Positions 1-64,000 of a DNA stretch of 64,000 bases are shown here, piece after piece. Both the position numbers and the translations under genes were made by a program. This stretch comes from Streptomyces globisporus (GTDB taxonomy: Bacteria > Actinomycetota > Actinomycetes > Streptomycetales > Streptomycetaceae): positions 62,001-126,000 of the forward strand of contig BMTG01000002.1 of NCBI GenBank assembly GCA_014649555.1. The letters are read 5' to 3'. Within the stretch, counting starts at the first letter, position 1. Each line of letters opens with the position of its first letter. Under the pieces are notes generated by a model that worked only from the letters and a program-made list of their open reading frames with translations, did not search any database and had not been told where the DNA came from.

Positions 1-2235
1 GGCGAACAGAACGTCACCGCGTTCCCGGTCCCCCTCGCCCAGGCCGCCACCTTCGACGAGGACCTGACGCGCCGTATCGGGGTCGCCATCGGCACCGAGG
101 GACGCGCCAAGGGGTACAACAGCCTCCTCGGGCCGACCATCGATCTGACGCGGACCTGGCACTTCGGGCGCCAGGCCGAGAGCCTGGGAGAAGACCCGTT
201 CCTCGCGGGCCGCCTCGGCGCCGCCCTCACCACCGGCATGCAGAGCCGTCAGGTCACGGCCACGGTCAAGCACTTCGCGGCCTACACCCAGGAAGTGAAC
301 CGCTTCTTCAGCGACACCCTGGTGTCCGACCGCGCGATGCACGAGATCTACCAAGCGCCCTTCCGCCGCGTCATCGCGGCCGCGCCCACCACCTCGGTCA
401 TGATGGCCTATCCCAAGATCAACGGGACCTTCGCCACCCAGAGCCCCACCCTCTTCAACGACGTCAAGTCCCGTCTCGGCCTTCAGGGTTACACCGTCCC
501 TGACTTCTGGGCCGGCGACGACCAGGTAGCTGCCGCCAAGGCGGGCATGGACCTCGCGGGGCTCGGCCCCGGCGGCGTCAAGCTCGTACCCGGTGAGGTC
601 GCTCGCAGCGTGTCCACCGCACGGCTCGATGATGCCGCACGCCGCATCCTCGTCACCATGTTCGCCAACGGCCTCATGGACAACCCGGTCCCGGCGCCGG
701 CTCAAGACGTCAGCACCGCCGAACACAAGAGCCTCGCCCACGAAGCAGCCCTCGCCTCCACCGTGCTGCTGGCCAACCGTTCCTCAGCCCTGCCTCTGCC
801 CACCAGGCTCAGGTCGCTCGCCGTCATCGGGCCCGCCGTAACTGATGCGCTCACCGGCGTCGCCGGCTCCACCTACGTCGACCCTGGCACTTGGACCACT
901 CCCCTGCAGGCCATCAAGACCCGCGCCGGCAGCGGCATCACCGTCACCCACGCCCAAGGCACCACCGGCGACGTCCCCCTCAGCACCGTTCCCTCCAGCG
1001 TGCTGCGCACCACCGGTAAGGCCCCCGGCCTCACCGGCCGCTACTACGCCTCCCCCGAGCCCACCGGCACACCGGTCGCCACCCGCACCGACACTGTCAT
1101 CGACTTCACCAGCACTCCGGTCGACACCCTTCCCGCAGTCTGGTCCGCGACCTGGTCAGGCACGCTGACCCCGACGCACAGCGGCCTGCACCGCTTCTCC
1201 CTCCTGGCCGCGGGCACCGCCACCCTGAAGATCAACGGCGTCACCGTAGTCACCGGATCCCGTGGCACACGACGTTTCTTCCTCGGCACGTACGACTATC
1301 CCCTCCAGGGCACCATCGACCTGGCCGCGGGCAGAACCGTGTCAGTCGAACTCACCTACAGCAACGCCACCGCCGACCCCGGCACCAGCGGCCTCACCCT
1401 CGGCTGGCAGCCCGGATCCCTGATACCTGCCGCCGTCCAGGCCGCCACCAAGGCCGAGGCCGCCGTCGTCTTCGTCAACCGCATCGCCGGCGAAGCCATG
1501 GACCACGAACAGCTCACCCTCCCCGGGGACCAGAACCAGCTCATCACCGCCGTCGCCGCCGCGAACTCCCGCACCATCGTCGTCCTGAACACGGACGGCC
1601 CCGTCGCGATGCCCTGGCTGAACGACGTCGAGGCCGTCATCCAGACCTGGTACGGAGGCCGCGGCATGGGCACCGCCCTCGCGGCCGTCCTGTTCGGCGA
1701 CAGCGACCCCTCGGGCAGGCTGCCCATCACCTTCCCCACCGACGCCTCTCAAGGCCCCGGCACAACGACGGCGACGTACCCGGGCAAGAACGGCACCGTC
1801 TCCTTCGACGAGGGAACCGCCATCGGCTACCGCTACTACGACACCAAGGGGCAGCAACCCAAGTTCCCCTTCGGGCACGGCCTCTCCTACACGACCTTCG
1901 CCCACGGCTCCCCCGAAGCCTCCTACAGTGCCGCCAGCAGGACCGTGGCCCTCTCCGTCACCGTCACCAACAGCGGTAACCGCCCAGGCACCGAGGTCGT
2001 CCAGGTCTACGCCACCCTTCCCACGGCCGCGGCCGCCGAGCCGCGCCGACTCGTCGCTTTCCGTAAGACGAATCTCGCACCCGGAGCCAGCCGGCGTCTC
2101 ACCTTCACCATCCCCACCGACGACCTCACCGTCTGGACGTCCGGAGCGTGGGCCTTGGTCCCCGGCCTCTACACCTTCGCCACGGCACGCCACTCCCGAG
2201 CCATCACCGCGCAGAGGAACCTCACCATCGGCTGA
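1..2235 (+). CDS. Glycoside hydrolase family 3 (beta-glucosidase type) with PA14 insert, 5'-partial
   Basis: The frame is open from base 1, so the N terminus and any signal peptide lie outside the window; about 744 residues are visible. The start of the visible part is the GH3 TIM barrel, with KHF at about base 268 and a VPDFWAG block in which the Asp at 502-504 is the expected catalytic nucleophile (family pattern SDW). A PA14-like carbohydrate-binding insert lies at about bases 1030-1400 (GRYY, TLTPTHSG, LKING). The GH3 C-terminal sandwich follows with HEQLTLPGDQ and ends in a fibronectin-III-like module (about 1930-2230). GH3 enzymes of this build release terminal beta-linked sugars from oligosaccharides; the exact substrate cannot be read. 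Nothing directly downstream is co-transcribed. Confidence 0.9.
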   Translation, partial: GEQNVTAFPVPLAQAATFDEDLTRRIGVAIGTEGRAKGYNSLLGPTIDLTRTWHFGRQAESLGEDPFLAGRLGAALTTGMQSRQVTATVKHFAAYTQEVNRFFSDTLVSDRAMHEIYQAPFRRVIAAAPTTSVMMAYPKINGTFATQSPTLFNDVKSRLGLQGYTVPDFWAGDDQVAAAKAGMDLAGLGPGGVKLVPGEVARSVSTARLDDAARRILVTMFANGLMDNPVPAPAQDVSTAEHKSLAHEAALASTVLLANRSSALPLPTRLRSLAVIGPAVTDALTGVAGSTYVDPGTWTTPLQAIKTRAGSGITVTHAQGTTGDVPLSTVPSSVLRTTGKAPGLTGRYYASPEPTGTPVATRTDTVIDFTSTPVDTLPAVWSATWSGTLTPTHSGLHRFSLLAAGTATLKINGVTVVTGSRGTRRFFLGTYDYPLQGTIDLAAGRTVSVELTYSNATADPGTSGLTLGWQPGSLIPAAVQAATKAEAAVVFVNRIAGEAMDHEQLTLPGDQNQLITAVAAANSRTIVVLNTDGPVAMPWLNDVEAVIQTWYGGRGMGTALAAVLFGDSDPSGRLPITFPTDASQGPGTTTATYPGKNGTVSFDEGTAIGYRYYDTKGQQPKFPFGHGLSYTTFAHGSPEASYSAASRTVALSVTVTNSGNRPGTEVVQVYATLPTAAAAEPRRLVAFRKTNLAPGASRRLTFTIPTDDLTVWTSGAWALVPGLYTFATARHSRAITAQRNLTIG

Positions 2236-3043
2236 ACTGGCAGGAGAGTGACGGGCAGGCAGCAGGGGGCGAGCCGACAGGCCATGCTTTGGCCTGCGGT
2301 CCCATCAGCCCCCGTGGAACGTCACGAGACGACCATGGGGGCAGCCCCGCAAACTACCCTCTCCCACGGCTTTTGGCGTATTTCTCCGCTGCGAGAGCGT
2401 CGTCCAGGACCGCGACGTAGGTCTGCGGCGGTGTTGACTCCGGCGTTCCGGGGCCGCAGCCGCCCGGACATGCTCGCCGGTGTTGGCCAGGTAGCCCGCG
2501 CCAGCGGGAGGTGCCGAAACCGTTTTGCTCACCCGTGGGTAATCCGTCATCTTGCGCTGTCGGGGCCGCCACAACTTCGCGGACTCCTCAGCCGTCTGCC
2601 GCCCCGAGCCGCGCCCGGCTCGGGGCGGCGACGATGGACAACACGCGGCGTCAGCCGCGAGTCGTCAGCCACCTCATCTGCGCCTGCTCGTGGTGGAGGC
2701 CGCCACCCTCGTGGTCGTTGAAGTCGGTCCTCCGGCCTTCCCCAGTGCTCGTGGACAGTGAGTGCAGCACCATTGACGCTTCAACGACTTCGTCCGGGAC
2801 CGGTCCCCGGCAGTCGGGCGGCAGATGGCTACCATCACCTGACTGGCCATCAGGAAAGTCAGCAAGAGGTCAGCATCGATCCGATTGGACCCTGACACAC
2901 AAGCTCAAACACGAGACTCGATGCGCCTCCTCTCACACCCCATAGACCCCCGAGCACCCTGCACCAGGACGGAGGGCGGATCGGGGCCCAGCATGGCGGT
3001 CGCCAGTGGAAGCACGACCAGCCCGCCTATAGGTTTCCGCAGG
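2236..3043. other. 808-bp region without a supported gene
   Basis: The stretch lies between the end of the GH3 gene and the end of the convergent pirin gene. GC content and codon pattern are less regular than in the neighbours, and short open frames exist on both strands. None combines a ribosome-binding site, third-position GC bias and a recognisable motif. It could be decayed coding sequence, but I cannot name a parent family. Confidence 0.5.
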
Positions 3044-4009
3044 TCAGCGCACTCGTCCGCGTGGCTTCAGCGGGGTCGTGGGCAGTTCCGGGGCGGGCAG
3101 GCGGGCACCGTCGTAGCCCCGCACCTCGCCGAACCGCGAGCCCTTCTCCCAGTCTTTTCGCGCCTGTACGATCTCCTCACCGGACCGGGCGATGAAGTTC
3201 CAGAACATCACGAGCTCCTCCTCGAAAGGCTCGCCGCCCAGGAGCATCAGACCGGCGTCGGAGACGGCGCGCAGCGGCAGTTCGGTGCGGCCGCAGCCGA
3301 GGTAGAGCATCGAGCCGGGCAGCACGGGGACGCCGTCAACCTCGGCCTCGCCCGACATGGACAGGACCGCGTACTCGAAGTCGGGGTCCAGGGGCAGGCG
3401 GGTTTCGGCGCCTCCGGTCAGGGAGAGGTCGGCGCCGACGATCGGTGTGTACGCCGTACCGGGCGAGGCCGCTCCGTCCAGTTCGCCGAGGATGACGGTG
3501 GCGGACAGGCCGGGGGCGGTGACGACGGGCAGGTCCACATGGTGCTGGAAGTGCGGCTCGACGTGGCGGTGCGCGTCCGGAAGGGCCACCCAGAGCTGCG
3601 CTCCGTGCAGAAGCCGGGCGTGTTCCTTCGGGCTCTCCTCGGAATGGCTGATGGCGCGGCCCGAGGTCATCAGGCCCAGTTCTCGGGGGCGTACCGTCTG
3701 CAGACTGCCCAGGCTGTCCCGGTGGAGCACCTCCCCCTCGTGGAGCCAGCTGACGGTCTGGAGGCCCATGTGCGGATGCGGCGGGACCTGCATGCCCGGT
3801 TCGTCGGCGATGTCGTCAGGACCGTAGTGGTCCACGAAGGCCCATGCGCCCACCATCCGCCGGCCGAGGTTGGGCAGCAGACGGCGGACCTCGGTGGACT
3901 CGCCCAGCGGGACGCGGCGGGGAGCCAGCAGTTCACGGACGGGCTCGGCGACGACGAAACCCCGCCCGCCGCAGACGGAGGGCGTGGCCTGGCGATCGAG
4001 ATTGCTCAT
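3044..4009 (-). CDS. Pirin family protein
   Basis: 321 residues from the ATG at 4009; a frame upstream of this ATG is open but has no pirin-like sequence, so MSNLDRQ is taken as the start. The bicupin N-terminal domain shows PPHPHMGLQT (His78, His80) and ISHSEE (His122, Glu124). These four are the expected metal ligands of pirins, with the same spacing as in characterised members. Pirins are iron-binding cupins; some bacterial ones have quercetinase activity or bind enzyme partners. The C-terminal pirin domain ends with FWNFIARS. The gene is divergent from a TPR gene across a 147-bp gap that contains a sigma-R-type promoter pointing the other way. A redox-linked role is inference. Confidence 0.85.
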   Translation of the reverse strand: MSNLDRQATPSVCGGRGFVVAEPVRELLAPRRVPLGESTEVRRLLPNLGRRMVGAWAFVDHYGPDDIADEPGMQVPPHPHMGLQTVSWLHEGEVLHRDSLGSLQTVRPRELGLMTSGRAISHSEESPKEHARLLHGAQLWVALPDAHRHVEPHFQHHVDLPVVTAPGLSATVILGELDGAASPGTAYTPIVGADLSLTGGAETRLPLDPDFEYAVLSMSGEAEVDGVPVLPGSMLYLGCGRTELPLRAVSDAGLMLLGGEPFEEELVMFWNFIARSGEEIVQARKDWEKGSRFGEVRGYDGARLPAPELPTTPLKPRGRVR

Positions 4010-4068
4010 GGCGCTCAACCTATTCCCGTAGCGGCGTGGCGCACCGGGTCCCACGCCAGAATTTTAGT

Positions 4069-4094
4069 GGAATGTTCAACCAGTGTGCGGTGTT
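4069..4094 (+). promoter_or_regulatory. Candidate sigma-R-type promoter (GGAAT-N18-GTT)
   Basis: GGAAT at 4069-4073 and GTT at 4092-4094 are separated by exactly 18 bases. This matches the known Streptomyces sigma-R (thiol-oxidative stress) consensus GGAAT-N18/19-GTT. It would start transcription near 4100, about 55 bases before the TPR gene. Confidence 0.5.
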
Positions 4095-4156
4095 GTCATG
4101 GCTGAACGTACGGCGGGGCGGTCCGGAGAGGGTCCGCTCCACACGAAGGAGGACAC

Positions 4157-4522
4157 GTGAGCGAGACCGAGACCTACTACGAGTTCGGCACCGCCGCCGA
4201 CCGGTGGGACCGGGCGCAGATGTTCTTCGAGGCGAAGGAGTACCTGACGGCCGCGCGGATCCTGGGCGGACTCGTCGAGGAGGTGCCGGAGCACGTCGCG
4301 CCGCGGCTGCTGCTGGCCCGCTCCTACTACCACTCCGCCCGGCTGGGAAGGGCGGAGGAGGAGCTGCGGCGGATCCTGGAGCTGGACCCGGTGGAGACGT
4401 ACGCGCACCTCATGCTGGGCCGGACACTGGAGCGCCAGGGGCGCAGCGCCGACGCCGCACCGCACCTGCGGACGGCCGCGGCCCTCACGGGCGATTTCGG
4501 CCCCGGAGCCGAACGCTCCTGA
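4157..4522 (+). CDS. Small tetratricopeptide repeat protein
   Basis: 121 residues starting at GTG 4157, with a strong GAAGGAGG eight bases upstream (4145-4152). Most of the chain is helical TPR sequence: roughly residues 15-50 (RAQMFFEAKEYLTAARIL), 51-84 (LLLARSYYHSARLGRAEEEL) and 85-115 (YAHLMLGRTLERQGR). TPRs are protein-protein interaction scaffolds, and no catalytic domain is present. A sigma-R-type promoter lies about 60 bases upstream and a perfect terminator follows, so the gene looks monocistronic. The partner is unknown. Confidence 0.85.
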   Translation: MSETETYYEFGTAADRWDRAQMFFEAKEYLTAARILGGLVEEVPEHVAPRLLLARSYYHSARLGRAEEELRRILELDPVETYAHLMLGRTLERQGRSADAAPHLRTAAALTGDFGPGAERS

Positions 4523-4543
4523 GCCGCCGCCCCGCGTCATCTG

Positions 4544-4573
4544 CCGGGCCCGCACCCTTCGGTGCGGGCCCGG
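4544..4573 (+). terminator. Intrinsic-type terminator hairpin
   Basis: Perfect 13-bp GC-rich stem with a CTTC loop (4557-4560), 22 bases after the TPR stop codon, followed by TCTCCTTT. Confidence 0.85.
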
Positions 4574-4578
4574 TCTCC

Positions 4579-4607
4579 TTTACCCGCCGGTACGGGCATC
4601 GGACAAT
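4579..4607 (+). promoter_or_regulatory. Candidate HrdB-type promoter for the lipoprotein gene
   Basis: TTTACC at 4579-4584 and GACAAT at 4602-4607 are spaced 17 bases apart, close to the streptomycete vegetative consensus. It ends 27 bases before the ATG at 4635. Confidence 0.5.
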
Positions 4608-4634
4608 GGGATCTCCAGGACGAAGGGGTGGGGG

Positions 4635-5300
4635 ATGAAGGGATCAGGGAGCGCCGCGTTACGCCGGGCGCGGACGGCCGCGCTCATCGGGCTGGCGGTG
4701 GTGGTCTCGGCAGGCTGCTCCGGCGGTGACGGCGGCGGGACGAAGGGGGAGGCGGCAGAGCTGCGTGTTCGTCCGCCGGGGGTCCACAGCTGGACCGCCG
4801 AGCCGTGCCGCCTCCTCACGGGCGCACCGCCCGCCGAAGGCTTCACCCTCGGCAGCGCCACCGACTCCGCCTCCCCCGAAGCCCGGGAGGACATCGGCGA
4901 GAGCGGCGGCCGGCCGCTCTACCGGCGGACCGGCTGCCTCGCGGATCTCAAGGCCCCGGACGGCTCGTTCTGGAAGCTCAGCGCCACGGCGTCGGTGTAC
5001 GAGGACTCCGAGCCCGCCCGCCACGCCTACCGCGTCAAGGAGGATCTCGACCGCGCCCACGGGCGCGGGCCCGAGAAGGTGCACGACACCGCCTACGCGC
5101 TACCGGCCGACGACCGGGGCCGCCCCGGCCGCACCCTCCTCCTGTGGAACGGTGACCTGGTGCTCACGGTGTCCGCGTACGCACCGCACGGCAGCACGGA
5201 GCGCGAGGTACGGAAGGACCTCGAACAGATCCTCGGGAACGCGGCCCGCCGCATCGAGGACGGCCTACGCGACCACGACGCCCCCTCCCCCGCCCCCTGA
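4635..5300 (+). CDS. Secreted lipoprotein with a TTA codon, function unknown
   Basis: 221 residues. The N terminus has positive charges (RRAR), a hydrophobic stretch and the lipobox VSAGC (Cys at residue 28), so the mature protein should be lipid-anchored outside the membrane. Two further Cys in the mature part (PCRLLTG and RTGCLADL) could form a disulfide; this is reminiscent of small DUF3558-type actinobacterial lipoproteins, but I cannot assign the family with confidence. Codon 9 is TTA (4659-4661), the leucine codon read by the bldA tRNA, which suggests developmental control. The ATG has a purine-rich GGGGTGGGGG immediately upstream. Confidence 0.75.
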   Translation: MKGSGSAALRRARTAALIGLAVVVSAGCSGGDGGGTKGEAAELRVRPPGVHSWTAEPCRLLTGAPPAEGFTLGSATDSASPEAREDIGESGGRPLYRRTGCLADLKAPDGSFWKLSATASVYEDSEPARHAYRVKEDLDRAHGRGPEKVHDTAYALPADDRGRPGRTLLLWNGDLVLTVSAYAPHGSTEREVRKDLEQILGNAARRIEDGLRDHDAPSPAP

Positions 5301-5360
5301 TGCCAGGCCTCCGGAGCTCCTGAGCCCTCGCGCCCTACGCCCCGAGGTCAGGCCTCCGGG

Positions 5361-6092
5361 TCAGGCGTTCGCCACCCGGTCGAGCCACTCCTTCATCAGC
5401 GCCGCCTCGGCGGTGCTCAGCCCCGCCCCGTGCTCCTTCCGCAGGAGGGCGCTCAACCGGGCCGCCGCCGTGGGGACTTCGGCGTCCGCGGGTGCGCTCG
5501 GCGACTGTTCCCGCGGTGGTTCCGGAGTGAGCACCGTCGCGTACAGCGCGTCCCGCACCCGGCGGGATACCTCGATGTCGTCGAACGTCGCCGGGCGGGA
5601 CACCAGCATCAGCGCCACGCCCACGTTGGCCGACATGATCATCTGGGCGGCCAGCTCGGGCGCGACGCGTATCCGGCCCTGGGCGGCGGCCCGTTCGAGG
5701 TCCCCCGTCAGGATCCGGTGGGACTCCAGCGCCGCGGCGGGCGGTGTGCGCATCGCCGGCGAGTTCATCAGCCGGTAGAGATTGCGGTTGTCGAGGGCGA
5801 AGGCGACATGACTGTCCCACCCTCGACGCAGGTCCTCGACGGCGTCCGTCGTCTCGCCGCGCTCCCTCTTCGTCGCCAGGTACTTCTCGAAGCCGTGGTC
5901 GACGACGGCCGACAGCAGTCCTTCCTTGTCGCCGAAGTGGCGGTAGAGGGCCGGTGCGCCCACCTTCGCGGCCTCGCACACGGCGCGCGTGGAGATGTCG
6001 CCGTCGGGCGATTCCCTGACCAGGGTGGCGGCCACTTCCAGGATGCGTGTCCGGGTACTCGTGCTCACCGGAGGGACGCTATCAAGCGGCAC
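5361..6092 (-). CDS. TetR/AcrR family transcriptional regulator
   Basis: 243 residues from GTG 6092 (GAGGG six bases upstream); an in-frame GTG at codon 9 is an alternative. The N-terminal DNA-binding domain is typical: RTRILEVAATLV, then the recognition region VGAPALYRHFGDKEGLL at about residues 42-60. The rest is a ligand-binding domain of unknown specificity. The gene follows an SDR gene on the same strand with only eight bases between, so the two are one operon. A 26-bp near-perfect palindrome upstream of the SDR gene is the likely operator, implying autoregulation of enzyme and repressor together. Confidence 0.88.
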   Translation of the reverse strand: MPLDSVPPVSTSTRTRILEVAATLVRESPDGDISTRAVCEAAKVGAPALYRHFGDKEGLLSAVVDHGFEKYLATKRERGETTDAVEDLRRGWDSHVAFALDNRNLYRLMNSPAMRTPPAAALESHRILTGDLERAAAQGRIRVAPELAAQMIMSANVGVALMLVSRPATFDDIEVSRRVRDALYATVLTPEPPREQSPSAPADAEVPTAAARLSALLRKEHGAGLSTAEAALMKEWLDRVANA

Positions 6093-6100
6093 GGCGGCCC

Positions 6101-6862
6101 TCAGACGATGCCGCCGTTGGCCCGCAGCACCTGCCCGTTGACCCAGCGGGCCGGGCCGGCGAGGAAGGAGACCACCTCGGCTATGTCCTGCGGGGTCCCC
6201 AGCCGTTCCAGCGGCGGCTGGGCGGCCATCCGTGCGACGGTCTCCTCGTCCTTGCCGTCCAGGAAGAGGGCGGTGGCGGTCGGCCCCGGAGCCACGGCGT
6301 TGACCGTGATGTCCCGGCCGCGCAGCTCCCGGGCGAGGACCAGGGTCATGGCCTCGACGGCGCCCTTGGTCGCGGCGTACGCGGTGTAGCCGGGCAGGGC
6401 CAGCGACAGCACCGAGCTGGAGAAGTTGATGATGGCCCCGCCCGCGCGCAGCCGCCGCGCCGCCTGCTGGTCGACGACGAACGTGCCCCGGATGTTGGTG
6501 CGGTGCATCCGGTCGAGCGTGTCGAGTTCAAGTTCGGCCAGCGGGGCGAGTGCCATGACCCCCGCCGCGTGCACCACCACGTCGATCCCGCCGAACGCTT
6601 CCTCGGCGGCATCGAAGAGAGCGGCGACCGCCACCTCGTCGGCCACGTCCGCCTGCTGGGCGATGGCCTCGCCGCCCGCGGCGGTGATCGCGGCGACGGC
6701 GGCTTCGGCCTCGGTCTTGTTGCCCGCGTAGTTCACGATGACCGCGAAGCCGTCGGCGGCGAGCCGTTCGGCACTCTCGCGGCCGATGCCCCGGGATCCT
6801 CCGGTGACCACGGCCACCCGGCGAGGGGCGGATGTCGATGCGGTTGCGGACTGTTCGGTCAT
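6101..6862 (-). CDS. Short-chain dehydrogenase/reductase
   Basis: 253 residues with a complete classical SDR layout: cofactor motif TGGSRGIG at about residues 20-27, HAAG (NNAG equivalent) near 97, catalytic Ser in FSSS and the YAATK active-site pair near 160. The first basic and Asn-Tyr residues after the second strand (VNYAGNKTEA) resemble 3-ketoacyl-ACP-reductase-like SDRs that prefer NADPH; the substrate is not predictable. Its ATG has CCAGGAGC upstream. It heads a two-gene operon with the TetR regulator just downstream. Confidence 0.9.
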   Translation of the reverse strand: MTEQSATASTSAPRRVAVVTGGSRGIGRESAERLAADGFAVIVNYAGNKTEAEAAVAAITAAGGEAIAQQADVADEVAVAALFDAAEEAFGGIDVVVHAAGVMALAPLAELELDTLDRMHRTNIRGTFVVDQQAARRLRAGGAIINFSSSVLSLALPGYTAYAATKGAVEAMTLVLARELRGRDITVNAVAPGPTATALFLDGKDEETVARMAAQPPLERLGTPQDIAEVVSFLAGPARWVNGQVLRANGGIV

Positions 6863-6941
6863 GGCATTGCTCCTGGCGACTGGGGTCGCGGCCGTTCCGT
6901 GAAACCCGACGGAATCAACGCTAACACCAATGCGATAACGA

Positions 6942-6982
6942 CGCTACCTCTCGATCGTAGCGATGCTAATTAACATCGCTAC
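6942..6982. promoter_or_regulatory. Palindromic operator of the SDR-TetR operon
   Basis: Arms GTAGCGATG (6957-6965) and CATCGCTAC (6974-6982) form a 26-bp palindrome with one mismatched pair around TAATTA. An overlapping second dyad pairs CGCTAC (6942-6947) with GTAGCG (6957-6962). The site lies 80-120 bases upstream of the SDR start, in the most AT-rich patch of the region. TetR binding here is inference. Confidence 0.6.
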
Positions 6983-7016
6983 CCACCTCCGCACCCGCCC
7001 GCACCCGCCCGCACAC

Positions 7017-7053
7017 GACAGAACCCGCCGGATGCTCCCCGGCGGGTTCTGTC
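7017..7053 (-). terminator. Terminator hairpin downstream of cbtA
   Basis: Perfect 15-bp stem (7017-7031 with 7039-7053) and a 7-base loop, 43 bases past the cbtA stop codon on the minus strand. Confidence 0.8.
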
Positions 7054-7095
7054 ATGCACGTCTGTCACCACGTGCGCGCGTCGGCACGCGCGGGC

Positions 7096-7851
7096 TCAGC
7101 CCACCGCACTCGCGGTACGCGGCGCCGCCGCACGGGCGGCGGGAGTCAGAAGCCGCTCGGTGAGATAGCCGAAGACGATGCCGAAGGTGCTCCACAGCGT
7201 CGCCTGGACCGCCAGCGTCGAGAGCCGGAACTCCCACAGCAGGCTCGCCGGGAAGTCCTTGCCCACCTCGTCGAAGGAGGGCAGGAAGGCGTAGGCGAGA
7301 CCGATCAGCAGGACGAAACCGGCCACGACCGCGATGCTCGCGTTCCAGTTGCCCAGGCGGGGTGCGAGCCGCTTGCCGATGATGACGGCGGCGACGGCCA
7401 GCAGCACACTGAGGGCGACCATCAGGAAGAACAGGGTGGTTCGCTTGCCGATGGTGTCCGGGTTGCCGACGGCGGGCGGGTTCGCCGGGTACTTGAGGAA
7501 CGGTACGACGTAGACCGTGAGCAGGGCGGCGCCCGCGATCAGCGCCGCCGTGGCCCGGGGGCCGAAGTCGCCGATACGGCCCAGCGCGTAACAGAACACG
7601 AGCGCGGCGATTCCGCCCACCGCGACGCCGAAGACGAGGACGCCGGTGGCGAGTCCGCCGGTGGCCTGCATGGTGCGGCTGACCAACTCCTCGCCGCCGC
7701 CGTGGTCATGGCTGTGGGCCTCTTCCAGGGCGATGGCCGCGTCCACCTGGGACTCGCCGAGGAAGTAGGCGACGACGAGCGCGAGCGCGCCCGCGATCAG
7801 GCCCGCGAGCATGCCGCGCACGAGCAGGGCTCTGACAGATATGGGGTTCAC
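7096..7851 (-). CDS. cbtA: CbtA family cobalt transport membrane subunit
   Basis: 251 residues from GTG 7851, which has AGGAAA upstream; the longer frame to 7893 lacks a ribosome-binding site. About six hydrophobic segments are visible (for example LVRGMLAGLIAGALALVVAYFL cut short here, GGLATGVLVFGVAVGG, TAALIAGAALLTVY, VALSVLLAVAAVIIG, VVAGFVLLIGLAYAF). A His-rich loop AHSHDHGGG follows the first segment and could bind metal. CbtA works with the one-helix subunit CbtB in B12-regulated cobalt uptake in many actinobacteria and proteobacteria. Here cbtB lies directly upstream and a cobalamin riboswitch precedes both, which fixes the assignment well. Confidence 0.88.
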   Translation of the reverse strand: MNPISVRALLVRGMLAGLIAGALALVVAYFLGESQVDAAIALEEAHSHDHGGGEELVSRTMQATGGLATGVLVFGVAVGGIAALVFCYALGRIGDFGPRATAALIAGAALLTVYVVPFLKYPANPPAVGNPDTIGKRTTLFFLMVALSVLLAVAAVIIGKRLAPRLGNWNASIAVVAGFVLLIGLAYAFLPSFDEVGKDFPASLLWEFRLSTLAVQATLWSTFGIVFGYLTERLLTPAARAAAPRTASAVG

Positions 7852-7947
7852 GATGGTTTCCTGATTTCTCTTGCTTGCCACTGCCGGGCGCATCCGCTGA
7901 CTCCCCGGCGGATGTCTTCTCCGGCGGGGCCTGGTTCCTCAGGTGTC

Positions 7948-8163
7948 TCAGTGGCAGGGGAAACCGAGCAGGTGGCGGCCGTCGTGAACCCACTCGTGGA
8001 CGCCCTCGCCCGAGATGAGTGCGGTGGCGCCCTGTTCGGCGCCGACGAAGTACAGCAGGACGAGCATGAGAACGCCGAAGAAGACCGCCCACGGGGCAAG
8101 GGCCTTCGCCGAGATCGGGGTGATCCCGGATGTCCCCGTCGCGGAAACGGCGGACTGTGCCAT
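7948..8163 (-). CDS. cbtB: CbtB family cobalt transport subunit
   Basis: 71 residues with one transmembrane helix (APWAVFFGVLMLVLLYFVGA) and the diagnostic His-rich tail VHEWVHDGRHLLGFPCH, which places three His and a Cys where a metal could be captured. The ATG at 8163 has ACAGGAGG upstream. It is the first gene of the cbtBA operon, led by a cobalamin riboswitch, so cobalt uptake should be switched off when B12 is plentiful. Confidence 0.9.
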   Translation of the reverse strand: MAQSAVSATGTSGITPISAKALAPWAVFFGVLMLVLLYFVGAEQGATALISGEGVHEWVHDGRHLLGFPCH

Positions 8164-8204
8164 GGCAGAACCTCCTGTGGGAACACGCGTCCCTGTTGTG
8201 GTGC

Positions 8205-8325
8205 CTCAGACGAAGGTGGCGGGTCTGACTTCCCGCCCGAAGGCGGGTTCACAGTGGCGCGACCGTGCCGGATTCTCACCGGACTTCCGTCCCACCCTCG
8301 TCATGGTCGACGAGACCATACCGCC
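8205..8325 (-). ncRNA. Cobalamin riboswitch upstream of cbtBA
   Basis: On the minus strand the conserved core runs GGAAGTCCGGTGAGAATCC, CGGTCGCGCCACTGTGA, then a hairpin and GGGAAGTCAGACC. This is the B12-box pattern, with GCCACTG at 8252-8258. GGTCT (8313-8317) and AGACC (8222-8226) can pair as the closing P1 stem. It ends about 45 bases before the cbtB start, a position suited to control of translation or termination. Exact ends are approximate. Confidence 0.88.
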
Positions 8326-8428
8326 TGTACGCAGGCGCCGCCATGGTCAAATGTGCAGCGTCACGGAGGGCGGATTCCTTGGGGCGACAGGGCTGTGGGG
8401 CCCCTGATGCGGGATGGAAAGCAGGGAC

Positions 8429-9019
8429 ATGACAGTACGGGTGATGTTGATCTCACCGGCGATGAACGCGGCGCTGCGGGAGGCGCGTTTCGACGGCGAC
8501 TCCCCCCTGGACCGGTCCGGCCGGGAGCGTGCGCGGGCCGCCGCCGGTGCGGTGCCGGAGACCGGGCTCGTCCTCAGCGGCCCCTCCGGCCGGTGCCGCG
8601 AGACCGCCGAGGCCCTCGGCCTGGCGGCCCGGACCGAACCGGCCCTGGGCGGCTGGGACCTGGCGGACTGGGCCGGCCGCCGCCTCGACGAGGTGGCCGC
8701 CGCCGAACCCGCGGGGGTCGCGGCCTGGCTCGGCGACCCGTCGGCGGCTCCGCACGGCGGCGAGTCGCTGTGCGACCTGGTGACCAGGACCGGGGCGTGG
8801 CTGGATTCCCTCGGCGGACCGGACGCACCCGGTGCGAGCTTCCTGGCGGTGGCTGAGGCCGCCGTCGTCCGGGCGGCGGTCGTCCACGGCCTGCGCCTGC
8901 CGACGGAGGCGTTCTGGCGGCTGGACGTCGCCCCGCTGACGCTGACCGGACTCAGCGGCCGCTCCGGCCGGTGGAATGTGGGGCTCGGACGCCCGCTCAC
9001 CCCTCCCCCGGTCGGCTGA
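8429..9019 (+). CDS. Histidine-phosphatase-fold protein with lost catalytic residues
   Basis: 196 residues from ATG 8429 (an ATG at 8414 is also possible). Family landmarks are recognisable: LSGPSGRCRETAEALGL matches the SSPxxRAxxTAE block, and HGGESLCDL matches PGGES. The phosphate-binding RHG at the N terminus is replaced by SPA (MLISPAMNAALREARF), however, and the second catalytic His block (usually VSHGGVIR) reads VAEAAVVR. Catalytic His, Arg and second His are therefore all missing, and a phosphatase reaction is unlikely. The gene is divergent from the B12-regulated cbtBA operon. Relatives in that setting include the CobC-type alpha-ribazole phosphatases, so a B12-linked non-catalytic role is conceivable but unproven. 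Confidence 0.7.
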   Translation: MTVRVMLISPAMNAALREARFDGDSPLDRSGRERARAAAGAVPETGLVLSGPSGRCRETAEALGLAARTEPALGGWDLADWAGRRLDEVAAAEPAGVAAWLGDPSAAPHGGESLCDLVTRTGAWLDSLGGPDAPGASFLAVAEAAVVRAAVVHGLRLPTEAFWRLDVAPLTLTGLSGRSGRWNVGLGRPLTPPPVG

Positions 9020-9074
9020 CCGGTACGGCCCGGCGCTCACCGGCAGGCCACCACCCCTCACGGCCGACCGGCCG

Positions 9075-9794
9075 TCACATTCCTTCGCTCTCCCGCCAGT
9101 CGGGGCGGACCAGCACCGCCGTGGCGACGATGCCGTCCTCGACCCGCCAACGCCCGTGCAGCGTCGTGGGCAGGGCCGCATCGGTGAGCAGCAGACGGGC
9201 GGCGAAAGTGCCCTCGGCGGCGGTGGGTCCCTGGGTCCCGTCGCCGCTTCCTGGACTGTCGGTGCGATGGAACGTCAGATCCGCCTGGACAAAGTCGAGT
9301 TCGACACCGGTGACCGGATACCAGGTCTTGAAGACGCTCTCCTTGGCGCTGAACAGGATGCGGTCCCAGTGGATTTCACCCGTGCCCTCCGGCGCGGGCG
9401 GACCGATCCGCTCGCGTTCGGCGGGCAGGGTCACCAACTCCTTCACGCCGGTGGGGAGCGGGGCGTGCGGCTCGGCGTCGATGCCCAGTGACAGCACGTC
9501 CGTCGCGCGGGCCAGCGCGGCCGCCCGGTATCCGACGCAGTGGGTGAGGGTGCCGACGATTCCCTCGGGCCACAGAGGTTTCCCCCGGTGACCGTGGAGT
9601 ACGGCCACGGGTGGCAGGCCGAGTCCGGCCATGGCGCGCCGGGCACAGGCGCGGGCCGTCGCGAAATCGTTCCTGCGTTTGGCCACGCTCTTGGCGATCA
9701 GCGCCTCCTCCTCCGGGAAGAGGGCTCCGTCCGGGACGGTATCCGCACGGGTGGCGGCCGAGGAGACGTCGGCGGGCAGCAACAGCTCGATCAC
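9075..9794 (-). CDS. 4'-phosphopantetheinyl transferase, EntD type
   Basis: 239 residues with all family motifs in order: GKPLWP (71-76), TLTHCVGYRAAA (82-93), GIDAEPH (104-110, Mg-binding Asp/Glu) and FSAKESVFKTWYP (148-160). The enzyme moves phosphopantetheine from coenzyme A to the Ser of carrier proteins in polyketide, peptide or siderophore synthases. The start ATG overlaps the stop of the metallophosphoesterase gene by four bases, so the two are translationally coupled. No carrier-protein gene is in the window, so the partner must be encoded elsewhere. Confidence 0.9.
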   Translation of the reverse strand: MIELLLPADVSSAATRADTVPDGALFPEEEALIAKSVAKRRNDFATARACARRAMAGLGLPPVAVLHGHRGKPLWPEGIVGTLTHCVGYRAAALARATDVLSLGIDAEPHAPLPTGVKELVTLPAERERIGPPAPEGTGEIHWDRILFSAKESVFKTWYPVTGVELDFVQADLTFHRTDSPGSGDGTQGPTAAEGTFAARLLLTDAALPTTLHGRWRVEDGIVATAVLVRPDWRESEGM

Positions 9795-10759
9795 GCGGTG
9801 CCTCCGGGGGTGCGCGGCTGTGCGGACGGTCCGGCCCCGGCCTGTTCCGGCGGGGCGGGCTCACCCTCGTACGGGAGGATCTGCCGCAGCAGCCCGCGCG
9901 GGTGGCCCCGCTCGCGCCACTCCCGGGGGTAGCCGATGGAGACCTCCTCGAAGCGCACTCCGTCGTACCAGGTCGTACGGGGGATGTGGAGGTGGCCGTA
10001 GACGACTGCGGTGACGTTGAAGCGGCGGTGCCAGTCGGCGGTCAGTTCGGTGCCGCACCACTGGGCGAACTCCGGATACCACATCACCGACGTGGGTTCA
10101 CGGACGAGCGGCCAGTGTCCGGCGAGGACGAGGGGTATCTGCGGGTCGTGCTCCGCGAGCCGGCGGCCCGTCTCGGCGACCCGGGCGCGGCACCAGTCCT
10201 CCCGGGTCGGATAGGGGTCGGGGTGCAGGAGGTACTCGTCGTTGCAGACGATGCCGCTCTCGTGCGCGACGGCGAGCGACTCCTCCTTCGTGTGCGTTCC
10301 TGGGGCGCGGAAGGTGTAGTCGTACAGGAGGAAGAGCGGCGCGATCGCCACCGGCCCGTCGGGGCCCGGCCAGAGCGGGAAGGGGTCCTCCGGAGTCGTC
10401 ACCCCGAGCTCCCGGCACAGCTCGACGAGGTGGTCGTAGCGGGCCTGGCCGCGCAGTTGGACCGGGTCCTTGGACACGGTCCACAGCTCGTGGTTGCCCG
10501 GCGTCCAGATCACGTGGGCGAAGCGTTCCGCGAGGAGCCCGAGCGCCCATCGGATGTCCTCGGGCCGCTCCGCCACATCGCCCGCGACGATCAGCCAGTC
10601 CGCGTCGGACGTCGGCTGCAGGGACTCGACGATCGGCCGGTTGTCGCTCACCGCCGCGTGCAGGTCGCTCACGGCCAGCAGACGGCCCCGGCCCGGCTGT
10701 GGGGATCCGTCGCCGGGGGCCGGTGCACCGTGCGGTGCCGGGTCGCTCGGAGGAGTCAT
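9791..10759 (-). CDS. Calcineurin-like metallophosphoesterase
   Basis: 322 residues from ATG 10759 (MTPPSDP); the frame is open to a GTG at 10807 but without a good ribosome-binding site. Metal-site motifs are complete: VSDLHAAV (Asp-x-His), VAGDVAERP (Gly-Asp), PGNHELW (Gly-Asn-His-Glu), LAGHWPL and YGHLHIPRT. It hydrolyses an unknown phosphoester in the cytoplasm; no signal peptide is seen. The stop overlaps the start of the phosphopantetheinyl transferase gene, a pairing that suggests a shared role in coenzyme A or carrier-protein metabolism (inference). Confidence 0.88.
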   Translation of the reverse strand: MTPPSDPAPHGAPAPGDGSPQPGRGRLLAVSDLHAAVSDNRPIVESLQPTSDADWLIVAGDVAERPEDIRWALGLLAERFAHVIWTPGNHELWTVSKDPVQLRGQARYDHLVELCRELGVTTPEDPFPLWPGPDGPVAIAPLFLLYDYTFRAPGTHTKEESLAVAHESGIVCNDEYLLHPDPYPTREDWCRARVAETGRRLAEHDPQIPLVLAGHWPLVREPTSVMWYPEFAQWCGTELTADWHRRFNVTAVVYGHLHIPRTTWYDGVRFEEVSIGYPREWRERGHPRGLLRQILPYEGEPAPPEQAGAGPSAQPRTPGGTA

Positions 10760-10843
10760 GGGCTCTGGTTTCCTGATCTGTCGGCGGTCGTCCGGCTCCG
10801 TCCGCACGGTGGGGAGCCCCTGAGGACGTAGCCTCTCACGCTC

Positions 10844-10908
10844 CCCGCCCGGAACTCCCGGGGTTTCGGGCGCGGCCGCGTCGGCATCCGGGAGTCCCGC
10901 AGGGCGGG
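10844..10908 (-). terminator. Long imperfect hairpin after the PI-PLC-like gene
   Basis: CCCGCCC (10844-10850) pairs with GGGCGGG (10902-10908), and an inner 11-base arm at 10851-10861 pairs with 10888-10898 with one mismatch. The loop is 26 bases. It starts 11 bases after the stop codon at 10919 on the minus strand. Confidence 0.6.
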
Positions 10909-10918
10909 CATCGTGCCG

Positions 10919-13138
10919 TCAGTCGCCCTGTATGCGGCGGGAGTTCAGTTCGTTCACCGCTCCGAGCGCGTCGCCGATCGTCGTGTAGTCGACGGCGATG
11001 AAGGTGACCGGGCTGCCGCGCTCCGCCTCGCAGGCCCGGGTCCGCTCCAGGACCCAGTCGCGGGCGTTGACACGACCGGCGTCCAGGCGGCTTCCGCCGG
11101 CGTTCGTGATGAAGTGGTTGAGCAGGAAGAGCTGCTTGCCCGTGCCGCCGCGGTTGGGAGCGCAGGTCATGTCGGAGGGGCTGCGGAAGGCGAACGGGGT
11201 CTCCATGCCGTACCGGTAGAAGTTGCGGTACCAGGGGGCCGGGCCGTCGGCCTTCTCGGCGAACACCACCAGCCTGCGGTCGCTGTCGATCATCTCCTCC
11301 AGGGTGGGCCACGGAGCGTCCGGGTCCGCGTCGGGAGTGTGCAGGAGGTCGTCCAGGCCGGCCGCGTGGAACGCCTTTCCGGTGTCCTCGGGGCTGATGT
11401 CGTCCTGGACGATGAGCGTCACGATCTCGGTGGGGTGGGCGCGCAGCCACTCGCCGATGTCCTCCAGGGCCGGGACCAGCTCGATGGCCCCGGCGCGGCA
11501 GACACCGTGACAGAGCCACAGGCCCTCGCGCGACGGATTGGCCTTGTCGATGGCGCCGGTGATCAGGCGCCGCTGCTCGGGGGTGAACTCCGGGGAATCG
11601 AGCCGTGCGGCGATGTCCTGGGGGGTCTCCCAGCGGTACGTGTCCAGTTGGAGGGCCCGGACCCCCGTGTTGAGCTGGGTGGTGATGTCGGGGTCCTGCA
11701 GTGGGCCGATGAACCGGTCGGCGGTGGTCGACATGGCGTTGTGCGAGGTGAGGTAGGCGGCTTCGTCGTAGCGCAGGTCGCACAGGCGGCTGCTGCCCAG
11801 GCACTGGCGGGGCGCGGAGGGGCCGAACACGGGTGGCACGACCAGGACGCCGGCCAGCGCGGCACAGGCCACTCCCGCCGCCGTCGTCCGCACGGCCGTC
11901 GGGGTCGGCGTCGGCATCCGGTCGGGGCGCACCAGCAGCACCCAGCCCGCGGCTGTGAGGAGTACGCCGCCGACAAGGGCCGCGAGCGCGGCGCCAAGTC
12001 CGGTGGTCACCGCCTGGTTCACGGCGTTGCGCTGGAGGTCGTCGACGAGCGAGGTGACGCTCGGGGTCCACGAGGACGGTGGGGCGAACAGGCGCCCGCC
12101 GGTGATCAGCCGGGCCAGGAGCACGGCCGCACCGGTCAGGACGCCCGCGCAGGCGAGCGCCTGACCAAGCCGTATCAGCCTGCGGGCGGGGGTGACGGGA
12201 CCGGTGAACCAGAGGATCACGAGGGCGGCGAGCGCGAGGGTGAGGGCGAGGGCCTGGACCAGGGTGAGGAGCCTGATGGTGTCGCGGGCCTCTTCCAGGG
12301 CGCCGAGGTCCGCCCCGGCGGCGGTCAGGGTGCCGGTGAGATCCCACGTACCGTCCTGGAGGGTGGTACGGAGGTCCGCGGCCGCGCTGCGGGAGCCGTC
12401 GGAGAGCGCGGCGGCGGCGGTGGCGGCCAGCGCGGTCGACACGTCTCCTTCGCCCAGTGCCACCTCGATCTCGGGGCGCAGCGCGGTCCGCTGCTGCTCC
12501 GGTACGGCCGTGAGGAGGGCGTCGGCGGCGCGGTCGGCCTGGTCCTCGGTGAGCGGCAGCCTGGGCAGCTCGGGGGCCCGGCCCTCCTTGAGGTCGTCGA
12601 GCCCCGAGGCCAGGTCGGCGGTGAACCGTTCGAAGTCGGGCTGGTCCCGGCCCTGGACATGGGCCACCAGGTCGCCGAAGTAGACGCGCGCGAGATCGGC
12701 GAGGTTCTCCAGCACCGGGGCCAGGTCGACGGTCAGCCGGAGCTCGTCGCGGTCGCCGCGCAGATAGCCGGTCACCGCCTCGATCTGCTGGTCGGTCAGG
12801 GCCCGGACCGTGGCGGGCGGCAGCACGACCTTGATGTTCGACGTCACCAGCGCCTCGGGCACGGGCAGCTGGGCGAGCAGATCGCGGGTGACGGGCGAGA
12901 TCTCCGGGTCGACGAGCACCTCGCCGTAGAGGCGGTCGTAGGCCGACTCCTCGTCCAGCACCGCCTGGTAGAAGCCGGGTGAGGCGACCGTGGAGCGAAC
13001 GGTCGCGGTCAGCGCGACCGTGCTCACGCACAGGACGGCGAGGAGGAAGGCGAGCACCGGCACGAGGCGAACGAAGCGGCGCGCGGGCGAGGGGCCTCGC
13101 ACGGGCCCGAGCGGGTTCGCGATCGGTTCGGCGCTCAC
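10919..13138 (-). CDS. Membrane protein with C-terminal PI-PLC-X-like phosphodiesterase domain
   Basis: 739 residues from GTG 13138. A hydrophobic segment lies at about 25-45 (VPVLAFLLAVLCVSTVAL), followed by a long polar region (50-300) and four more membrane segments between about 300 and 445. The C-terminal third (from about 455) is a PI-PLC-X-like fold: YLTSHNAMST (first catalytic His), GVRALQLDTY, LCHGVC (second His block) and TEIVTLIVQDD. Such enzymes cleave phosphodiester bonds of inositol or glycerophosphodiester lipids. With an N-terminal helix first and the catalytic part last, the domain probably faces outside (inference). The gene is followed by a long hairpin and has no operon partner. 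Confidence 0.8.
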   Translation of the reverse strand: MSAEPIANPLGPVRGPSPARRFVRLVPVLAFLLAVLCVSTVALTATVRSTVASPGFYQAVLDEESAYDRLYGEVLVDPEISPVTRDLLAQLPVPEALVTSNIKVVLPPATVRALTDQQIEAVTGYLRGDRDELRLTVDLAPVLENLADLARVYFGDLVAHVQGRDQPDFERFTADLASGLDDLKEGRAPELPRLPLTEDQADRAADALLTAVPEQQRTALRPEIEVALGEGDVSTALAATAAAALSDGSRSAAADLRTTLQDGTWDLTGTLTAAGADLGALEEARDTIRLLTLVQALALTLALAALVILWFTGPVTPARRLIRLGQALACAGVLTGAAVLLARLITGGRLFAPPSSWTPSVTSLVDDLQRNAVNQAVTTGLGAALAALVGGVLLTAAGWVLLVRPDRMPTPTPTAVRTTAAGVACAALAGVLVVPPVFGPSAPRQCLGSSRLCDLRYDEAAYLTSHNAMSTTADRFIGPLQDPDITTQLNTGVRALQLDTYRWETPQDIAARLDSPEFTPEQRRLITGAIDKANPSREGLWLCHGVCRAGAIELVPALEDIGEWLRAHPTEIVTLIVQDDISPEDTGKAFHAAGLDDLLHTPDADPDAPWPTLEEMIDSDRRLVVFAEKADGPAPWYRNFYRYGMETPFAFRSPSDMTCAPNRGGTGKQLFLLNHFITNAGGSRLDAGRVNARDWVLERTRACEAERGSPVTFIAVDYTTIGDALGAVNELNSRRIQGD

Positions 13139-13207
13139 CCACCCAGCCTATGCGGAATATCAGCTTTTATGCATGAATGATGAGAATCAGGAGCTGAGGA
13201 GCCCGCC

Positions 13208-14095
13208 GTGCACCCCGTCCACCTGGCCGTGCTGATGACGAGTCACGACCACCGCGCGCGGACGCTGTCCGCGTTGCGCGCCCTGGAGGAGCAGCGCGGT
13301 CTCCCCGTCTGGACGACGCTGGGTGTGCATCTCGTGGACACCGGCAGCACCGACGGTACGCCGGAGGCGGTCCGGCTGCGCCATCCGGCGGTGGAGGTCA
13401 TGTCGGTGGGCGCGGACGTCTCCCGCAACCAGGCGCTGCGCATCGCGAGCCGGAACAGCCGCAGCGGCGGCGGGGGCGGCGGCCCGCTCGGCGGCACCCC
13501 GGGCGGGCCGAGCCACGCATGGACGCATCAGCTGTGGCTCGACGACGCCGTGGAGCTGTTCCCGGATGCCCTCGCGACGCTGTTGCGCACCTCGGAAGCG
13601 GCCGGTTCCGAGGCGGTCGTCGTCGGCGCGGTGCGCAACGCGTACGGGGACACGGTGTACTCCGGCCGGCGGGGCCGGTCCCTGACGCTCGTCGAGCCCG
13701 GCGCGCACCGGCCCGAGCGCTGCGACACGTACGACGGACGGGTGGTCCTGGTGCCCCGTGCGGTGTACGACGTCGTCGGCGACCCCGACAAGGTCTTCCG
13801 CCACCGGATGGGCGACTACGACCACGGCCGGCGCGCGCGACGGGCCGGGGTGGCCGCGTTCGTCGCACCGGGCCATGCCGGTGAGTGTGTGGGCAGGCCG
13901 GCTGCTCCCGGGAGCCGGGAGCCGGGGATCGGCGTCCGGGAGGCGCTGCGCCGGGTGACCTCCGTGCGGGAGCTGCCGCCGCGCCAGTGGTGGGTGTACT
14001 GCCTGCGGCACACCTGGCCGTGGGCGCCGTATCTGATGGTCTCCCCGTACGCGCGCACCGCGGCCCGCGCGACGGTCGGGCGGCTGCGGGGGTGA
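13208..14095 (+). CDS. Glycosyltransferase family 2-like protein
   Basis: 295 residues from GTG 13208, with AGGAGCTGAGGAG upstream. The GT-A fold is visible: HLAVLMTSHDHRARTLSALRAL, VDTGSTDGTPEAV, then WLDDAVELFPDAL, which replaces the usual DDD/LNDD metal-binding block. A Gly-rich insert (about residues 84-100) lies between the nucleotide-binding part and the acidic motif. A downstream WWVYCLRHTWPWAPYL segment suggests membrane contact. Acceptor and sugar are unknown; the convergent neighbour is a membrane sugar-phosphate transferase, which hints at cell-surface glycan work. Confidence 0.75.
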   Translation: MHPVHLAVLMTSHDHRARTLSALRALEEQRGLPVWTTLGVHLVDTGSTDGTPEAVRLRHPAVEVMSVGADVSRNQALRIASRNSRSGGGGGGPLGGTPGGPSHAWTHQLWLDDAVELFPDALATLLRTSEAAGSEAVVVGAVRNAYGDTVYSGRRGRSLTLVEPGAHRPERCDTYDGRVVLVPRAVYDVVGDPDKVFRHRMGDYDHGRRARRAGVAAFVAPGHAGECVGRPAAPGSREPGIGVREALRRVTSVRELPPRQWWVYCLRHTWPWAPYLMVSPYARTAARATVGRLRG

Positions 14096-14114
14096 CCCCG
14101 GTGGGCGGGCGGTG

Positions 14115-15401
14115 TCAGCCCCGTTCGGCCGCGGCCGTAGCGGTTTCGGCCACGGGTCGGCCGGTGGGCGGAGGCGGGACGGTGGGGTGCCCCGCGGCGG
14201 TCCTGGCGGCGGCGGAGGCGCCCTGGCCTGGAGCCGAGCCCTTGGCGCCCGGTGCGGAGGCCGCGGCGGGGATCGTGGCGTCGGACGCCTCTGTGCGCCG
14301 GGCGGCGGCCGTACGGGGCGGGGTCGAACCGGACGAAGTCGTACGGGAGTGAGTCACGCCGGTCGAGGCCGTACGGGGTGGGGTCGTACGGGAGGAGCCC
14401 GTGCGGGGCGGGGCGTGCGCCGGGATCCTCAGCAGGGCGAACACCGCGGCCGCCGTCCCCGCGAGCGGCAGGAGGAGGAACGCGGGGTGCAGCAGCTCCG
14501 CGTACACCAGGGCCCCGGTCGCCACGGGCACCGCAGCCCACAGCGCGGTCAGGACCGCGGTGCCCGGCACGGTGACACGGACCCGGCGAAGGCGGTGCGC
14601 GATGTGGTCATCCGCGTCGCGCAGCGGGGAACGCGCCGCGCGGCGGCGTGAGATCAGGACCAGGGCGCTGTCGGCGAGGGCCACCGTGGCCAGGGCCGGC
14701 AGCGCGGCCCACGCGGCGCGGCCCGACGGGGCGGCCGCCTGGATCAGCGCGCCGGAGGCGGCCAGGGCGAATCCGGTGAACTGCGCACCGGCCGCGCCGA
14801 GCCGGAGGCGTGCGGGGTGCCAGGTGTGGCGCAGGAAGCCGGCGAGGCCCGCCACCAGGGTCGTCGGCAGCAGCGCGAGAGCGGGGTCTCCGCCGACGAG
14901 GGCGCAGGTGAGCAGTCCGGCGGCGGTGACCAGTCCGACGGCGGTGAGCAGCCCGTCTGCGTGGTCGAGCAGGGCGAAGGCGTTGGTGACGAGGACGATC
15001 CAGAGCGCGGCCAGGATGCCCGCCGCCGGTGAGAGCCCGGCCAGGCAGACGACGAGGATCGCGGCGGCGATCTGAACGCCGAGACGCAGGGCGGCCCACA
15101 GGGGCTTCAGATCGTGGACGAGACCGAGGGCCGCCACGATCCCGGCCCCGGCGAGCAGCCCTCCGACGGAGCCCGCGGCATCGTCCGCCGCACCGAGCCA
15201 CAGGGCCACGCCGGTCGCCGTGCCGACACCGAGCACGGCCGTCGCGCCGCCCGTCCTGCGCAGTGCCTCGGCCCGTGGCGCACGCCCGCCCGGTTCGTCC
15301 GGGACGTGGGGGCGGAGCGCCACGCGGCGGGCACTCCTGGCGAGTGCGACCGTGATGAACAGCGCGGCCACACCGGAGGCGATGATCCCCAGCACGTTCA
15401 C
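14115..15401 (-). CDS. MraY/WecA-type sugar-phosphate transferase with repeat tail
   Basis: 428 residues from GTG 15401 (AGGAAAGG upstream); the frame extends to 15467 without a signal for initiation. Residues 1-300 hold about nine membrane segments and the family signature LVHDLKPLW and NAFALLDHADGLLTAV (the MraY NxxNLxDGxDGL block with changes). Family members move a sugar-1-phosphate from a nucleotide sugar to a polyprenyl phosphate. The last roughly 110 residues are a low-complexity Arg/Thr/Pro/Ser/Ala tail with a repeated PPRT and SRTT unit, probably cytoplasmic and disordered. Substitutions in the LDG block leave activity uncertain. Confidence 0.75.
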   Translation of the reverse strand: MNVLGIIASGVAALFITVALARSARRVALRPHVPDEPGGRAPRAEALRRTGGATAVLGVGTATGVALWLGAADDAAGSVGGLLAGAGIVAALGLVHDLKPLWAALRLGVQIAAAILVVCLAGLSPAAGILAALWIVLVTNAFALLDHADGLLTAVGLVTAAGLLTCALVGGDPALALLPTTLVAGLAGFLRHTWHPARLRLGAAGAQFTGFALAASGALIQAAAPSGRAAWAALPALATVALADSALVLISRRRAARSPLRDADDHIAHRLRRVRVTVPGTAVLTALWAAVPVATGALVYAELLHPAFLLLPLAGTAAAVFALLRIPAHAPPRTGSSRTTPPRTASTGVTHSRTTSSGSTPPRTAAARRTEASDATIPAAASAPGAKGSAPGQGASAAARTAAGHPTVPPPPTGRPVAETATAAAERG

Positions 15402-15654
15402 CTGCCCTGCCTTTCCTCGTTCGTGACCTGCCGCCCGGTCCCCCGCCGGTGGTGGGTCGGGGGACACAGGACGCCACCCGGGTGGCGTTTCTCCCCAACC
15501 TACGGGCCAATGCCCCGATTCACCCTAAATAACACGAAAAGGGCAAGGTATTGTTCTGCTGCCCGCTCGTGGGGTGACATGCCTCGACCGGCCGGCGGAC
15601 CCCAAGGGGGCGCGGATCTACCGGAGTTGGGAGGCACTGGCGGCGGAGGGGCCG

Positions 15655-16005
15655 TCAGCCGCCGGAGCACCGTTCGGCGTTGCGCTCGGCGGCGGCGTGC
15701 CACCAGCGCGGCGGGGAGGGTGCGGTGATCACCAAGGTGGGCTGATCGGGGTGCAGGCCCAGGGCGTGCAGCGTGGCGGCGTCGACCCGGACGGTGTACC
15801 AGCCGCGCCAGTGCCCGTCCGCGCCGATGCCGCAGGCGAGATCGCGGCGGATCAGCTCACCGGCGAAGGGCATCCAGTCGATGCCGCGGTCACGCAGTCA
15901 AGCGCGGAGGGCCGCCGGGGGCCGCGGGCAGCCCGGCAGGTTCTCGTACGACACGACCGACACCCACGCGGCGTCCGTCCCGCTCTCCCTCTTATCCGTA
16001 CGCAT
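15655..16005 (-). pseudogene. Uncharacterised small gene interrupted by an in-frame UGA
   Basis: From ATG 16005 the frame reads 35 codons, meets TGA at 15898-15900, and continues in the same frame for 81 codons to 15655. Both halves look like one protein: PGCPRPPAALRA, stop, LRDRGIDWMPFAGELIRRD and on to GWYTVRVDAATLHALGLHPDQP. A single C-to-T change in an Arg CGA codon would explain the stop. An ATG (15873) after the stop could allow a 72-residue product. The gene starts 17 bases after the amidohydrolase stop, probably in the same transcript. I do not recognise the family. Confidence 0.65.
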
Positions 16006-16022
16006 GGCGTCGAGCGTAGCCG

Positions 16023-17600
16023 TCAGCCACCGGCGCGGGCGCCCCGGCCGTCCACGAAGGTCCGGACGATCTCGATGTCCCCGATCCGGGAGGGGTCCAC
16101 GCGGTGCGGGTCGTCGCCCAGCACCACCAGGTCGGCGCGCATCCCCGGCGCGAGGGCACCCGCCGTGTCCTCCCAGCGGCAGGCGTGGGCGCCGGCGACC
16201 GTGTAGGCCCGCAGCGCCTCGTCGACGGTGACGGCCTCGTCCGGGCCGACGAGACGGCCCGAGGTGGAGGCGCGTTCGACCATGAACTGGATCGCGCGCA
16301 GGGGTGAGCCGTCCGTGACGGGGCGGTCCGAGCTGCCGACGAGCGCGACGCCGTGGTCCAGGAAGCCCCTCCCCCGGTACATCCAGCCGGCCCGTTCCTG
16401 TCCCATCACGGTCGCGTAGTCGTCGCCGAAGTAGCGCAGGAAGTTGGGCTGGACCACCGCGCTCACACCCAGCGCGGCGAACCGGGGCAGCTGGTCGGGG
16501 CGGATCAGCCCGGCGTGTTCGATGCGGTGGCGCGCGTCCGTACGGGGCCACAGCTTCTGGGCCCGTTCCAGGGCGTCCAGGGCGAGGTCGGCCGCGCGGT
16601 CGCCGATGGCGTGGACGGCGAGCTGCCAGCCGGCGAGGTGGCCGTCGACGATGAGGGCGGCGAGGCGTTCCGGGTCGTCCTGGAAGCGGCCGACGTTGTC
16701 GCTCGTCCCCTCGTACGGGGAGGTGAGCGCCGCCGTACGGGCCATCATCCCGCCGTCGGTGTAGATCTTGAGCGCGCCGAGCGACAGCCAGTCGTCGCCG
16801 AATCCGGTGCGCAGGCCGAGGTCCAGGGCCTGGGTGAACCCGTCGTCGGCGTGTGCCGCGCGGGGGCGCAGGGTGTCGCCGGAGGCCATGAGCTGGACCC
16901 GCAGGGGCAGCCGGCCGCGGTCCCGGAGCAGTTGGTAGGCGCCCAGTTCGACGGGGCTGTGGCCGAGGAGCCCGCCGCCGATACCCGCCTCCGCGCAGGC
17001 GGTGATCCCTTCGTCCAGGCAGGCGCGGGCGGCGAGCTCGATCGCGTCGGCCAGCTCCTCCTGGGAGTACGGGAGCCGCAGCCGGCGGGCGGTGGTCATG
17101 GCACTCTCGGCCAGGAAGCCGTCCTCGTGCGGGGTCCCGTCCGGCAGCAGGTCGAGCACCGCGGTGTTGACGACGCAGGCGTGCCCGGAGTCGTGCATCA
17201 TGAAGACCTTGCGGCCGTGGCTGACCGGGTCCAGATCGGCGGCGGTCAGATGCCGGCCCAGGGCTCGCTGGTCATATCCGGCCACGTCCACCCAGGCGCC
17301 GGGAGGGGCGGGCAGCCGGGCCGCCGCGTCCACCACGGCGAGGATGTCCTCGATCCGTTCGCACGGGGCGACGCTCGGGGTGCGGGCCTTCAACCCGGCC
17401 CAGGCGAGGTGGACATGGCTGTCGATGAAGCCGGGGAGCACGGTCGCCCCGCCCAGGTCGACGGTCTCGCGCGCGGGCAGGGAGGTCACGGCGTCGTCCA
17501 CGCCGACGATGCGGCCACGCCAGATCCCCAGGTCGTGGGCGACGGGATGACGGGGGTCCATCGTGAGGAAACGCGCGTTCGTCAGCCTCGTACAGAGCAT
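16023..17600 (-). CDS. Amidohydrolase, YtcJ-like
   Basis: 525 residues, full length for the amidohydrolase-3/YtcJ group. Metal-site motifs: DSHVHLAW (His62, His64), a possible carbamylated-Lys region around LGALKIYTDGGM, AVHAIGDRA, RIEHAGLI and the final Asp in GSSDRPV. The N-terminal beta domain ends with GGATVLPGFID and the composite domain returns at the C terminus (GMRADLVVLGDDP). Such enzymes hydrolyse amide bonds of small metabolites; the substrate is unknown. It is cytoplasmic, with no signal peptide. The stop codon is 17 bases before the interrupted small gene. Confidence 0.88.
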   Translation of the reverse strand: MLCTRLTNARFLTMDPRHPVAHDLGIWRGRIVGVDDAVTSLPARETVDLGGATVLPGFIDSHVHLAWAGLKARTPSVAPCERIEDILAVVDAAARLPAPPGAWVDVAGYDQRALGRHLTAADLDPVSHGRKVFMMHDSGHACVVNTAVLDLLPDGTPHEDGFLAESAMTTARRLRLPYSQEELADAIELAARACLDEGITACAEAGIGGGLLGHSPVELGAYQLLRDRGRLPLRVQLMASGDTLRPRAAHADDGFTQALDLGLRTGFGDDWLSLGALKIYTDGGMMARTAALTSPYEGTSDNVGRFQDDPERLAALIVDGHLAGWQLAVHAIGDRAADLALDALERAQKLWPRTDARHRIEHAGLIRPDQLPRFAALGVSAVVQPNFLRYFGDDYATVMGQERAGWMYRGRGFLDHGVALVGSSDRPVTDGSPLRAIQFMVERASTSGRLVGPDEAVTVDEALRAYTVAGAHACRWEDTAGALAPGMRADLVVLGDDPHRVDPSRIGDIEIVRTFVDGRGARAGG

Positions 17601-17755
17601 GGGAGATCCCTCCCCGTCGCGTTCGGACCCACGGCGCGCGGCCGGAGAGCGGGCCGGGTCAAGTTAACCCGCCCGCCCCTTCCTGTCGACGTCAGGGTGT
17701 GTTTCCGGCCGTCATCGGCTGTCAACCTCCCTGTGAATCATGGACCGTTGTGATC

Positions 17756-17774
17756 TTAGGTAAGCCTTGCTTTA
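17756..17774 (+). promoter_or_regulatory. Candidate iron box (DmdR/IdeR type)
   Basis: TTAGGTAAGCCTTGCTTTA matches 13 of 19 positions of the actinobacterial iron-box pattern TTAGGTTAGGCTCACCTAA, with the first six exact. It lies 39 bases upstream of the formyltransferase start, where binding of an iron-loaded repressor would block transcription. Confidence 0.55.
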
Positions 17775-17812
17775 CTGAAGCGCCGGTCATCGCTTTCCAA
17801 GGAGGCACCTTC

Positions 17813-18757
17813 ATGCGGGTCGTCATGTTCGGATACCAGACCTGGGGCCATCGCACCCTGCAAGCCCTGCTGGACTCCGAGCACGACGTGGTGACCGTCG
17901 TGACCCATCCCAGGAGCGAGCACGCCTACGAGAAGATCTGGAGCGACTCGGTCGCCGATCTCGCGGAGAAGCACGGCGTCCCCGTGATCATCCGCAACCG
18001 GCCGGACGACGAACTCGTGGACCAGCTGCGGGAAGTGGCCCCGGACATCATCGTGGCGAACAACTGGCGGACGTGGATGCCGCCGGAGATCTTCACGCTG
18101 CCGGTCCACGGCACACTCAACATCCATGACTCGCTGCTGCCCGCCTACGCGGGTTTCTCGCCGCTGATCTGGGCGCTCATCAACGGCGAGCCGGAGGTCG
18201 GCGTCACGGCGCACATGATGGACGAGGAGCTGGACGCCGGTGACATCGTCGTCCAGCGGGCGGTGCCCGTGGGACCGACGGACACCGCGACGGACCTCTT
18301 CCACCGCACGGTCGAGCTGATCGCGCCGGTCACCGTCGAGGCCCTCGGGCTGATCGCCTCCGGGCAGAAGGAGTTCACCCCGCAGGACCGGTCGAGGGCG
18401 AGCTTCTTCCACAAGCGCGCCGAGGAGGACATCCGCATCGACTGGAACTGGCCGGCCGAAGACCTGGAGCGCCTGGTCCGCGCCCAGTCGGCCCCGTACC
18501 CGGCCGCCTTCACCTACCACCGGGGGCGGCGGATCGAGGTCGTCTCGGCCGTCGTGTCCGAGGGCCGCTACGGCGGCACCCCGGGCCGCGTCTTCTACCG
18601 CGAGGGCGACGGCGTCGTGATCGTCGCCGGAACCGACGCCCGCACCGGCCGCAACCACGGCCTGGCGATCACCCGCGTACGGACCGAAGACGGCCGCGAG
18701 CTGCCCGCGAGCGAGTACTTCACCTCGATGGGCGGATATCTCACCGGCCGCCCCTGA
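17813..18757 (+). CDS. Formyltransferase of the methionyl-tRNA/hydroxyornithine formyltransferase family
   Basis: 314 residues from ATG 17813, with AAGGAGGC at 17799-17806. The catalytic triad is intact with the same spacing as Fmt: Asn103 and His105 in TLNIHDSLLPAYAG and Asp141 in LDAGDIVV. Such enzymes transfer formyl from N10-formyl-tetrahydrofolate. The housekeeping fmt gene lies beside def or rsm genes; this one instead sits behind an iron box and is followed 19 bases later by a DDAH-like gene. That context fits formylation of a hydroxamate siderophore precursor such as N5-hydroxyornithine rather than tRNA (inference). No NRPS or ornithine hydroxylase is in the window. Confidence 0.82.
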   Translation: MRVVMFGYQTWGHRTLQALLDSEHDVVTVVTHPRSEHAYEKIWSDSVADLAEKHGVPVIIRNRPDDELVDQLREVAPDIIVANNWRTWMPPEIFTLPVHGTLNIHDSLLPAYAGFSPLIWALINGEPEVGVTAHMMDEELDAGDIVVQRAVPVGPTDTATDLFHRTVELIAPVTVEALGLIASGQKEFTPQDRSRASFFHKRAEEDIRIDWNWPAEDLERLVRAQSAPYPAAFTYHRGRRIEVVSAVVSEGRYGGTPGRVFYREGDGVVIVAGTDARTGRNHGLAITRVRTEDGRELPASEYFTSMGGYLTGRP

Positions 18758-18776
18758 CGATCGGGACCTACCCCTT

Positions 18777-19589
18777 ATGCGTACCGCACGTGCCCGGCAC
18801 TACCTCATGTGCCGGCCCACCTACTTCGACGTGGTCTACTCCATCAACCCGTGGATGGACCCGGCGAAGCCCGTCGACACTCCGCTGGCCATCGCCCAGT
18901 GGGAGCGGCTGCGCGAGGTCTACCTGAGCCTCGGGCACACCGTCGACACGATCGACCCCGTCCCCTCCCTTCCCGACATGGTCTTCGCGGCCAACGGCGC
19001 CACGGTTGTCGACGGGCGGGCCCTGGTAGCCCGGTTCCGCGACGCCGAGCGCATCGCCGAGGGCCCCGCCTACCACAACTGGTTGCGCGACAACGGCTTT
19101 CCGGAGCTGCGCACGGCCGCCTTCGTCAACGAGGGAGAGGGCGACTATCTCCTGGCGGGCGACTGGCTGCTGGCGGGCACGGGCTTCCGCAGCGACCCCC
19201 GCTCGCACGACGAGGCACAGGAGTACTTCGGACGCCCGGTGATCGGGCTGACCCTGGTCGATCCCGACTACTACCACCTGGACACCGCCCTGACCGTGCT
19301 CGACGAGAAGACGGTCGCCTACTATCCGGCGGCCTTCTCCCCCGGCAGCCGGTCCGTGCTGGAGCGGCTGTTCCCCGATGCTCTCCTCGCCACCCCCGCC
19401 GACGCCGAGGTGTTCGGGCTGAACGCGACGTCGGACGGGTACAACGTGGTCCTGCCGCAGAACGCGACGGAGCTGGCCGCGCAGTTGCGTGAGCGCGGGT
19501 TCAACCCGGTCGGCGTGGACCTCTCGGAGCTGCTCAAGGCGGGCGGCAGCGTCAAGTGCTGCACGCTCGAGCTGCGCCGGGACGCCTGA
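18777..19589 (+). CDS. ddaH: Dimethylarginine dimethylaminohydrolase (DDAH)-like amidinohydrolase
   Basis: 270 residues, typical length. The pentein-fold active site is visible: EGEGDYL (acidic residue binding guanidinium), catalytic His167 in YYHLDTAL and nucleophile Cys261/262 in GGSVKCCTLEL. DDAH turns methylated arginine into citrulline; close relatives act on arginine or other guanidino compounds. The start at 18777 lies 19 bases after the formyltransferase stop, so the two form an operon behind one iron box, and a perfect hairpin ends it. Iron control of this pair points to siderophore or amino-acid supply under iron starvation (inference). Confidence 0.85.
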   Translation: MRTARARHYLMCRPTYFDVVYSINPWMDPAKPVDTPLAIAQWERLREVYLSLGHTVDTIDPVPSLPDMVFAANGATVVDGRALVARFRDAERIAEGPAYHNWLRDNGFPELRTAAFVNEGEGDYLLAGDWLLAGTGFRSDPRSHDEAQEYFGRPVIGLTLVDPDYYHLDTALTVLDEKTVAYYPAAFSPGSRSVLERLFPDALLATPADAEVFGLNATSDGYNVVLPQNATELAAQLRERGFNPVGVDLSELLKAGGSVKCCTLELRRDA

Positions 19590-19599
19590 CGCACGAACG

Positions 19600-19635
19600 G
19601 ACGGCCTCCCCACGAAATTCTGTGGGGAGGCCGTC
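19600..19635 (+). terminator. Terminator after the formyltransferase-ddaH operon
   Basis: Perfect 14-bp stem (19600-19613 with 19622-19635) and an 8-base loop, starting 10 bases after the ddaH stop codon. Confidence 0.85.
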
Positions 19636-19658
19636 GGCGCGCCGTTAGCGTGGGACGC

Positions 19659-20063
19659 ATGACCACCGAACCGAGGACCTTCCCGCCCCGGGCACTGCGC
19701 GACGTCAGGGCCACGTACGTCCGGCAGGGCGGCTGCCCGTCCTTCTTCGCCCAGGTCGTGGCGGACTTCGAACCCTGGGAGCAGGGCGTGGAGTTCGAGG
19801 TGGCGGTCACGCGTGCGGTGCCCGGCTGGTCGGCCGAGGAGGTGTCCGACCTGCACGAGGCGTTCGGCTCCGGCGTCCGTGAGGAGCTGGCGGCCCTGGG
19901 CCCCGGCACGACGGTGGCCGTCGCGGTGGTCCTGCGGTCCATCAAGGTGCACGAGGTGGACTCCAACGCCCTGGCGTTCCGCCACGCGGGGCGGCTCGCC
20001 GTACGCAACGCGCTGATCGAGGCGTACGGTCCGCCGCCGCGCCCCCGGCGGATGAGGCCCTGA
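19659..20063 (+). CDS. Stand-alone EF-G-domain-IV-like protein
   Basis: 134 residues from ATG 19659. The central and C-terminal part resembles domain IV of translation factor EF-G: GVEFEVAVTRAVPG, then VAVAVVLRSIKVHEVDSNALAFRHAGRLAVRNAL. The latter parallels the EF-G stretch that ends in HxVDSSxxAFxxAGxxAF. No GTPase or other EF-G domain is attached, so it cannot be a translocase by itself; it might bind the ribosomal A-site region or use the fold for another purpose. TAGCGT lies nine bases upstream of the ATG and there is no ribosome-binding site, which fits a leaderless transcript. The gene ends three bases before the convergent MFS gene. Confidence 0.65.
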   Translation: MTTEPRTFPPRALRDVRATYVRQGGCPSFFAQVVADFEPWEQGVEFEVAVTRAVPGWSAEEVSDLHEAFGSGVREELAALGPGTTVAVAVVLRSIKVHEVDSNALAFRHAGRLAVRNALIEAYGPPPRPRRMRP

Positions 20064-20066
20064 GGC

Positions 20067-21353
20067 TCAGCGGCGGTCCGGCACCCGGCGCAGGGTGCGG
20101 ATCGGGCGGGCGGCCAGCAGGGCGGTGGCGGTGAGGAAGGAGACGACGACACCGGTCAGGAGGACCTGGTCGGTTCCGAACGCTCCGACCGCGGGGCCCG
20201 CCAGCGCGCTGCCGATCGGGTACATGCCGACGGAGCCCGCGACTTCGTAGGCGTGGATGCGGTTCAGCATCTCGCCCGGTACCTGGGTCTGCACGCTGGT
20301 GGCCCACATGACGCCCCAGACGCCGATCCCGGCCCCGACCACGACCTGGGCGGCGGCGAGCGCCCAGACCGGCAGGCCGAGGACGATGCCCAGCGGGTAG
20401 AGGGGGTACGCCAGCATCGCCACCGCCCCTGCCGCGAGCGGCCGTTCGGGCTTGTAGCGGATCGCCAGCAGGCCTCCGACGACGGTCCCGGCGCCCAGGG
20501 CCGCGTTGATCAGGCCGAAGGATCGCGCGCCGTGTTCGGGCACGATGACACCGGCGGCCACCGACAGCTGTGGCCCCCAGGAGAGCACCGCGTAGAACAT
20601 CCAGATCACGATGACGCCCCAGAGCCAGCTTCGCGCCCGGAACTCCCGCCAGCCGACGGCCAGATTGCGCCACAGGCTCTCGCCGGGCGGCGGGGCGGGC
20701 ACCGTGCCCAGCCGGAGCACGTACAGGCAGACCGCGCTGGCCCCGTAGGCGACGGCGGAGATCACCATCACCCAGCCGGTGGAGCCGAACCCGACGAGGA
20801 CGCCCGCCAGCGCTGGGCCGCCCAGACCGGTGATCGCCTCGGAGGTCCGCAGCACACCGTTGGCGCCCTGCACGTCCCGGGACACCAGCGGAACGGTCGA
20901 GGAGGCGCCCGGCTGGAACAGCGCGTTCGCCGTCCCGGCCACCACCAGCAGGGCGTACAGCTGCCAGAGGTGGTCGATGCCGTGGAGGAACAGGAGGGCG
21001 AGCAGGACATGGGCGGCGAGGTTGGCCAGATCCGCGACGATCATCATCCGGCGGGCGGTGAACCGGTCGGCGAGCACCCCGCCGAACAGCACCAGGCCCG
21101 CGAACGGGGCGACCAGGAAGGCCATCGAGTAACCCGCGGTGTCCAGGCCGTACCCGTCGATGAGCAGCCCGGCGGCGACGGCGACCGGCAGCATGGCCCA
21201 GCTGAGCAGGCCGGCGCTGCGGGCGACGAAGTAGTACCGGAAGTTGCGGGACCAGATGGCGGGCTCGCCCGGCGACGACGACGGCCCGCCGGAGCCGTCC
21301 CGGGCGGGCGGCGACGCGACCGCTGTGGCGTGCTCTGCCCGATGTTCTTCCAC
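20067..21353 (-). CDS. MFS transporter
   Basis: 428 residues from GTG 21353, with AAGGACGGA upstream. Twelve hydrophobic segments can be traced from FRYYFVARSAGLLSWAMLPVAVAAG to LLTGVVVSFLTATALLAARP. Between segments 2 and 3 is the MFS loop motif FGGVLADRFTARRMMI. It belongs with MFS efflux proteins of the DHA/enterobactin-exporter-like type (TIGR-style name MFS transporter); the substrate is not readable. It is convergent with the EF-G-IV-like gene, and its own regulator is not obvious: the adjacent HTH gene upstream is decayed. Confidence 0.85.
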   Translation of the reverse strand: MEEHRAEHATAVASPPARDGSGGPSSSPGEPAIWSRNFRYYFVARSAGLLSWAMLPVAVAAGLLIDGYGLDTAGYSMAFLVAPFAGLVLFGGVLADRFTARRMMIVADLANLAAHVLLALLFLHGIDHLWQLYALLVVAGTANALFQPGASSTVPLVSRDVQGANGVLRTSEAITGLGGPALAGVLVGFGSTGWVMVISAVAYGASAVCLYVLRLGTVPAPPPGESLWRNLAVGWREFRARSWLWGVIVIWMFYAVLSWGPQLSVAAGVIVPEHGARSFGLINAALGAGTVVGGLLAIRYKPERPLAAGAVAMLAYPLYPLGIVLGLPVWALAAAQVVVGAGIGVWGVMWATSVQTQVPGEMLNRIHAYEVAGSVGMYPIGSALAGPAVGAFGTDQVLLTGVVVSFLTATALLAARPIRTLRRVPDRR

Positions 21354-21556
21354 CGTCGTTCCGTCCTTCGGTCACTCGTGCCGGTGCATGCGCAGCTCCC
21401 GTGGCCGGCGCGGGGAAGGGCTGCGGTGCGGCCAACCGTACGGCTGGGGCCTGTTCGGACTCCCGCAGCGGGACCAGAGGAGGCGGAGGCGCCCGGGAAG
21501 CCGACCACGGCCGAGAAGAAGGGAGTTGACCTGCGGTTCCTCCGATCCTCGCCGGG

Positions 21557-22588
21557 CTAGGCGCGGGAACCGGCAGAACGGGCGTAACTGCCCGGGCAGT
21601 TGGCCTGGCCGCTGTCGCGCCGGGCGGGACCCTGAGCCCGGGAGAGCATCAGCCGCCGTCGGGCGGTGTGCGCCTCGTCCGTGCCGATCAGCTCGCGCGC
21701 GTAGGAGCGCAGCAGGACGTCCAGCCCGAATCGGCCCGCCCTTTCGCGCACCAGATGGGCATCCGCGATCCGCGCCAGAAGTGCGGCCGAATCGGCCGGG
21801 GTTGTTCCCGCGAGCGCGGCGGCGGCGTCCACGGTGAGGTCGGGGCCGGGCAGCTGACCGAGGAGCCGGAACATCCGCCGGGCTTCGTCGGGAAGCGTGC
21901 GGTAAGACAGCTCGAAGGCGGAGCGTACGGCGGAGCGCCGGTCCCCTTCGATGCGCAGCCGGTCGAGGATGCCGTCGCCCGCGCCCGCCAGCTCGGCGCA
22001 GTGTGCGGCGATGTTCGCGTTGCGGGCCACCAGATTGGCTCCGGCGATCCGGATCGCCAGCGGCAGGCCGCCGCAGAGCTCCACGAGCCTGCGGGCCGCC
22101 GCCTCCTCGGCCGCGACGTTGCACGATCCGGCAATGCTGCCCAGCAGCCGGCGGCCCTCGTCCGGGTCGAGCACGTCCAGGGCGATCCGGCGGGCGCCCT
22201 CGGACGAGACCAGCCCGGCGAGCCGGCTGCGGCTGGTGACGACGACCGCGCAGCCCTGGGCGCCGGGGAGGAGCGGCCTGAGGCTCGGCAGGCCGGTGTC
22301 GCGCGGTGGCCCGGTGCGGGCGTCGGCCAGCAGGCCCGCCAGTTCGTCGTCGCTGAGCCCCAGCGTCCCGGCCAGGCTCCGCAGGGTGTGCACCCGGGGA
22401 CGCCGGGCGCGGCCGCGCTCGATGTCGCGCAGCGCTCTGGTACTGATCCCGGCGCGGGACGCGGCCGCCTCCTGACTCAGCCCGGCCCTCCGGCGGAACG
22501 ACTGGATCCGTGGGCCGACCGTGCCGCGCTCGTCTTCATGGCCCGGGCCGCCCTGCGGGTCCGCCGTCGCCGACGCCGTATCCGACAT
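21557..22588 (-). pseudogene. HTH/NB-ARC regulator with internal deletion and lost C terminus
   Basis: 343 codons. Residues 27-90 are an XRE-type helix-turn-helix ([31 protein letters not shown] split at 20). Directly after it comes LRPLLPGAQGCAVVVTSRSRLAGL, the part of NB-ARC ATPases just after Walker B, then LCGGLPLAIRIAGANL and the winged-helix part. The expected roughly 100-130 residues with the P-loop (GxGGxGKT) and Walker B are absent, and the TPR region that should follow ends in unrelated sequence. The frame is intact and the ATG has GGGGGAGA upstream, so a protein may be made, but it cannot work as a normal NTP-driven regulator. Confidence 0.65.
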
Positions 22589-22728
22589 GGCATCTCCCCC
22601 GTCCGTTCATGGCCATTTTGGACTGGACCAATGTGTCCGATCAAGGGAATGCGGGCGCGCCCACCTGCCGATGTGAACTGACTCACAAAGCTGGAGGCTT
22701 CGGGACGGGCGTACTCGATCATGACCGG

Positions 22729-23430
22729 ATGGACTCTCGCTTCCTCGGCATCCCCGAGCTGACCGAAACGCCGTCCGTGGCGGTCGTGGTCGACGTCATG
22801 CGGGCCTGCACGGTGGCTGCCTGGGCCTTCGCCCGGGGGGCGAAGAAGATCGTCCTCGCCGAGTCGCTCGACGACGCCCTGGCGCTCAAGGCGCGCCGTC
22901 CGGAATGGGTGGCACTCAAGGACGGTGCACCGGCTCCCGGTTTCGACGCCGTCAACTCACCGGGGCTGCTGCGCTCCACCTACCTGGGCGGACGTACCGT
23001 CATCCAGAAGACCACGGCGGGGACGGTGGGCGCCCTCGCGGTCAAGGAAGCGTCGCTGGTGCTGTGCGCCGGCTTCGTGGTGGCGGAGGCGACGGCGGGT
23101 TTCCTGCGCCAACGCGGTTGTGAGGACGTCACGTTCGTGGTCACCGGCGAGGACGGGAGCGCCGAGGAAGACCTGGCGTGCGCCCAGTACATCGCGGGGA
23201 GAGTCACCGGGGCCGGTGCGGACGCGACCGCGTCCGTGCGCCGCGCGGCGGAGTCGCGCGCCGCCACGGAACTGACGGAGGGCGTCCGCGAAGGAGCCCA
23301 CCGCGACGACGTCGCCCTCTGTCTCGAAGTCGACCGGTTCCCCTTCGCCATGGTCGCGACCCTGGAGGACTCGCTGATGGTCCTCCGTCCGCGCGGCGTA
23401 TCCGCCTCGACAGGCGGGACATCGGCCTGA
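22729..23430 (+). CDS. 2-phosphosulfolactate phosphatase (ComB) family protein
   Basis: 233 residues from ATG 22729. The ComB signature is clear: [22 protein letters not shown], with [27 protein letters not shown] and [18 protein letters not shown]. These residues form the Mg and phosphate site of 2-phosphosulfolactate phosphatase, an enzyme of coenzyme M synthesis in archaea. In streptomycetes, which have no coenzyme M route, the true substrate of ComB homologues is unknown. No neighbouring sulfonate gene was found. Confidence 0.83.
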
Positions 23431-23498
23431 TCCCCGGCGAGGCGGCCCCCCGGCCCGCTCGACGACGGCAGATCGGCAGGCCGGCGGCGACTTGGTGT

Positions 23499-23513
23499 TG
23501 ACTATCGTTTTCA
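23499..23513 (-). promoter_or_regulatory. Zur box upstream of the L32 gene
   Basis: Read on the minus strand it is TGAAAACGATAGTCA, which agrees with 12 of 15 positions of the Streptomyces Zur-box pattern TGAAAATGATTTTCA. It lies 38 bases before the L32 start codon. Confidence 0.7.
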
Positions 23514-23551
23514 TATAGCGTTCTTCGAGGTCAACGACAAAGGTGGTCCTC

Positions 23552-23722
23552 ATGGCAGTCCCCAAGCGGAAGATGTCCCGCAGCAACACCCGTCACCGTC
23601 GAGCCCAGTGGAAGGCGACGACGCCGCAGCTCGTCCCCGTCACGATCGACGGGACCGTCCACCAGGTGCCGCAGCGGCTGGTGAAGGCCTACGAGCGCGG
23701 GCTCCTGCGTCCGGAGAGCTGA
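23552..23722 (+). CDS. rpmF: 50S ribosomal protein L32, zinc-independent paralogue
   Basis: 56 residues beginning [20 protein letters not shown]. It is an ordinary L32 except that the four Cys of the zinc ribbon are absent. In streptomycetes such Cys-free copies of ribosomal proteins replace the zinc-binding copies during zinc starvation and are repressed by Zur. The Zur box at 23499-23513 fits this exactly. AAAGGTGG precedes the ATG. The gene stands alone, unlike the housekeeping rpmF near rnc and plsX. Confidence 0.9.
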
Positions 23723-23821
23723 CCGGCCTCCTGGCACGCTGCGTTCGGCGCACGCGGGACAATGGGGCGTACAGCCACCGGCACACCGTCGCCGCCTCGC
23801 ACGCCACCAGGAGTCACCGTC

Positions 23822-24652
23822 TTGTCCGAGCGCACCTCGTACGCCGCCCAGCCCGGCCTGCAGTCCGATTGCGGGAACTGCTTCGGGCTGTGCTGCGTGG
23901 CGCTGCCCTTCTCGCGCTCCTCGGACTTCCCGGTGGACAAGCCCGCCGGGACGCCCTGCGGCAGCCTCCAGGAGGACTTTCGCTGCGGCATCCACCGGCG
24001 GCTTCGGGACCAGGGGTACAACGGCTGCACGGTGTTCGACTGCTTCGGGGCGGGCCAGAAGGTCTCCCAGGTCACCTTCAAGGGCGTCAGCTGGCGCGAG
24101 GAGCCGGATTCGGCCCGCGCGATGTACGAGGTCTTCCCCGTCGTGCGGCAGCTCCATGAGCTTCTGAAGTACGTCGCGCAGGCCCTGGACCTGCCCGCGG
24201 CCGGGCCCGTGCACGGAGATCTGCGCCGCGCGTACGAGCGGCTGGACGCCCTCACCCGGGACACGGCCGAGGTGCTGCTCGCCGTCGACGTGGACGCGCT
24301 GCGCGGCGAGGTGAACCCGCTGCTCCTGCGGGCCAGCGAGCTGGCCCGGGCGGCGGCGGTCCCGGGGCGCAAGAAGAACCACCGGGGCGCCCATCTCATG
24401 GGTTCCCGGCTGCGCGGTGCGAAGCTGCGCGGCGCCAGCCTGCGCGGGGCCCTCCTCATCGCGGCCGACCTGTCCGGCTCCGATCTGCGCGACGCCGACC
24501 TGATCGGCGCGGACATGCGGGACACCAACCTGTGCGGGGCGGATCTGCGCGGCGCGCTGTTTCTCACCCAGCCCCAGCTGAACGCCGCGCGGGGCGACGC
24601 CCGCACGAAGGTCCCGCAGAGCCTGCAACGCCCGCCCCACTGGGCGGACTAG
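23822..24652 (+). CDS. Pentapeptide-repeat protein with N-terminal Cys cluster
   Basis: 276 residues from TTG 23822, preceded by CCAGGAG at the right distance. An ATG at 23762 is in frame, but a GACAAT -10-like element overlaps it. Residues 12-32 carry the Cys-rich CGNCFGLCC, with further Cys in PCGSLQ, RCGIH, GCTVFDC, suggesting a bound metal or Fe-S centre. A helical middle part follows. Residues 205-265 are pentapeptide repeats of the A(D/N)LxG kind (GADMRDTNLCGADLRGAL), which form a right-handed quadrilateral helix. The biochemical role is unknown; some such proteins mimic DNA. Confidence 0.75.
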   Translation: MSERTSYAAQPGLQSDCGNCFGLCCVALPFSRSSDFPVDKPAGTPCGSLQEDFRCGIHRRLRDQGYNGCTVFDCFGAGQKVSQVTFKGVSWREEPDSARAMYEVFPVVRQLHELLKYVAQALDLPAAGPVHGDLRRAYERLDALTRDTAEVLLAVDVDALRGEVNPLLLRASELARAAAVPGRKKNHRGAHLMGSRLRGAKLRGASLRGALLIAADLSGSDLRDADLIGADMRDTNLCGADLRGALFLTQPQLNAARGDARTKVPQSLQRPPHWAD

Positions 24653-24662
24653 GGCCTGTCGT

Positions 24663-24682
24663 CGAACTGCCGCGGCAGTTCG
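24663..24682. repeat. Perfect 20-bp palindrome
   Basis: CGAACTGCCG and its exact complement CGGCAGTTCG meet without a spacer. The palindrome begins 11 bases after the pentapeptide-repeat stop, exactly at the point where a truncated glycosidase sequence begins. Confidence 0.8.
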
Positions 24683-25182
24683 AGGCGATGTACCCGGATG
24701 ACGCGGCTGTCGACTGGATGGGCGTCTGCGTCTTCGCGCACGAACTGTGCCTGCCGGTGTACGACCGGGGATACCTGTACAACGGCACACCCCCGCAGAA
24801 CTACGACGTCGCGGCGAGCCAGTGCCGGAACGCCTATGTCGGCAGCGACGCGCATGGCAACCCGGCTGCCATCTGGCGCAACTTCGACCATGACGCCAAC
24901 GTGCTGAAACTCGTCAAGTTCGCCAAGGACCACGGGAAGCCCGTCGTCGTCGCCGAGGCGGGCATGATGAACTTCACCGCCGACGGCGGGTCGACCGACG
25001 GTCTGGAGCAGGAGCGTGGCGCCCTGTGGGTCGGAAGGCTCTTCTCCCTCATGAACTACCGGGGCCCGATCCCCAACCTCTCGGAAGAGCACGACCTCCG
25101 CGGGGTGATCCGCTCGGTCGTCTACATCGATCTGCACTTCCGCTACGGCTGGGACGGCATCGACGACGGAAGCTTCGACTGA
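24664..25182 (+). pseudogene. C-terminal fragment of a secreted-type glycoside hydrolase (GH26-like)
   Basis: About 170 residues are open from the palindrome to the stop at 25182, with no proper start. FEAMYPDDAAVDWMGVCVFA, then FAKDHGKPVVVAEAGMM (strand with a catalytic-type Glu) and VIRSVVYIDLHFRYGWDG resemble the last barrel strands of GH26/GH5-like endo-glycanases. The first half of the barrel, the acid/base residue and the signal peptide are missing. It is most simply a remnant left by deletion or insertion. An ATG at 24688 could start a short product. The exact family is a guess from the FYP-DxxVDWxG pattern. Confidence 0.55.
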
Positions 25183-25190
25183 CCGCCGTC

Positions 25191-25835
25191 TCAGCGTGGC
25201 GGGGACGTCCCCATGGAGCGCGGCGGCCCGAGGCGCAGTCGGGCGAAGATCTCCGGACGGGCGATGCCGGGCATGACGAGGGACCACATCGCGCTGACCT
25301 GCTGGTGCAGGGCGTCCCGCTCGGCCAGGGCGAGGGACAGCATCTGTACGCCGCTGTAGCAGCCGACGAGTGTCCGCGCGGTCTCCACGGGCTCGACGTG
25401 GTCCTGGAGCTCCTCGGCTTCGCGCGCGGATTCGAGAGCGCCGGTGACGGCGCCCAGCGATCCCGCGTAGCTCTCCGCGGTCTGGTACGGGCCCGGCTCG
25501 ATCGAGAGGCGCACGGCGGCCCGCAGGACCGGGTCCTCCAGGAGGCCGGCGGTGTAGTGGTGGCTGATGTCCACCAGTGCCTGGAGCCAGAGCTCGGGGG
25601 CCGGACCCGCCGCCATCTGCTCGGAAACCTGCTGGAAGTAGGTGTGCTGGCGGGCCAGGATCTCGTCGCCGAGATCCTCCTTCGACGCGAAATGGTGGTA
25701 GAAGCCGCTACGGGAGACGTTGGCCAGCCTGAGGATCGCCGGGGTCGAGGCACCGGCGTAGCCGTCCCGGTCGATCACGATTCCGGCGGCCTGGACGATC
25801 CGCTGAAACGTCTGCTCCCCGCGATCCTGCGTCAT
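25191..25835 (-). CDS. TetR family regulator of gamma-butyrolactone-receptor (ScbR/ArpA) type
   Basis: 214 residues from ATG 25835, with AGGAAGG upstream. The DNA-binding part reads FQRIVQAAGIVIDRDGYAG, then ANVSRSGFYHHFASKEDL, the pattern of ArpA-like receptors (fuller form AGVTKGALYFHFxSKEEL). Mid-protein LSIEPGPYQTAESYAGS and the later VETARTLVGCYSGVQ correspond to the ligand pocket part of that group. These proteins sense gamma-butyrolactones or related hormones and control antibiotic genes. No butyrolactone synthase or biosynthetic cluster lies in the window, so a pseudo-receptor function is equally possible. Confidence 0.72.
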   Translation of the reverse strand: MTQDRGEQTFQRIVQAAGIVIDRDGYAGASTPAILRLANVSRSGFYHHFASKEDLGDEILARQHTYFQQVSEQMAAGPAPELWLQALVDISHHYTAGLLEDPVLRAAVRLSIEPGPYQTAESYAGSLGAVTGALESAREAEELQDHVEPVETARTLVGCYSGVQMLSLALAERDALHQQVSAMWSLVMPGIARPEIFARLRLGPPRSMGTSPPR

Positions 25836-25937
25836 GGCCACACCTTCCTCAGCCGCGTCCGACGTTACCCGGGCTCCCGGCGGTGCGCTCCTGGGACGCG
25901 GCCGGATGTCTGACGTCGGCTCCTTCCGGGGCCGTCC

Positions 25938-26025
25938 GAGCCCGGCCCCGGACGTTCCAGGGGGCAGGCGAGCCCCGGCCCCGGACGTTCCAGGGCAGGC
26001 GAGCCCGGCCCCCTGAACGGTTCCC
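25938..26025. repeat. Short tandem repeat, about 2.8 copies of a 31-32 bp unit, in a 326-bp intergenic region
   Basis: Units start at 25938 and 25970 and share GGCCCCGGACGTTCCAGGG; a partial third starts at 26001. The whole stretch 25836-26161 lacks a supported gene. Its last part (26043-26135) contains a 30-codon open frame ending in ALDVAAQDSDVTVDADAR that may be the tail of a lost gene, and TAGACA at about 26133-26138 is a possible -10 element for the next gene. Confidence 0.6.
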
Positions 26026-26161
26026 GTCGTGGCGGCGACCGGATGGTCGAGAGCGTCCGGGCGGGCGCGGTCCGGCTCGCCCTGGACGTCGCCGCCCAGG
26101 ACTCCGACGTGACAGTCGATGCCGATGCACGCTAGACAGGCTGTCCGGGAGGGGTGAAGCG

Positions 26162-26716
26162 ATGACCTTGCATGCCGACATGACCGAGCTGCTCGCGGCG
26201 GCCGGCATCCTCGGCGTGGACGTCGACAACGCGGTCGCGGACGAGCACGTTCGATGGTCCGCCTACCGACGCGTCGTGCTGGTGATCGCTTCCTCGCCGA
26301 GCCGCGACCGGGACCGGGCGATCGTGGCCACCCTTCTTCGAGACCCCGTCGAGATGGTCGCCAAGTCGGCGGTGGTCGCCCTCGTGGACGAGATCGCGAT
26401 GAGGGCGGCAGGACCTGCCGAGTTCCGGGAGTGGGCGTCCGGACTCCTGCCGGAGATCGACGGGCTCGAAGCGGAAGGGCACCGCGATTTCATCCGCCGC
26501 CGTATCCGCGACTGGCTGTTCCACCTGTCCGTCCAGGACGGCCACGTGCCGACGACGGCCGAGTTGGCGGAGGTCACCGACTGGATGCAGCGCACCCTCG
26601 CCGAGGGGTCGAGGTCACCGGCGGTACTCGCCCTGCTCGCCGAGTCGGGCCGCAGAAAGAAGACGCGCAACGTCGCGGAGAACCGAGCCCGAAGCCGCGA
26701 GCTGAAACCGCGGTGA
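26162..26716 (+). CDS. Hypothetical helical protein
   Basis: 184 residues from ATG 26162, with GGAGGGGTGAAGC upstream. No catalytic motif or membrane segment is visible. The sequence is mostly helical and charged (TELLAAAGILGVDVDNAV, AIVATLLRDPVEMVAKSAVV) with a basic tail RRKKTRNVAENRARSREL. The alternation of helices around VALVDEIAMRAAG recalls HEAT-like or tetrahelical folds. The gene is monocistronic and ends in a hairpin shared with the convergent SWIM gene. I do not recognise it. Confidence 0.7.
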   Translation: MTLHADMTELLAAAGILGVDVDNAVADEHVRWSAYRRVVLVIASSPSRDRDRAIVATLLRDPVEMVAKSAVVALVDEIAMRAAGPAEFREWASGLLPEIDGLEAEGHRDFIRRRIRDWLFHLSVQDGHVPTTAELAEVTDWMQRTLAEGSRSPAVLALLAESGRRKKTRNVAENRARSRELKPR

Positions 26717-26718
26717 AT

Positions 26719-26743
26719 CGGTGCACGCGTGGCGGGTGCACCG
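26719..26743. terminator. Bidirectional hairpin between convergent genes
   Basis: 8-bp perfect stem (26719-26726 with 26736-26743) and a 9-base loop, located two bases after one stop codon and five bases after the stop codon of the convergent 13-kb operon. Confidence 0.55.
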
Positions 26744-26747
26744 CTCC

Positions 26748-28727
26748 TCACCCCGCCGCGCCGTGGACCGGGACGGGCGGCACCGCGGCCGGGTCCTCAT
26801 CCATCGGGTTCCAGGCCGCCGCGCACAGTGATTCGGACACGGCGGCCGTGTAGCGGGCGGCGGCCAGCCAGTACGCGGCGAAGCCGTCGGTGTCGGCGGG
26901 GAGCAGACGGCCGAACAGATCACGCTCACGCTGGGCGGCCGAGGCGGACAGGGCGGTGAGCAGGGCGGCGGCCGTGGGGAGACCGCCGCGGCGGATCCGG
27001 CGGGTCTCGGCGGTGACGTCGCCCAGCAGGCCGAGGGCGGCGCGGCCCGCCGCAACCGTCTGTTCGACCCGGCGCTCCAGGAGGTACAGGGGCGATGACC
27101 CGCCGGGTCCCGCGGTCTGTGGCGGGGCGAAGTGCGCGGAGGCGGACGGGTCCGGGAGGTCGGCGCGGCGCAGCCGGTCGAGGCCGAGGTCGACCGTGCC
27201 CTCGCCGGTGGGGTGCGTGCACGCGAGAAGGGTGAGACGGGGTTGGGTGGCGGGAATCAGGCGGCCGATGATCCTCAGCCGGGCCCCCGGCGCGGCGGCC
27301 AGCAGGGCCAGGTTGTCGCGGTGGGCCAGCGCCGGGTCGTCGTCGCTGACGGTGAGCCGGACCCGAACGCCTCCCTCGCACAGAGCGAGCAGGCACGTGC
27401 CGCCCGGTTCCCGTACCGCGCCGAGGAGTTCGACGTGCAGGAAGAGCAGGTCGCTGCCGGTGCCGTCCCGGTCCGCGTAGCGGGAGGTGGACCGCAGGGC
27501 GCGGGCGGCCTGTTCGGCCGGTGGCGTCTCCCACAGGGCGGCGAGCGGCGGGTCCGTCCACGCCACGCCCCGGGCGGTGACGGCCTTGACGGCCTTTCCG
27601 GCGCCCAGTCTGCCGTCCGGCGAGACCGTCGCGCCCGAAACGGCGAGCCCTGCGCGGCCCAGCTCCCGGTGGGTGAGGGCGCTGTCCCCCAGGCGCACGG
27701 CCCGGTCGGCCACGCCGAGGGCCCGCCCCGCACCGCCGGGCGCCACATCGCCGACGGTGAAGAGGCGGCCGTCGGCTCCGGCGACCCAGGTGCGGACGCC
27801 GCCGTGCCCCGAGTCGGTGACCACGGGTTCGGTGAACAGGCCGTACAGGCGGAGCGAGCCGTCCGGGCTGTAGGGCCGGCGCACCCGGCCTCTGACGGCG
27901 GCCATCTCCGCCCCGGACGCCGTCCCCACACGGTGGGCGGTGCCGAGGAGTTCGGCCAAGGCGGTGACGAGGTCGGCGGTGCGGTACGACGGGTCCCCGG
28001 CGCGGGCCGCGCGCAGCAGCGTGACGACGGAGAGCGCGGCGCCCGCGGCCCGGGGCAGGTGCCGGAGCCGGGCGGTGTGCGCGGCGCGCAGGAGGGCCGA
28101 CTGGGTGACGGCCCCGGCCCCGTCGACCCCGGCCTCCAGCACGGCGGCGCCCGCCGCCCAGAGGACGTCGGCGGCGGCACGCTGGTCCGGGCTCGCCGTC
28201 TCCGGCGGGGAGGCGAGGTCGGGAGCGGGGTTGGGGGTGACATGGAGGGCGAGGCCGAGGGCTGCGTTGGCGGCGGTGTCAGTGGTGGGCGCGGGTGCGG
28301 TGCCGGGGACGGAGGCGGGGGCGACGTCGAGGCCGAGGGAACGGGCGGCGTCGGGGCCGAGCGTGGCGGCCGGGGGCGTCGCCGAGGCCGGTCCCGGGGC
28401 TTCCGGGGTGGCCTGCTCGGCGGGCTCCGGCGCCAGGTCGGCGGCGGGGGCGGCGCAGGCCGCGGCCGCGCGGTGGACGCAGGCCGGGGCGAGGAGGCAG
28501 CGGCAGGTGATGTCCTCCACCTTCGCCACCACCCCGCCCGGGGCGTGCAGGCGCAGCTCGGTCTCGTCGTCGACGTCGATCGTCGTGGTGTCCCCGTCGC
28601 GGTGCGTCGGGCGGGCGGCGAGCTTGGTGACCGCCACGTCCAGCCGTTTGCGCAGCCGGGGCGAGAGGCCCTCCACGAGCGTGGCCGTGACCTCAGGTGC
28701 GACGGACGGCAACCGAGCGGCGTTCAT
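26748..28727 (-). CDS. SWIM zinc-finger protein, last gene of the MoxR-vWA operon
   Basis: 659 residues from ATG 28727, which overlaps the stop of the vWA gene by four bases. A SWIM zinc finger lies at residues 75-85 (Cys75-Arg-Cys77, Cys83-Val-His85) in VEDITCRCLLAPACVH. SWIM domains bind nucleic acid or protein. An Ala/Pro-rich linker runs to about residue 180, and the remaining 480 residues form an uncharacterised globular region with blocks such as GDPSYRTADLVTALAELLGTA and LFLHVELLGAV. SWIM proteins of this length are regular companions of MoxR/vWA operons in actinobacteria (from memory). It could be the substrate-recognition part. Confidence 0.82.
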   Translation of the reverse strand: MNAARLPSVAPEVTATLVEGLSPRLRKRLDVAVTKLAARPTHRDGDTTTIDVDDETELRLHAPGGVVAKVEDITCRCLLAPACVHRAAAACAAPAADLAPEPAEQATPEAPGPASATPPAATLGPDAARSLGLDVAPASVPGTAPAPTTDTAANAALGLALHVTPNPAPDLASPPETASPDQRAAADVLWAAGAAVLEAGVDGAGAVTQSALLRAAHTARLRHLPRAAGAALSVVTLLRAARAGDPSYRTADLVTALAELLGTAHRVGTASGAEMAAVRGRVRRPYSPDGSLRLYGLFTEPVVTDSGHGGVRTWVAGADGRLFTVGDVAPGGAGRALGVADRAVRLGDSALTHRELGRAGLAVSGATVSPDGRLGAGKAVKAVTARGVAWTDPPLAALWETPPAEQAARALRSTSRYADRDGTGSDLLFLHVELLGAVREPGGTCLLALCEGGVRVRLTVSDDDPALAHRDNLALLAAAPGARLRIIGRLIPATQPRLTLLACTHPTGEGTVDLGLDRLRRADLPDPSASAHFAPPQTAGPGGSSPLYLLERRVEQTVAAGRAALGLLGDVTAETRRIRRGGLPTAAALLTALSASAAQRERDLFGRLLPADTDGFAAYWLAAARYTAAVSESLCAAAWNPMDEDPAAVPPVPVHGAAG

Positions 28728-31700
28728 GCGGTCTTCTCCCCTATCCAGCGGGCCAGTTCAAGTGGGCTGAGGGCCGCCACGGGCATCCCGGCGGCCACGA
28801 GCTGCCCGGCTACGCCCGTCGAGTACCGGGGCCGGCCGGCGTCGTCGAGGCTCGCGCACCCGAGGACGTGGCAGCCGGTGTTCACCAGCGCCCGCACCTC
28901 GGCCAGCAGTCCGGCGAGCGGTCCTCCCTCCTCGAAGTCGCTGATGACGACGACGAGGGTGCGCGAGGGCACCTCGATCAGGCCGCGGGCGTGCCGGAGC
29001 CCGGCGGCGATGTGCGTTCCGCCGCCCACGCTCACTTCCAGCAGGAGGGAGAGGGGATCACGTACATGGCCGGTGAGGTCGACGACCTCCGTGGAGAACG
29101 CCAGGAAATGAGTGCTCAGGGTCGGCACCCCGGCGAGCACGGAGGCGGTCAGCGCGGACCAGATCGTGGAGGCCTCCATGGATCCGGAGACGTCGGTGAC
29201 CAGGATCAGGCGCCAGTCGGCCGACCTCCGGGCACGGCTGCGGAAGACGGGCTTCTCGGGGATCACCTGGATCGTGCCGTCGGCCGTCCGGCGGGCGGTG
29301 GCCAGATTGGCGTGCAGGGTGCGCGGCAGGTCGAGCCGGCCGCCGGGGCGGCGGGTGGGCCGGGCCGTCATCGCGCCGGTCAGCGCGGGGCGCAGCCGGG
29401 TGGCGAGCTGCCGGGTCAGTTCCTCGACCAGGTGGCGCACCAGCGGTCGGAGCGCCGCGAGGCGGGCTTCGGGAAGACCGCCGGCGTACTGCAGGATCGT
29501 CCGGAGCAGCTCCACCGAGGGGGTGGCGGCTGCCGGGTCGAGTTCGGCCAGGACGTCCTGGCGCCCCGTCACGGCCGCGGCGGCGAGGACCTCTTCGCGG
29601 ACACCGGGGCCGAACAGCGCGGCCAGTTCCTCGGACCACTCGCGTACACCGGGGAACGACGGCTCCCGACCGCCGCCGGCCCCGGAGCCGCCACGCCCGG
29701 GGAGGCCGCCGCGGGAACCCTCGCCGTGTCCCGCGCCGTAGAGCTCGTCCAGCGCGGTCGCCAGACGGGCGGCGCCGGACGGCAGCCGGTCGGAGCTCCG
29801 GCCGAGCACGAGCCGCCATCGGTCGGCGGGGGCGAGGGTACGGGCGGGAGCTTGGGCAGGGGTCGCCTCGGTGAGGGGTGCCGTGGCGGGGGACGCCTCG
29901 GCCGGGTGTACCTCGGTGGTGAGTGCCGTTACGGGGATCCCCTCGGTGAAGGGTGCCGTGGCGGGGGGTGCCTCGGCCCGGGGTGCGTCGGCCGGCCCGG
30001 CACCCGTGAGGGGTGCGGTCGCGGGGGCTGCGGCGGTGTGGTCCGACGGCGGTAGGACCCGGCCGTTGCGCGGCGACGGCGGGACGGGCAGGCCGAGTCC
30101 GGTCAGCAGCTCCCGGGCCGCGAGGTCGGCGGCCGTACGGCGGGCCAGTTCGGCCGGATCGTCGGCGTCGAGGTCGTCCACCCGTTCGCCCAGCCGCTCC
30201 TCGACGGTGCCCAGCAGGCGGTCCCGGGCGGCCGGGCTCAGGGTGTCGAAGCCACCGCGCAGGGCCGGCAGGCGGGCCAGGAACGCGGAGTCGTCCAGCT
30301 CGACGACCCGGCCCAGCAACGGGTCCAGGGCGCCGGCGCCGGCGGTCAGGAGCGGGCCCGCGACCGTCAGGACGCCGGAGAGCCGGGCCGTGAGCGTGGC
30401 CCGGGAGGTGCTGTCCACGGCTCCGTCCACCCAGGAGGCGACGCGCTCCCCGAAGGCCCCGGCCTCTTGGTGGCCGGTGAGCACCCTGACCGCTCCGGCC
30501 GCCGCGGCGATTAGCGGGGCGCCGTCGGCGGCCAGCCGGGCGAGGGCGTCGGTGAGCCGGATGCCGCCCAGCCGGTCGGCCCGCTGGGCCAGTTCGAGCA
30601 GGGCGCGGGCGTCCTCGGGCTTCTCGGAGCCGGTCAGCCCCTCGACCTGGCGGACCGCGGCAGCGGTCAGCAGTTCCGCCGCGTGCGCGGTGCGGGCGGC
30701 CCTGGTGGTGTCGGCGGTGTCCGGGGCCGCCGCAGGGCCGTCGGACTCGGTCAGGCCCGGCAGATGGCCCGCGTCGATGCGGTCCAGCAGGTCGAGCCCG
30801 GCGAGGAGTTCGGGAAGGGTGCCGCTCGCGGGAAGCACGGCCGCGAGTTCGGTCAGCCGTTCGTCGGCCGGAGCGGGCAGCCCGCACGCGGCGGCCTCCG
30901 CGAGGCCGCGGACGACCTGAGCGGCCGTCGGACCGCCCTCCGCACGCTCGGCCGCGTGGCGCTGCCGCAATACGCCCTCGGCCGCCTGGGCCGGTGTGAC
31001 GCCACGGGCCCCGGCCGCGGTGAGCATCGCGGCCGTCGCCGGGGTCCACCGCACCCGCCAGCGTGTCGTCAGTCCTTCACCACCCGCCGCACCGGTCACC
31101 TCCTGCTCCTGTGCGTAGGGAATTCCGCACACCGTCAGCCTGCGCAGGAGCAGTTCGCGGCGGCGGTCCAGGTCGGACCGTGCAGGGTCGAGCCGGAGGT
31201 CGCGCGGTGCCTTCTCGTGCGCGTCCTGCGGCCCGGGAAGCGCGAGCGCCGCGGTCTCGGTCTCGACGGCGGGGCTCAGTCCGCTGCGCGGAGCGGCGGG
31301 TGCGGGCCGTCCGGTGCGGGCTCCGACGAGCACGCGCTCAAGGGCCTGGGCGAGGGCGCGGCCCGTGCCGTAGGTCTCGCCGCGCCCCAGCACCGTCTGC
31401 ACGGCTTCCAGCAGTTCACCGCGGCCCGGCGCGGGCAGGTCGCGCAGCCGGGCCAGGTCACCGGCGACGCGGACGATCTCCCGGCCGTCCGCCGGGCCGT
31501 AGGGGTGCCCCTGTTCGCGCAGGGCGACGCAGAGCCGTACGGCGGTGCGGACCAGCGCCTCGTGCACCGCCGCCGGGTCCCCGGCGGCCTCCAGGACGGT
31601 GTGCTGCCACTCCGGGTCGCGGATGCCGGCCGGGTAGCCGGAGCGGGAGTCGAGCAGCGGGTACGTGTACGGGATCAGGGAGACCGTGCACGCGGCCGCC

Positions 31701-32713
31701 CCGGCAGTGCCGTCGGCGTACCCGCCTTCGCTCGGCTCCGGCACGGAGGACGGGCCCGGCGTTCCCGCCTCCTCGGCGGCGGCAACGACAGGGCCGACGG
31801 TCCCGTCCGCCCCCGCCGCTGACCGCAACAGCGCCGGGGTGTGGAAGGCGCCCACCACCACGGCGGGCCGCCGTCCGTCCGCCAGGGCCTCCGCGACATG
31901 TCCGCGCATGCACGCCTCGCGTACGAGGTCCGTGCCGTGCACCCCGCCCCGCGCCTCGGCCTCGTGACGCAGCGCCCAGCCGGTGAGCAGGGCGGCACGG
32001 CGGAGCGCCTCGGGTCTCGAGCCGGGCGCCTGGGCCTCCACCAGGCGGTCCCACAGGTCGTCGCCGTCCCGGCCGGTGAGCCGGGACCGGAGCGCGGCGG
32101 ACAGCCCGTCCCCCTCCCCCGGCACGGGTGCGGAGGCGGCGCCGGGAACCGGGGCGGGGGCTCCGTCGCGGCCCTCCGCCCACGCCCGGTCGGCCAGAGA
32201 CAGATCGCAGGCCACGGCCGGGACGCCGTTCCTCGCCGCCCAGCGCAGCGCGACCAGTTCGGGCGAGAAGTCCGCGAACGGGTAGAAGGCCGGGCCCCGT
32301 TCACCCGCCGGGCCGGCTCCGGGTCCGGCGGCGGGCACGGCGGCCAGCGCCACCGGGGCCTCGGTCTCCTCGTGGGCGAGCCAGCCCAGCCAGGGCTGGA
32401 ACTCGGCGGGCAGTTCGACGAGGAGGACGTCGGGATCGGCCGCGTCCAGCAGGGCGGGCAGGGCGGCCGCCAGCGAGGGCGCGTGGTGGCGCACCCCGAT
32501 CAGGAACGGCGTCCCGGGGCCGGCCGCCGCGAGGGCCTCCACCGCCGCTTCCGCGGTGGCCGGTCCGCCCGCCGGACCCCGCCCGGGAACCTCGGGAACC
32601 ACGGGAGCCGTGGGAGCACCGGCGGGCCCGCCGCCGGCGGCCGACGCCTCGGCGGAGGCGCCGGCCGCCGCCACCGTCCCCGTCCCCGCCCCGCGCATGG
32701 TCGACTCGTTCAT
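28724..32713 (-). CDS. DUF5682 plus C-terminal vWA domain protein
   Basis: 1329 residues. The N-terminal part (about 55-350) carries the DUF5682 marks FLIGVRHHAPSLAAALPALL and DVLLVELPAEFQPWL. A long Ala-rich helical middle follows, with a Pro/Thr-rich low-complexity linker around 890-960 built from repeated PATAPLTE-like units. Residues about 1165-1329 are a von Willebrand A domain with a full MIDAS: DVSGSM (about 1171), Thr in GGGTHIAAGL and Asp in VISDFEEG. MoxR ATPases act with vWA proteins as chaperone-like pairs (RavA-ViaA, NorQ-NorD). The MoxR gene ends three bases upstream and the SWIM gene overlaps the stop, so one coupled transcript is certain in outline. Confidence 0.85.
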   Translation of the reverse strand: MNESTMRGAGTGTVAAAGASAEASAAGGGPAGAPTAPVVPEVPGRGPAGGPATAEAAVEALAAAGPGTPFLIGVRHHAPSLAAALPALLDAADPDVLLVELPAEFQPWLGWLAHEETEAPVALAAVPAAGPGAGPAGERGPAFYPFADFSPELVALRWAARNGVPAVACDLSLADRAWAEGRDGAPAPVPGAASAPVPGEGDGLSAALRSRLTGRDGDDLWDRLVEAQAPGSRPEALRRAALLTGWALRHEAEARGGVHGTDLVREACMRGHVAEALADGRRPAVVVGAFHTPALLRSAAGADGTVGPVVAAAEEAGTPGPSSVPEPSEGGYADGTAGAAACTVSLIPYTYPLLDSRSGYPAGIRDPEWQHTVLEAAGDPAAVHEALVRTAVRLCVALREQGHPYGPADGREIVRVAGDLARLRDLPAPGRGELLEAVQTVLGRGETYGTGRALAQALERVLVGARTGRPAPAAPRSGLSPAVETETAALALPGPQDAHEKAPRDLRLDPARSDLDRRRELLLRRLTVCGIPYAQEQEVTGAAGGEGLTTRWRVRWTPATAAMLTAAGARGVTPAQAAEGVLRQRHAAERAEGGPTAAQVVRGLAEAAACGLPAPADERLTELAAVLPASGTLPELLAGLDLLDRIDAGHLPGLTESDGPAAAPDTADTTRAARTAHAAELLTAAAVRQVEGLTGSEKPEDARALLELAQRADRLGGIRLTDALARLAADGAPLIAAAAGAVRVLTGHQEAGAFGERVASWVDGAVDSTSRATLTARLSGVLTVAGPLLTAGAGALDPLLGRVVELDDSAFLARLPALRGGFDTLSPAARDRLLGTVEERLGERVDDLDADDPAELARRTAADLAARELLTGLGLPVPPSPRNGRVLPPSDHTAAAPATAPLTGAGPADAPRAEAPPATAPFTEGIPVTALTTEVHPAEASPATAPLTEATPAQAPARTLAPADRWRLVLGRSSDRLPSGAARLATALDELYGAGHGEGSRGGLPGRGGSGAGGGREPSFPGVREWSEELAALFGPGVREEVLAAAAVTGRQDVLAELDPAAATPSVELLRTILQYAGGLPEARLAALRPLVRHLVEELTRQLATRLRPALTGAMTARPTRRPGGRLDLPRTLHANLATARRTADGTIQVIPEKPVFRSRARRSADWRLILVTDVSGSMEASTIWSALTASVLAGVPTLSTHFLAFSTEVVDLTGHVRDPLSLLLEVSVGGGTHIAAGLRHARGLIEVPSRTLVVVISDFEEGGPLAGLLAEVRALVNTGCHVLGCASLDDAGRPRYSTGVAGQLVAAGMPVAALSPLELARWIGEKTA

Positions 32714-32716
32714 CCG

Positions 32717-33952
32717 TCAGCTCTCCAGCACCGAGCGCAGGTCCCACAGCGCACGCCACGTGGCCGAACCCTGTTCCGCGCGCCTGCGCACCGGCCCGTC
32801 CCAGTACCCCAGCAGCCGTGCCGCGTCGGCGGGGTCGTCCTTGCGGACGACACCGAGCAGATGGCCGGGCAGCAGGGAGAGCACGTCCCGGTCGCCGGGG
32901 AAATAGGCGGCGGCCAGGCCCAGGGAACCCGCGACGGAGACGGCCTCCGCCGTACTCATCACCGTGGAGGGGCGTTCAACCTCCCAGCCCTCAACGGAGC
33001 GGCCGTCGCGCAGGTCCCGGAAGGCGGTGACGAGGGCTTCGAGGACCGCGTCGTCCACCTGGTAGGCGGCGCCCACGCGTTCGACGGCGGCCCGCGACTG
33101 GCGCCGGACGAGCGCGGTCTCGGCGTCCACGTCACCGATGGGGCCCACGGTCTCGAAGCTGAAGCGCCGCTTCAGCGCGGCGGACATCTCCGAGACGCCC
33201 TTGTCGCGGAGGTTGGCGGTGGCGATGAGGGTGAAGCCGGGGGCCGCGTGGACCTGGGCGCCGTCGCCGCCCGCCAGTTCGGGCACCGCGATCCGCCGCT
33301 CGGAGAGCAGGGACACGAGGGCGTCCTGGACTTCCGGCAGACAGCGGGTGACCTCCTCGACGCGGGCGACGGCGCCCCGGGTCATGGCGGTGAGCACCGG
33401 GGAGGGCACCAGGGCCTGTTCGGTGGGTCCCTGGGCGAGCAGCAGCGCGTAGTTCCAGCCGTACTTGAGCTGGTCCTCCGTGGTGCCCGCGGTGCCCTGC
33501 ACGGTGAGCGCGCTGGTCCCGCAGACGGCCGCCGACAGCAGCTCGGAAAGCATGGACTTGGCGGTGCCGGGTTCGCCGACGAGGAGCAGGCCGCGTTCCC
33601 CGGCGAGGGTGACCACACACCGCTCGACCAGGGCACGTTCGCCGACGAACTTCTGCTCGATCACCAGACGGCGCGGCACTCCGGCACCGGGCCGGGCCCC
33701 CTTGGGCAGGGCCAGTGCGTCACCCGCGCTGCCCATCACGAAGGTGACGACGGCACGGGGGGTGAGCAGCCAGCCGGGCGGTCGGGGTCCGGAGTCGTGC
33801 GCGGCGAGGAAGGCCAGCTCGGTGGCGTACCGGTCCTCGGGCGGGGTGATCTGCCGTGGCTCGTGGCCGGGCGCCGCCGCCTGGCCCGGGACGCCTCCGG
33901 TGGTGCTGTCCGGCGTGGAGCTGTCCGGTGTGGTCGTGGTGTCGTTCGTCAT
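32717..33952 (-). CDS. MoxR-type AAA+ ATPase
   Basis: 411 residues from ATG 33952, which overlaps the preceding stop codon by four bases. Walker A is GEPGTAKS (126-133). The Walker B region reads GAVARVEEVTRCLPEVQDAL, so the usual Asp of IDE is Glu. Sensor 1 is IATANLRDKG and the arginine finger lies in ALKRRFSFE. A 95-residue N-terminal extension precedes the AAA+ core. MoxR proteins couple ATP hydrolysis to remodelling of a client through a vWA partner, here the next gene. The client is unknown. Confidence 0.9.
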   Translation of the reverse strand: MTNDTTTTPDSSTPDSTTGGVPGQAAAPGHEPRQITPPEDRYATELAFLAAHDSGPRPPGWLLTPRAVVTFVMGSAGDALALPKGARPGAGVPRRLVIEQKFVGERALVERCVVTLAGERGLLLVGEPGTAKSMLSELLSAAVCGTSALTVQGTAGTTEDQLKYGWNYALLLAQGPTEQALVPSPVLTAMTRGAVARVEEVTRCLPEVQDALVSLLSERRIAVPELAGGDGAQVHAAPGFTLIATANLRDKGVSEMSAALKRRFSFETVGPIGDVDAETALVRRQSRAAVERVGAAYQVDDAVLEALVTAFRDLRDGRSVEGWEVERPSTVMSTAEAVSVAGSLGLAAAYFPGDRDVLSLLPGHLLGVVRKDDPADAARLLGYWDGPVRRRAEQGSATWRALWDLRSVLES

Positions 33953-36900
33953 CGGCGGCGGCCCTTCCGGGTGGCGCGGGTGTTGAGTTCTTCGAAGGCG
34001 GGGGCGTCGCCGCCCCGGACCCGTGCCCAGGCGGCTGCGTACAGCGCGGGGACGGGGAGGTGGGGCAGGGTCCGGGCGGACCCCGCCACGGGGTACAGGC
34101 CTTCCTTCCAGGTCTCCAGCGGCAGCCCGGGGGCGCCGCGTTCGAGCCAGCCGCAGGGCAGGAACAGGGTGCGGCCGGCGCGGGAGCGCTTCGCCTCCAC
34201 GACGAGGTCGGTGGCGGCGAGTTCCGCGCGGGCCTTCTTGATCCGGCCCGGCTTCCACTCGGTCCAGCGGACGCAGTTGCGGTCCGTGGGGTCGGGCAGG
34301 GCGAGCAGCATCAGGTAGAGGGCGGCGGCGTCCTCGCTCAGGGCGAGGGAGGCGGCCGCCTCGGCCACCAGGTCCGGCACCGTACGCGTCGGGTCCTGGG
34401 CCGGGTGGTGGGCAAAGCCGTCGGGGGCACCCGACGAGGCCAGTGCGTCGGTCTCCTCCCCCAGCAGGGCGCGCAGGGCGAGGAGGTCGCCCGTGCGGTG
34501 GGGGCCGACGGTGCCCTCGACCAGGCCGAACACCGGATCGTCGGGGCCCTCCAGGCCCGCCGGGCGGATCAGCAGCCTCTCGCTGTCGCCGTACCCGGGG
34601 GCGAGGAGCAGCGCCGTGCCGGCCCGGACCAGTCCGTCCGCCTCGGCGCCGCCGGACTCGGGCAGTGCGTGGGCGGCGCGAATCGCGGTGCCGAGGGAGG
34701 TCCCCGACTCGGTCCAGTCCAGACCGAGGTCCAGCACCAGTCCGGGGTCGGCGAGGCGGCTCCGCAGAGCCGCGAGTCCGACGGGCAGGTGGGCCCGCAG
34801 GGGGTGCCCGTGCGGCAGCGTGTACGCGAGGGTGCGCAGGGCGGTCAGGGCGTTCGCGACCGCACCGCGCGCGCTGACCCGGTGCAGGGCCGGGCGGGCG
34901 CTGCCGTCGGGTACGGGGGTGCCGTGGGCGAGCCAGCTGCGGGTGCCCGCGTTGAGGATCAGGTCGACGGAGGCGGCAGTGGCCCCGCTGAGGTCGAGGT
35001 CCAGTTCCTCGGGCACGCGGACGAGGGAGCCCAGGAGTTCCCCCCACGTCTCGGCGGCGGCCCGGACGTCGGGGCCCGTGGCCCACAGTTCGGCCGGATC
35101 CGCGGGCAGCAGCGCCCGCAGCACGGTGTGCCGTTCGTCGCGGGGCAGGGCGTCCAGCCGGTCCTGGGCGGTCTCGAAGGCGCGGGTCTTCGTGCCCAGC
35201 AGGGCCAGCGCCTCGGCGCCGGGCTCCTCGACGGCTGCCGACAGCAGCGCGGTGGCCTGGAGGGGGCCGATTCCGGTGGCCGTGTGGAACGCCTCGGCTG
35301 CTTCCGGACGCCAGGGCGCCGGGCCCTTGTCGCGTACCAGGGCGGTGAGCCGGGTGAGCCGTTCGCGGGCGATGCCCTGCCGGTAGACGTGCTCGCGGTC
35401 GAGGGTGAAGCCGGGAACGGGCCCGAAGGCTCCGGTCGGATCGTGGTCCAGGGCGAGCCAGCGGGCCGCGTCGTCCCGGGAGTTGCGGCCGTGGTTGGCC
35501 AGGATCACGACGGTGCGGGCGCCCTTGCGGAGCACCTGGCCGAGGCGGTGCACGGCCTCGGGGCGTCCTGTGCGGCCGGGGGCCGCGGCGTCGAGCGGTT
35601 CGACGAGCTCCACCCGCCGGACCGTGCCCGCCGGGTCGGCCAGCGGGCCCGCGGCGAGCGCTTCCAGCAGGACGAGGAGCCCGGCACGGTGCTCGGCGGA
35701 GGTGGCCTCCGAGGCGGCCCGGTAGGCCAGTTCGGGCAGCTTGTCGAGGAGAGGGGTCCAGGCGAGGGATTCGCCGGGCACCGTGTACGCGTCGCGCTGC
35801 CAGCCGTCCACGGGGGTGAAGGGGACCTTCGACGGCGTGGCCGGGCCGAACGCCGGCTCACCGCCGAGGACGTGGTTGACGGCGAGGATCTGCCGGATCG
35901 CCGTCCACCGGCTCCCGCCTCCGTACCAGGAACCGCGCGCCTTCTCGGCGCCCCAGGCGGTGGCGGCCCGCAGGGTCGTGTCGTCGCCGTGCTCGGGCTC
36001 GTGGTCGAAGAACATGCCCTGGGTGCGTGCGGTGTTCCGGGGCGTGGCCGGCTGCGCGGGGGCGGGCGGCTCCAGGTACTGGGTGACCGCGACGGCCCGG
36101 TCCACGGCGTTCCGCACGATCGCGGTGACGCCCGCGAGGAGGCGTACGTCGGACACCTCGGGCAGGATCCGGGCGACGGCCTCCTGGCTCATCTCCTGCG
36201 ACGAGGGTCCGGTGTACTCCTCCACCGCCCGGAACGCCTTCAGATGCCGGACGACCGCGGCGGCGACCTCGTCGAACAGCTCGTGGGCCCGGGCCTCCGT
36301 CAGCTTCCGCAGGATGCCCGATCCCTGCTCGTCCCTCGGGCGCAGGGCGTGCCAGTAGACGGCGGGCGGCACATAGGGGGTGCCCGCCGCGTCGTTGCCG
36401 CCGGAGGAGTCGGTGCCGACGGACCACAGGCCGCCGCCGGTGCCGTCGGTGTCCTCCGGGTGCGCCTCGACGGACCGGTGGCGCAGGACCACGGCGGGCC
36501 GCGACCCGCCGGGCAGGGTGAGGGCGCCGAGCGGCACGACGGTGGCGCCATCGGGCAGCGGGTGCGGCAGGGCGACCGTGTGGCCGTCGGGGGTGCCGGC
36601 GACGGTCCGGTCCCCGTCGGCGGGGGCGGCCGTGCCGGGGTCGGTGGCGGTACGGCGGACCCAGCGGCCGAGAACCGTGCCGTCCGTGCCGAACGGGGTG
36701 GTCTCCAGGCCGGGCTGGAGGGGCAGCACCTGGCAGTGCTCGGCGAGCAGCCGGGTGCCGTCCCGCACCCCGGAGCGGAGGAAGGCGGGGAGGGAGGCGC
36801 GGCCGTGGGTACCGCTCACCGGGTCGTACTCCAGCCACACCCGCTGGGTGCCCTGGTGGCCCTCCCGCCAGTGGCCGGTGCCGTCGGCGAGGACGGCGCG

Positions 36901-39129
36901 CTGGGGCGGCAGGGTGGTGTCGCCCGCGTGCAGGGCCTTGCCGCCGGTGGCGGTGCCGCCGCCGGGCAGCGGTACGGAGACCTCGTCGGTGAGACCGGGG
37001 CGGCCCCAGCGGGGGATCTGTTCGCCGCCGACGGTGAAGACCTCGGCGGGGCGGTGCGACCAGTAGCCGTGCTGCTTGCCGTCCTCCCACCAGATCACCA
37101 GCAACTCGCCGTCGACGAAGCGGAAGGCGGGTGTCCGCCACTGGTCGGTGGAGGGGGGCAGCCGCAGGGTGTGCCGCAGCAGAACACCTTCCGGGCCGAC
37201 GACGACGGCCCGTTCCTGCGTGCTCAGGATCAGCGCGGGCCAGGCATCGGTGACGCCGACGTTCTGCGACCGGTTGTTCGCCCGCCGCGATGCGGTGGCG
37301 GCCTCTGCGGCCAATTCGGTGTAGGTCTCGTCGAGCGCGGGCCAGCCCAGTTCGTCGAAGACGCCCGTGCGGAGGGTGGAGGCGAGCAGGGGTACGACGT
37401 CGTGCTCTTCGAGCAGACGCGCGGCCTCCGGGGCGACGTCCGCGACGACGGCGCGGAACGGCGAGAGCTTGTTGAGGGCGATGCGCAGCCCCGGCAGACC
37501 TCGTGCGGCGGTGTACTCCTCGGCGCAGCCGGTCAGCCACTCGCGCAGGAGGACGGAGAGCACCGGGTGCGCGGCCGTCTTCGCCATGCCGGCGTCGCTC
37601 AGCCGCTGGCCGCGCCCGTCGCCGAGGCCGCCGACGTTCCGGCGCAGGAGGTCACGGAAGCCAGGGTGTCCGGCGACGGCGGCGAGATCCCGCTGTCCGG
37701 GCTCGTCGTCGGCGAGCCACTGTCCCAGCGCGAAGCCGTTCGACCGCCCGTGGCCACGGCCCGTGTCCGCGTCGTCCGGCTCGGCCACGGGGACCCCGGA
37801 GGCCAGGCAGAGGTCGAGAAGGTCCAGGTCGGCCGTGGGCTGCCAGCGGCCCTGGAACAGTTCGACGGGGCGTCCGTCGGCGCGCAGCCGGTCCGTCATC
37901 CGGGCGGTGAGGTCCAGGGTGCGGGGGCTGCGGCCCGAGGTGGCCCGGTTGCGGCGTCGGTACGCCTCCCAGCGGGCGAGCCAGTCCGCCGGGGAGACGG
38001 CCGGGTCGGCGGAGTCGGAAGAGGCCGGGAGTGCGGTCAGCAGTTCCTCGGCGCCGGAGTCGGCCAGCAGGGCGAGCCAGCCGGATTCGCCGTCCGTGTC
38101 ACGGCCGTTCTCGCTGAAGGTCTCGGGGAAGAAACCGAGGAGCCGGGCGCGCACGGAGGCGTCCGCCCGGGCGAGGCCGGTGAGCGCGGAGCCGTAGGTC
38201 GCCCAGAAGGAGGCAGGGGCGCGTACGACTCCGGGAGAGCCGATCAGGTCGGCCACGAGCTCGCGTTCGGCGCTCTCGCGGTCCAGCCCGGCGGCCTTGA
38301 CCAGCGTGCGTACGTCCTGCGGCAGCGCCGCGTACGGCGGCATCCCGGCGGCGCAGCGCTCCACCAGCAGGCGGCGGAACTGCCCCCAGGCGTCGGCCGG
38401 TGCGAGCCGGGCCACCAGGTCGCGCACGTACTGGCGCAGGGCCTTGACGGTCAGTGCGCCGGCGAGGGCGAACTCCAGGAAGACGGCGCGCTGCCGGTCC
38501 TCGTCCACGACCAGGCCGTGGACGCGCTCGGCCTCGCGGGCCTTGCCGAAGAAGGAGGCGGCGTAGGTGGCGTTCTCGGCCTGGAGGAAGAGGCGGGCCA
38601 CCTGCTCGTAGTAGGTGGGGAGGAAGTGCGGCACGGCCCGGCCGAGGCGGGTGCCGAGTTCGTCGAAGCCCTCCTTGGCGGCACCGGCGCGGGTCTTGGC
38701 CTGCCGGCCGAGCCGCTCGATGTCCTTGACCAGGGCGAGGGCGTGGTGTCCGTTGGCCGGGTCGTTGACCAGGGCCCAGGCGGGGAAGCCCAGTGTCTCG
38801 CGGCGGACCTGCCCGACGACGGGGGCCTCGGCGGTCCGGGCCAGCCCCAGGAACTCCAGGGCGAGGTCCTCGGCCTCGCCGAGCGTGCCCGGGACGAGCC
38901 GGACCACCGGGCGGTCCCCGAGGGCGGTGTGCGTGTAGGTGCGCGCGGTCAGATGGTCGGCGTCGTCCCGGTCGGTGGTACCGGCCGGGAGGATCGCGCC
39001 CGCGTCCAGCAGGCTCGCCGCGCGGGCCTCGGCGGCGAGGGCGGAGGCGTTGCGGCCCCGGTTCTGGGCGGGAAGGGCCGTCGAGCCCGGTGCCGCCGTG
39101 TTCACTTCGGTGTTCGTCGTGTTGCTCAT
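33949..39129 (-). CDS. 1726-residue uncharacterised protein of the MoxR-vWA operon
   Basis: ATG 39129 overlaps the DUF4132 stop and the gene's own stop overlaps the MoxR start (four bases each), so it sits in the middle of a translationally coupled run. No signal peptide or membrane segment is visible. The N-terminal 500 residues are helical (QVARLFLQAENATYAASFFG, AYRRRNRATSG). The middle has beta-rich blocks that resemble a propeller or surveillance fold (WPALILSTQERAVVVGPEG, FRFVDGELLVIWWEDG). The C-terminal part includes DPTDRNCVRWTEWKPGRIKK and a basic stretch. No catalytic motif was found. Its size suggests a scaffold or client-capturing subunit; I cannot name a family. Confidence 0.75.
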   Translation of the reverse strand: MSNTTNTEVNTAAPGSTALPAQNRGRNASALAAEARAASLLDAGAILPAGTTDRDDADHLTARTYTHTALGDRPVVRLVPGTLGEAEDLALEFLGLARTAEAPVVGQVRRETLGFPAWALVNDPANGHHALALVKDIERLGRQAKTRAGAAKEGFDELGTRLGRAVPHFLPTYYEQVARLFLQAENATYAASFFGKAREAERVHGLVVDEDRQRAVFLEFALAGALTVKALRQYVRDLVARLAPADAWGQFRRLLVERCAAGMPPYAALPQDVRTLVKAAGLDRESAERELVADLIGSPGVVRAPASFWATYGSALTGLARADASVRARLLGFFPETFSENGRDTDGESGWLALLADSGAEELLTALPASSDSADPAVSPADWLARWEAYRRRNRATSGRSPRTLDLTARMTDRLRADGRPVELFQGRWQPTADLDLLDLCLASGVPVAEPDDADTGRGHGRSNGFALGQWLADDEPGQRDLAAVAGHPGFRDLLRRNVGGLGDGRGQRLSDAGMAKTAAHPVLSVLLREWLTGCAEEYTAARGLPGLRIALNKLSPFRAVVADVAPEAARLLEEHDVVPLLASTLRTGVFDELGWPALDETYTELAAEAATASRRANNRSQNVGVTDAWPALILSTQERAVVVGPEGVLLRHTLRLPPSTDQWRTPAFRFVDGELLVIWWEDGKQHGYWSHRPAEVFTVGGEQIPRWGRPGLTDEVSVPLPGGGTATGGKALHAGDTTLPPQRAVLADGTGHWREGHQGTQRVWLEYDPVSGTHGRASLPAFLRSGVRDGTRLLAEHCQVLPLQPGLETTPFGTDGTVLGRWVRRTATDPGTAAPADGDRTVAGTPDGHTVALPHPLPDGATVVPLGALTLPGGSRPAVVLRHRSVEAHPEDTDGTGGGLWSVGTDSSGGNDAAGTPYVPPAVYWHALRPRDEQGSGILRKLTEARAHELFDEVAAAVVRHLKAFRAVEEYTGPSSQEMSQEAVARILPEVSDVRLLAGVTAIVRNAVDRAVAVTQYLEPPAPAQPATPRNTARTQGMFFDHEPEHGDDTTLRAATAWGAEKARGSWYGGGSRWTAIRQILAVNHVLGGEPAFGPATPSKVPFTPVDGWQRDAYTVPGESLAWTPLLDKLPELAYRAASEATSAEHRAGLLVLLEALAAGPLADPAGTVRRVELVEPLDAAAPGRTGRPEAVHRLGQVLRKGARTVVILANHGRNSRDDAARWLALDHDPTGAFGPVPGFTLDREHVYRQGIARERLTRLTALVRDKGPAPWRPEAAEAFHTATGIGPLQATALLSAAVEEPGAEALALLGTKTRAFETAQDRLDALPRDERHTVLRALLPADPAELWATGPDVRAAAETWGELLGSLVRVPEELDLDLSGATAASVDLILNAGTRSWLAHGTPVPDGSARPALHRVSARGAVANALTALRTLAYTLPHGHPLRAHLPVGLAALRSRLADPGLVLDLGLDWTESGTSLGTAIRAAHALPESGGAEADGLVRAGTALLLAPGYGDSERLLIRPAGLEGPDDPVFGLVEGTVGPHRTGDLLALRALLGEETDALASSGAPDGFAHHPAQDPTRTVPDLVAEAAASLALSEDAAALYLMLLALPDPTDRNCVRWTEWKPGRIKKARAELAATDLVVEAKRSRAGRTLFLPCGWLERGAPGLPLETWKEGLYPVAGSARTLPHLPVPALYAAAWARVRGGDAPAFEELNTRATRKGRRR

Positions 39130-39986
39130 GCCGCCCGCTCCTCGTCCTCCACGTCGCGTCCGGCGTAGAGCGCCGCCGCCATGCGCATGCCCTCGGACCA
39201 CGCGACGCGGCCGACCTCGGCCGCCGTCAGCGCGCGCCCCGAGGCGTCGGTCCAGCCCAGCGGGCCTGTCTCGGTGCCGTACGCGTCGTATCCGTCGTGC
39301 TCGCCGATCCAGATGCGCGCCTCGACGCCGACGCCGTCCTCGACGACCGGGCAGACCGCGTATCCGCCGCGCGACCGGTATCCGAGCTGGGTGACGCGGC
39401 TGTGCAGGAAGCGCAGTTCCTTGAACACGCCGCCGGCGAAGGTGTCCACGGAGGTGGCGTCCGGGGCGAGGCCGACCGGGCGGTGCCACACCTCGCGGAA
39501 CAGCTGCTCGACGTTTTGGCGGACTTCCAGTTCGACCGCGAACTCCCGCAGTTCGTCGAGGTCCTCCAGGAGGACGGGGTGGGGCACATGGACGATGTCC
39601 GGGGTGATGCGGACCGTGTCGCCGTCCAGGTCGACGAGGCCGAGGCCGCGCTCGGGATCGACGTCGCGCAGGAACCCGGCGACTCCGCCGTCCGCGCCGG
39701 TGACCACGACGTCCCGCAGGGCGGCCTGCCACGCCGGGTCGGGCCAGACCCGGGCGAGCACGGCGGTGGGAACGGGCAGCGAACGCACCATCCACTGCTC
39801 GACGTCGCTCAGGCACCGCTGCTCGTGCCGCTCCAGCCACTCGGTCAGCTGCCGGAGACCGACGACCGCCGGATCGTCCTTCAATTTCGCCGGAACGGAC
39901 TTGAGCCGTCGGCCCTTTCCGTTGCGGCAGACCACCTTGCCCGCCTCCAGAGCGACTTCGTAGTCGCCCGCCGGAACCCACCCCAT
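39126..39986 (-). CDS. DUF4132 domain protein, first gene of the MoxR-vWA operon
   Basis: 286 residues from ATG 39986 with GGGGAG upstream. The opening GWVPAGDYEVALEAGKVVCR, NGKGRRLKSVPAKLKDDPAV and the following helical region match the DUF4132 domain found at the C terminus of E. coli YehI/MolR-like proteins. Here the domain stands alone. YVAGRD-like tail (MAAALYAGRDVEDEERAA) overlaps the next start. The function of DUF4132 is not known. It heads the five-gene operon, and the 249 bases upstream contain the sprT terminator and presumably the operon promoter. Confidence 0.82.
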   Translation of the reverse strand: MGWVPAGDYEVALEAGKVVCRNGKGRRLKSVPAKLKDDPAVVGLRQLTEWLERHEQRCLSDVEQWMVRSLPVPTAVLARVWPDPAWQAALRDVVVTGADGGVAGFLRDVDPERGLGLVDLDGDTVRITPDIVHVPHPVLLEDLDELREFAVELEVRQNVEQLFREVWHRPVGLAPDATSVDTFAGGVFKELRFLHSRVTQLGYRSRGGYAVCPVVEDGVGVEARIWIGEHDGYDAYGTETGPLGWTDASGRALTAAEVGRVAWSEGMRMAAALYAGRDVEDEERAA

Positions 39987-40147
39987 GCGCTGTTCTCCCC
40001 GTCGTGCCGGACAGCCGCCGCCGTGGCGGCATGCTGATGAATCCCGTCGACGGCAACGCACCGTGACGATTGGGAGAGACTCTAGGCGGCCCCAGTGACA
40101 ACGCGTCCGGAGCCCTGGGATCAGCGCGGCCGTCCGTGGGGACGGGT

Positions 40148-40181
40148 CCGGGGGGTGCCCGTCCGTACGGGCACCCCCCGG
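40148..40181 (-). terminator. Terminator downstream of sprT
   Basis: 13-bp perfect stem (40148-40160 with 40169-40181) and an 8-base loop, 55 bases past the sprT stop on the minus strand. It separates sprT from the MoxR-vWA operon. Confidence 0.8.
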
Positions 40182-40235
40182 GGGTGGTTCAGCCGTGATC
40201 ACCCGAGGGCGATCGAACGGTGGTGGTGCGCGGCG

Positions 40236-41078
<843 letters not shown>

Positions 41079-41171
41079 TCATGCACCCGTCAAAGCAATC
41101 CGATTGTCAGAAACAGGGAACCCTCGCCGCAAGGCGCACTTTTCGGCCAGGCGGCCGCGTGAGCGAATTGT

Positions 41172-41876
41172 TCAGGCGCCGGCCTGGAGGCGCAGCCCCG
41201 TCAGGGTCAGATCCAGCGCGGCCCGGAACTGCTCGATGTCGTCGTGCCCGTCGAACTCGTCGACGATCTCGTGCACGAAGGGGAAGTCCTGGGCGTCCAG
41301 CTCCCGCCAGGTCGCGGCGAAACGGCCGAGGAACTCGTCGCGGCCCAGAGCGCCGTCGAGAACCTCCTGAGGCGGCTCCTGCCCCAGGTCGACCGCGGAG
41401 CCGACGACGACCGTCGTGATCGCCGAGACGGCGTGGAACCGCTGGCGCGCGGTGAGCTTCAGCCGCAGAGTCGGCTGCCCGAGCTTCTCGTACAGGCGCA
41501 GGGCGTTGCCCTGGACATCGGTGTTGCGCATGAAGTAGTTCCCGAGCCAGGGCCGCACCAGGATCGCGTCGAACAAGGTCAGTGACATCGCACGCAGGTC
41601 GTCGATCGGGTCGTCACCGGGCTCGATCGCCTCGATCTCGGCGAGGACGCCGCCGATGACGTGATCGGTGGCGCGGTCGAGCAGCTCGTCCTTGCTCGCG
41701 ACGTACCAGTAGATGCTGGCCACACCGCCCCCGAGGCGCTGCGCGAGCGCCCGGAACGTCAGAGCCGAGGGGCCCGCCTCGTCGAGCAGCGCCACCGCCT
41801 CGGTGAGCACGGACTCCATCGAGTGCGAAGCCCGGCGGCGGCCGCCCGCGGCGGCCCGGTTCTGGTGGCGCGGCAT
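41172..41876 (-). CDS. TetR family regulator (TetR_C type) of the adjacent efflux pump
   Basis: 234 residues from ATG 41876, preceded by GAAGGGG. The DNA-binding domain ends in GGVASIYWYVASKDELLDRA, typical for TetR proteins with a TetR_C-like ligand domain (MarR/tetracycline-repressor group). It is divergent from a 14-TMS-type efflux gene. Two perfect copies of a 17-bp inverted repeat lie between the two starts, one overlapping each promoter side. The simplest reading is a repressor of its own gene and the pump, released by the pump's drug substrate. Confidence 0.9.
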   Translation of the reverse strand: MPRHQNRAAAGGRRRASHSMESVLTEAVALLDEAGPSALTFRALAQRLGGGVASIYWYVASKDELLDRATDHVIGGVLAEIEAIEPGDDPIDDLRAMSLTLFDAILVRPWLGNYFMRNTDVQGNALRLYEKLGQPTLRLKLTARQRFHAVSAITTVVVGSAVDLGQEPPQEVLDGALGRDEFLGRFAATWRELDAQDFPFVHEIVDEFDGHDDIEQFRAALDLTLTGLRLQAGA

Positions 41877-41903
41877 GGCCTCTGCCCCTTCGTTTGCATC
41901 TCT

Positions 41904-41945
41904 ATCGAACGCTGTTCTATCGTACCTCATGGAACACCGTTCGAT
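41904..41945. promoter_or_regulatory. Two operator copies, ATNGAACNNNGTTCNAT
   Basis: Copies at 41904-41920 and 41929-41945 follow ATNGAACNNNGTTCNAT exactly, with centres 25 bp apart. A third, degenerate copy ends at 41963 (GTTCGAT half intact). All lie in the 103-bp gap between the divergent TetR and MFS starts. Confidence 0.75.
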
Positions 41946-41979
41946 AACCGAGCGGCGTTCGATCGAAAGGAGCGCCGCT

Positions 41980-43455
41980 ATGACGACCGCGATACTGAAA
42001 CCCCCCGCTTCCCGCACCTATCCCTCCCTGCGCGCCGCCTGGATCCCGCTGGCCGCGCTCTGCCTGGCCTTCTTCGTGGAGATGGTCGACAACACCCTGC
42101 TGTCGATCGCGCTGCCCACCATCGGGCGCGACCTCGGCGGCGGCACCACCGCCCTGCAGTGGGTCACCGGCGCGTACTCGCTGACCTTCGGCGGTCTGCT
42201 GCTCACCGCGGGCTCCATGGCCGACCGGCTCGGCCGCCGCCGCGTCCTGCTCGTCGGGCTTGCCGTGTTCGGCGCGCTGAGCCTGTGCGCCGTCTGGGTC
42301 ACCACCGCAGGTGAGCTCATCGCCCTGCGCGCCCTGCTCGGCATCGCCGCCGCGGCGATGGCCCCGATCACGAACTCGCTGGTGTTCCGCCTCTTCGACG
42401 ACAAGGCGCTGCGGATGCGCGCCATGACGGTGATGATCGTCGTCGGCATGTCCGGCTTCATCCTCGGGCCGCTGATCGGCGGCACGGCCCTGGCCCATGT
42501 GCGCTGGGAGTGGCTGCTCGTCGTCAACGCCCCGATCGCGGTGATCGCCTGGATCGGCGTGCGACTGGGCGTCTCGGCCGACCGGCCCGAGGACCTGACG
42601 CGCGACCGGCTCGACGTGCCGGGCGCCACGCTCAGCGTCGCCACCATCGGGCTCGCCTGCTACGCCCTGACCAGCGGCGTGGAGAACGGCTGGCTCTCGG
42701 TCCTCACCCTCGGCTCGATCGTGGGCGCGGCCGTCGCCGCGATCGCCTTCGTCCTCCACGAGCGCCGCAGCCCGGCCCCCATGCTGGACCTGCGCCTGTT
42801 CTCCAACGGCACGGTCCGCGGCGCCGCCGTCGCGCAGATCGGTACCTCCATCGCGATGGCCGGCGTGATGTTCGGACTCATCCTCCACTTCCAGTACGCG
42901 TACGGCTGGAGCCCCGTACGGGCCGGTCTCGCCAACCTGCCGCTGATCGTGACCATGCTGCTCGCGACGCCCCTCTCCGAGGGACTGGCCCGCCGCTACG
43001 GCCACCGCGTCGCCTGCCTGGTGGGCGCGGCCTGCATGGCCGTGGCGCTGGCGGGACTGTCCTGGGGCGTCGAGCACGGCTACCTCGTCATCGCGCTCTG
43101 CATGGTGATCATGACGATCGGGCTGCGGACCGTCATGACGATCTGCGCGGTCGCGCTCGTCGACGCGATGCCGGCCAACCGCACCTCGATGGGCACCGCG
43201 CTCAACGACACCGCGCAGGAGGTCGGCACCAGCGTCGGCACGGCCGCGGTCGGCACGCTGATCGCCGCGCTGGTCACCACCCAGCTTCCGGCCGGGCTGT
43301 GGAGCAGCGACCTCGTCGCCTCGTTCTTCCACGGCGAGCGGATCGCCTACGCCGTGCTCGCCGTCGCCGTCGGTGTGATCGCGACGGTCGGCGCGTTGAG
43401 CCTCACGGACTCCCGCAGTGTGGAGGAGGCAGCACCCGCCGAAGCCACCTCCTAG
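41980..43455 (+). CDS. DHA2-family MFS drug transporter
   Basis: 491 residues from ATG 41980 with GAAAGGAGC upstream. About fourteen membrane segments and the motif-A loop [16 protein letters not shown] after segment 2 place it with the EmrB/QacA drug:H+ antiporters; an acidic [15 protein letters not shown] in segment 1 is the usual D1 motif. [18 protein letters not shown] is the family motif C-like region. It exports a compound that is probably sensed by the divergent TetR. The stop TAG overlaps the stop of the convergent glgC gene by four bases, so antisense interference between the two is possible. Confidence 0.9.
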
Positions 43456-44669
43456 GACACCACCCGGCCCTTGCCGAGGGCGATCACGCCGTTGCGCGAG
43501 ACGGTGTAGAGCTCGCGGTCCCGTTCGGGGTTGACGCCTATCGTCGCCCCGGGCGGGACGTCGACGTTCTTGTCGAGGATCGCGTTGCGCACCACCGCTC
43601 CCCTGCCGACGCGCACTCCGTGGTGCAGCACGGAGCCCTGGACCACCGCGCCCTGCTCGACGATCACACCGGGCGAGAGCACGGACCCGGTGACCTGGCC
43701 ACGGATCACACAGCCCGGGCTGACGATCGACTCGCCGGCGATGCCTCCGGAGACGAAGCGGGCCGGGGCCTGGTGGCTGGCGTGGGTGTACATGGGCCAG
43801 CGCTGGTTGTAGAGGCTGAACAGCGGCTGCTCGGAGATGAGGTCCATGTGGGCCTCGTAGTAGCTGTCCAGAGAACCCACGTCCCGCCAGTACCCGCGCT
43901 CGCGCTGGGTCTCGCCCGGTACGTGGTTGTCGTCGAAGTCGTAGACGTGCGCGGTCCCGCGCTCGGTGAGCATGGGCAGGATGGAGCCGCCCATGTCGTG
44001 GACGGAGTTCTCGTCCTCGGCGTCCTGGTGGAGGGCGTCGACGAGAACCTTCGTGGAGAAGACGTAGTTGCCCATCGAGGCGAAGACCTTGGTCGGGTCG
44101 TCGGGCAGTCCGGGTGGGTCGGAGGGCTTCTCCAGGAAGCGTTTCACGCGTGAGCCGTCGGAGGCCGGGGTGATGACGCCGAAGGCGGAGGCTTCCGCAC
44201 GGGGCACCTTGATGCCGGCGACGGTGACGCCGGCGCCGCTCTCGATGTGCCGCTCCAGCATCTGGCGTGCGTCCATGCGGTAGACGTGGTCGGCCCCGAA
44301 CACGGCTATGTAGTCCGGCTGTTCGTCGTGGACGAGGTTGAGCGACTGAAGGATCGCGTCCGCGCTGCCGAGGTACCAGCGCGGGCCGAGGCGCTGCTGG
44401 GCCGGGACCGGTGTGACGTAGTTGCCGAGCAGGCTGGACATCCGCCAGGTGGTGGTCACATGGCGGTCGAGCGAGTGGGACTTGTACTGGGTGAGGACGC
44501 AGATCCTCATGATGTCGGCGTTGACCAGGTTCGACAGGACGAAGTCGACCAGCCGGTAGGTTCCGCCGAAGGTCACCGCGGGTTTCGCCCGGTCGGCCGT
44601 CAGCGGCATCAGCCGTTTGCCCTCGCCTCCCGCAAGGACGATCCCGAGCACCGAAGGTCCAGCGCGCAT
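43452..44669 (-). CDS. glgC: Glucose-1-phosphate adenylyltransferase
   Basis: 405 residues from ATG 44669, preceded by AGGAGGGGGAG. The nucleotidyltransferase signature is [20 protein letters not shown], with [10 protein letters not shown], the ADP-glucose pyrophosphorylase block [19 protein letters not shown] and the left-handed beta-helix C terminus ([15 protein letters not shown]). It makes ADP-glucose from glucose-1-phosphate and ATP for glycogen or maltose-1-phosphate synthesis. It follows glgA on the same strand with a 37-bp gap, so the two are probably one operon. Confidence 0.95.
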
Positions 44670-44706
44670 GGCCACTCCCCCTCCTGAAACACCGAACCGT
44701 TTCCGG

Positions 44707-45870
44707 CTACACCTTTTTGACGGTCTCCTCGTACACCTCGAGAGTCCGCCGGGCGACCATGTCCCAGCCGAACTCGCGCACCGCACGTTCACGGCCCGCT
44801 TCGCCCATCCGCCGGGCCGCCGAAGGATCGGCGAGCACCTGGTTGATCGCTTCGGCGAGATCAGCCTCGAACCGAACCGGCTCGTCGGCCTCGTACGGTA
44901 CGAGCACTCCCGTACCGCCGTCGGAGACGACCTCAGGGATGCCTCCGACCGCGGAGGCGACCACCGGGGTGCCGCAGGCCATCGCTTCGAGATTGACGAT
45001 GCCCAGCGGCTCGTACACGGAAGGACAGACGAACACGGCCGCCCTGCTGAGGAGTTGGATGACGTCGGGCCGCGGAAGCATGTCCGGGATCCAGTGGACC
45101 CCATCGCGCGAGCGCTTCAGTTCGCCGACGAGTTCCCGGAACTCGGCTTCGATCTCCGGAGTGTCGGGCGCGCCCGCGCAGAGCACCAACTGCGCCGAGG
45201 CATCGAGCGCGTGGGCGGCGCGCAACAGGTGCGGAACGCCCTTCTGGCGCGTGATGCGGCCGACGAACAGGACGAAGGGGCGGTCCGGGTCGACACCCAG
45301 CCGGCGCAGCACATCGACTCCGGGAACGGGCCGGTACAGGCGGGTGTCGATGCCGTTGTGGACGACCTTGACCCGGTCGGGATCCAACTGCGGGTAGCAG
45401 CCGAGGATATCGGCACGCATCCCGTGCGAGACGGCGATGACCGCGTCGGCGGACTCCACGGCGGTGCGCTCGGCCCAGCTGGACAACGCATAGCCGCCTC
45501 CGAGCTGTTCGGCCTTCCAGGGCCGTAGAGGCTCCAGCGAGTGGGCGGTCATCACATGCGGGATGCCGTGGAGCAGTCCGGCGAGGTGGCCCGCGAGATT
45601 GGCGTACCAGGTGTGCGAGTGCACGAGGTCGCGGCCTTCGAGCGCGGCGGCGATGGACAGATCCACGGAGAAGGCGCGCAGCGCGTCGTTGGCCCCGTCC
45701 AGTTCCCGGCCGGGCCGGTGCCTCACAACCCCGTTCGAGGCCCCTTCACCCCAGGAGTGGACCTGCAGGTCGGTGAGCGCGCGTAACTCCTGCGCCAGGA
45801 ACTCGACATGGACACCGGCGCCGCCGTAGACGTCCGGCGGGTACTCCCGGCTCAGCAGTCCCACCTTCAC
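44707..45870 (-). CDS. glgA: Glycogen synthase / ADP-glucose:maltose-1-phosphate glucosyltransferase
   Basis: 387 residues from GTG 45870, preceded by GAGGGGGGAC. GT-B glycosyltransferase: N-terminal [20 protein letters not shown] binds ADP-glucose, and the C-terminal block [20 protein letters not shown] is the retaining GT4/5 E-x7-E motif. The length of 387 residues is that of the actinobacterial enzyme, which in mycobacteria (GlgM) makes maltose-1-phosphate for the GlgE route. Codon 29 is TTA (45784-45786), so translation should need the bldA tRNA. glgC follows 37 bases downstream. Confidence 0.92.
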
Positions 45871-45972
45871 GTCTGTCCCCCCTCATGTCGTGGATATCTT
45901 CCTGCCCTTGATGGTCACTCACATGCCTCTGTGGGGGAAGAACGCGGCGGCGGCGCCGGATTCCTCTCGTCG

Positions 45973-47478
45973 TCAGTCCCCCGGCCAACCGTCCGCAGGA
46001 GGGGTAAGAGCCTGGACGTGTGAGAGAACGATACGGCGGCGTTCGAGATCGACGTCGATGATCTTCACAGTCAGGGTGTTACCGACCTCGACGACGTCTC
46101 CGGACGATTCATCCAGCTCGCCGGCGTGCACGAGCCCCTCGAAGCCGTCCTTGCGGTCCTCGATCCGGACGAAGACACCGAACGGCACGATCTTGGTGAC
46201 CGGCCCGGTGACCACCTGTCCGCTCAGCTGCGCCATCTGCGGCCACGGGTCTTCCTGCACTGCTCGAAGCGACAGCGATACCCGTTCCCGGGTCTTGTCG
46301 ACGCCGATGACCTCTGCGGTGACCTCCTGGCCGACGCTGATGACGTCGGACGGGTGATCGAAGGGGCGCCAGGACAACTCCGGGATGTTGATCATCGCGG
46401 TAAAGCCGCCGATGTCCACGAAGGTGACGCCGAAGGTGGCGATGGTCGTCACGGTACCGGTGACGACCTGGCCGCGCCGTAGGGTCTTCAGGAATGCCCA
46501 GTCCCGGTCGCCGGGCGTCGGCTCGGTCTGCCAGCGCGCACGCAGAACGCCGTCGCTGTCGGGCAGCACAGCGGTGAACAGCGGGAGATCTTCACCGGCA
46601 TACATGGATACGACGCCGGCAGAACGCGCGCCGACGAGCTGGGAGGTCGCTGCCTCGAACTGCGCCTCGTCGACGACGGTGCTCGCGATCTGCCCATCCT
46701 CGTCCTCCCGGACGATCTCCACGAGGCCTTCGTCGGGCAGAGCCGCCACGGCCTTGTCGATGTCGGTGAGCAGGTCCGGCCAGACCGCCAGCCGGGAGCG
46801 TGGGGCCAGCTGGGAGCGCACAGTCTCGATGTTGTCGCGCGTCAGGCGGTGCCATCGGGAGGCGTTGGCGGCGAAGACCTCCTCCAGGAACACCGCGCGG
46901 TGGCAACTGACGGTCCAGTGCAGGAGGGCCCAGAAGTCGGCGTCGGCCGGCCGCTGCACGTACGCGGCGTCATCAGGGGCGAAGTCGTAGGGCGAGGCGC
47001 CTATTCGTTCCGGGAACAGGCCGAGTGCGCGGGTCCGGGCCAGTGCGGTTTCGCAGGGCAGGTCGCTGCCGATGTACAGGTACTGGTCCCGGCCGACGTG
47101 CACCGTGAACGCTCCCTCCGCCTCCAGGCGGCACCAGGCCCCGTTGTCGCGGAGCATGGACCGGACGAGTTCCAGGCCGACGGCGATCGGCACCAGGGCA
47201 CCGTCGTGGAACCCGGCCTGGCCGGCCGGGAACAGGTCGGCCAGGCCGTAGCCGTCGACCGGTGGCTCCAGACCGAAGTGGACGAAGCCTCCGATCTGCG
47301 GCTCGCGGATCTCCAGCTGGTCGATGCCCGCAGCCTCCGCGAAGGCGGCGACTGCCGTGAGGTAAGCCTCCTCGACCGGCCCGTGGTCACTGACCGTGTC
47401 CTCGGCACCGGTGTAGTGACCGCGCTCGTCACGGTGGTCTGGGTCGTACTTGGTGATCCGGTGGACAAACTGCGGCAC
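45973..47478 (-). CDS. Protein with two C-terminal S1 RNA-binding domains
   Basis: 501 residues from GTG 47478, with AGGGAGCAGC upstream. The C terminus holds two S1 OB-fold domains: about 336-410 (VVTGTVTTIATFGVTFVDIG) and about 418-490 (VVTGPVTKIVPFGVFVRIED). Each ends with the usual RVSLSLR or RIVLSH strand. The first 330 residues are not recognisable (EAYLTAVAAFAEAAGIDQLE, WALLHWTVSCHRAVFLEEVF) and show no catalytic motif. S1 domains bind single-stranded RNA, so a role in translation or RNA handling is likely. The N-terminal part could detect stress or another ligand. Monocistronic. Confidence 0.78.
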   Translation of the reverse strand: MPQFVHRITKYDPDHRDERGHYTGAEDTVSDHGPVEEAYLTAVAAFAEAAGIDQLEIREPQIGGFVHFGLEPPVDGYGLADLFPAGQAGFHDGALVPIAVGLELVRSMLRDNGAWCRLEAEGAFTVHVGRDQYLYIGSDLPCETALARTRALGLFPERIGASPYDFAPDDAAYVQRPADADFWALLHWTVSCHRAVFLEEVFAANASRWHRLTRDNIETVRSQLAPRSRLAVWPDLLTDIDKAVAALPDEGLVEIVREDEDGQIASTVVDEAQFEAATSQLVGARSAGVVSMYAGEDLPLFTAVLPDSDGVLRARWQTEPTPGDRDWAFLKTLRRGQVVTGTVTTIATFGVTFVDIGGFTAMINIPELSWRPFDHPSDVISVGQEVTAEVIGVDKTRERVSLSLRAVQEDPWPQMAQLSGQVVTGPVTKIVPFGVFVRIEDRKDGFEGLVHAGELDESSGDVVEVGNTLTVKIIDVDLERRRIVLSHVQALTPPADGWPGD

Positions 47479-47558
47479 GCTGCTCCCTGGGTGGCCTGAA
47501 GGGGGGGTCCAGCGTAGGTCCCGCGGCCACACCCACTGTGTGTACGCAGCGGCAACTC

Positions 47559-49004
47559 CTACCCCCGCAACGTCTCCAGCAGCCGCAGCCACACCTCGCT
47601 GATCGTCGGGTACGCCGGAACCGCGTGCCACAGGCGGGCGATGGGGACCTCACCCGCGACCGCGACCGTCGCCGAATGGAGGAGTTCGCCGATGCCCGGG
47701 CCGACGAAGGTGACGCCGAGCAGGATCTCGCGGTCCAGGTCCACGATCATCCGGGCGCGGCCCCGGTAGCCGTCGGCGTAGAGGCCGGAGCCGGCGACGG
47801 AGGCGAGGTCGTAGTCGACGGCGCGGACCCGGTGGCCGGCGCGTTCGGCCTCGGCGAGGGTGAGGCCGACGGAGGCGGCCTCGGGGTCGGTGAAGACGAC
47901 CTGGGGGACGGCCGCGTGGTCGGCGGTGGCGGCGTGGGCGCCCCAGGGGGCGGTGTCCACAGGGTCCTTCGCGGCGCGGGCGGCGATCGCCGCGCCCGCG
48001 ATCCGGGCCTGGTACTTGCCCTGGTGGGTCAGCAGGGCGCGGTGGTTGACGTCCCCGACCGCGTACAGCCAGTCCGTGCCCTCGACGAGGCAGCTGTCGT
48101 CCACGGTGAGCCAGGAGCCGGGCTCCAGGCCGACGGTCTCCAGGCCCAGGTCGTCGGTGCGCGGGGCCCTGCCGGTGGCGAAGAGGATCTCGTCGGCCTC
48201 GACGCGGCCGCCGTCGTCCAGCTCGACGGTGACCGGGCCGTCGGGTGCGGGACGGCGTACGGCGGTGACGGAGACGCCCGTTCGGATCGTGGCCCCGGCC
48301 TCCGTGAGCGCGTCGGCGACCAGCTCGCCCGCGAAGGGCTCCATCTTCGGGAGCAGGCCGCCGCCCCGGATCAGCAGGGTCACCTCGGAGCCCAGCGCCT
48401 GCCAGGCGGTGGCCATCTCCACGCCCACGACTCCCCCGCCGACGACCACGAGCCGGGCGGGAGCCTCCTTGGCGCTGGTGGCCTCACGACTGGTCCAGGG
48501 GCGGGCCTCCTCGATGCCGGGGAGGGCGGGTACGACGGCCCGGGTGCCGGTGCTGACGGCGACGGCGTGCCGGGCGGTGAGGCGGTGCTCCGTGCCGTCG
48601 GGGGCGGTGACGGTGACCTCCCGGGGGCCGGTGAGCCGGCCCGTACCGCGGTACACGTCCGCTCCGACGCTCTCCAGCCAGGCGACCTGGCCGTCGTCCT
48701 TCCAGTGGCTCGTCTCCTCGTCCCGTTTGGCGAGGACGGCTCCCACGTCCAGGGGGCCCTGCACGGCGGCGCTGAGTCCCGGCACCCGGCGGGCGTCGGC
48801 GCGGGCGACGACGGGACGCAGCAGCGCCTTGCTCGGCATGCAGGCCCAGTAGGAGCATTCACCGCCGACCAGCTCGGATTCCACCACCGCGGTGGTGAGC
48901 CCGGCGGCGCGGGCCCGGTCCGCGACGTTCTCGCCCACGGGTCCCGCGCCGATGACCACTACGTCGTAGAGCGAGCCTTCGGAGATCTTACCTGCGTCAG
49001 TCAT
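47559..49004 (-). CDS. FAD-dependent pyridine nucleotide-disulfide oxidoreductase
   Basis: 481 residues from ATG 49004 with GAGGAGAC upstream. FAD site VVVIGAGPVGENVADRARAA, redox pair CSYWAC (Cys-x4-Cys) followed by MPSKALLRP, NAD(P) site VVVGGGVVGVEMATAW, and FAD motif DWLYAVGDVNHRALLTHQGK. It resembles lipoamide dehydrogenase/mercuric reductase types. The usual C-terminal HPTxSE, whose His helps thiolate chemistry, reads AYPTISE here, so His is replaced by Tyr. It is divergent from a sigma-R-driven thioredoxin gene; the same pair exists in S. coelicolor beside trxC (memory). A role in thiol redox balance is likely; the substrate is unknown. Confidence 0.85.
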   Translation of the reverse strand: MTDAGKISEGSLYDVVVIGAGPVGENVADRARAAGLTTAVVESELVGGECSYWACMPSKALLRPVVARADARRVPGLSAAVQGPLDVGAVLAKRDEETSHWKDDGQVAWLESVGADVYRGTGRLTGPREVTVTAPDGTEHRLTARHAVAVSTGTRAVVPALPGIEEARPWTSREATSAKEAPARLVVVGGGVVGVEMATAWQALGSEVTLLIRGGGLLPKMEPFAGELVADALTEAGATIRTGVSVTAVRRPAPDGPVTVELDDGGRVEADEILFATGRAPRTDDLGLETVGLEPGSWLTVDDSCLVEGTDWLYAVGDVNHRALLTHQGKYQARIAGAAIAARAAKDPVDTAPWGAHAATADHAAVPQVVFTDPEAASVGLTLAEAERAGHRVRAVDYDLASVAGSGLYADGYRGRARMIVDLDREILLGVTFVGPGIGELLHSATVAVAGEVPIARLWHAVPAYPTISEVWLRLLETLRG

Positions 49005-49050
49005 GGAAACAGTCTCCTCGTGGGTGTGCGCACCGGCCACATGGGCAGGC

Positions 49051-49076
49051 GGAATAGCGCAAGTGCAGTCACCGTT
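49051..49076 (+). promoter_or_regulatory. Sigma-R promoter of the thioredoxin gene
   Basis: GGAAT at 49051-49055 and GTT at 49074-49076 are separated by exactly 18 bases, matching GGAAT-N18-GTT. It lies 55 bases before the thioredoxin start. trxC of S. coelicolor is a known sigma-R target, which supports the call. Confidence 0.75.
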
Positions 49077-49130
49077 GTGCCCGACAGGACCCGACAGGAC
49101 CCCACGGGCACAGGAAGAGGTATCCCCAGC

Positions 49131-49529
49131 ATGAGCACCGTCGAGCTCACCAAGGAAAACTTCGATCAGGTCGTCAGCGACAACGATTTCGTCCTGATCG
49201 ACTTCTGGGCTTCCTGGTGTGGCCCCTGCCGGCAGTTCGCGCCGGTCTACGACTCGGCCTCCGAGCGCCACCCGGACCTGGTCTTCGCCAAGGTCGACAC
49301 CGAGGCGCAGCAGGAGCTGGCGGCGGCCTTCGATATCCGCTCCATCCCGACGCTGATGATCGTCCGGGACAACGTCGCGGTCTTCGCGCAGCCCGGCGCG
49401 CTGCCCGAGGCAGCCCTGGAGGACGTCATCGGACAGGCGCGGAATCTGGACATGGACGAGGTCCGCCAGTCGGTCGAGGAGCAGAAGCGGGCGGCCGAGG
49501 CGGGGCAGAGTCAGCCTGAGGCCGAGTAG
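49131..49529 (+). CDS. trxC: Thioredoxin
   Basis: 132 residues from ATG 49131 with AGGAAGAGG upstream. WCGPC (29-33) is the active site, FDIRSIPTLMIV holds the cis-Pro loop, and the fold is complete by residue 110. A charged 20-residue tail (EEQKRAAEAGQSQPEAE) is extra compared with E. coli Trx. It reduces protein disulfides, receiving electrons from thioredoxin reductase. The sigma-R promoter upstream and the divergent flavin disulfide reductase match the trxC locus of S. coelicolor, from which I take the symbol. Confidence 0.92.
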   Translation: MSTVELTKENFDQVVSDNDFVLIDFWASWCGPCRQFAPVYDSASERHPDLVFAKVDTEAQQELAAAFDIRSIPTLMIVRDNVAVFAQPGALPEAALEDVIGQARNLDMDEVRQSVEEQKRAAEAGQSQPEAE

Positions 49530-49547
49530 CCGCCCTGCCGGGCGGCT
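49528..49547. terminator. Hairpin between convergent trxC and the small gene
   Basis: 8-bp perfect stem (49528-49535 with 49540-49547) and TGCC loop. It starts inside the trxC stop codon and can serve both converging transcripts. Confidence 0.6.
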
Positions 49548-49550
49548 GTC

Positions 49551-49826
49551 TCAAGCGCCCGGCAGGCGCTCGTCCTCGGACCCCGCGACGCGGACCGACA
49601 TGCCGTAGTCGAGTTCCTCGCCGTCGATGAGCACGGCCTCCACCGTCCGGGTCTCCGGATCGACGTCGGCCTCCATGCCCTCGCCGGCGTACCGGGGATA
49701 GCCCGAGGCCCCCGTCTCGCCGGTGGCGGCGACGACCGCGGACCGGATCGGCCGGCCGGGGGCGCCGGACCGCGTCCGGCTGTGGTCGGGGATCAGGAGC
49801 AGCTCGTAACTCTGCGGATGGCTCAT
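49551..49826 (-). CDS. Small hypothetical protein
   Basis: 91 residues from ATG 49826, with GGAGG directly upstream inside a large inverted repeat. Sequence blocks are ELLLIPDHSRTRSGAPGRPI, AVVAATGETGASGYPRYAG and DPETRTVEAVLIDGEELDYG; the latter looks like a beta-hairpin found in short actinobacterial proteins. No membrane segment or catalytic motif. The gene follows the LacI-family regulator, and its ribosome-binding site can be hidden by the 52-bp inverted repeat, so its translation may be conditional. Function unknown. Confidence 0.7.
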   Translation of the reverse strand: MSHPQSYELLLIPDHSRTRSGAPGRPIRSAVVAATGETGASGYPRYAGEGMEADVDPETRTVEAVLIDGEELDYGMSVRVAGSEDERLPGA

Positions 49827-49878
49827 GCCTCCGACGCTAGACATGCGCGGTGCACGGCGCATGCCCAGCGTCGGAGGC
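49827..49878. repeat. 52-bp inverted repeat covering a ribosome-binding site
   Basis: Outer arms GCCTCCGACGCT (49827-49838) and AGCGTCGGAGGC (49867-49878) are perfect complements. Inner arms CATGCGC (49842-49848) and GCGCATG (49857-49863) extend the stem after a 3/3 internal loop. On the minus strand the outer 3' arm contains the GGAGG of the gene starting at 49826, and the hairpin begins three bases after the LacI stop codon. It could be terminator, attenuator and translational lock in one. Confidence 0.8.
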
Positions 49879-49880
49879 TC

Positions 49881-50903
49881 TCAGCTGGATTCCCGGTGGA
49901 CGGCGCTGGTGCGGAGCAGGTCGTGGTGGACCGGTGGCCCGCCCGGGTGCTGGACCATGCGGTCGATCGTCTCGGCCAGCGGCTGCGGCATGGCCAGCTC
50001 CATCCGGACGGTGCTCAGCCGGGGGCGCAGCAGCCTGCCGATGAGGGAGTCGTCCGCCCCGATCACCGCCGTGTCGGCGGGCACGTCCACGCCGGCGTCC
50101 TGGAGGGCACGCATCATCAGCATGGCGTACTCGTCGTTGTACGCGAACACCGCGTCCAGCCCCAGTTGCGGCCAGCGGGCGGCCAGCTGCTGCGCGGACT
50201 CCTCCTCGTACCGCAGCGGCAGCGGGCAGATGCGGGCCGCGGCGGCTTCGGCGGCACGCCGGGCGCCGGCGAGGCGGGTTTCGGCGAAGGAGGCGCGGCT
50301 CGGATCCTGGGGCACGACCACGCCGATGTGGCGGCGGCCGCGGGCCAGCAGGTGCTCCACGGCGCTTTCCCCGACCCGCCGTTGGTCCATGACCAGCCCG
50401 TGCGCCCCCGGTACCGGGTCGGGCCCCAGGGTGATCACCGCCTTGGCGCCGGAGCGGGTCAGGATGCCCGTGCCGTGCGGGGTGAGGGTGATGCCCGGCG
50501 GTACGACGACGGCGACGGGCCGCAGTTCGGCCCAGGCCGTGGCCGCCTCGTCGGCGGTGAGGCCGATGCTGCCGTACTGCACGACGGTGTAGTCCAGTCG
50601 GCGCAACCCCGACTGGAGTTCTTCGAAGAAATACTGGTGCAGCGGCCCCCCGGGTATGTGGCCGGAGGGCAGCAGGACCATACGGCTGTGTCCGGCGCGC
50701 AGACTGCGGGCGGCCGCGTGCGGCACGTAACCCAGTTGGAGCGCGGCCTCCCTGACCCGGCGTCGGGTGGGATCGCTGATCCGGACGGTGGCGTTGTTGT
50801 TCAGCACGTACGACACGGTGGCCCGGGACACTCCGGCGAGGCGGGCCACATCGGCGCTGGTCGGGACGGAGACTTCGGCGGGCTGCTTGGGTAACTGGCT
50901 CAT
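49881..50903 (-). CDS. LacI family transcriptional regulator with TTA as codon 4
   Basis: 340 residues from ATG 50903. The helix-turn-helix and hinge are standard: TSADVARLAGVSRATVSYVL, then RVREAALQLGYVPHAAARSL. A periplasmic-binding-protein-like sensor domain follows (GPLHQYFFEELQSGLRR, FAYNDEYAMLMMRALQDAG). Such proteins usually respond to a sugar. Codon 4 is TTA (50892-50894), so translation should depend on the bldA tRNA from its very start, suggesting the regulator acts late in the life cycle. No sugar-uptake operon is adjacent. The large hairpin follows directly downstream. Confidence 0.9.
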   Translation of the reverse strand: MSQLPKQPAEVSVPTSADVARLAGVSRATVSYVLNNNATVRISDPTRRRVREAALQLGYVPHAAARSLRAGHSRMVLLPSGHIPGGPLHQYFFEELQSGLRRLDYTVVQYGSIGLTADEAATAWAELRPVAVVVPPGITLTPHGTGILTRSGAKAVITLGPDPVPGAHGLVMDQRRVGESAVEHLLARGRRHIGVVVPQDPSRASFAETRLAGARRAAEAAAARICPLPLRYEEESAQQLAARWPQLGLDAVFAYNDEYAMLMMRALQDAGVDVPADTAVIGADDSLIGRLLRPRLSTVRMELAMPQPLAETIDRMVQHPGGPPVHHDLLRTSAVHRESS

Positions 50904-51048
50904 GGCGTCGGGCAGTCTTCCAGACCCGCGGGAGCGGGTTTCGGCCCGGGGCCCGCAGGTCCGGTCACGGTGGCCGGAACACCGCCCCGCCGTTCCGGTC
51001 CGGCGCCCCCCTCCCGGGATCCGGGGTCAGGGGTTCTACGGTGTGGTG

Positions 51049-51516
51049 ATGACGTTCCACGACAGCGCCTACCGTTCCGACAACCCCTTTGACGTGCCCG
51101 GCAGCAGCGGGCCGACGGCCACCGTGCAGGCCGATCCGGCCGAGGTGGGTTCCGTGCGCACCTCCTACGCCCCCGATCGCGACGGTGATCCCGATCCCGG
51201 CGAGATCGTCTGGACCTGGGTGCCCTTCGAGGAGAACGACGGGCGCGGGAAGGACCGGCCGGTGCTCGTCGTGGCCCGTGAGGAGGCGGGCACGCTGCTC
51301 GCCGTCCAGCTCTCCAGCAAGCAGCACGACCGGGACCACGAGTGGGTGGCCCTGGGCGCGGGCCCGTGGGACAGCTCGGGGCGGCCGTCCTGGGCCGATC
51401 TGGACCGGGTGCTGCGGGTCCACGAGGACGGGATGCGCCGCGAGGCGTGCGCGCTGGACGTGGAGCGTTTCGACCGGGTCGTCGGGCGGCTGCGCGAGCG
51501 GTACGGCTGGAGCTGA
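51049..51516 (+). CDS. PemK/MazF-fold protein without adjacent antitoxin
   Basis: 155 residues from ATG 51049. Residues 50-150 fit the PemK/MazF (SH3-barrel) fold: PGEIVWTWVPFEENDGRGKD, RPVLVVAREEAGTLLAVQLS and the final LRERYGW. The N-terminal 45 residues (YRSDNPFDVPGSSGPTATVQ) are extra. No antitoxin gene lies upstream or downstream, and the conserved Arg/Ser-Thr residues for RNA cleavage are not all obvious, so it may be a domesticated member. TACGGT lies six bases before the ATG and no ribosome-binding site exists, which suggests a leaderless transcript. The gene ends 89 bases before a convergent PARG-type hydrolase gene. Confidence 0.78.
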   Translation: MTFHDSAYRSDNPFDVPGSSGPTATVQADPAEVGSVRTSYAPDRDGDPDPGEIVWTWVPFEENDGRGKDRPVLVVAREEAGTLLAVQLSSKQHDRDHEWVALGAGPWDSSGRPSWADLDRVLRVHEDGMRREACALDVERFDRVVGRLRERYGWS

Positions 51517-51605
51517 GCGCCCCCGGGGCGTGTCCGGCCGATCAGGACCGGGGGGTGCGACGCCTGCACCCGGCACCCCGGAGCGCGGGCCCGGCGGGCT
51601 CCGCG

Positions 51606-52427
51606 TCAGGCGAAGGTCCGGGTGAAGGCGGCCCGGACGGCGGAGTCGGGGTTCCGGTCCAGGATCCCGAAGACGATCTGCTCGAAATGGCCGCCGAACC
51701 GGCCCCCCTCGCCGATCAGCGCCCGGAACGCCTCCGCGACCTGCCCCGGGTCGTTCTGGAAGACCCCGCAGCCCCAGGCGCCCAGGACGAGCCTGCGGTA
51801 CCCCCGTACGGCCGCGACCTCCAGGACCCGTTCGGCGCGGGAGGCCAGGGCGGCCGGGACGCGGTGGGCTTCCTCGGGGGTCTGCCGCCGGATCACTCCG
51901 GCGTTCGGCGCGGGCGAGGTGAGGAATCCCGCCGTGTACGGGGCGTCCAGGAAGTGGCCGCGGTCATCGCGGAAGACCGGCACGCCGGGCGAGTGGATCA
52001 CCCGGTCGGTGTAGAAGGCGCTGCGCTCCGCACGGTGGTGCGCGTAGTACTCGGGGGCGCGCAGAAGGGTCGTGTGGAGGGCCGATCCACGGCACAGGGC
52101 CTCTTCCTGGGCCTGGGCGCCGTTGAGATAGCCGCCGCCGGGGTTGCGGGCCGAGGCATAGCTCAGGACGGCGACCCGGCCGGGGGCCTCGCCGGTCATC
52201 CTGCGGGCCGCGGCGAGGCTGCTTTCGGCGGTGACCTCGATGTGCGGGGTGCGATCGGTGTCCAGGGCGGCGACGGGCACCGGATCGGGTCCGTAGAGCC
52301 GGGTGCCGGAGCGTGCTGCGGCCACCGCTCGTTCGATGGACACCTTCTGACCTGCTGCGTTGTGGTATCGCCCGGCCTCGACGACCGCTTCCGTCTCGCG
52401 CGCGATCCCGCGCAGCCGCGCGCTCAC
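51606..52427 (-). CDS. TIGR02452 / bacterial-type poly(ADP-ribose) glycohydrolase-like protein
   Basis: 273 residues from GTG 52427, with GGGGAGC upstream. The macrodomain-like signature SARNPGGGYLNGAQAQEEAL (GGG, then QEE) is the catalytic loop of bacterial-type PARG, in which the Glu pair cleaves the ribose-ribose bond of poly(ADP-ribose). LVLGAWGCGVFQNDP is the second phosphate-binding loop and resembles other macrodomains. Bacteria lacking canonical PARP often have this enzyme; its natural substrate in streptomycetes is not settled. It is convergent to a PemK-like gene and divergent from egtA. Confidence 0.85.
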   Translation of the reverse strand: MSARLRGIARETEAVVEAGRYHNAAGQKVSIERAVAAARSGTRLYGPDPVPVAALDTDRTPHIEVTAESSLAAARRMTGEAPGRVAVLSYASARNPGGGYLNGAQAQEEALCRGSALHTTLLRAPEYYAHHRAERSAFYTDRVIHSPGVPVFRDDRGHFLDAPYTAGFLTSPAPNAGVIRRQTPEEAHRVPAALASRAERVLEVAAVRGYRRLVLGAWGCGVFQNDPGQVAEAFRALIGEGGRFGGHFEQIVFGILDRNPDSAVRAAFTRTFA

Positions 52428-52573
52428 CGGCGCTCCCCCGTGTGGTGCATACGGGGCATGCTGACGGGGAACCCGGCCTGGGCGCAATCGGATTTTCCTG
52501 GCTCGGGGGCACCCTTGTGCGATCTCCGGGTACGGGTTTGGCTGGTAGGCAGGCAGCTGAGAAGGAGGCCCTC

Positions 52574-53890
52574 ATGGCCTTGGACATTCCCGGCGCGACC
52601 GGCTCGCGCCCGGACGCCACCCCGCTCGACGAGAGCGGGGCAGAGGATCTACTGCGCGGCATATGTTTCAAGACGGGTCCGCCCCGGACCGTGGGCGTGG
52701 AACTCGAATGGCTCATCCATGACCGGGAACGTCCCCACATCCCGGTCGAGCAGGAGCGGCTGGACAGCGCTGTCGAGGCGGTCCGCGCACTACCCCTGAG
52801 TGCCGCACTGACGTTCGAGCCGGGCGGCCAGCTGGAACTCAGTTCGCAGCCGGCCGGTTCCTTGATGGAGTGCGTCGCGACGACCGCGGCCGATCTGGCG
52901 GCGGTCCGTGCCTCGCTCGGCGCGGCGGGGCTCGCGCCGGTCGGGCTCGGCGTGGATCCGTGGCAGACCGCTCACCGCAGACTGCGGGAGCCGCGCTACG
53001 AGGCGATGGAGGCCGCGCTGGACCGGTCGGGGCCGTCCGGGCGGGCGATGATGTGCACCTCCGCGTCGGTCCAGGTCTGTCTGGACGCGGGCGAGGAGGA
53101 GCCGGGACCGCTCGGTTACGGACGGCGCTGGCAGCTCGCGCATCTGCTGGGCGCGGTGCTGGTGGCGGCGTTCGCGAATTCGCCGTTCCAGCAGGGCCGC
53201 CGGACCGGCTGGTCCTCCACCCGGCAGGCGCTGTGGGCCGACCTCGATCCGGGCCGGACGCTCGCCCCGGGCACCGGGCGCGCGCCTCGCGAGGCATGGG
53301 CCGCCCATGTCCTGGACACGACCGTGCTGTGCATCCGGTGCGAGAGCGGCCCGTGGGACGTCCCCGAGGGGCTCACCTTCCGCGAGTGGATCCGCACCGG
53401 TTCGCCCAGGCCGCCGGTGCAGGCCGATCTCGACTACCACCTCACCACGCTGTTCCCGCCGGTCCGGCCGCGCGGCCATCTCGAACTGCGCATGATCGAC
53501 GCGCAGAGCGGGCCCGACGGGTGGCTGGTGCCGCTCGCCGTAGCCACGGCCCTGTTCGACGACCCGGAGGCCGCCGAGACCGTGTACCGGGCCGTGAAGC
53601 CGCTGGCCGAGACGGCGGGCGCTTCGGCGGCCCCGCGCAATCCGCTCTGGACGGCCGCCGCCCGCGAGGGTCTCGCCGATCCGGAATTGCGGGCCGCGGC
53701 CATCACCTGCTTCGGGGCCGCGCTCCCGGCGCTGGAGCGGATGGGCGCGAGCGACGCGGTGCGCGACACGGTGGCCGCCTTCACCGACCGCTATGTCGCC
53801 CGGGGCCGATGTCCGGCCGACGATCTGCCGGAGCCCGGCGACCTCATCGATCTCAGCCTGCTGACCGACCGGAAGGCGGCCTCCGCATGA
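52574..53890 (+). CDS. egtA: Ergothioneine biosynthesis glutamate-cysteine ligase EgtA
   Basis: 438 residues from ATG 52574 with GAAGGAGG upstream. The glutamate-cysteine ligase GCS2-type fold is visible: VGVELEWLIHD, ALTFEPGGQLELSSQP, MCTSASVQVCLDAG, HLELRMIDAQ. The enzyme makes gamma-glutamylcysteine, the sulfur donor for EgtB. The stop TGA overlaps the egtB start (ATGA) at 53887-53890. It heads the egtABCD operon; no obvious specific operator was recognised upstream. Confidence 0.93.
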   Translation: MALDIPGATGSRPDATPLDESGAEDLLRGICFKTGPPRTVGVELEWLIHDRERPHIPVEQERLDSAVEAVRALPLSAALTFEPGGQLELSSQPAGSLMECVATTAADLAAVRASLGAAGLAPVGLGVDPWQTAHRRLREPRYEAMEAALDRSGPSGRAMMCTSASVQVCLDAGEEEPGPLGYGRRWQLAHLLGAVLVAAFANSPFQQGRRTGWSSTRQALWADLDPGRTLAPGTGRAPREAWAAHVLDTTVLCIRCESGPWDVPEGLTFREWIRTGSPRPPVQADLDYHLTTLFPPVRPRGHLELRMIDAQSGPDGWLVPLAVATALFDDPEAAETVYRAVKPLAETAGASAAPRNPLWTAAAREGLADPELRAAAITCFGAALPALERMGASDAVRDTVAAFTDRYVARGRCPADDLPEPGDLIDLSLLTDRKAASA

Positions 53891-55323
53891 CCGAGCACCA
53901 TGGACACGAAGAGCACCGCGAAGGCTTCGAGCCCCGTGAGCTGTCCGACGCGTTCGATCCCACCCAGGTCTCCGGTCCCGCCGCCGCCGGTTTCCCCTTC
54001 GTCTCCGGGGTCGATCCCGAAGTCCTGCGGCGGCGCGCCCTGGATGCGCTGCTGGCCGCGCGCGACCGCACCACGCTGCTCACCGACAGTGTGGACGACG
54101 GCGAACTGACCGCCCAGCACTCCCCGTTGATGTCGCCGCTGGTCTGGGACCTGGCGCACATCGGCAACCAGGAGGAGCAGTGGCTGCTGCGCGCCGTCGG
54201 CGGCCGGGAGGCGATCCGCCCGGAGATCGACGGGCTGTACAACGCCTTCGAGCACGCGCGCGCCTCGCGTCCCTCGCTGCCGCTGCTGGCCCCCGCCGAG
54301 GCCCGGACGTACGCCTCCGACGTACGGGGGCGGGCGCTGGAGCTGCTGGAGGGCACGCCGCTGCACGAAGGCGGAGGGCCGCTGGAGCGGGCCGGTTTCG
54401 CCTTCGGGATGATCGCCCAGCACGAACAGCAGCACGACGAGACCATGCTGATCACCCATCAGCTGCGGGCCGGACCGGCGGCGCTCACCGCGCCCGCTCC
54501 TCCCGCCCCTCCCGAGCCCGTCGGCAAGGAGGCCATTCCGAGCGAAGTCTTCGTCCCCGGTGGCTCGTTCACGATGGGGACCTCCGCCGAGCCGTGGGCG
54601 CTGGACAACGAACGCCCCGCGCACCGGCGCGACGTGGCGGCGTTCCACCTGGACGCCTCGCCGGTCACCTGCGGCGCGTACCTCCGCTTCATCGAGGACG
54701 ACGTCTACGGGGACGAGCGCTGGTGGGCGCCCGACGGCTGGGCCATGGTCCGTGAACACGGCTTGTCCGCACCGCTGTTCTGGCGGCGGGAGGCGGGCCA
54801 GTGGCTGCGCCGCCGGTTCGGGGTGACCGAGCCCGTGCCGTACGACGAGCCGGTGCTGCACGTCAGCTGGTACGAGGCGGACGCCTACGCCCGCTGGGCG
54901 GGGCGGCGGCTTCCCACGGAGGCCGAGTGGGAGAAGGCCGCCCGGCACGACCCCGTGTCCGGCCGCTCGCGGCGCTATCCGTGGGGCGACGAGGATCCGA
55001 CGCCGGAGCGGGCCAATCTGGGACAGCGCCATCTGCGTCCGGCGCGGTCCGGGGCGTATCCACTGGGCCGGTCGCCCTCCGGGGCGGGGCAGCTGATCGG
55101 CGATGTGTGGGAGTGGACCGCCAGCGACTTCCTGCCCTATCCGGGGTTCGTGGCATTTCCCTACCGCGAGTATTCGGAGGTCTTCTTCGGCCCGGGGCAC
55201 AAGGTGCTGCGCGGCGGGTCGTTCGCCGTGGACCAGGTCGCCTGCCGGGGCACGTTCCGCAACTGGGACCTTCCGGTGCGGCGGCAGATCTTCGCCGGCT
55301 TCCGTACGGCGAGGAATGCCTGA
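53887..55323 (+). CDS. egtB: Ergothioneine biosynthesis sulfoxide synthase EgtB
   Basis: 478 residues. The N-terminal DinB-like domain carries the iron ligands His91 (WDLAHIGNQ), His179 and His183 (IAQHEQQHDET), in the arrangement of the mycobacterial enzyme. Residues 220-478 form the formylglycine-generating-enzyme-like sulfatase-modifying domain (FVPGGSFTMGT, LPTEAEWEKAA, GDVWEWTASDF, VLRGGSFAV). EgtB joins gamma-glutamylcysteine to trimethylhistidine with oxygen. Start and stop overlap egtA and egtC, so all are translationally coupled. Confidence 0.95.
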   Translation: MTEHHGHEEHREGFEPRELSDAFDPTQVSGPAAAGFPFVSGVDPEVLRRRALDALLAARDRTTLLTDSVDDGELTAQHSPLMSPLVWDLAHIGNQEEQWLLRAVGGREAIRPEIDGLYNAFEHARASRPSLPLLAPAEARTYASDVRGRALELLEGTPLHEGGGPLERAGFAFGMIAQHEQQHDETMLITHQLRAGPAALTAPAPPAPPEPVGKEAIPSEVFVPGGSFTMGTSAEPWALDNERPAHRRDVAAFHLDASPVTCGAYLRFIEDDVYGDERWWAPDGWAMVREHGLSAPLFWRREAGQWLRRRFGVTEPVPYDEPVLHVSWYEADAYARWAGRRLPTEAEWEKAARHDPVSGRSRRYPWGDEDPTPERANLGQRHLRPARSGAYPLGRSPSGAGQLIGDVWEWTASDFLPYPGFVAFPYREYSEVFFGPGHKVLRGGSFAVDQVACRGTFRNWDLPVRRQIFAGFRTARNA

Positions 55324-56078
55324 TGTGCCGTCATATCGCTTATGTGGGCGAGCCGGTGGCGCTGGGCGCGGTGCTCGTGAGGCCTGCGCACTCCTTGGTG
55401 CGGCAGTCCTGGGAGCCGCGCCGGCAGCGCTACGGCACGGTCAACGCGGACGGCTTCGGCGTCGGCTGGTACGCCGAGGGCGATCCGGCACCCGGACGCT
55501 ACCGCCGCCAGGGCCCCATATGGGGCGACGAGACCTTCACCGATCTGGCCCGGGTGGTCCGCAGCACCGCGCTGCTCGCCGCCGTACGGGATGCCACCGA
55601 GGCGGGTGCGGACGGGGAGGCCGCAGCCGCGCCGTACACCGCAGGGCCGTTGCTGTTCAGCCACAACGGGGCGGTGAAGGGCTGGCCCGCGTCGCTCGCC
55701 GTCGCGGCCGCCGCCCTGCCCGCCGAGAAGCTCCTGTCGCTGGCCGCCCGGAACGACTCCGCGCTGGTCTGGGCGCTGATCCGGCACCGTACCGACGCCG
55801 GGGACGATGTGCCGCGCGCCGTCGCGGAGACCGTCCGCGAGGTCGCGGCCGCCGCGCCCGGGTCCCGGCTGAACCTGCTGCTCACCGACGGCGCCACCAT
55901 CACGGCGACCGCCTGGGGCGACACCCTCTGGTATCTCACGGAGCCGGGCCGCCGTACCGCGGTCGCCTCGGAGCCGTACGACGACGACCCGCTCTGGCGC
56001 GAGGTCCCCGACCGCACCCTCCTGGTCGCGACCGCATCGGACGTCCTGCTCACCCCGCTCAAGGAGCCCCCCGCGTGA
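55323..56078 (+). CDS. egtC: Ergothioneine biosynthesis amidohydrolase EgtC
   Basis: 251 residues starting at ATG 55323, whose A is the last base of the egtB stop. Cys2 (MCRHIAYVG) is the N-terminal nucleophile expected of class-II glutamine-amidotransferase-like hydrolases once the Met is removed. VNADGFGVGWY and FSHNGAVKGW complete the substrate site. It removes glutamate from the gamma-glutamyl hercynyl-cysteine sulfoxide. The stop overlaps the GTG start of egtD. Confidence 0.94.
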   Translation: MCRHIAYVGEPVALGAVLVRPAHSLVRQSWEPRRQRYGTVNADGFGVGWYAEGDPAPGRYRRQGPIWGDETFTDLARVVRSTALLAAVRDATEAGADGEAAAAPYTAGPLLFSHNGAVKGWPASLAVAAAALPAEKLLSLAARNDSALVWALIRHRTDAGDDVPRAVAETVREVAAAAPGSRLNLLLTDGATITATAWGDTLWYLTEPGRRTAVASEPYDDDPLWREVPDRTLLVATASDVLLTPLKEPPA

Positions 56079-57037
56079 GTCCTTATTCCCTGACCCGCAC
56101 CCTGCCGGTGGACGCGACGGACGCGGCGCTGCGCGCCGATGTCCTCAGCGGCCTGACCCGGCATCCCAAGACGCTGCCGCCGAAGTGGTTCTACGACGCC
56201 CGCGGCAGCGAGCTGTTCGAGGAGATCACCCGGCTGCCGGAGTACTACCCGACCCGCGCGGAGCGGGAGATCCTGCAGACCCGGGCCGAGGAGATCGCCG
56301 CCGCTTCGGGGGCCCGGACCGTGATCGAGCTGGGCTCGGGATCGTCCGAGAAGACCCGCCATCTCCTGGAGGTCCTCCCCGAGTTGCACGCCTACGTCCC
56401 GGTGGACGTGAGCGAGAGCGCACTGACGGGGGCGGCCGAATCGCTGCTCGCCGAGCACCCGGATCTGTCCGTCCACGCGCTGATCGCGGACTTCACCACC
56501 GGCCTGGTCCTGCCGGGGACGCCGGGCCCCCGGCTGGTGGTGTTCCTGGGCGGCACGATCGGCAATCTGCTGCCGGAGGAGCGGGCGACGTTCCTGCGGT
56601 CGGTGCGTTCGCTCCTCTCCCCCGGTGACGCGCTGCTGCTGGGCACGGACCTGGTGAAGGAGGAGGAAACGCTGGTGGCCGCGTACGACGACGCGGCCGG
56701 GGTGACGGCGGCCTTCAACAAGAACGTTCTGAGCGTGGTCAACCGTGAGCTGGGGGCCGATTTCCCGCTCGACGGCTTCGATCATCGCGCGGTGTGGAAT
56801 CCGGAACAACGGTGGATCGAGATGCGGCTGCGGGCCCGGCGGGCGCTGAGCGTCAAGATCCGGGAGCTGGACCTCGTGGTGCCGTTCGAGGCCGGTGAGG
56901 AACTGCGTACGGAGGTGTCGGCGAAGTTCCGGCAGGAGGACGTCCGCGAGGAGCTGGCCGCCGCCGGGATGCGGCTGGCTCAGTGGTGGACGGACTCGGC
57001 GGGGCGGTTCGCCCTGTCGCTGGCCACGGTGGTCTGA
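56075..57037 (+). CDS. egtD: L-histidine N-alpha-methyltransferase EgtD
   Basis: 320 residues from GTG 56075, overlapping the egtC stop by four bases. FYDARGSELFEEITRLPEYY, TVIELGSGSSEKTRHLLE (SAM motif I), VFLGGTIGNLLPEE and AFNKNVLSVVNRELG match EgtD, which trimethylates histidine to hercynine. The EgtE-type lyase that finishes ergothioneine is not in the cluster. The last 58 bases overlap the end of the antiparallel acyltransferase gene. Confidence 0.95.
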   Translation: MSPYSLTRTLPVDATDAALRADVLSGLTRHPKTLPPKWFYDARGSELFEEITRLPEYYPTRAEREILQTRAEEIAAASGARTVIELGSGSSEKTRHLLEVLPELHAYVPVDVSESALTGAAESLLAEHPDLSVHALIADFTTGLVLPGTPGPRLVVFLGGTIGNLLPEERATFLRSVRSLLSPGDALLLGTDLVKEEETLVAAYDDAAGVTAAFNKNVLSVVNRELGADFPLDGFDHRAVWNPEQRWIEMRLRARRALSVKIRELDLVVPFEAGEELRTEVSAKFRQEDVREELAAAGMRLAQWWTDSAGRFALSLATVV

Positions 57038-57909
57038 CCGGACTTACCCGTCCGGCCGGCCAGGCCGGACCTGCGGGGCTCTTCGGGGCCGAGGACGGCC
57101 GTTCGCGCCCTGCGGGCCAGGGCGCGGCGGCCGTCCTCGCCGTTCGCGGGGATCGGCGCGAGCACGTCGATGTGGGCGGTGAGCCCGGCCGCCCGGACGA
57201 CCCGCCACAGGGAGGCGGCGAGCGGGTCGGCCCCGACGAACGCGACGGCGCCCGCGGCGGGACCTGTGGGGTGCTCCGGGGCGCTGTGGGCCGCCGTGCG
57301 ATAGGTGATGCGGACCGGCCGGACCGTCGCCCCGGCGTCGATCGCCGCCTGGAACACGGCGGGCCGGAACGCGCCGCCGGCCCCCCGGCCGCACCAGGTG
57401 CCGCCCTCGGGGAACACCACGACCCGGGAGCCGGAGCGCAGGGCCGTCGCAATGGTCCGTACGGCGGCGGGCAGCGCGCGCAGCCGGTCGCGGTGGATGA
57501 ACAGGGTGCCGCCGAGCGCGGCGAGGGGCCCCAGGAGCGGCCAGGACCGGATCTCGCGCTTGGCGACCATCCGGCCGGGCAGTACGGACGCGACCAGCGG
57601 TATGTCGAGCCAGGAGATGTGGTTGGCGACGACCAGTTCGCCACCGCCCGGGGCGCGGTCCGGCGCGTGCGGCCGGACCCTGACGCGTACGCCGAAGGCC
57701 TGCGGAACGGCGCGCGCCCAGCATCGGGTCAGCCAACTCCGCGGACCGTCCCCGAGCAGGCGGACCAGCGGGACGCAGGCCACCCCCAGCAGGACCAGGG
57801 CGCAGCCGGACAGCAGAAGGAGCGCGGCGGGCAGCGGAGCGCGTACGGCCCCGGTGTGCCGGGCGCAGCCGTCCGGGGTGCACGGGGCGACGGGCAGCCA
57901 GCCGGTCAT
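56980..57909 (-). CDS. olsA: Lysophospholipid/lyso-ornithine-lipid acyltransferase (PlsC family)
   Basis: 309 residues from ATG 57909, overlapping the preceding stop by four bases. An N-terminal membrane segment (LPAALLLLSGCALVLLGVAC) is followed by the PlsC motifs NHISWLDIP (HxxxxD type), GGTLFIHRD and VVFPEGGTW. The enzyme adds a second acyl chain to a lyso-lipid. Next to an OlsB-like gene it should be the OlsA step of ornithine-lipid synthesis. The same gene pair exists in S. coelicolor near egt genes (memory). Its 3' end overlaps egtD by 58 bases in antisense. Confidence 0.85.
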   Translation of the reverse strand: MTGWLPVAPCTPDGCARHTGAVRAPLPAALLLLSGCALVLLGVACVPLVRLLGDGPRSWLTRCWARAVPQAFGVRVRVRPHAPDRAPGGGELVVANHISWLDIPLVASVLPGRMVAKREIRSWPLLGPLAALGGTLFIHRDRLRALPAAVRTIATALRSGSRVVVFPEGGTWCGRGAGGAFRPAVFQAAIDAGATVRPVRITYRTAAHSAPEHPTGPAAGAVAFVGADPLAASLWRVVRAAGLTAHIDVLAPIPANGEDGRRALARRARTAVLGPEEPRRSGLAGRTGKSGQTTVASDRANRPAESVHH

Positions 57910-58724
57910 CGCAGCGGGGCCAGGGAGAGGAAGTGGCGCAGGTAGCGCGGGTCGGTCCGGCGCAGCGAGAGCAGGACGTACAGGTCGGCGACGTTGAAGT
58001 CGGGGTCGTACGCCGGGGCCCCGCAGACCTGGGCGCCGAGCCGGAGGTAGCCACGCAGCAGGGGCGGGAGGTCGGCCCGGGAGCCGGCTTCCGGGCCGTG
58101 CGCGGAGGAGTCCCAGAGGCGGTGCGGGGTGACCCAGTACTCCTGGGGTGCGAGGTGTGCCGCGCGTACGGTGTTCCAGCTGCGGGCGGCCGACGTGCCG
58201 CCGTCGGCCAGCGGGAGGGAGCAGCAGCCCGCGATCCAGGTGTGGCCGGTGCGCTCCATGTAGCGGGCGAGTCCGGCCCAGACGAGGGCGATGACCGCGC
58301 CGTCGCGGTGGGCGGGGTGGACGCAGGAGCGGCCGACCTCGACGAGGTCGTCGCGGATGGGGTCGAGGTTGCTGAGGTCGAACTCGCTCTCCGCGTACAG
58401 GCGTCCGGCTATGCGGGCCCGGTCCGGCGGCAGCAGCCGGTAGGTGGCGACGACGTCCCCGGTGGCGGTCTCCCGGACCAGCAGGTGGTCGCAGTACGCG
58501 TCGAAGGCATCGCTGTCCAGACCGGGTTCGGGTCCCTCCAGCCGGGCTCCGAGTTCCCCGGCGAACACCAGGTGGCGCAGTCGCTGCGCCGCGCGTACGT
58601 CTTCCTGGCAGGTGGCGAGGGAGACCTGGTAAGCCGGTTCCGGGGCGGTGGCGGGCTCGGGGGCGGGGTTCGGGGCGGAGGCGGGAGCGGCGGCGTGGTG
58701 CGGGGCGACGGGCAGCACGGTCAT
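57906..58724 (-). CDS. olsB: OlsB-like ornithine N-acyltransferase (GNAT fold)
   Basis: 272 residues from ATG 58724 with GGAGA upstream. After an Ala/Pro-rich start the GNAT-type domain (PF13444-like) runs from about residue 33: RAAQRLRHLVFAGELG, LLVRETATGDVVATYRLLPP, EVGRSCVHPAHRDGAVIALV (acyl donor loop) and YMERTGHTWIAGCCSLPLAD. It should attach a 3-hydroxyacyl chain to the alpha-amino group of ornithine. Its stop overlaps the olsA-like start, so the two steps of lipid synthesis are coupled. Other amino-acid acyl acceptors cannot be excluded. Confidence 0.83.
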   Translation of the reverse strand: MTVLPVAPHHAAAPASAPNPAPEPATAPEPAYQVSLATCQEDVRAAQRLRHLVFAGELGARLEGPEPGLDSDAFDAYCDHLLVRETATGDVVATYRLLPPDRARIAGRLYAESEFDLSNLDPIRDDLVEVGRSCVHPAHRDGAVIALVWAGLARYMERTGHTWIAGCCSLPLADGGTSAARSWNTVRAAHLAPQEYWVTPHRLWDSSAHGPEAGSRADLPPLLRGYLRLGAQVCGAPAYDPDFNVADLYVLLSLRRTDPRYLRHFLSLAPLR

Positions 58725-58917
58725 GGCGGTCTCCGGGGACGGGAGCGGTCGGGGGCCGGGCCGTCGCGGGTGCGACGCACCGACCCCTTACTTCTTCCGT
58801 CACCGGCTGGATTCGACGTGACCGCCGTGGGGAGCGCGGATGTGCGACGGCTGAATCCCAGGGACGAAGCCTCCGCCGGGCGCCGCCTGGGTGGTGGCCT
58901 GTCCCCCGGGCGGGAGA

Positions 58918-60180
58918 TCAGCCGGTGCCGGTACCGGTGAGCAGGGCGGTGATGCGCTCGGAGGCGGTCTTGGCCTCGCGTGCCGGGTCGCCGCCCTGGA
59001 GCACGGCCGTCATGTAGGGCTTGATCGGGTTCTCCGCCTCGACCCTGGCCCACTGGGCCGAGTTGGGGGTGGCGCGGCCCCGGGCGGCGCCTTCCGCCAT
59101 CGCCGCGGTGCCCTCGTCGCCCTCGATGACATGGGCGAGGCTCGGCTTGTTGGGGACGTAACTCATGCCCCGGGCCAGCTCCGTCTGCCACTTCTCGCTC
59201 GCCAGCGCCTTGACGACGGCGATGCCCGCGCTGCGCTCGTCGGCGTTCTTCGGGACGATGAGGTCGGAGCCGCCGGTGAATACCGAACCGGGCTCTTTCG
59301 CGGTCTTGCCGGGAATGGGGAAGTAGCCCAGCTTTCCCTTGAGTTCGGGATTCTTCTGCTCGATGAGGGCGGCGCTGCCCGGCACCGAGATGATCTGGGC
59401 GACGTCACCCTCGGCGAATACGTCGGTCTGCGGGGGCTTCTCCTCGTCGGCGTCCTTGGGGCCGTCGCCGAGCGCCTGGAGTTTCTGGTAGAACTCCATG
59501 CCCGCCAGGGCTTCCGGCGTGTCCAGGGCGCCCTGCCAGTCGCCGCCGTTCTCGTCGGCGAGCTCGCCGCCCTCGTCCCAGATGAATCCGGCGAGCACGT
59601 ACCAGTTCTGGCCGGCCAGGTAAATGCCTTGGTTTCCGCTGTTGTTGAGCTTCTCGGTGGCGGCGATCCACTCGGCGCGCGTCTTCGGGACGGCGTCGAT
59701 GCCCGCCTCCTGGAAGATGTCCTTGTTGTAGATCACCACCCGGTTGGCCGCGTACCAGGGGATGCCGTACTGCACACCGTTGATGCTGCCGGGCTCGGCC
59801 AGGCCGGGCAGCCAGTCCTCGCTGCCCAGGTCACGCATCGATTCGAGGGTCAGATCCCGCAGGCCGCCGCTCTCCGCGTACTGCGCGACCTGCGTGTTTC
59901 CGACCTCGATCACGTCCGGGGCGTCGTCGCCCTCCAGCGCGGAGATGACCTTGGGGCCGATACCGCTCCACTCCTGGATCTGGAAGTCCAGCTCGATCGA
60001 GGGGTTCTCCTCCTCGTACGAGCGGGTGAACTTGTCCAGGAAGCCGGGCGAGACGCTGTCCTTCATCAGCCAGACCGTCACTGTGCGGTCACCGCCGCCC
60101 GAGCCCGATATGTAGCCGCATCCACCGAGTGCGACGGTCGAGACAAGCGCGATGGCTCCAGCCAGTATGCGGTTCTTCAC
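58918..60180 (-). CDS. Sugar ABC transporter solute-binding lipoprotein, orphan
   Basis: 420 residues from GTG 60180, preceded by GAAGGTGACC. Lipobox ALGGC with Cys21, then a family-1 solute-binding fold: VTVWLMKDSVSPGFLDKF, ALEGDDAPDVIEVGNTQVAQ, IPWYAANRVVIYNKDIF and GSDLIVPKNADER. Resembles chitobiose or cellobiose binding proteins of streptomycetes. No permease or ATPase gene is nearby, so it must borrow them, as some streptomycete binding proteins do with the shared MsiK ATPase. An inverted repeat like a DasR site lies 90 bases upstream. Confidence 0.85.
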   Translation of the reverse strand: MKNRILAGAIALVSTVALGGCGYISGSGGGDRTVTVWLMKDSVSPGFLDKFTRSYEEENPSIELDFQIQEWSGIGPKVISALEGDDAPDVIEVGNTQVAQYAESGGLRDLTLESMRDLGSEDWLPGLAEPGSINGVQYGIPWYAANRVVIYNKDIFQEAGIDAVPKTRAEWIAATEKLNNSGNQGIYLAGQNWYVLAGFIWDEGGELADENGGDWQGALDTPEALAGMEFYQKLQALGDGPKDADEEKPPQTDVFAEGDVAQIISVPGSAALIEQKNPELKGKLGYFPIPGKTAKEPGSVFTGGSDLIVPKNADERSAGIAVVKALASEKWQTELARGMSYVPNKPSLAHVIEGDEGTAAMAEGAARGRATPNSAQWARVEAENPIKPYMTAVLQGGDPAREAKTASERITALLTGTGTG

Positions 60181-60268
60181 GTGGTCACCTTCTGCGAAAC
60201 GGCACAACGAAATCGGACCCGGTGTGGGGGGATTGCGGGCGGCGCTCGCACGGGTGGTTGGCTGAATT

Positions 60269-60282
60269 TTGGTATGGACCAA
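60269..60282. promoter_or_regulatory. DasR-like inverted repeat upstream of the sugar-binding gene
   Basis: TTGGT and ACCAA arms around four bases; the minus-strand core is TGGTCCATACCA, which keeps TGGTC-A-ACCA of the DasR consensus TGGTCTAGACCA. It lies about 90 bases before the binding-protein start and 100 before dodecin. Confidence 0.4.
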
Positions 60283-60382
60283 TGGGTAGGTCAAGGCAGA
60301 CGCCTGCCCCTATTCGCCCCACCCTCCCCCTCGCGGGACGCCCTCGGTTGGGGCACCGTGGTCACAGGAGAGGAGACAAACA

Positions 60383-60598
60383 ATGGCGAATCACACCTAT
60401 CGGGTCACCGAGATCGTAGGAACCTCCGACGAGGGCGTCGACGCGGCGATCCGGAACGGCGTCGCAAGAGCGGCGGAAACGTTGCACAATCTCGATTGGT
60501 TCGAGATTAATCAAGTTCGCGGCCATATCGAAGATGGCCGGATCGCGCACTATCAGGTCGGCCTGAAGGTGGGCTTCCGGCTCGACGAAAACAGCTGA
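60383..60598 (+). CDS. Dodecin flavin-binding protein
   Basis: 71 residues from ATG 60383 with AGGAGAGGAG upstream. The small dodecin fold is complete: YRVTEIVGTSDEGVDAAIRN, LHNLDWFEINQVRGHIEDG and HYQVGLKVGFRLD. Trp39 is the residue expected to sandwich the flavin pairs in the dodecamer. Dodecins store FMN/riboflavin or coenzyme A and protect against free-flavin photochemistry. It is divergent from the sugar-binding gene, and its stop abuts the stop of the HAD gene. Confidence 0.93.
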   Translation: MANHTYRVTEIVGTSDEGVDAAIRNGVARAAETLHNLDWFEINQVRGHIEDGRIAHYQVGLKVGFRLDENS

Positions 60599-61087
60599 TC
60601 AGGTACGCCCCTCGCGCTCCTGGGCCTCCTTCAGCGCCTCTGACGGATCAGCCCAGCGGGCCCGCACCACAGCAAATCCGGCCACCTCGGCCGCATCGCA
60701 GACCAGTTCGTCGTCGTCCACGAGCATGCGCACCTGCCCCGTCCGCCCCAGCCTCCGGAGGATGTCCAGCTTCGTCCGGCGGGCGGGGCGCCGGTCGTCG
60801 TTGCGCCGCATGAACAGCGTGCCCTCGGGCAGCCCCTGGCGGCTCAGCCAGCGCACGGTGTCGCGGCGGCACCGCTCGGGGCGTCCGGTCAGATAGACGA
60901 TCCGGCACTCCTCGGCGCTCGCGTGCACCATCCGTACGCCCTCCGGGAGCGGGGGGTCGTCCACGGCCGCGGCGAAGAACCCGGCCCAGTCGCGCTGGGC
61001 GCCCTCCAGGAAGTGCTGCCGGTGAGCGGTGCCCGCGAGCGTGTTGTCCAGGTCGAATACGGCCAGCGGCCGTGCGTCGTCGTCCAC
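60599..61087 (-). CDS. HAD-superfamily phosphatase, polynucleotide-kinase-phosphatase like
   Basis: 162 residues from GTG 61087 (GGGGGAG upstream). HAD motif I is VFDLDNTLAGT (nucleophile Asp12), motif II YLTGRPERCRRDT, motif III the Lys in TKLDILRRLG and motif IV VDDDELVCDAAEVAG. The pattern is close to the 3'-phosphatase part of T4 polynucleotide kinase and to acid phosphatases. Substrate unknown. Adjacent stop codons with dodecin make a tail-to-tail pair without a terminator. Confidence 0.87.
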   Translation of the reverse strand: MDDDARPLAVFDLDNTLAGTAHRQHFLEGAQRDWAGFFAAAVDDPPLPEGVRMVHASAEECRIVYLTGRPERCRRDTVRWLSRQGLPEGTLFMRRNDDRRPARRTKLDILRRLGRTGQVRMLVDDDELVCDAAEVAGFAVVRARWADPSEALKEAQEREGRT

Positions 61088-61145
61088 TCCCCCAGCTTAG
61101 GAAGCACCTCGGGAATCCCTGCGGAACGAGCGCGTTGAACAGAGC

Positions 61146-62237
61146 GTGAGCTCTGTGATCGCGTCGACCCGTTTCTCCGTCCTGGACCGTTCCCGCACCC
61201 GTGAGGGACACGAGACCGCCGAGGCGCTGCGCGACACCGTGCAGCTGGCCCGGGAGGCGGAGGCGCTCGGCTTCCATCGCTTCTGGGTCTCCGAGCACCA
61301 CGGTGTGCCGGGGGTCGCCGGGTCCGCGCCGACGGTGCTGGCCGCCGCCGTCGCCGCCGCGACCTCCACGATCCGGGTCGGCACCGGCGGAGTGATGCTG
61401 CCCAACCACCGGCCGCTCGTCGTGGCCGAGCAGTTCGGGGTGCTCGCCTCCCTCTTTCCCGGCCGGATCGACATGGGCCTCGGCCGCTCCGTGGGCTTCA
61501 CCGACGGTGTGCGCCGGGCGCTGGGTCACGGCAAGGAGGACGCCGAGGACTTTCCCGGGCGGCTGGCCGAACTGCTCGGCTGGATCGACGGCACCCAGCA
61601 GGCCCACCCCGGGGTGCACGCCCGTCCGGCGGAGGGCCTGCGGATCCCCGCGTACGTGCTCGCGATCGGAGAGGGCGCGGCGGTCGCCGCGGCCGCCGGG
61701 CTCCCCCTCGTCATCGGTGATCTGCGCGGCCGGGACACGGTGCTGCGCGCCATCGAGGTCTACCGCCGCGACTTCCGTCCGTCGGCCCGCGCCGAGCACC
61801 CCGAGGTGATCGTCGCGGGCACGGTGGCCGTCGCCGGCACCGAGGAGGCGGCCCGGCGGCTGCTCGTACCGGAGGCGTGGGCCGTGGCGTACTCCCGTAC
61901 GCACGGAGACTTCCCGCCGCTGGCCCCGGCCGAGCGCATCGAGACCCTGACCATGACGGCCAAGGAGCGGTCGCTGTACGAGCAGGGGCTCGCAGGCCAC
62001 ATCCGCGGCACCGAGGACCGGGTGGCCGCCCGGCTGGAGCGGGCGATCGAGGAGACCGGTGCGGACGAGGTGCTCGTCACGACCAGCACGTACGACCGGG
62101 AGGCTCTGGTGGACTCGCTGCGGCGGCTCGCCCGGATCGCCCGCCCGCAGGGCCGGTCGGACGAACGGTGCCCGAGCCCTCACCCAGTGGGCCGCACGGC
62201 GGGTCCCCACCCGGCCGCCACCGGCGTCGACGCCTAG
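61146..62237 (+). CDS. LLM-class flavin-dependent oxidoreductase
   Basis: 363 residues from GTG 61146 (GTG 61155 is an alternative). Bacterial-luciferase-like TIM barrel: AEALGFHRFWVSEHHGVPGV, RVGTGGVMLPNHRPLVVAEQ, FPGRIDMGLGRSVGF and DRVAARLERAIEETGADEVL. Members use reduced FMN (or F420) to oxidise various compounds; MsnO8-like names are often given to this subgroup. The last 35 residues are a Pro-rich tail. A GGAAT-N17-GTT element sits just upstream but the spacing is one short of sigma-R. Substrate unknown. Confidence 0.85.
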   Translation: MSSVIASTRFSVLDRSRTREGHETAEALRDTVQLAREAEALGFHRFWVSEHHGVPGVAGSAPTVLAAAVAAATSTIRVGTGGVMLPNHRPLVVAEQFGVLASLFPGRIDMGLGRSVGFTDGVRRALGHGKEDAEDFPGRLAELLGWIDGTQQAHPGVHARPAEGLRIPAYVLAIGEGAAVAAAAGLPLVIGDLRGRDTVLRAIEVYRRDFRPSARAEHPEVIVAGTVAVAGTEEAARRLLVPEAWAVAYSRTHGDFPPLAPAERIETLTMTAKERSLYEQGLAGHIRGTEDRVAARLERAIEETGADEVLVTTSTYDREALVDSLRRLARIARPQGRSDERCPSPHPVGRTAGPHPAATGVDA

Positions 62238-62305
62238 AATCGGACTGTTTGTCCCTCAGGCCGTCCCCCAGCCGTCAGCATCCCACCCGTACGGAGCCGA
62301 GCCCC

Positions 62306-64000
62306 ATGCACTCCCCCCACGATCCGTACGTCCGGGTGCGCGGCGCCCGCGAGCACAACCTCAAGGACGTCCAGGTCGACATCCCGCGCGACACCCTGAC
62401 CGTGTTCACGGGTGTGTCGGGGTCGGGGAAGTCCTCGCTCGCCTTCGGGACCCTCTACGCGGAGGCCCAGCGCCGCTACTTCGAGTCCGTGGCCCCCTAC
62501 GCCCGGCGGCTGATCCACCAGGTGGGGGCGCCCGCCGTCGGGGAGATCACCGGGCTGCCGCCGGCCGTCTCGCTGGAGCAGCGGCGCTCCGCGCCGGGGG
62601 CCCGGTCGTCCGTCGGGACGGTCACCACGCTCTCCAACTCGCTGCGGATGCTCTTCTCCCGGGCCGGGGACTATCCGCCGGGGGCCGAGCGGCTGGACTC
62701 CGACTCCTTCTCGCCCAACACCGCCGTCGGGGCGTGCCCGGAGTGCCACGGGCTGGGGCGGATCCACCGGACGGACGAGGAGCTGCTCGTCCCGGATCCC
62801 TCGCTGTCGATCCGGGAGGGGGCGATCGCCGCCTGGCCGGGGGCGTGGCAGGGGAAGAATCTGCGGGATGTGCTGGACGCGCTGGGCTACGACGTCGACC
62901 GACCGTGGCGGGAGCTGGATCCCAAGGATCGTGAGTGGATCCTGTTCACCGACGAGCAGCCGGTGGTGACGGTGCATCCGGTGCGGGACGCGGGCCGGAT
63001 CCAACGCCCGTACCAGGGAACGTACATGAGCGCGCGGCGCTATGTGCTGCACACCTTCGCCGACACCAGGAGCCGGTCGCTGCGGGCCAAGGCGGAGCGC
63101 TTCCTGACCAGCGCGCCGTGCCCGGTGTGCGGCGGGAGCCGGCTGCGGCCCGAGGCGATGGCGGTGACCTTCACCGGACGGACCATCGCGGAGCTGGCCG
63201 GGCTGCCGCTGTCGGTGCTGGCGGAGGTGCTGGCCGGGGCGGGCGCGGGCGGCGAGGAGACGGCCCGGGTGCTGACGGCGGATCTGCTGGCGCGGATCGG
63301 GACGGTGACGGAGCTGGGGCTCGGCTATCTGAGCCTGGACCGGACGGCCCCGACACTGTCCTCGGGTGAGCTGCAACGGCTCCGGCTGGCCACGCAGTTG
63401 CGGTCGGGTCTCTTCGGTGTCGTGTACGTCCTGGACGAGCCGTCGGCCGGGCTGCATCCGGCGGACACCGAGGCGCTGCTCGGGGTGCTGGGCCGGCTGA
63501 AGGAAGCAGGGAACTCGGTCTTCGTCGTGGAGCACCAGATGGACGTGGTGCGGCGGGCGGACTGGCTGGTGGACGTGGGCCCGCTGGCCGGGGAGCACGG
63601 CGGGCGGGTGCTGCACAGCGGGCCGCCGGAGGGGCTCGCCCAGGTCCCGGAGTCGGCGACCCGCCGCTTCCTGTTCCCCGAGGATGGCCGGGACCCCGCG
63701 CCGGTAAGCGAGCCACGCACGCCGTCCGGGTGGATCCGGCTCACCGGCGTGGAGCGGCACAATGTGCGCGGCGTCGACGCGGCGTTCCCGCTCGGGGTGT
63801 TCACGGCGGTGACCGGGGTGTCCGGCTCGGGCAAGTCGACCCTGGTCGGCCAGGTGCTCGCCGGGGTACTGGCCGACCGGCAGGCAGGTGAGGAGGCGAC
63901 CGGGGCCGGCGAGCGGTTCTGCGCTTCCGTCACCGGTCTTGAGGCGGTGGACCGGCTCGTCCAGGTCGACCAGAAGCCCATCGGGCGGACGCCCCGGTCC
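62306..64000 (+). CDS. UvrA2-type excinuclease ABC family ATPase, 3'-partial
   Basis: 565 codons are visible from ATG 62306 and the gene continues past the window. First P-loop GVSGSGKSSLAFGT, zinc finger CPECHGLGRIH, second finger CPVCGGSRLRPEA, signature TLSSGELQRLRLATQL (SSGE instead of SGGE), Walker B VVYVLDEPSAGLHP, and the second P-loop GVSGSGKSTLVGQV. The first zinc finger follows only about 150 residues after the start, so the UvrB-binding insert of UvrA1 is missing, as in UvrA2/DrrC proteins linked to drug or DNA-damage tolerance. These use ATP to act on DNA, but not with UvrB in the usual way. Confidence 0.87.
   Translation, partial: MHSPHDPYVRVRGAREHNLKDVQVDIPRDTLTVFTGVSGSGKSSLAFGTLYAEAQRRYFESVAPYARRLIHQVGAPAVGEITGLPPAVSLEQRRSAPGARSSVGTVTTLSNSLRMLFSRAGDYPPGAERLDSDSFSPNTAVGACPECHGLGRIHRTDEELLVPDPSLSIREGAIAAWPGAWQGKNLRDVLDALGYDVDRPWRELDPKDREWILFTDEQPVVTVHPVRDAGRIQRPYQGTYMSARRYVLHTFADTRSRSLRAKAERFLTSAPCPVCGGSRLRPEAMAVTFTGRTIAELAGLPLSVLAEVLAGAGAGGEETARVLTADLLARIGTVTELGLGYLSLDRTAPTLSSGELQRLRLATQLRSGLFGVVYVLDEPSAGLHPADTEALLGVLGRLKEAGNSVFVVEHQMDVVRRADWLVDVGPLAGEHGGRVLHSGPPEGLAQVPESATRRFLFPEDGRDPAPVSEPRTPSGWIRLTGVERHNVRGVDAAFPLGVFTAVTGVSGSGKSTLVGQVLAGVLADRQAGEEATGAGERFCASVTGLEAVDRLVQVDQKPIGRTPRS

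Follow-up and report, generated by a model that had tools for sequence, protein, structure and literature searches.

The operon described here lies within a 64,000-nucleotide stretch of Streptomyces globisporus DNA (the window). It consists of five genes and, judged by homology, is a variant of the Escherichia coli yehI–yehL–yehM–yehP–yehQ operon, a relationship that the original prediction had overlooked. It probably encodes a YehL-type MoxR/vWA remodelling machine, linked to DUF4132 and enlarged in Streptomyces, in which the products of genes 1 and 2 would recognize the client. The operon divides into two modules, a recognition pair (genes 1 and 2) and a MoxR/vWA/SWIM engine (genes 3–5). Gene content, conservation, junctions, homology to YehL, YehM and YehP, the ATPase and MIDAS motifs, the separability of the pair and one fusion of genes 1 and 2 were all obtained directly. 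Although it belongs to the chromosome of a bacterium studied more than any other, the yeh operon is functionally blank (an open-access literature search found no paper on its function), and the Streptomyces form links to it.

All five genes are real and correctly placed: GC content by codon position agrees with the called frame of every gene and changes over where one gene meets the next (Table 1), with third-position values of 0.895 to 0.935 per gene. A Pfam scan of the five proteins identified DUF4132, AAA_5 (128.4 bits), DUF5682 and VWA_CoxE (scores in Table 1), and matched no family in the giant protein or the SWIM protein. NCBIfam matches of the operon proteins all fell far under their cut-offs. 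The predicted junctions, three ATGA overlaps and one 3-bp gap (between genes 3 and 4), were found again on re-reading the sequence. They are consistent with co-transcription and, at most, coupled translation; the fixed ratio of products that had been derived from them does not follow. A promoter scan returned 0 promoter-like sites, and a terminator scan 2 terminator-like sites against 1.2 expected. The reported absence of TTA codons is correct (0 of 4411 codons), but is weak evidence because only 1.4 would be expected at the frequency seen in the 29 other open reading frames of the window (3 of 9753 codons).

Table 1 Coordinates of the five genes, their junctions and their notable segments in the window
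Feature	Position	Strand	Basis
Gene 1, DUF4132 protein, 286 aa	39126..39986	-	PF13569 98.6 bits (cut-off 27), frame GC
ATGA overlap, gene 1/gene 2	39126..39129	-	Read from sequence
Gene 2, giant protein, 1726 aa	33949..39129	-	Without Pfam, NCBIfam or PADLOC match
Gene 2 residues 127-617, predicted helical solenoid	37279..38751	-	Structure model
Gene 2 residues 625-905, predicted beta-propeller-like region	36415..37257	-	Strands in model, Foldseek
Gene 2 residues 1582-1658, predicted winged helix	34156..34386	-	Structure model
ATGA overlap, gene 2/gene 3	33949..33952	-	Read from sequence
Gene 3, YehL-type MoxR AAA+ ATPase, 411 aa	32717..33952	-	44% identity to E. coli YehL
Walker A GEPGTAKS of gene 3	33554..33577	-	Motif
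Gene 4, DUF5682 fused to CoxE-type vWA, 1329 aa	28724..32713	-	PF18934 667.9 bits, PF05762 219.3 bits
DUF5682 N-terminal part, proposed Tiki/TraB-like domain	31814..32509	-	Invariant residues; suggestive only
vWA domain with complete MIDAS (DVSGS, GGGT, SD) in gene 4	28742..29407	-	Pfam, motifs
ATGA overlap, gene 4/gene 5	28724..28727	-	Read from sequence
Gene 5, SWIM-motif protein, 659 aa, positional counterpart of YehQ	26748..28727	-	Motif; without Pfam match
SWIM zinc-finger motif CRCLLAPACVH (CxCx5CxH), gene 5	28473..28505	-	Motif

In E. coli K-12, the corresponding row reads yehI (DUF4132)–yehK–yehL (MoxR)–yehM–yehP (vWA)–yehQ (SWIM). The identity between gene 3 and YehL extends over 383 columns (E 3e-95). 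The first half of gene 4 aligns with YehM (28%, E 4e-25) and its last part with YehP (38%, E 9e-60); on these alignments, gene 4 is YehM fused to YehP. Gene 5 and YehQ agree only in motif, position and size; a profile comparison aligned the motif, but at no better than P 0.16. New here is the replacement of YehI by a short DUF4132 protein and the giant protein. A YehI-like protein in the genus combines a WGR domain with DUF4132; in gene 1, Pfam finds DUF4132 but no WGR domain. Homology of gene 2 to YehI found no support (hhalign P 0.66; among the E. coli proteins and the open reading frames from 19 loci, hmmsearch had no match at E 1).

Related engines occur in several settings. The genome that holds the window has three DUF5682 matches and one DUF4132 match, which is gene 1. 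One of its other modules (type A; C1) has MoxR, DUF5682 and vWA genes with a divergent SWIM gene, another (type C; C3) is diverged, and both are without DUF4132. Judged by score, all nine genomes sampled from the genus have DUF5682 of type A, and six of the nine have the window type; neighbourhoods were read in two of the nine (L006 and L031). E. coli and two further genomes of the sample (L020 and L021) have DUF4132 next to a YehL-type engine, and DUF4132 proteins of other kinds stand without an engine nearby at three loci (L029, L030 and L032). In a MoxR tree, one branch (91/95, not starred) has the 11 engines that lack DUF4132 to one side; as drawn, the DUF4132-linked rows are not a clade, and the long outgroup branches leave the root unsure.

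The predicted MoxR/vWA engine is borne out by its motifs. Walker A, sensor and arginine finger are present in all 21 YehL-type rows examined. Walker B carries EE in the same 21 rows, compared with DE in RavA, and gene 3 shares the EE form with YehL. The MIDAS elements DxSxS and GGGT are found in 7 of 7 operon rows and the closing SD was matched by pattern in six of the seven; the vWA match in gene 4 ends at residue 1324 of 1329. The SWIM motif is present in all seven gene 5 orthologues.

To assess conservation, we ran a pattern-based scan for gene 2 across one genome for each of 84,980 species and analysed the best 80 of 452 relatives. Complete colinear operons are found at 63 of these 80 loci, contig ends cut 16, and a single locus (L108, S. 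phaeofaciens) is an orphan gene 1–2 pair, whose genome carries a diverged and complete operon at another place on that contig. A phylum sample of 296 genomes, searched with gene 2, contains seven carriers, the window's own counted; DUF4132 and DUF5682 adjoin gene 2 in all seven, and the five genes are colinear in all 6 carriers besides the window. An eighth candidate carrier (G275; E 6.7e-4 over 67 residues, with two internal stops) was judged a chance match and left out. Thus, the five genes are kept as one unit in close relatives, as had been proposed. Median identity over the best segment, among the best 80 of 452, is 88% for MoxR, 77% for DUF4132, 75% for DUF5682–vWA, 59% for the SWIM protein and 55% for the giant; the nearest named relative of gene 2 among these matches belongs to Streptomyces rubiginosohelvolus (96%). 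The flanks differ between loci, and a search for a sixth member (open reading frames of 110 aa or more, within 6 kb) found no flanking family present at more than 18 of 87 loci.

The junctions are conserved as well. Where an upstream gene ends in ATGA, the next start can overlap its stop. Among the best 80 of 452 relatives, the stop of gene 1 lies in ATGA in 77 of 80 (GTGA in 3), that of gene 2 in 70 of 75 testable loci (GTGA in 5) and that of gene 4 in 60 of 63. Scripted extraction of seven loci did not always settle on the overlapping start: gene 3 was given another one in L015 and L018, and so was gene 5 in L016. The overlap is thus not assured for every relative.

Eleven plasmid records match gene 2, five of them covering at least 80% of it. 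Two of these five copies were read, and both are complete operons on linear Streptomyces plasmids, one adjoining an IS110 transposase. A plasmid orthologue of gene 2 carries the annotation 'DNA-binding protein'. A pattern-based scan of viral contigs gave 109 pattern matches, none of them a relative of gene 2. Recent transfer had been called unlikely; this is fair for the window copy, the codon use of which follows that of the 29 other open reading frames (r 0.97), but the operon does travel, as the complete plasmid copies, the neighbouring IS110 and the variable flanks indicate.

The structure model of gene 2 predicts a helical solenoid, a beta-propeller and a C-terminal winged helix. The propeller-like region shows strands in the model, with parts at pLDDT under 50, and many of its top Foldseek rows are propeller proteins, at E about 0.01 and above. 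Self-alignment with hhalign gave no significant internal repeats, and the gene 2 profile had 0 matches to the sequences of solved structures. A Pfam scan of seven gene 2 orthologues gave three families, each in two members at most (PHP_C in two, with a best E of 0.00072); these were discarded as chance. Client recognition by the giant would fit these predicted structures.

In distant relatives, genes 1 and 2 occur on their own. The pair is found in Embleya (L134) and S. nigrescens (L135), and in Nonomuraea (L136) the two genes form one open frame of 1631 aa with DUF4132 (55.7 bits) near its N terminus. At these three loci, 6 to 8 kb of sequence was read on each side of the pair and contained no match to MoxR, DUF5682 or SWIM. 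Three further loci (L137, L138 and L139) have a complete or partial gene 2 and lack gene 1. These six loci are those of the remaining six of the 11 plasmid records, whose gene 2 relatives are more distant and have no engine match in the stretch read; a DUF5682 search of five such records gave one match, in that of L134, about 340 kb away. The pair is therefore a separable unit, and its fusion in Nonomuraea argues for joint action of the two proteins. Types A and C show that the engine, too, occurs without the pair. The original prediction of one machine, to be abandoned if the homologues did not stay together, thus describes close relatives well and breaks down in part at L134–L136, where the pair stands without an engine match nearby.

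We then considered the N-terminal part of DUF5682. Fourteen DUF5682 sequences were aligned, E. coli YehM and members of types A, B and C among them, and the residues His76, His77, Glu100, Arg265-Glu266 and His291 are invariant (14 of 14); in a second alignment, three rows begin after the His pair. The order and spacing of these residues resemble those of TraB/GumN proteins (YbaP His41, Glu67, Arg228 and Gly249xxHis252). A permissive Pfam scan of the 14 members gave ChaN in three (best E 0.032) and TraB in one (E 0.03), both families of the Tiki superfamily; the same scan gave four unrelated families in one member each, with a better best E of 0.011. Against nine TraB/GumN proteins, hhalign aligned DUF5682 at P 0.0042 on the RxxM...GAxH block, compared with 0.5–0.9 for three unrelated control profiles; against two TraB sequences it found nothing. 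With hmmsearch, on very small sets, a TraB profile matched one of the 14 DUF5682 proteins at E 0.00023 (the window's own at 0.53), and the reverse search matched three of the nine TraB proteins at E 0.0007 to 0.0016 (YbaP at 0.69). Searched against solved structures, the DUF5682 profile matched a single entry, an unrelated synthase (E 0.073), and did so on the same GxFH-type C-terminal block that hhalign had aligned, so that block alone is not specific. The Tiki superfamily has a 2His/2Glu catalytic set, according to the excerpted text of PMC6254334; that the DUF5682 His and Glu residues are its equivalents is our own reading. Taken together, these results hint at a Tiki/TraB-type hydrolase but do not prove one.

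We propose the following model. Gene 3 would form an AAA+ ring, on which the C-terminal vWA domain of gene 4 would sit, its MIDAS metal docking the client. ATP turnover would then pull on gene 4, thereby remodelling the client, and gene 5 would contribute a zinc-binding SWIM module. In NorQD, a vWA finger enters the AAA+ pore (PMC13036017, in part), and the MIDAS is required for client activation and dispensable for binding NorQ (PMC9976466, in part). The DUF4132 protein and the giant, with its solenoid, propeller and winged helix, would act together as a scaffold in two parts; the client they find is probably a complex located on or close to nucleic acid. That these proteins form a complex, act in this direction on such a client and catalyse a reaction on it is what we infer from the features above. 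Once delivered, the client may be a substrate of the DUF5682 N-terminal domain, a candidate Tiki/TraB-like hydrolase. A more radical version, which we consider unlikely, is that DUF5682 is a Tiki/TraB-fold peptidase or hydrolase in the vWA partner and that YehL-type machines, that of E. coli included, are ATP-gated enzymes, the ring feeding or unmasking the active site and the DUF4132–giant cassette, whether alone, fused or engine-linked, bringing clients from nucleic-acid-bound complexes. If so, one class of MoxR/vWA machines would turn from chaperone into ATP-gated enzyme. The Streptomyces form splits and exposes the parts, such that engine and recognition pair can be deleted or swapped singly.

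Three other readings have to be weighed against a remodelling machine. The operon could be a conflict or defence system, in which an effector response is triggered at a threshold set by the MoxR/vWA pair, with the quickly evolving gene 1–2 pair as sensor; published MoxR–vWA ternary systems are proposed to act so in the available part of PMC7159879. The low identity of gene 2 relative to MoxR among the best 80 of 452, the patchy presence in the genus, the orphan pair, the linear-plasmid copies with IS110 and the variable flanks would all suit such a system, as would the partial PADLOC matches of two of ten flanking proteins (the models include capH and LmuA). However, these two flank matches span a helix–turn–helix and a protease domain only, PADLOC (2023 library, which could miss a new system) matches 0 of the 5 operon proteins, and the Pfam and NCBIfam scans of the five recognized no effector or signalling domain. 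Gene 3 scores 22.3 bits with bpMoxR, under the cut-off of 27, viral contigs gave no gene 2 relative in the pattern-based scan, and a related operon is resident in the E. coli K-12 chromosome. We regard a defence role as possible but somewhat doubtful.

Alternatively, the transcript might carry two separate systems: the DUF4132–giant pair, with a nucleic-acid role of its own, and a MoxR/DUF5682-vWA/SWIM chaperone that works independently of it. Pairs without an engine nearby (L134, L135, L136 and L108) and engines without DUF4132 (C1 and C3 in the same genome, and other members of types A and C) are what this would predict. Against it, the gene 2 stop that precedes gene 3 lies in ATGA or GTGA at every one of the 75 testable loci among the best 80 of 452, and the association of DUF4132 with a YehL-type engine recurs in E. 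coli, L020 and L021. We consider two independent systems unlikely. Least probable in our view is a cofactor-inserting chaperone for metalloenzymes or molybdenum enzymes, a role modelled on NorQD in which the SWIM protein would handle the metal. The well-studied MoxR/vWA pairs do include a metal-insertion case (PMC13036017 and PMC9976466, in excerpt), DUF4132 and WGR proteins bear a MolR label in the text seen of PMC8533742, and a table in PMC4245954 has molR as a regulator of molybdenum use, with molR1 there as at most a putative equivalent of yehI. Yet no metalloenzyme gene recurs beside the operon in the survey of flanking families, and a literature search found no molybdate test of the yeh operon. 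We retain the remodelling machine as the preferred reading.

The operon can be placed among known systems on this basis. It shares with NorQ–NorD and RavA–ViaA a MoxR AAA+ protein with a vWA partner; it differs from RavA in its Walker B motif, and from both in its DUF5682, DUF4132 and SWIM proteins, partners that do not figure in the parts of PMC13036017 and PMC9976466 available. Like the ternary systems in the accessible text of PMC7159879, it encodes MoxR, vWA and a beta-propeller together, but here the predicted propeller belongs to a separate solenoid protein and is not C-terminal to vWA, and gene 3 stays under the curated bpMoxR cut-off. The type A module (C1; L006) has MoxR (46%), DUF5682, vWA and SWIM proteins of matching families, without DUF4132 or the giant. 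Closest is the E. coli yeh operon, in which MoxR, DUF5682, CoxE-type vWA and SWIM genes stand in matching order with a DUF4132 gene upstream. There, however, DUF5682 and vWA are separate genes (yehM and yehP), DUF4132 belongs to a YehI of 1210 aa where Streptomyces has a separate 286-aa protein, and the 1726-aa giant has no detectable relation to YehI.

The two genes of interest flanking the operon, and the loci of the modules and gene pairs described here, are listed in the table. The trypsin-like protease gene is present in 6 of 86 loci of relatives, and PADLOC LmuA matches its product at 38 bits, on the protease domain. The match of the PADLOC capH model to the HTH protein is likewise limited to one part, the HTH.

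Coordinates of flanking genes and related loci
Feature	Location	Position	Remarks
HTH protein with NB-ARC-like stretch	window	21557-22588
Trypsin-like protease gene	window	40236-41054	same strand as operon, 249 bp upstream of it
Type C module	L007 (own genome, C3:95000-114999)	5598-11211	third vWA-MoxR-DUF5682 module, diverged
DUF4132-giant pair	L108 (S. phaeofaciens)	8177-14058	orphan
Fused frame	L136 (Nonomuraea)	8029-12924	single open frame, 1631 aa
yeh-like operon	L020 (genome G128, window's genus)	5017-15746

The orphan DUF4132-giant pair of S. phaeofaciens still terminates in ATGA, despite the absence of a downstream MoxR; the same genome holds a second operon, complete but diverged. In Nonomuraea, homology to both DUF4132 and the giant protein lies within one frame, and no MoxR was found in the neighbourhood of this locus.

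A gene resembling those of non-ribosomal peptide synthetases lies close to the type C module of the S. globisporus genome. The DUF5682 protein of this module has no Pfam match at E 0.01; the same stretch scores 99.7 bits in a DUF5682 search of this genome.

In the aligned MoxR proteins of the YehL type, Walker B reads EE, not DE, in all 21 of 21, a possible signature of this family. A close counterpart of the Escherichia coli yeh operon, which may have originated by inter-phylum transfer, is found in L020. Searching the sampled genomes gave no match to the giant protein in the genome carrying it, and the operon encodes a WGR-DUF4132 protein, with YehL-like and YehP-like proteins 64% and 58% identical to those of E. 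coli.
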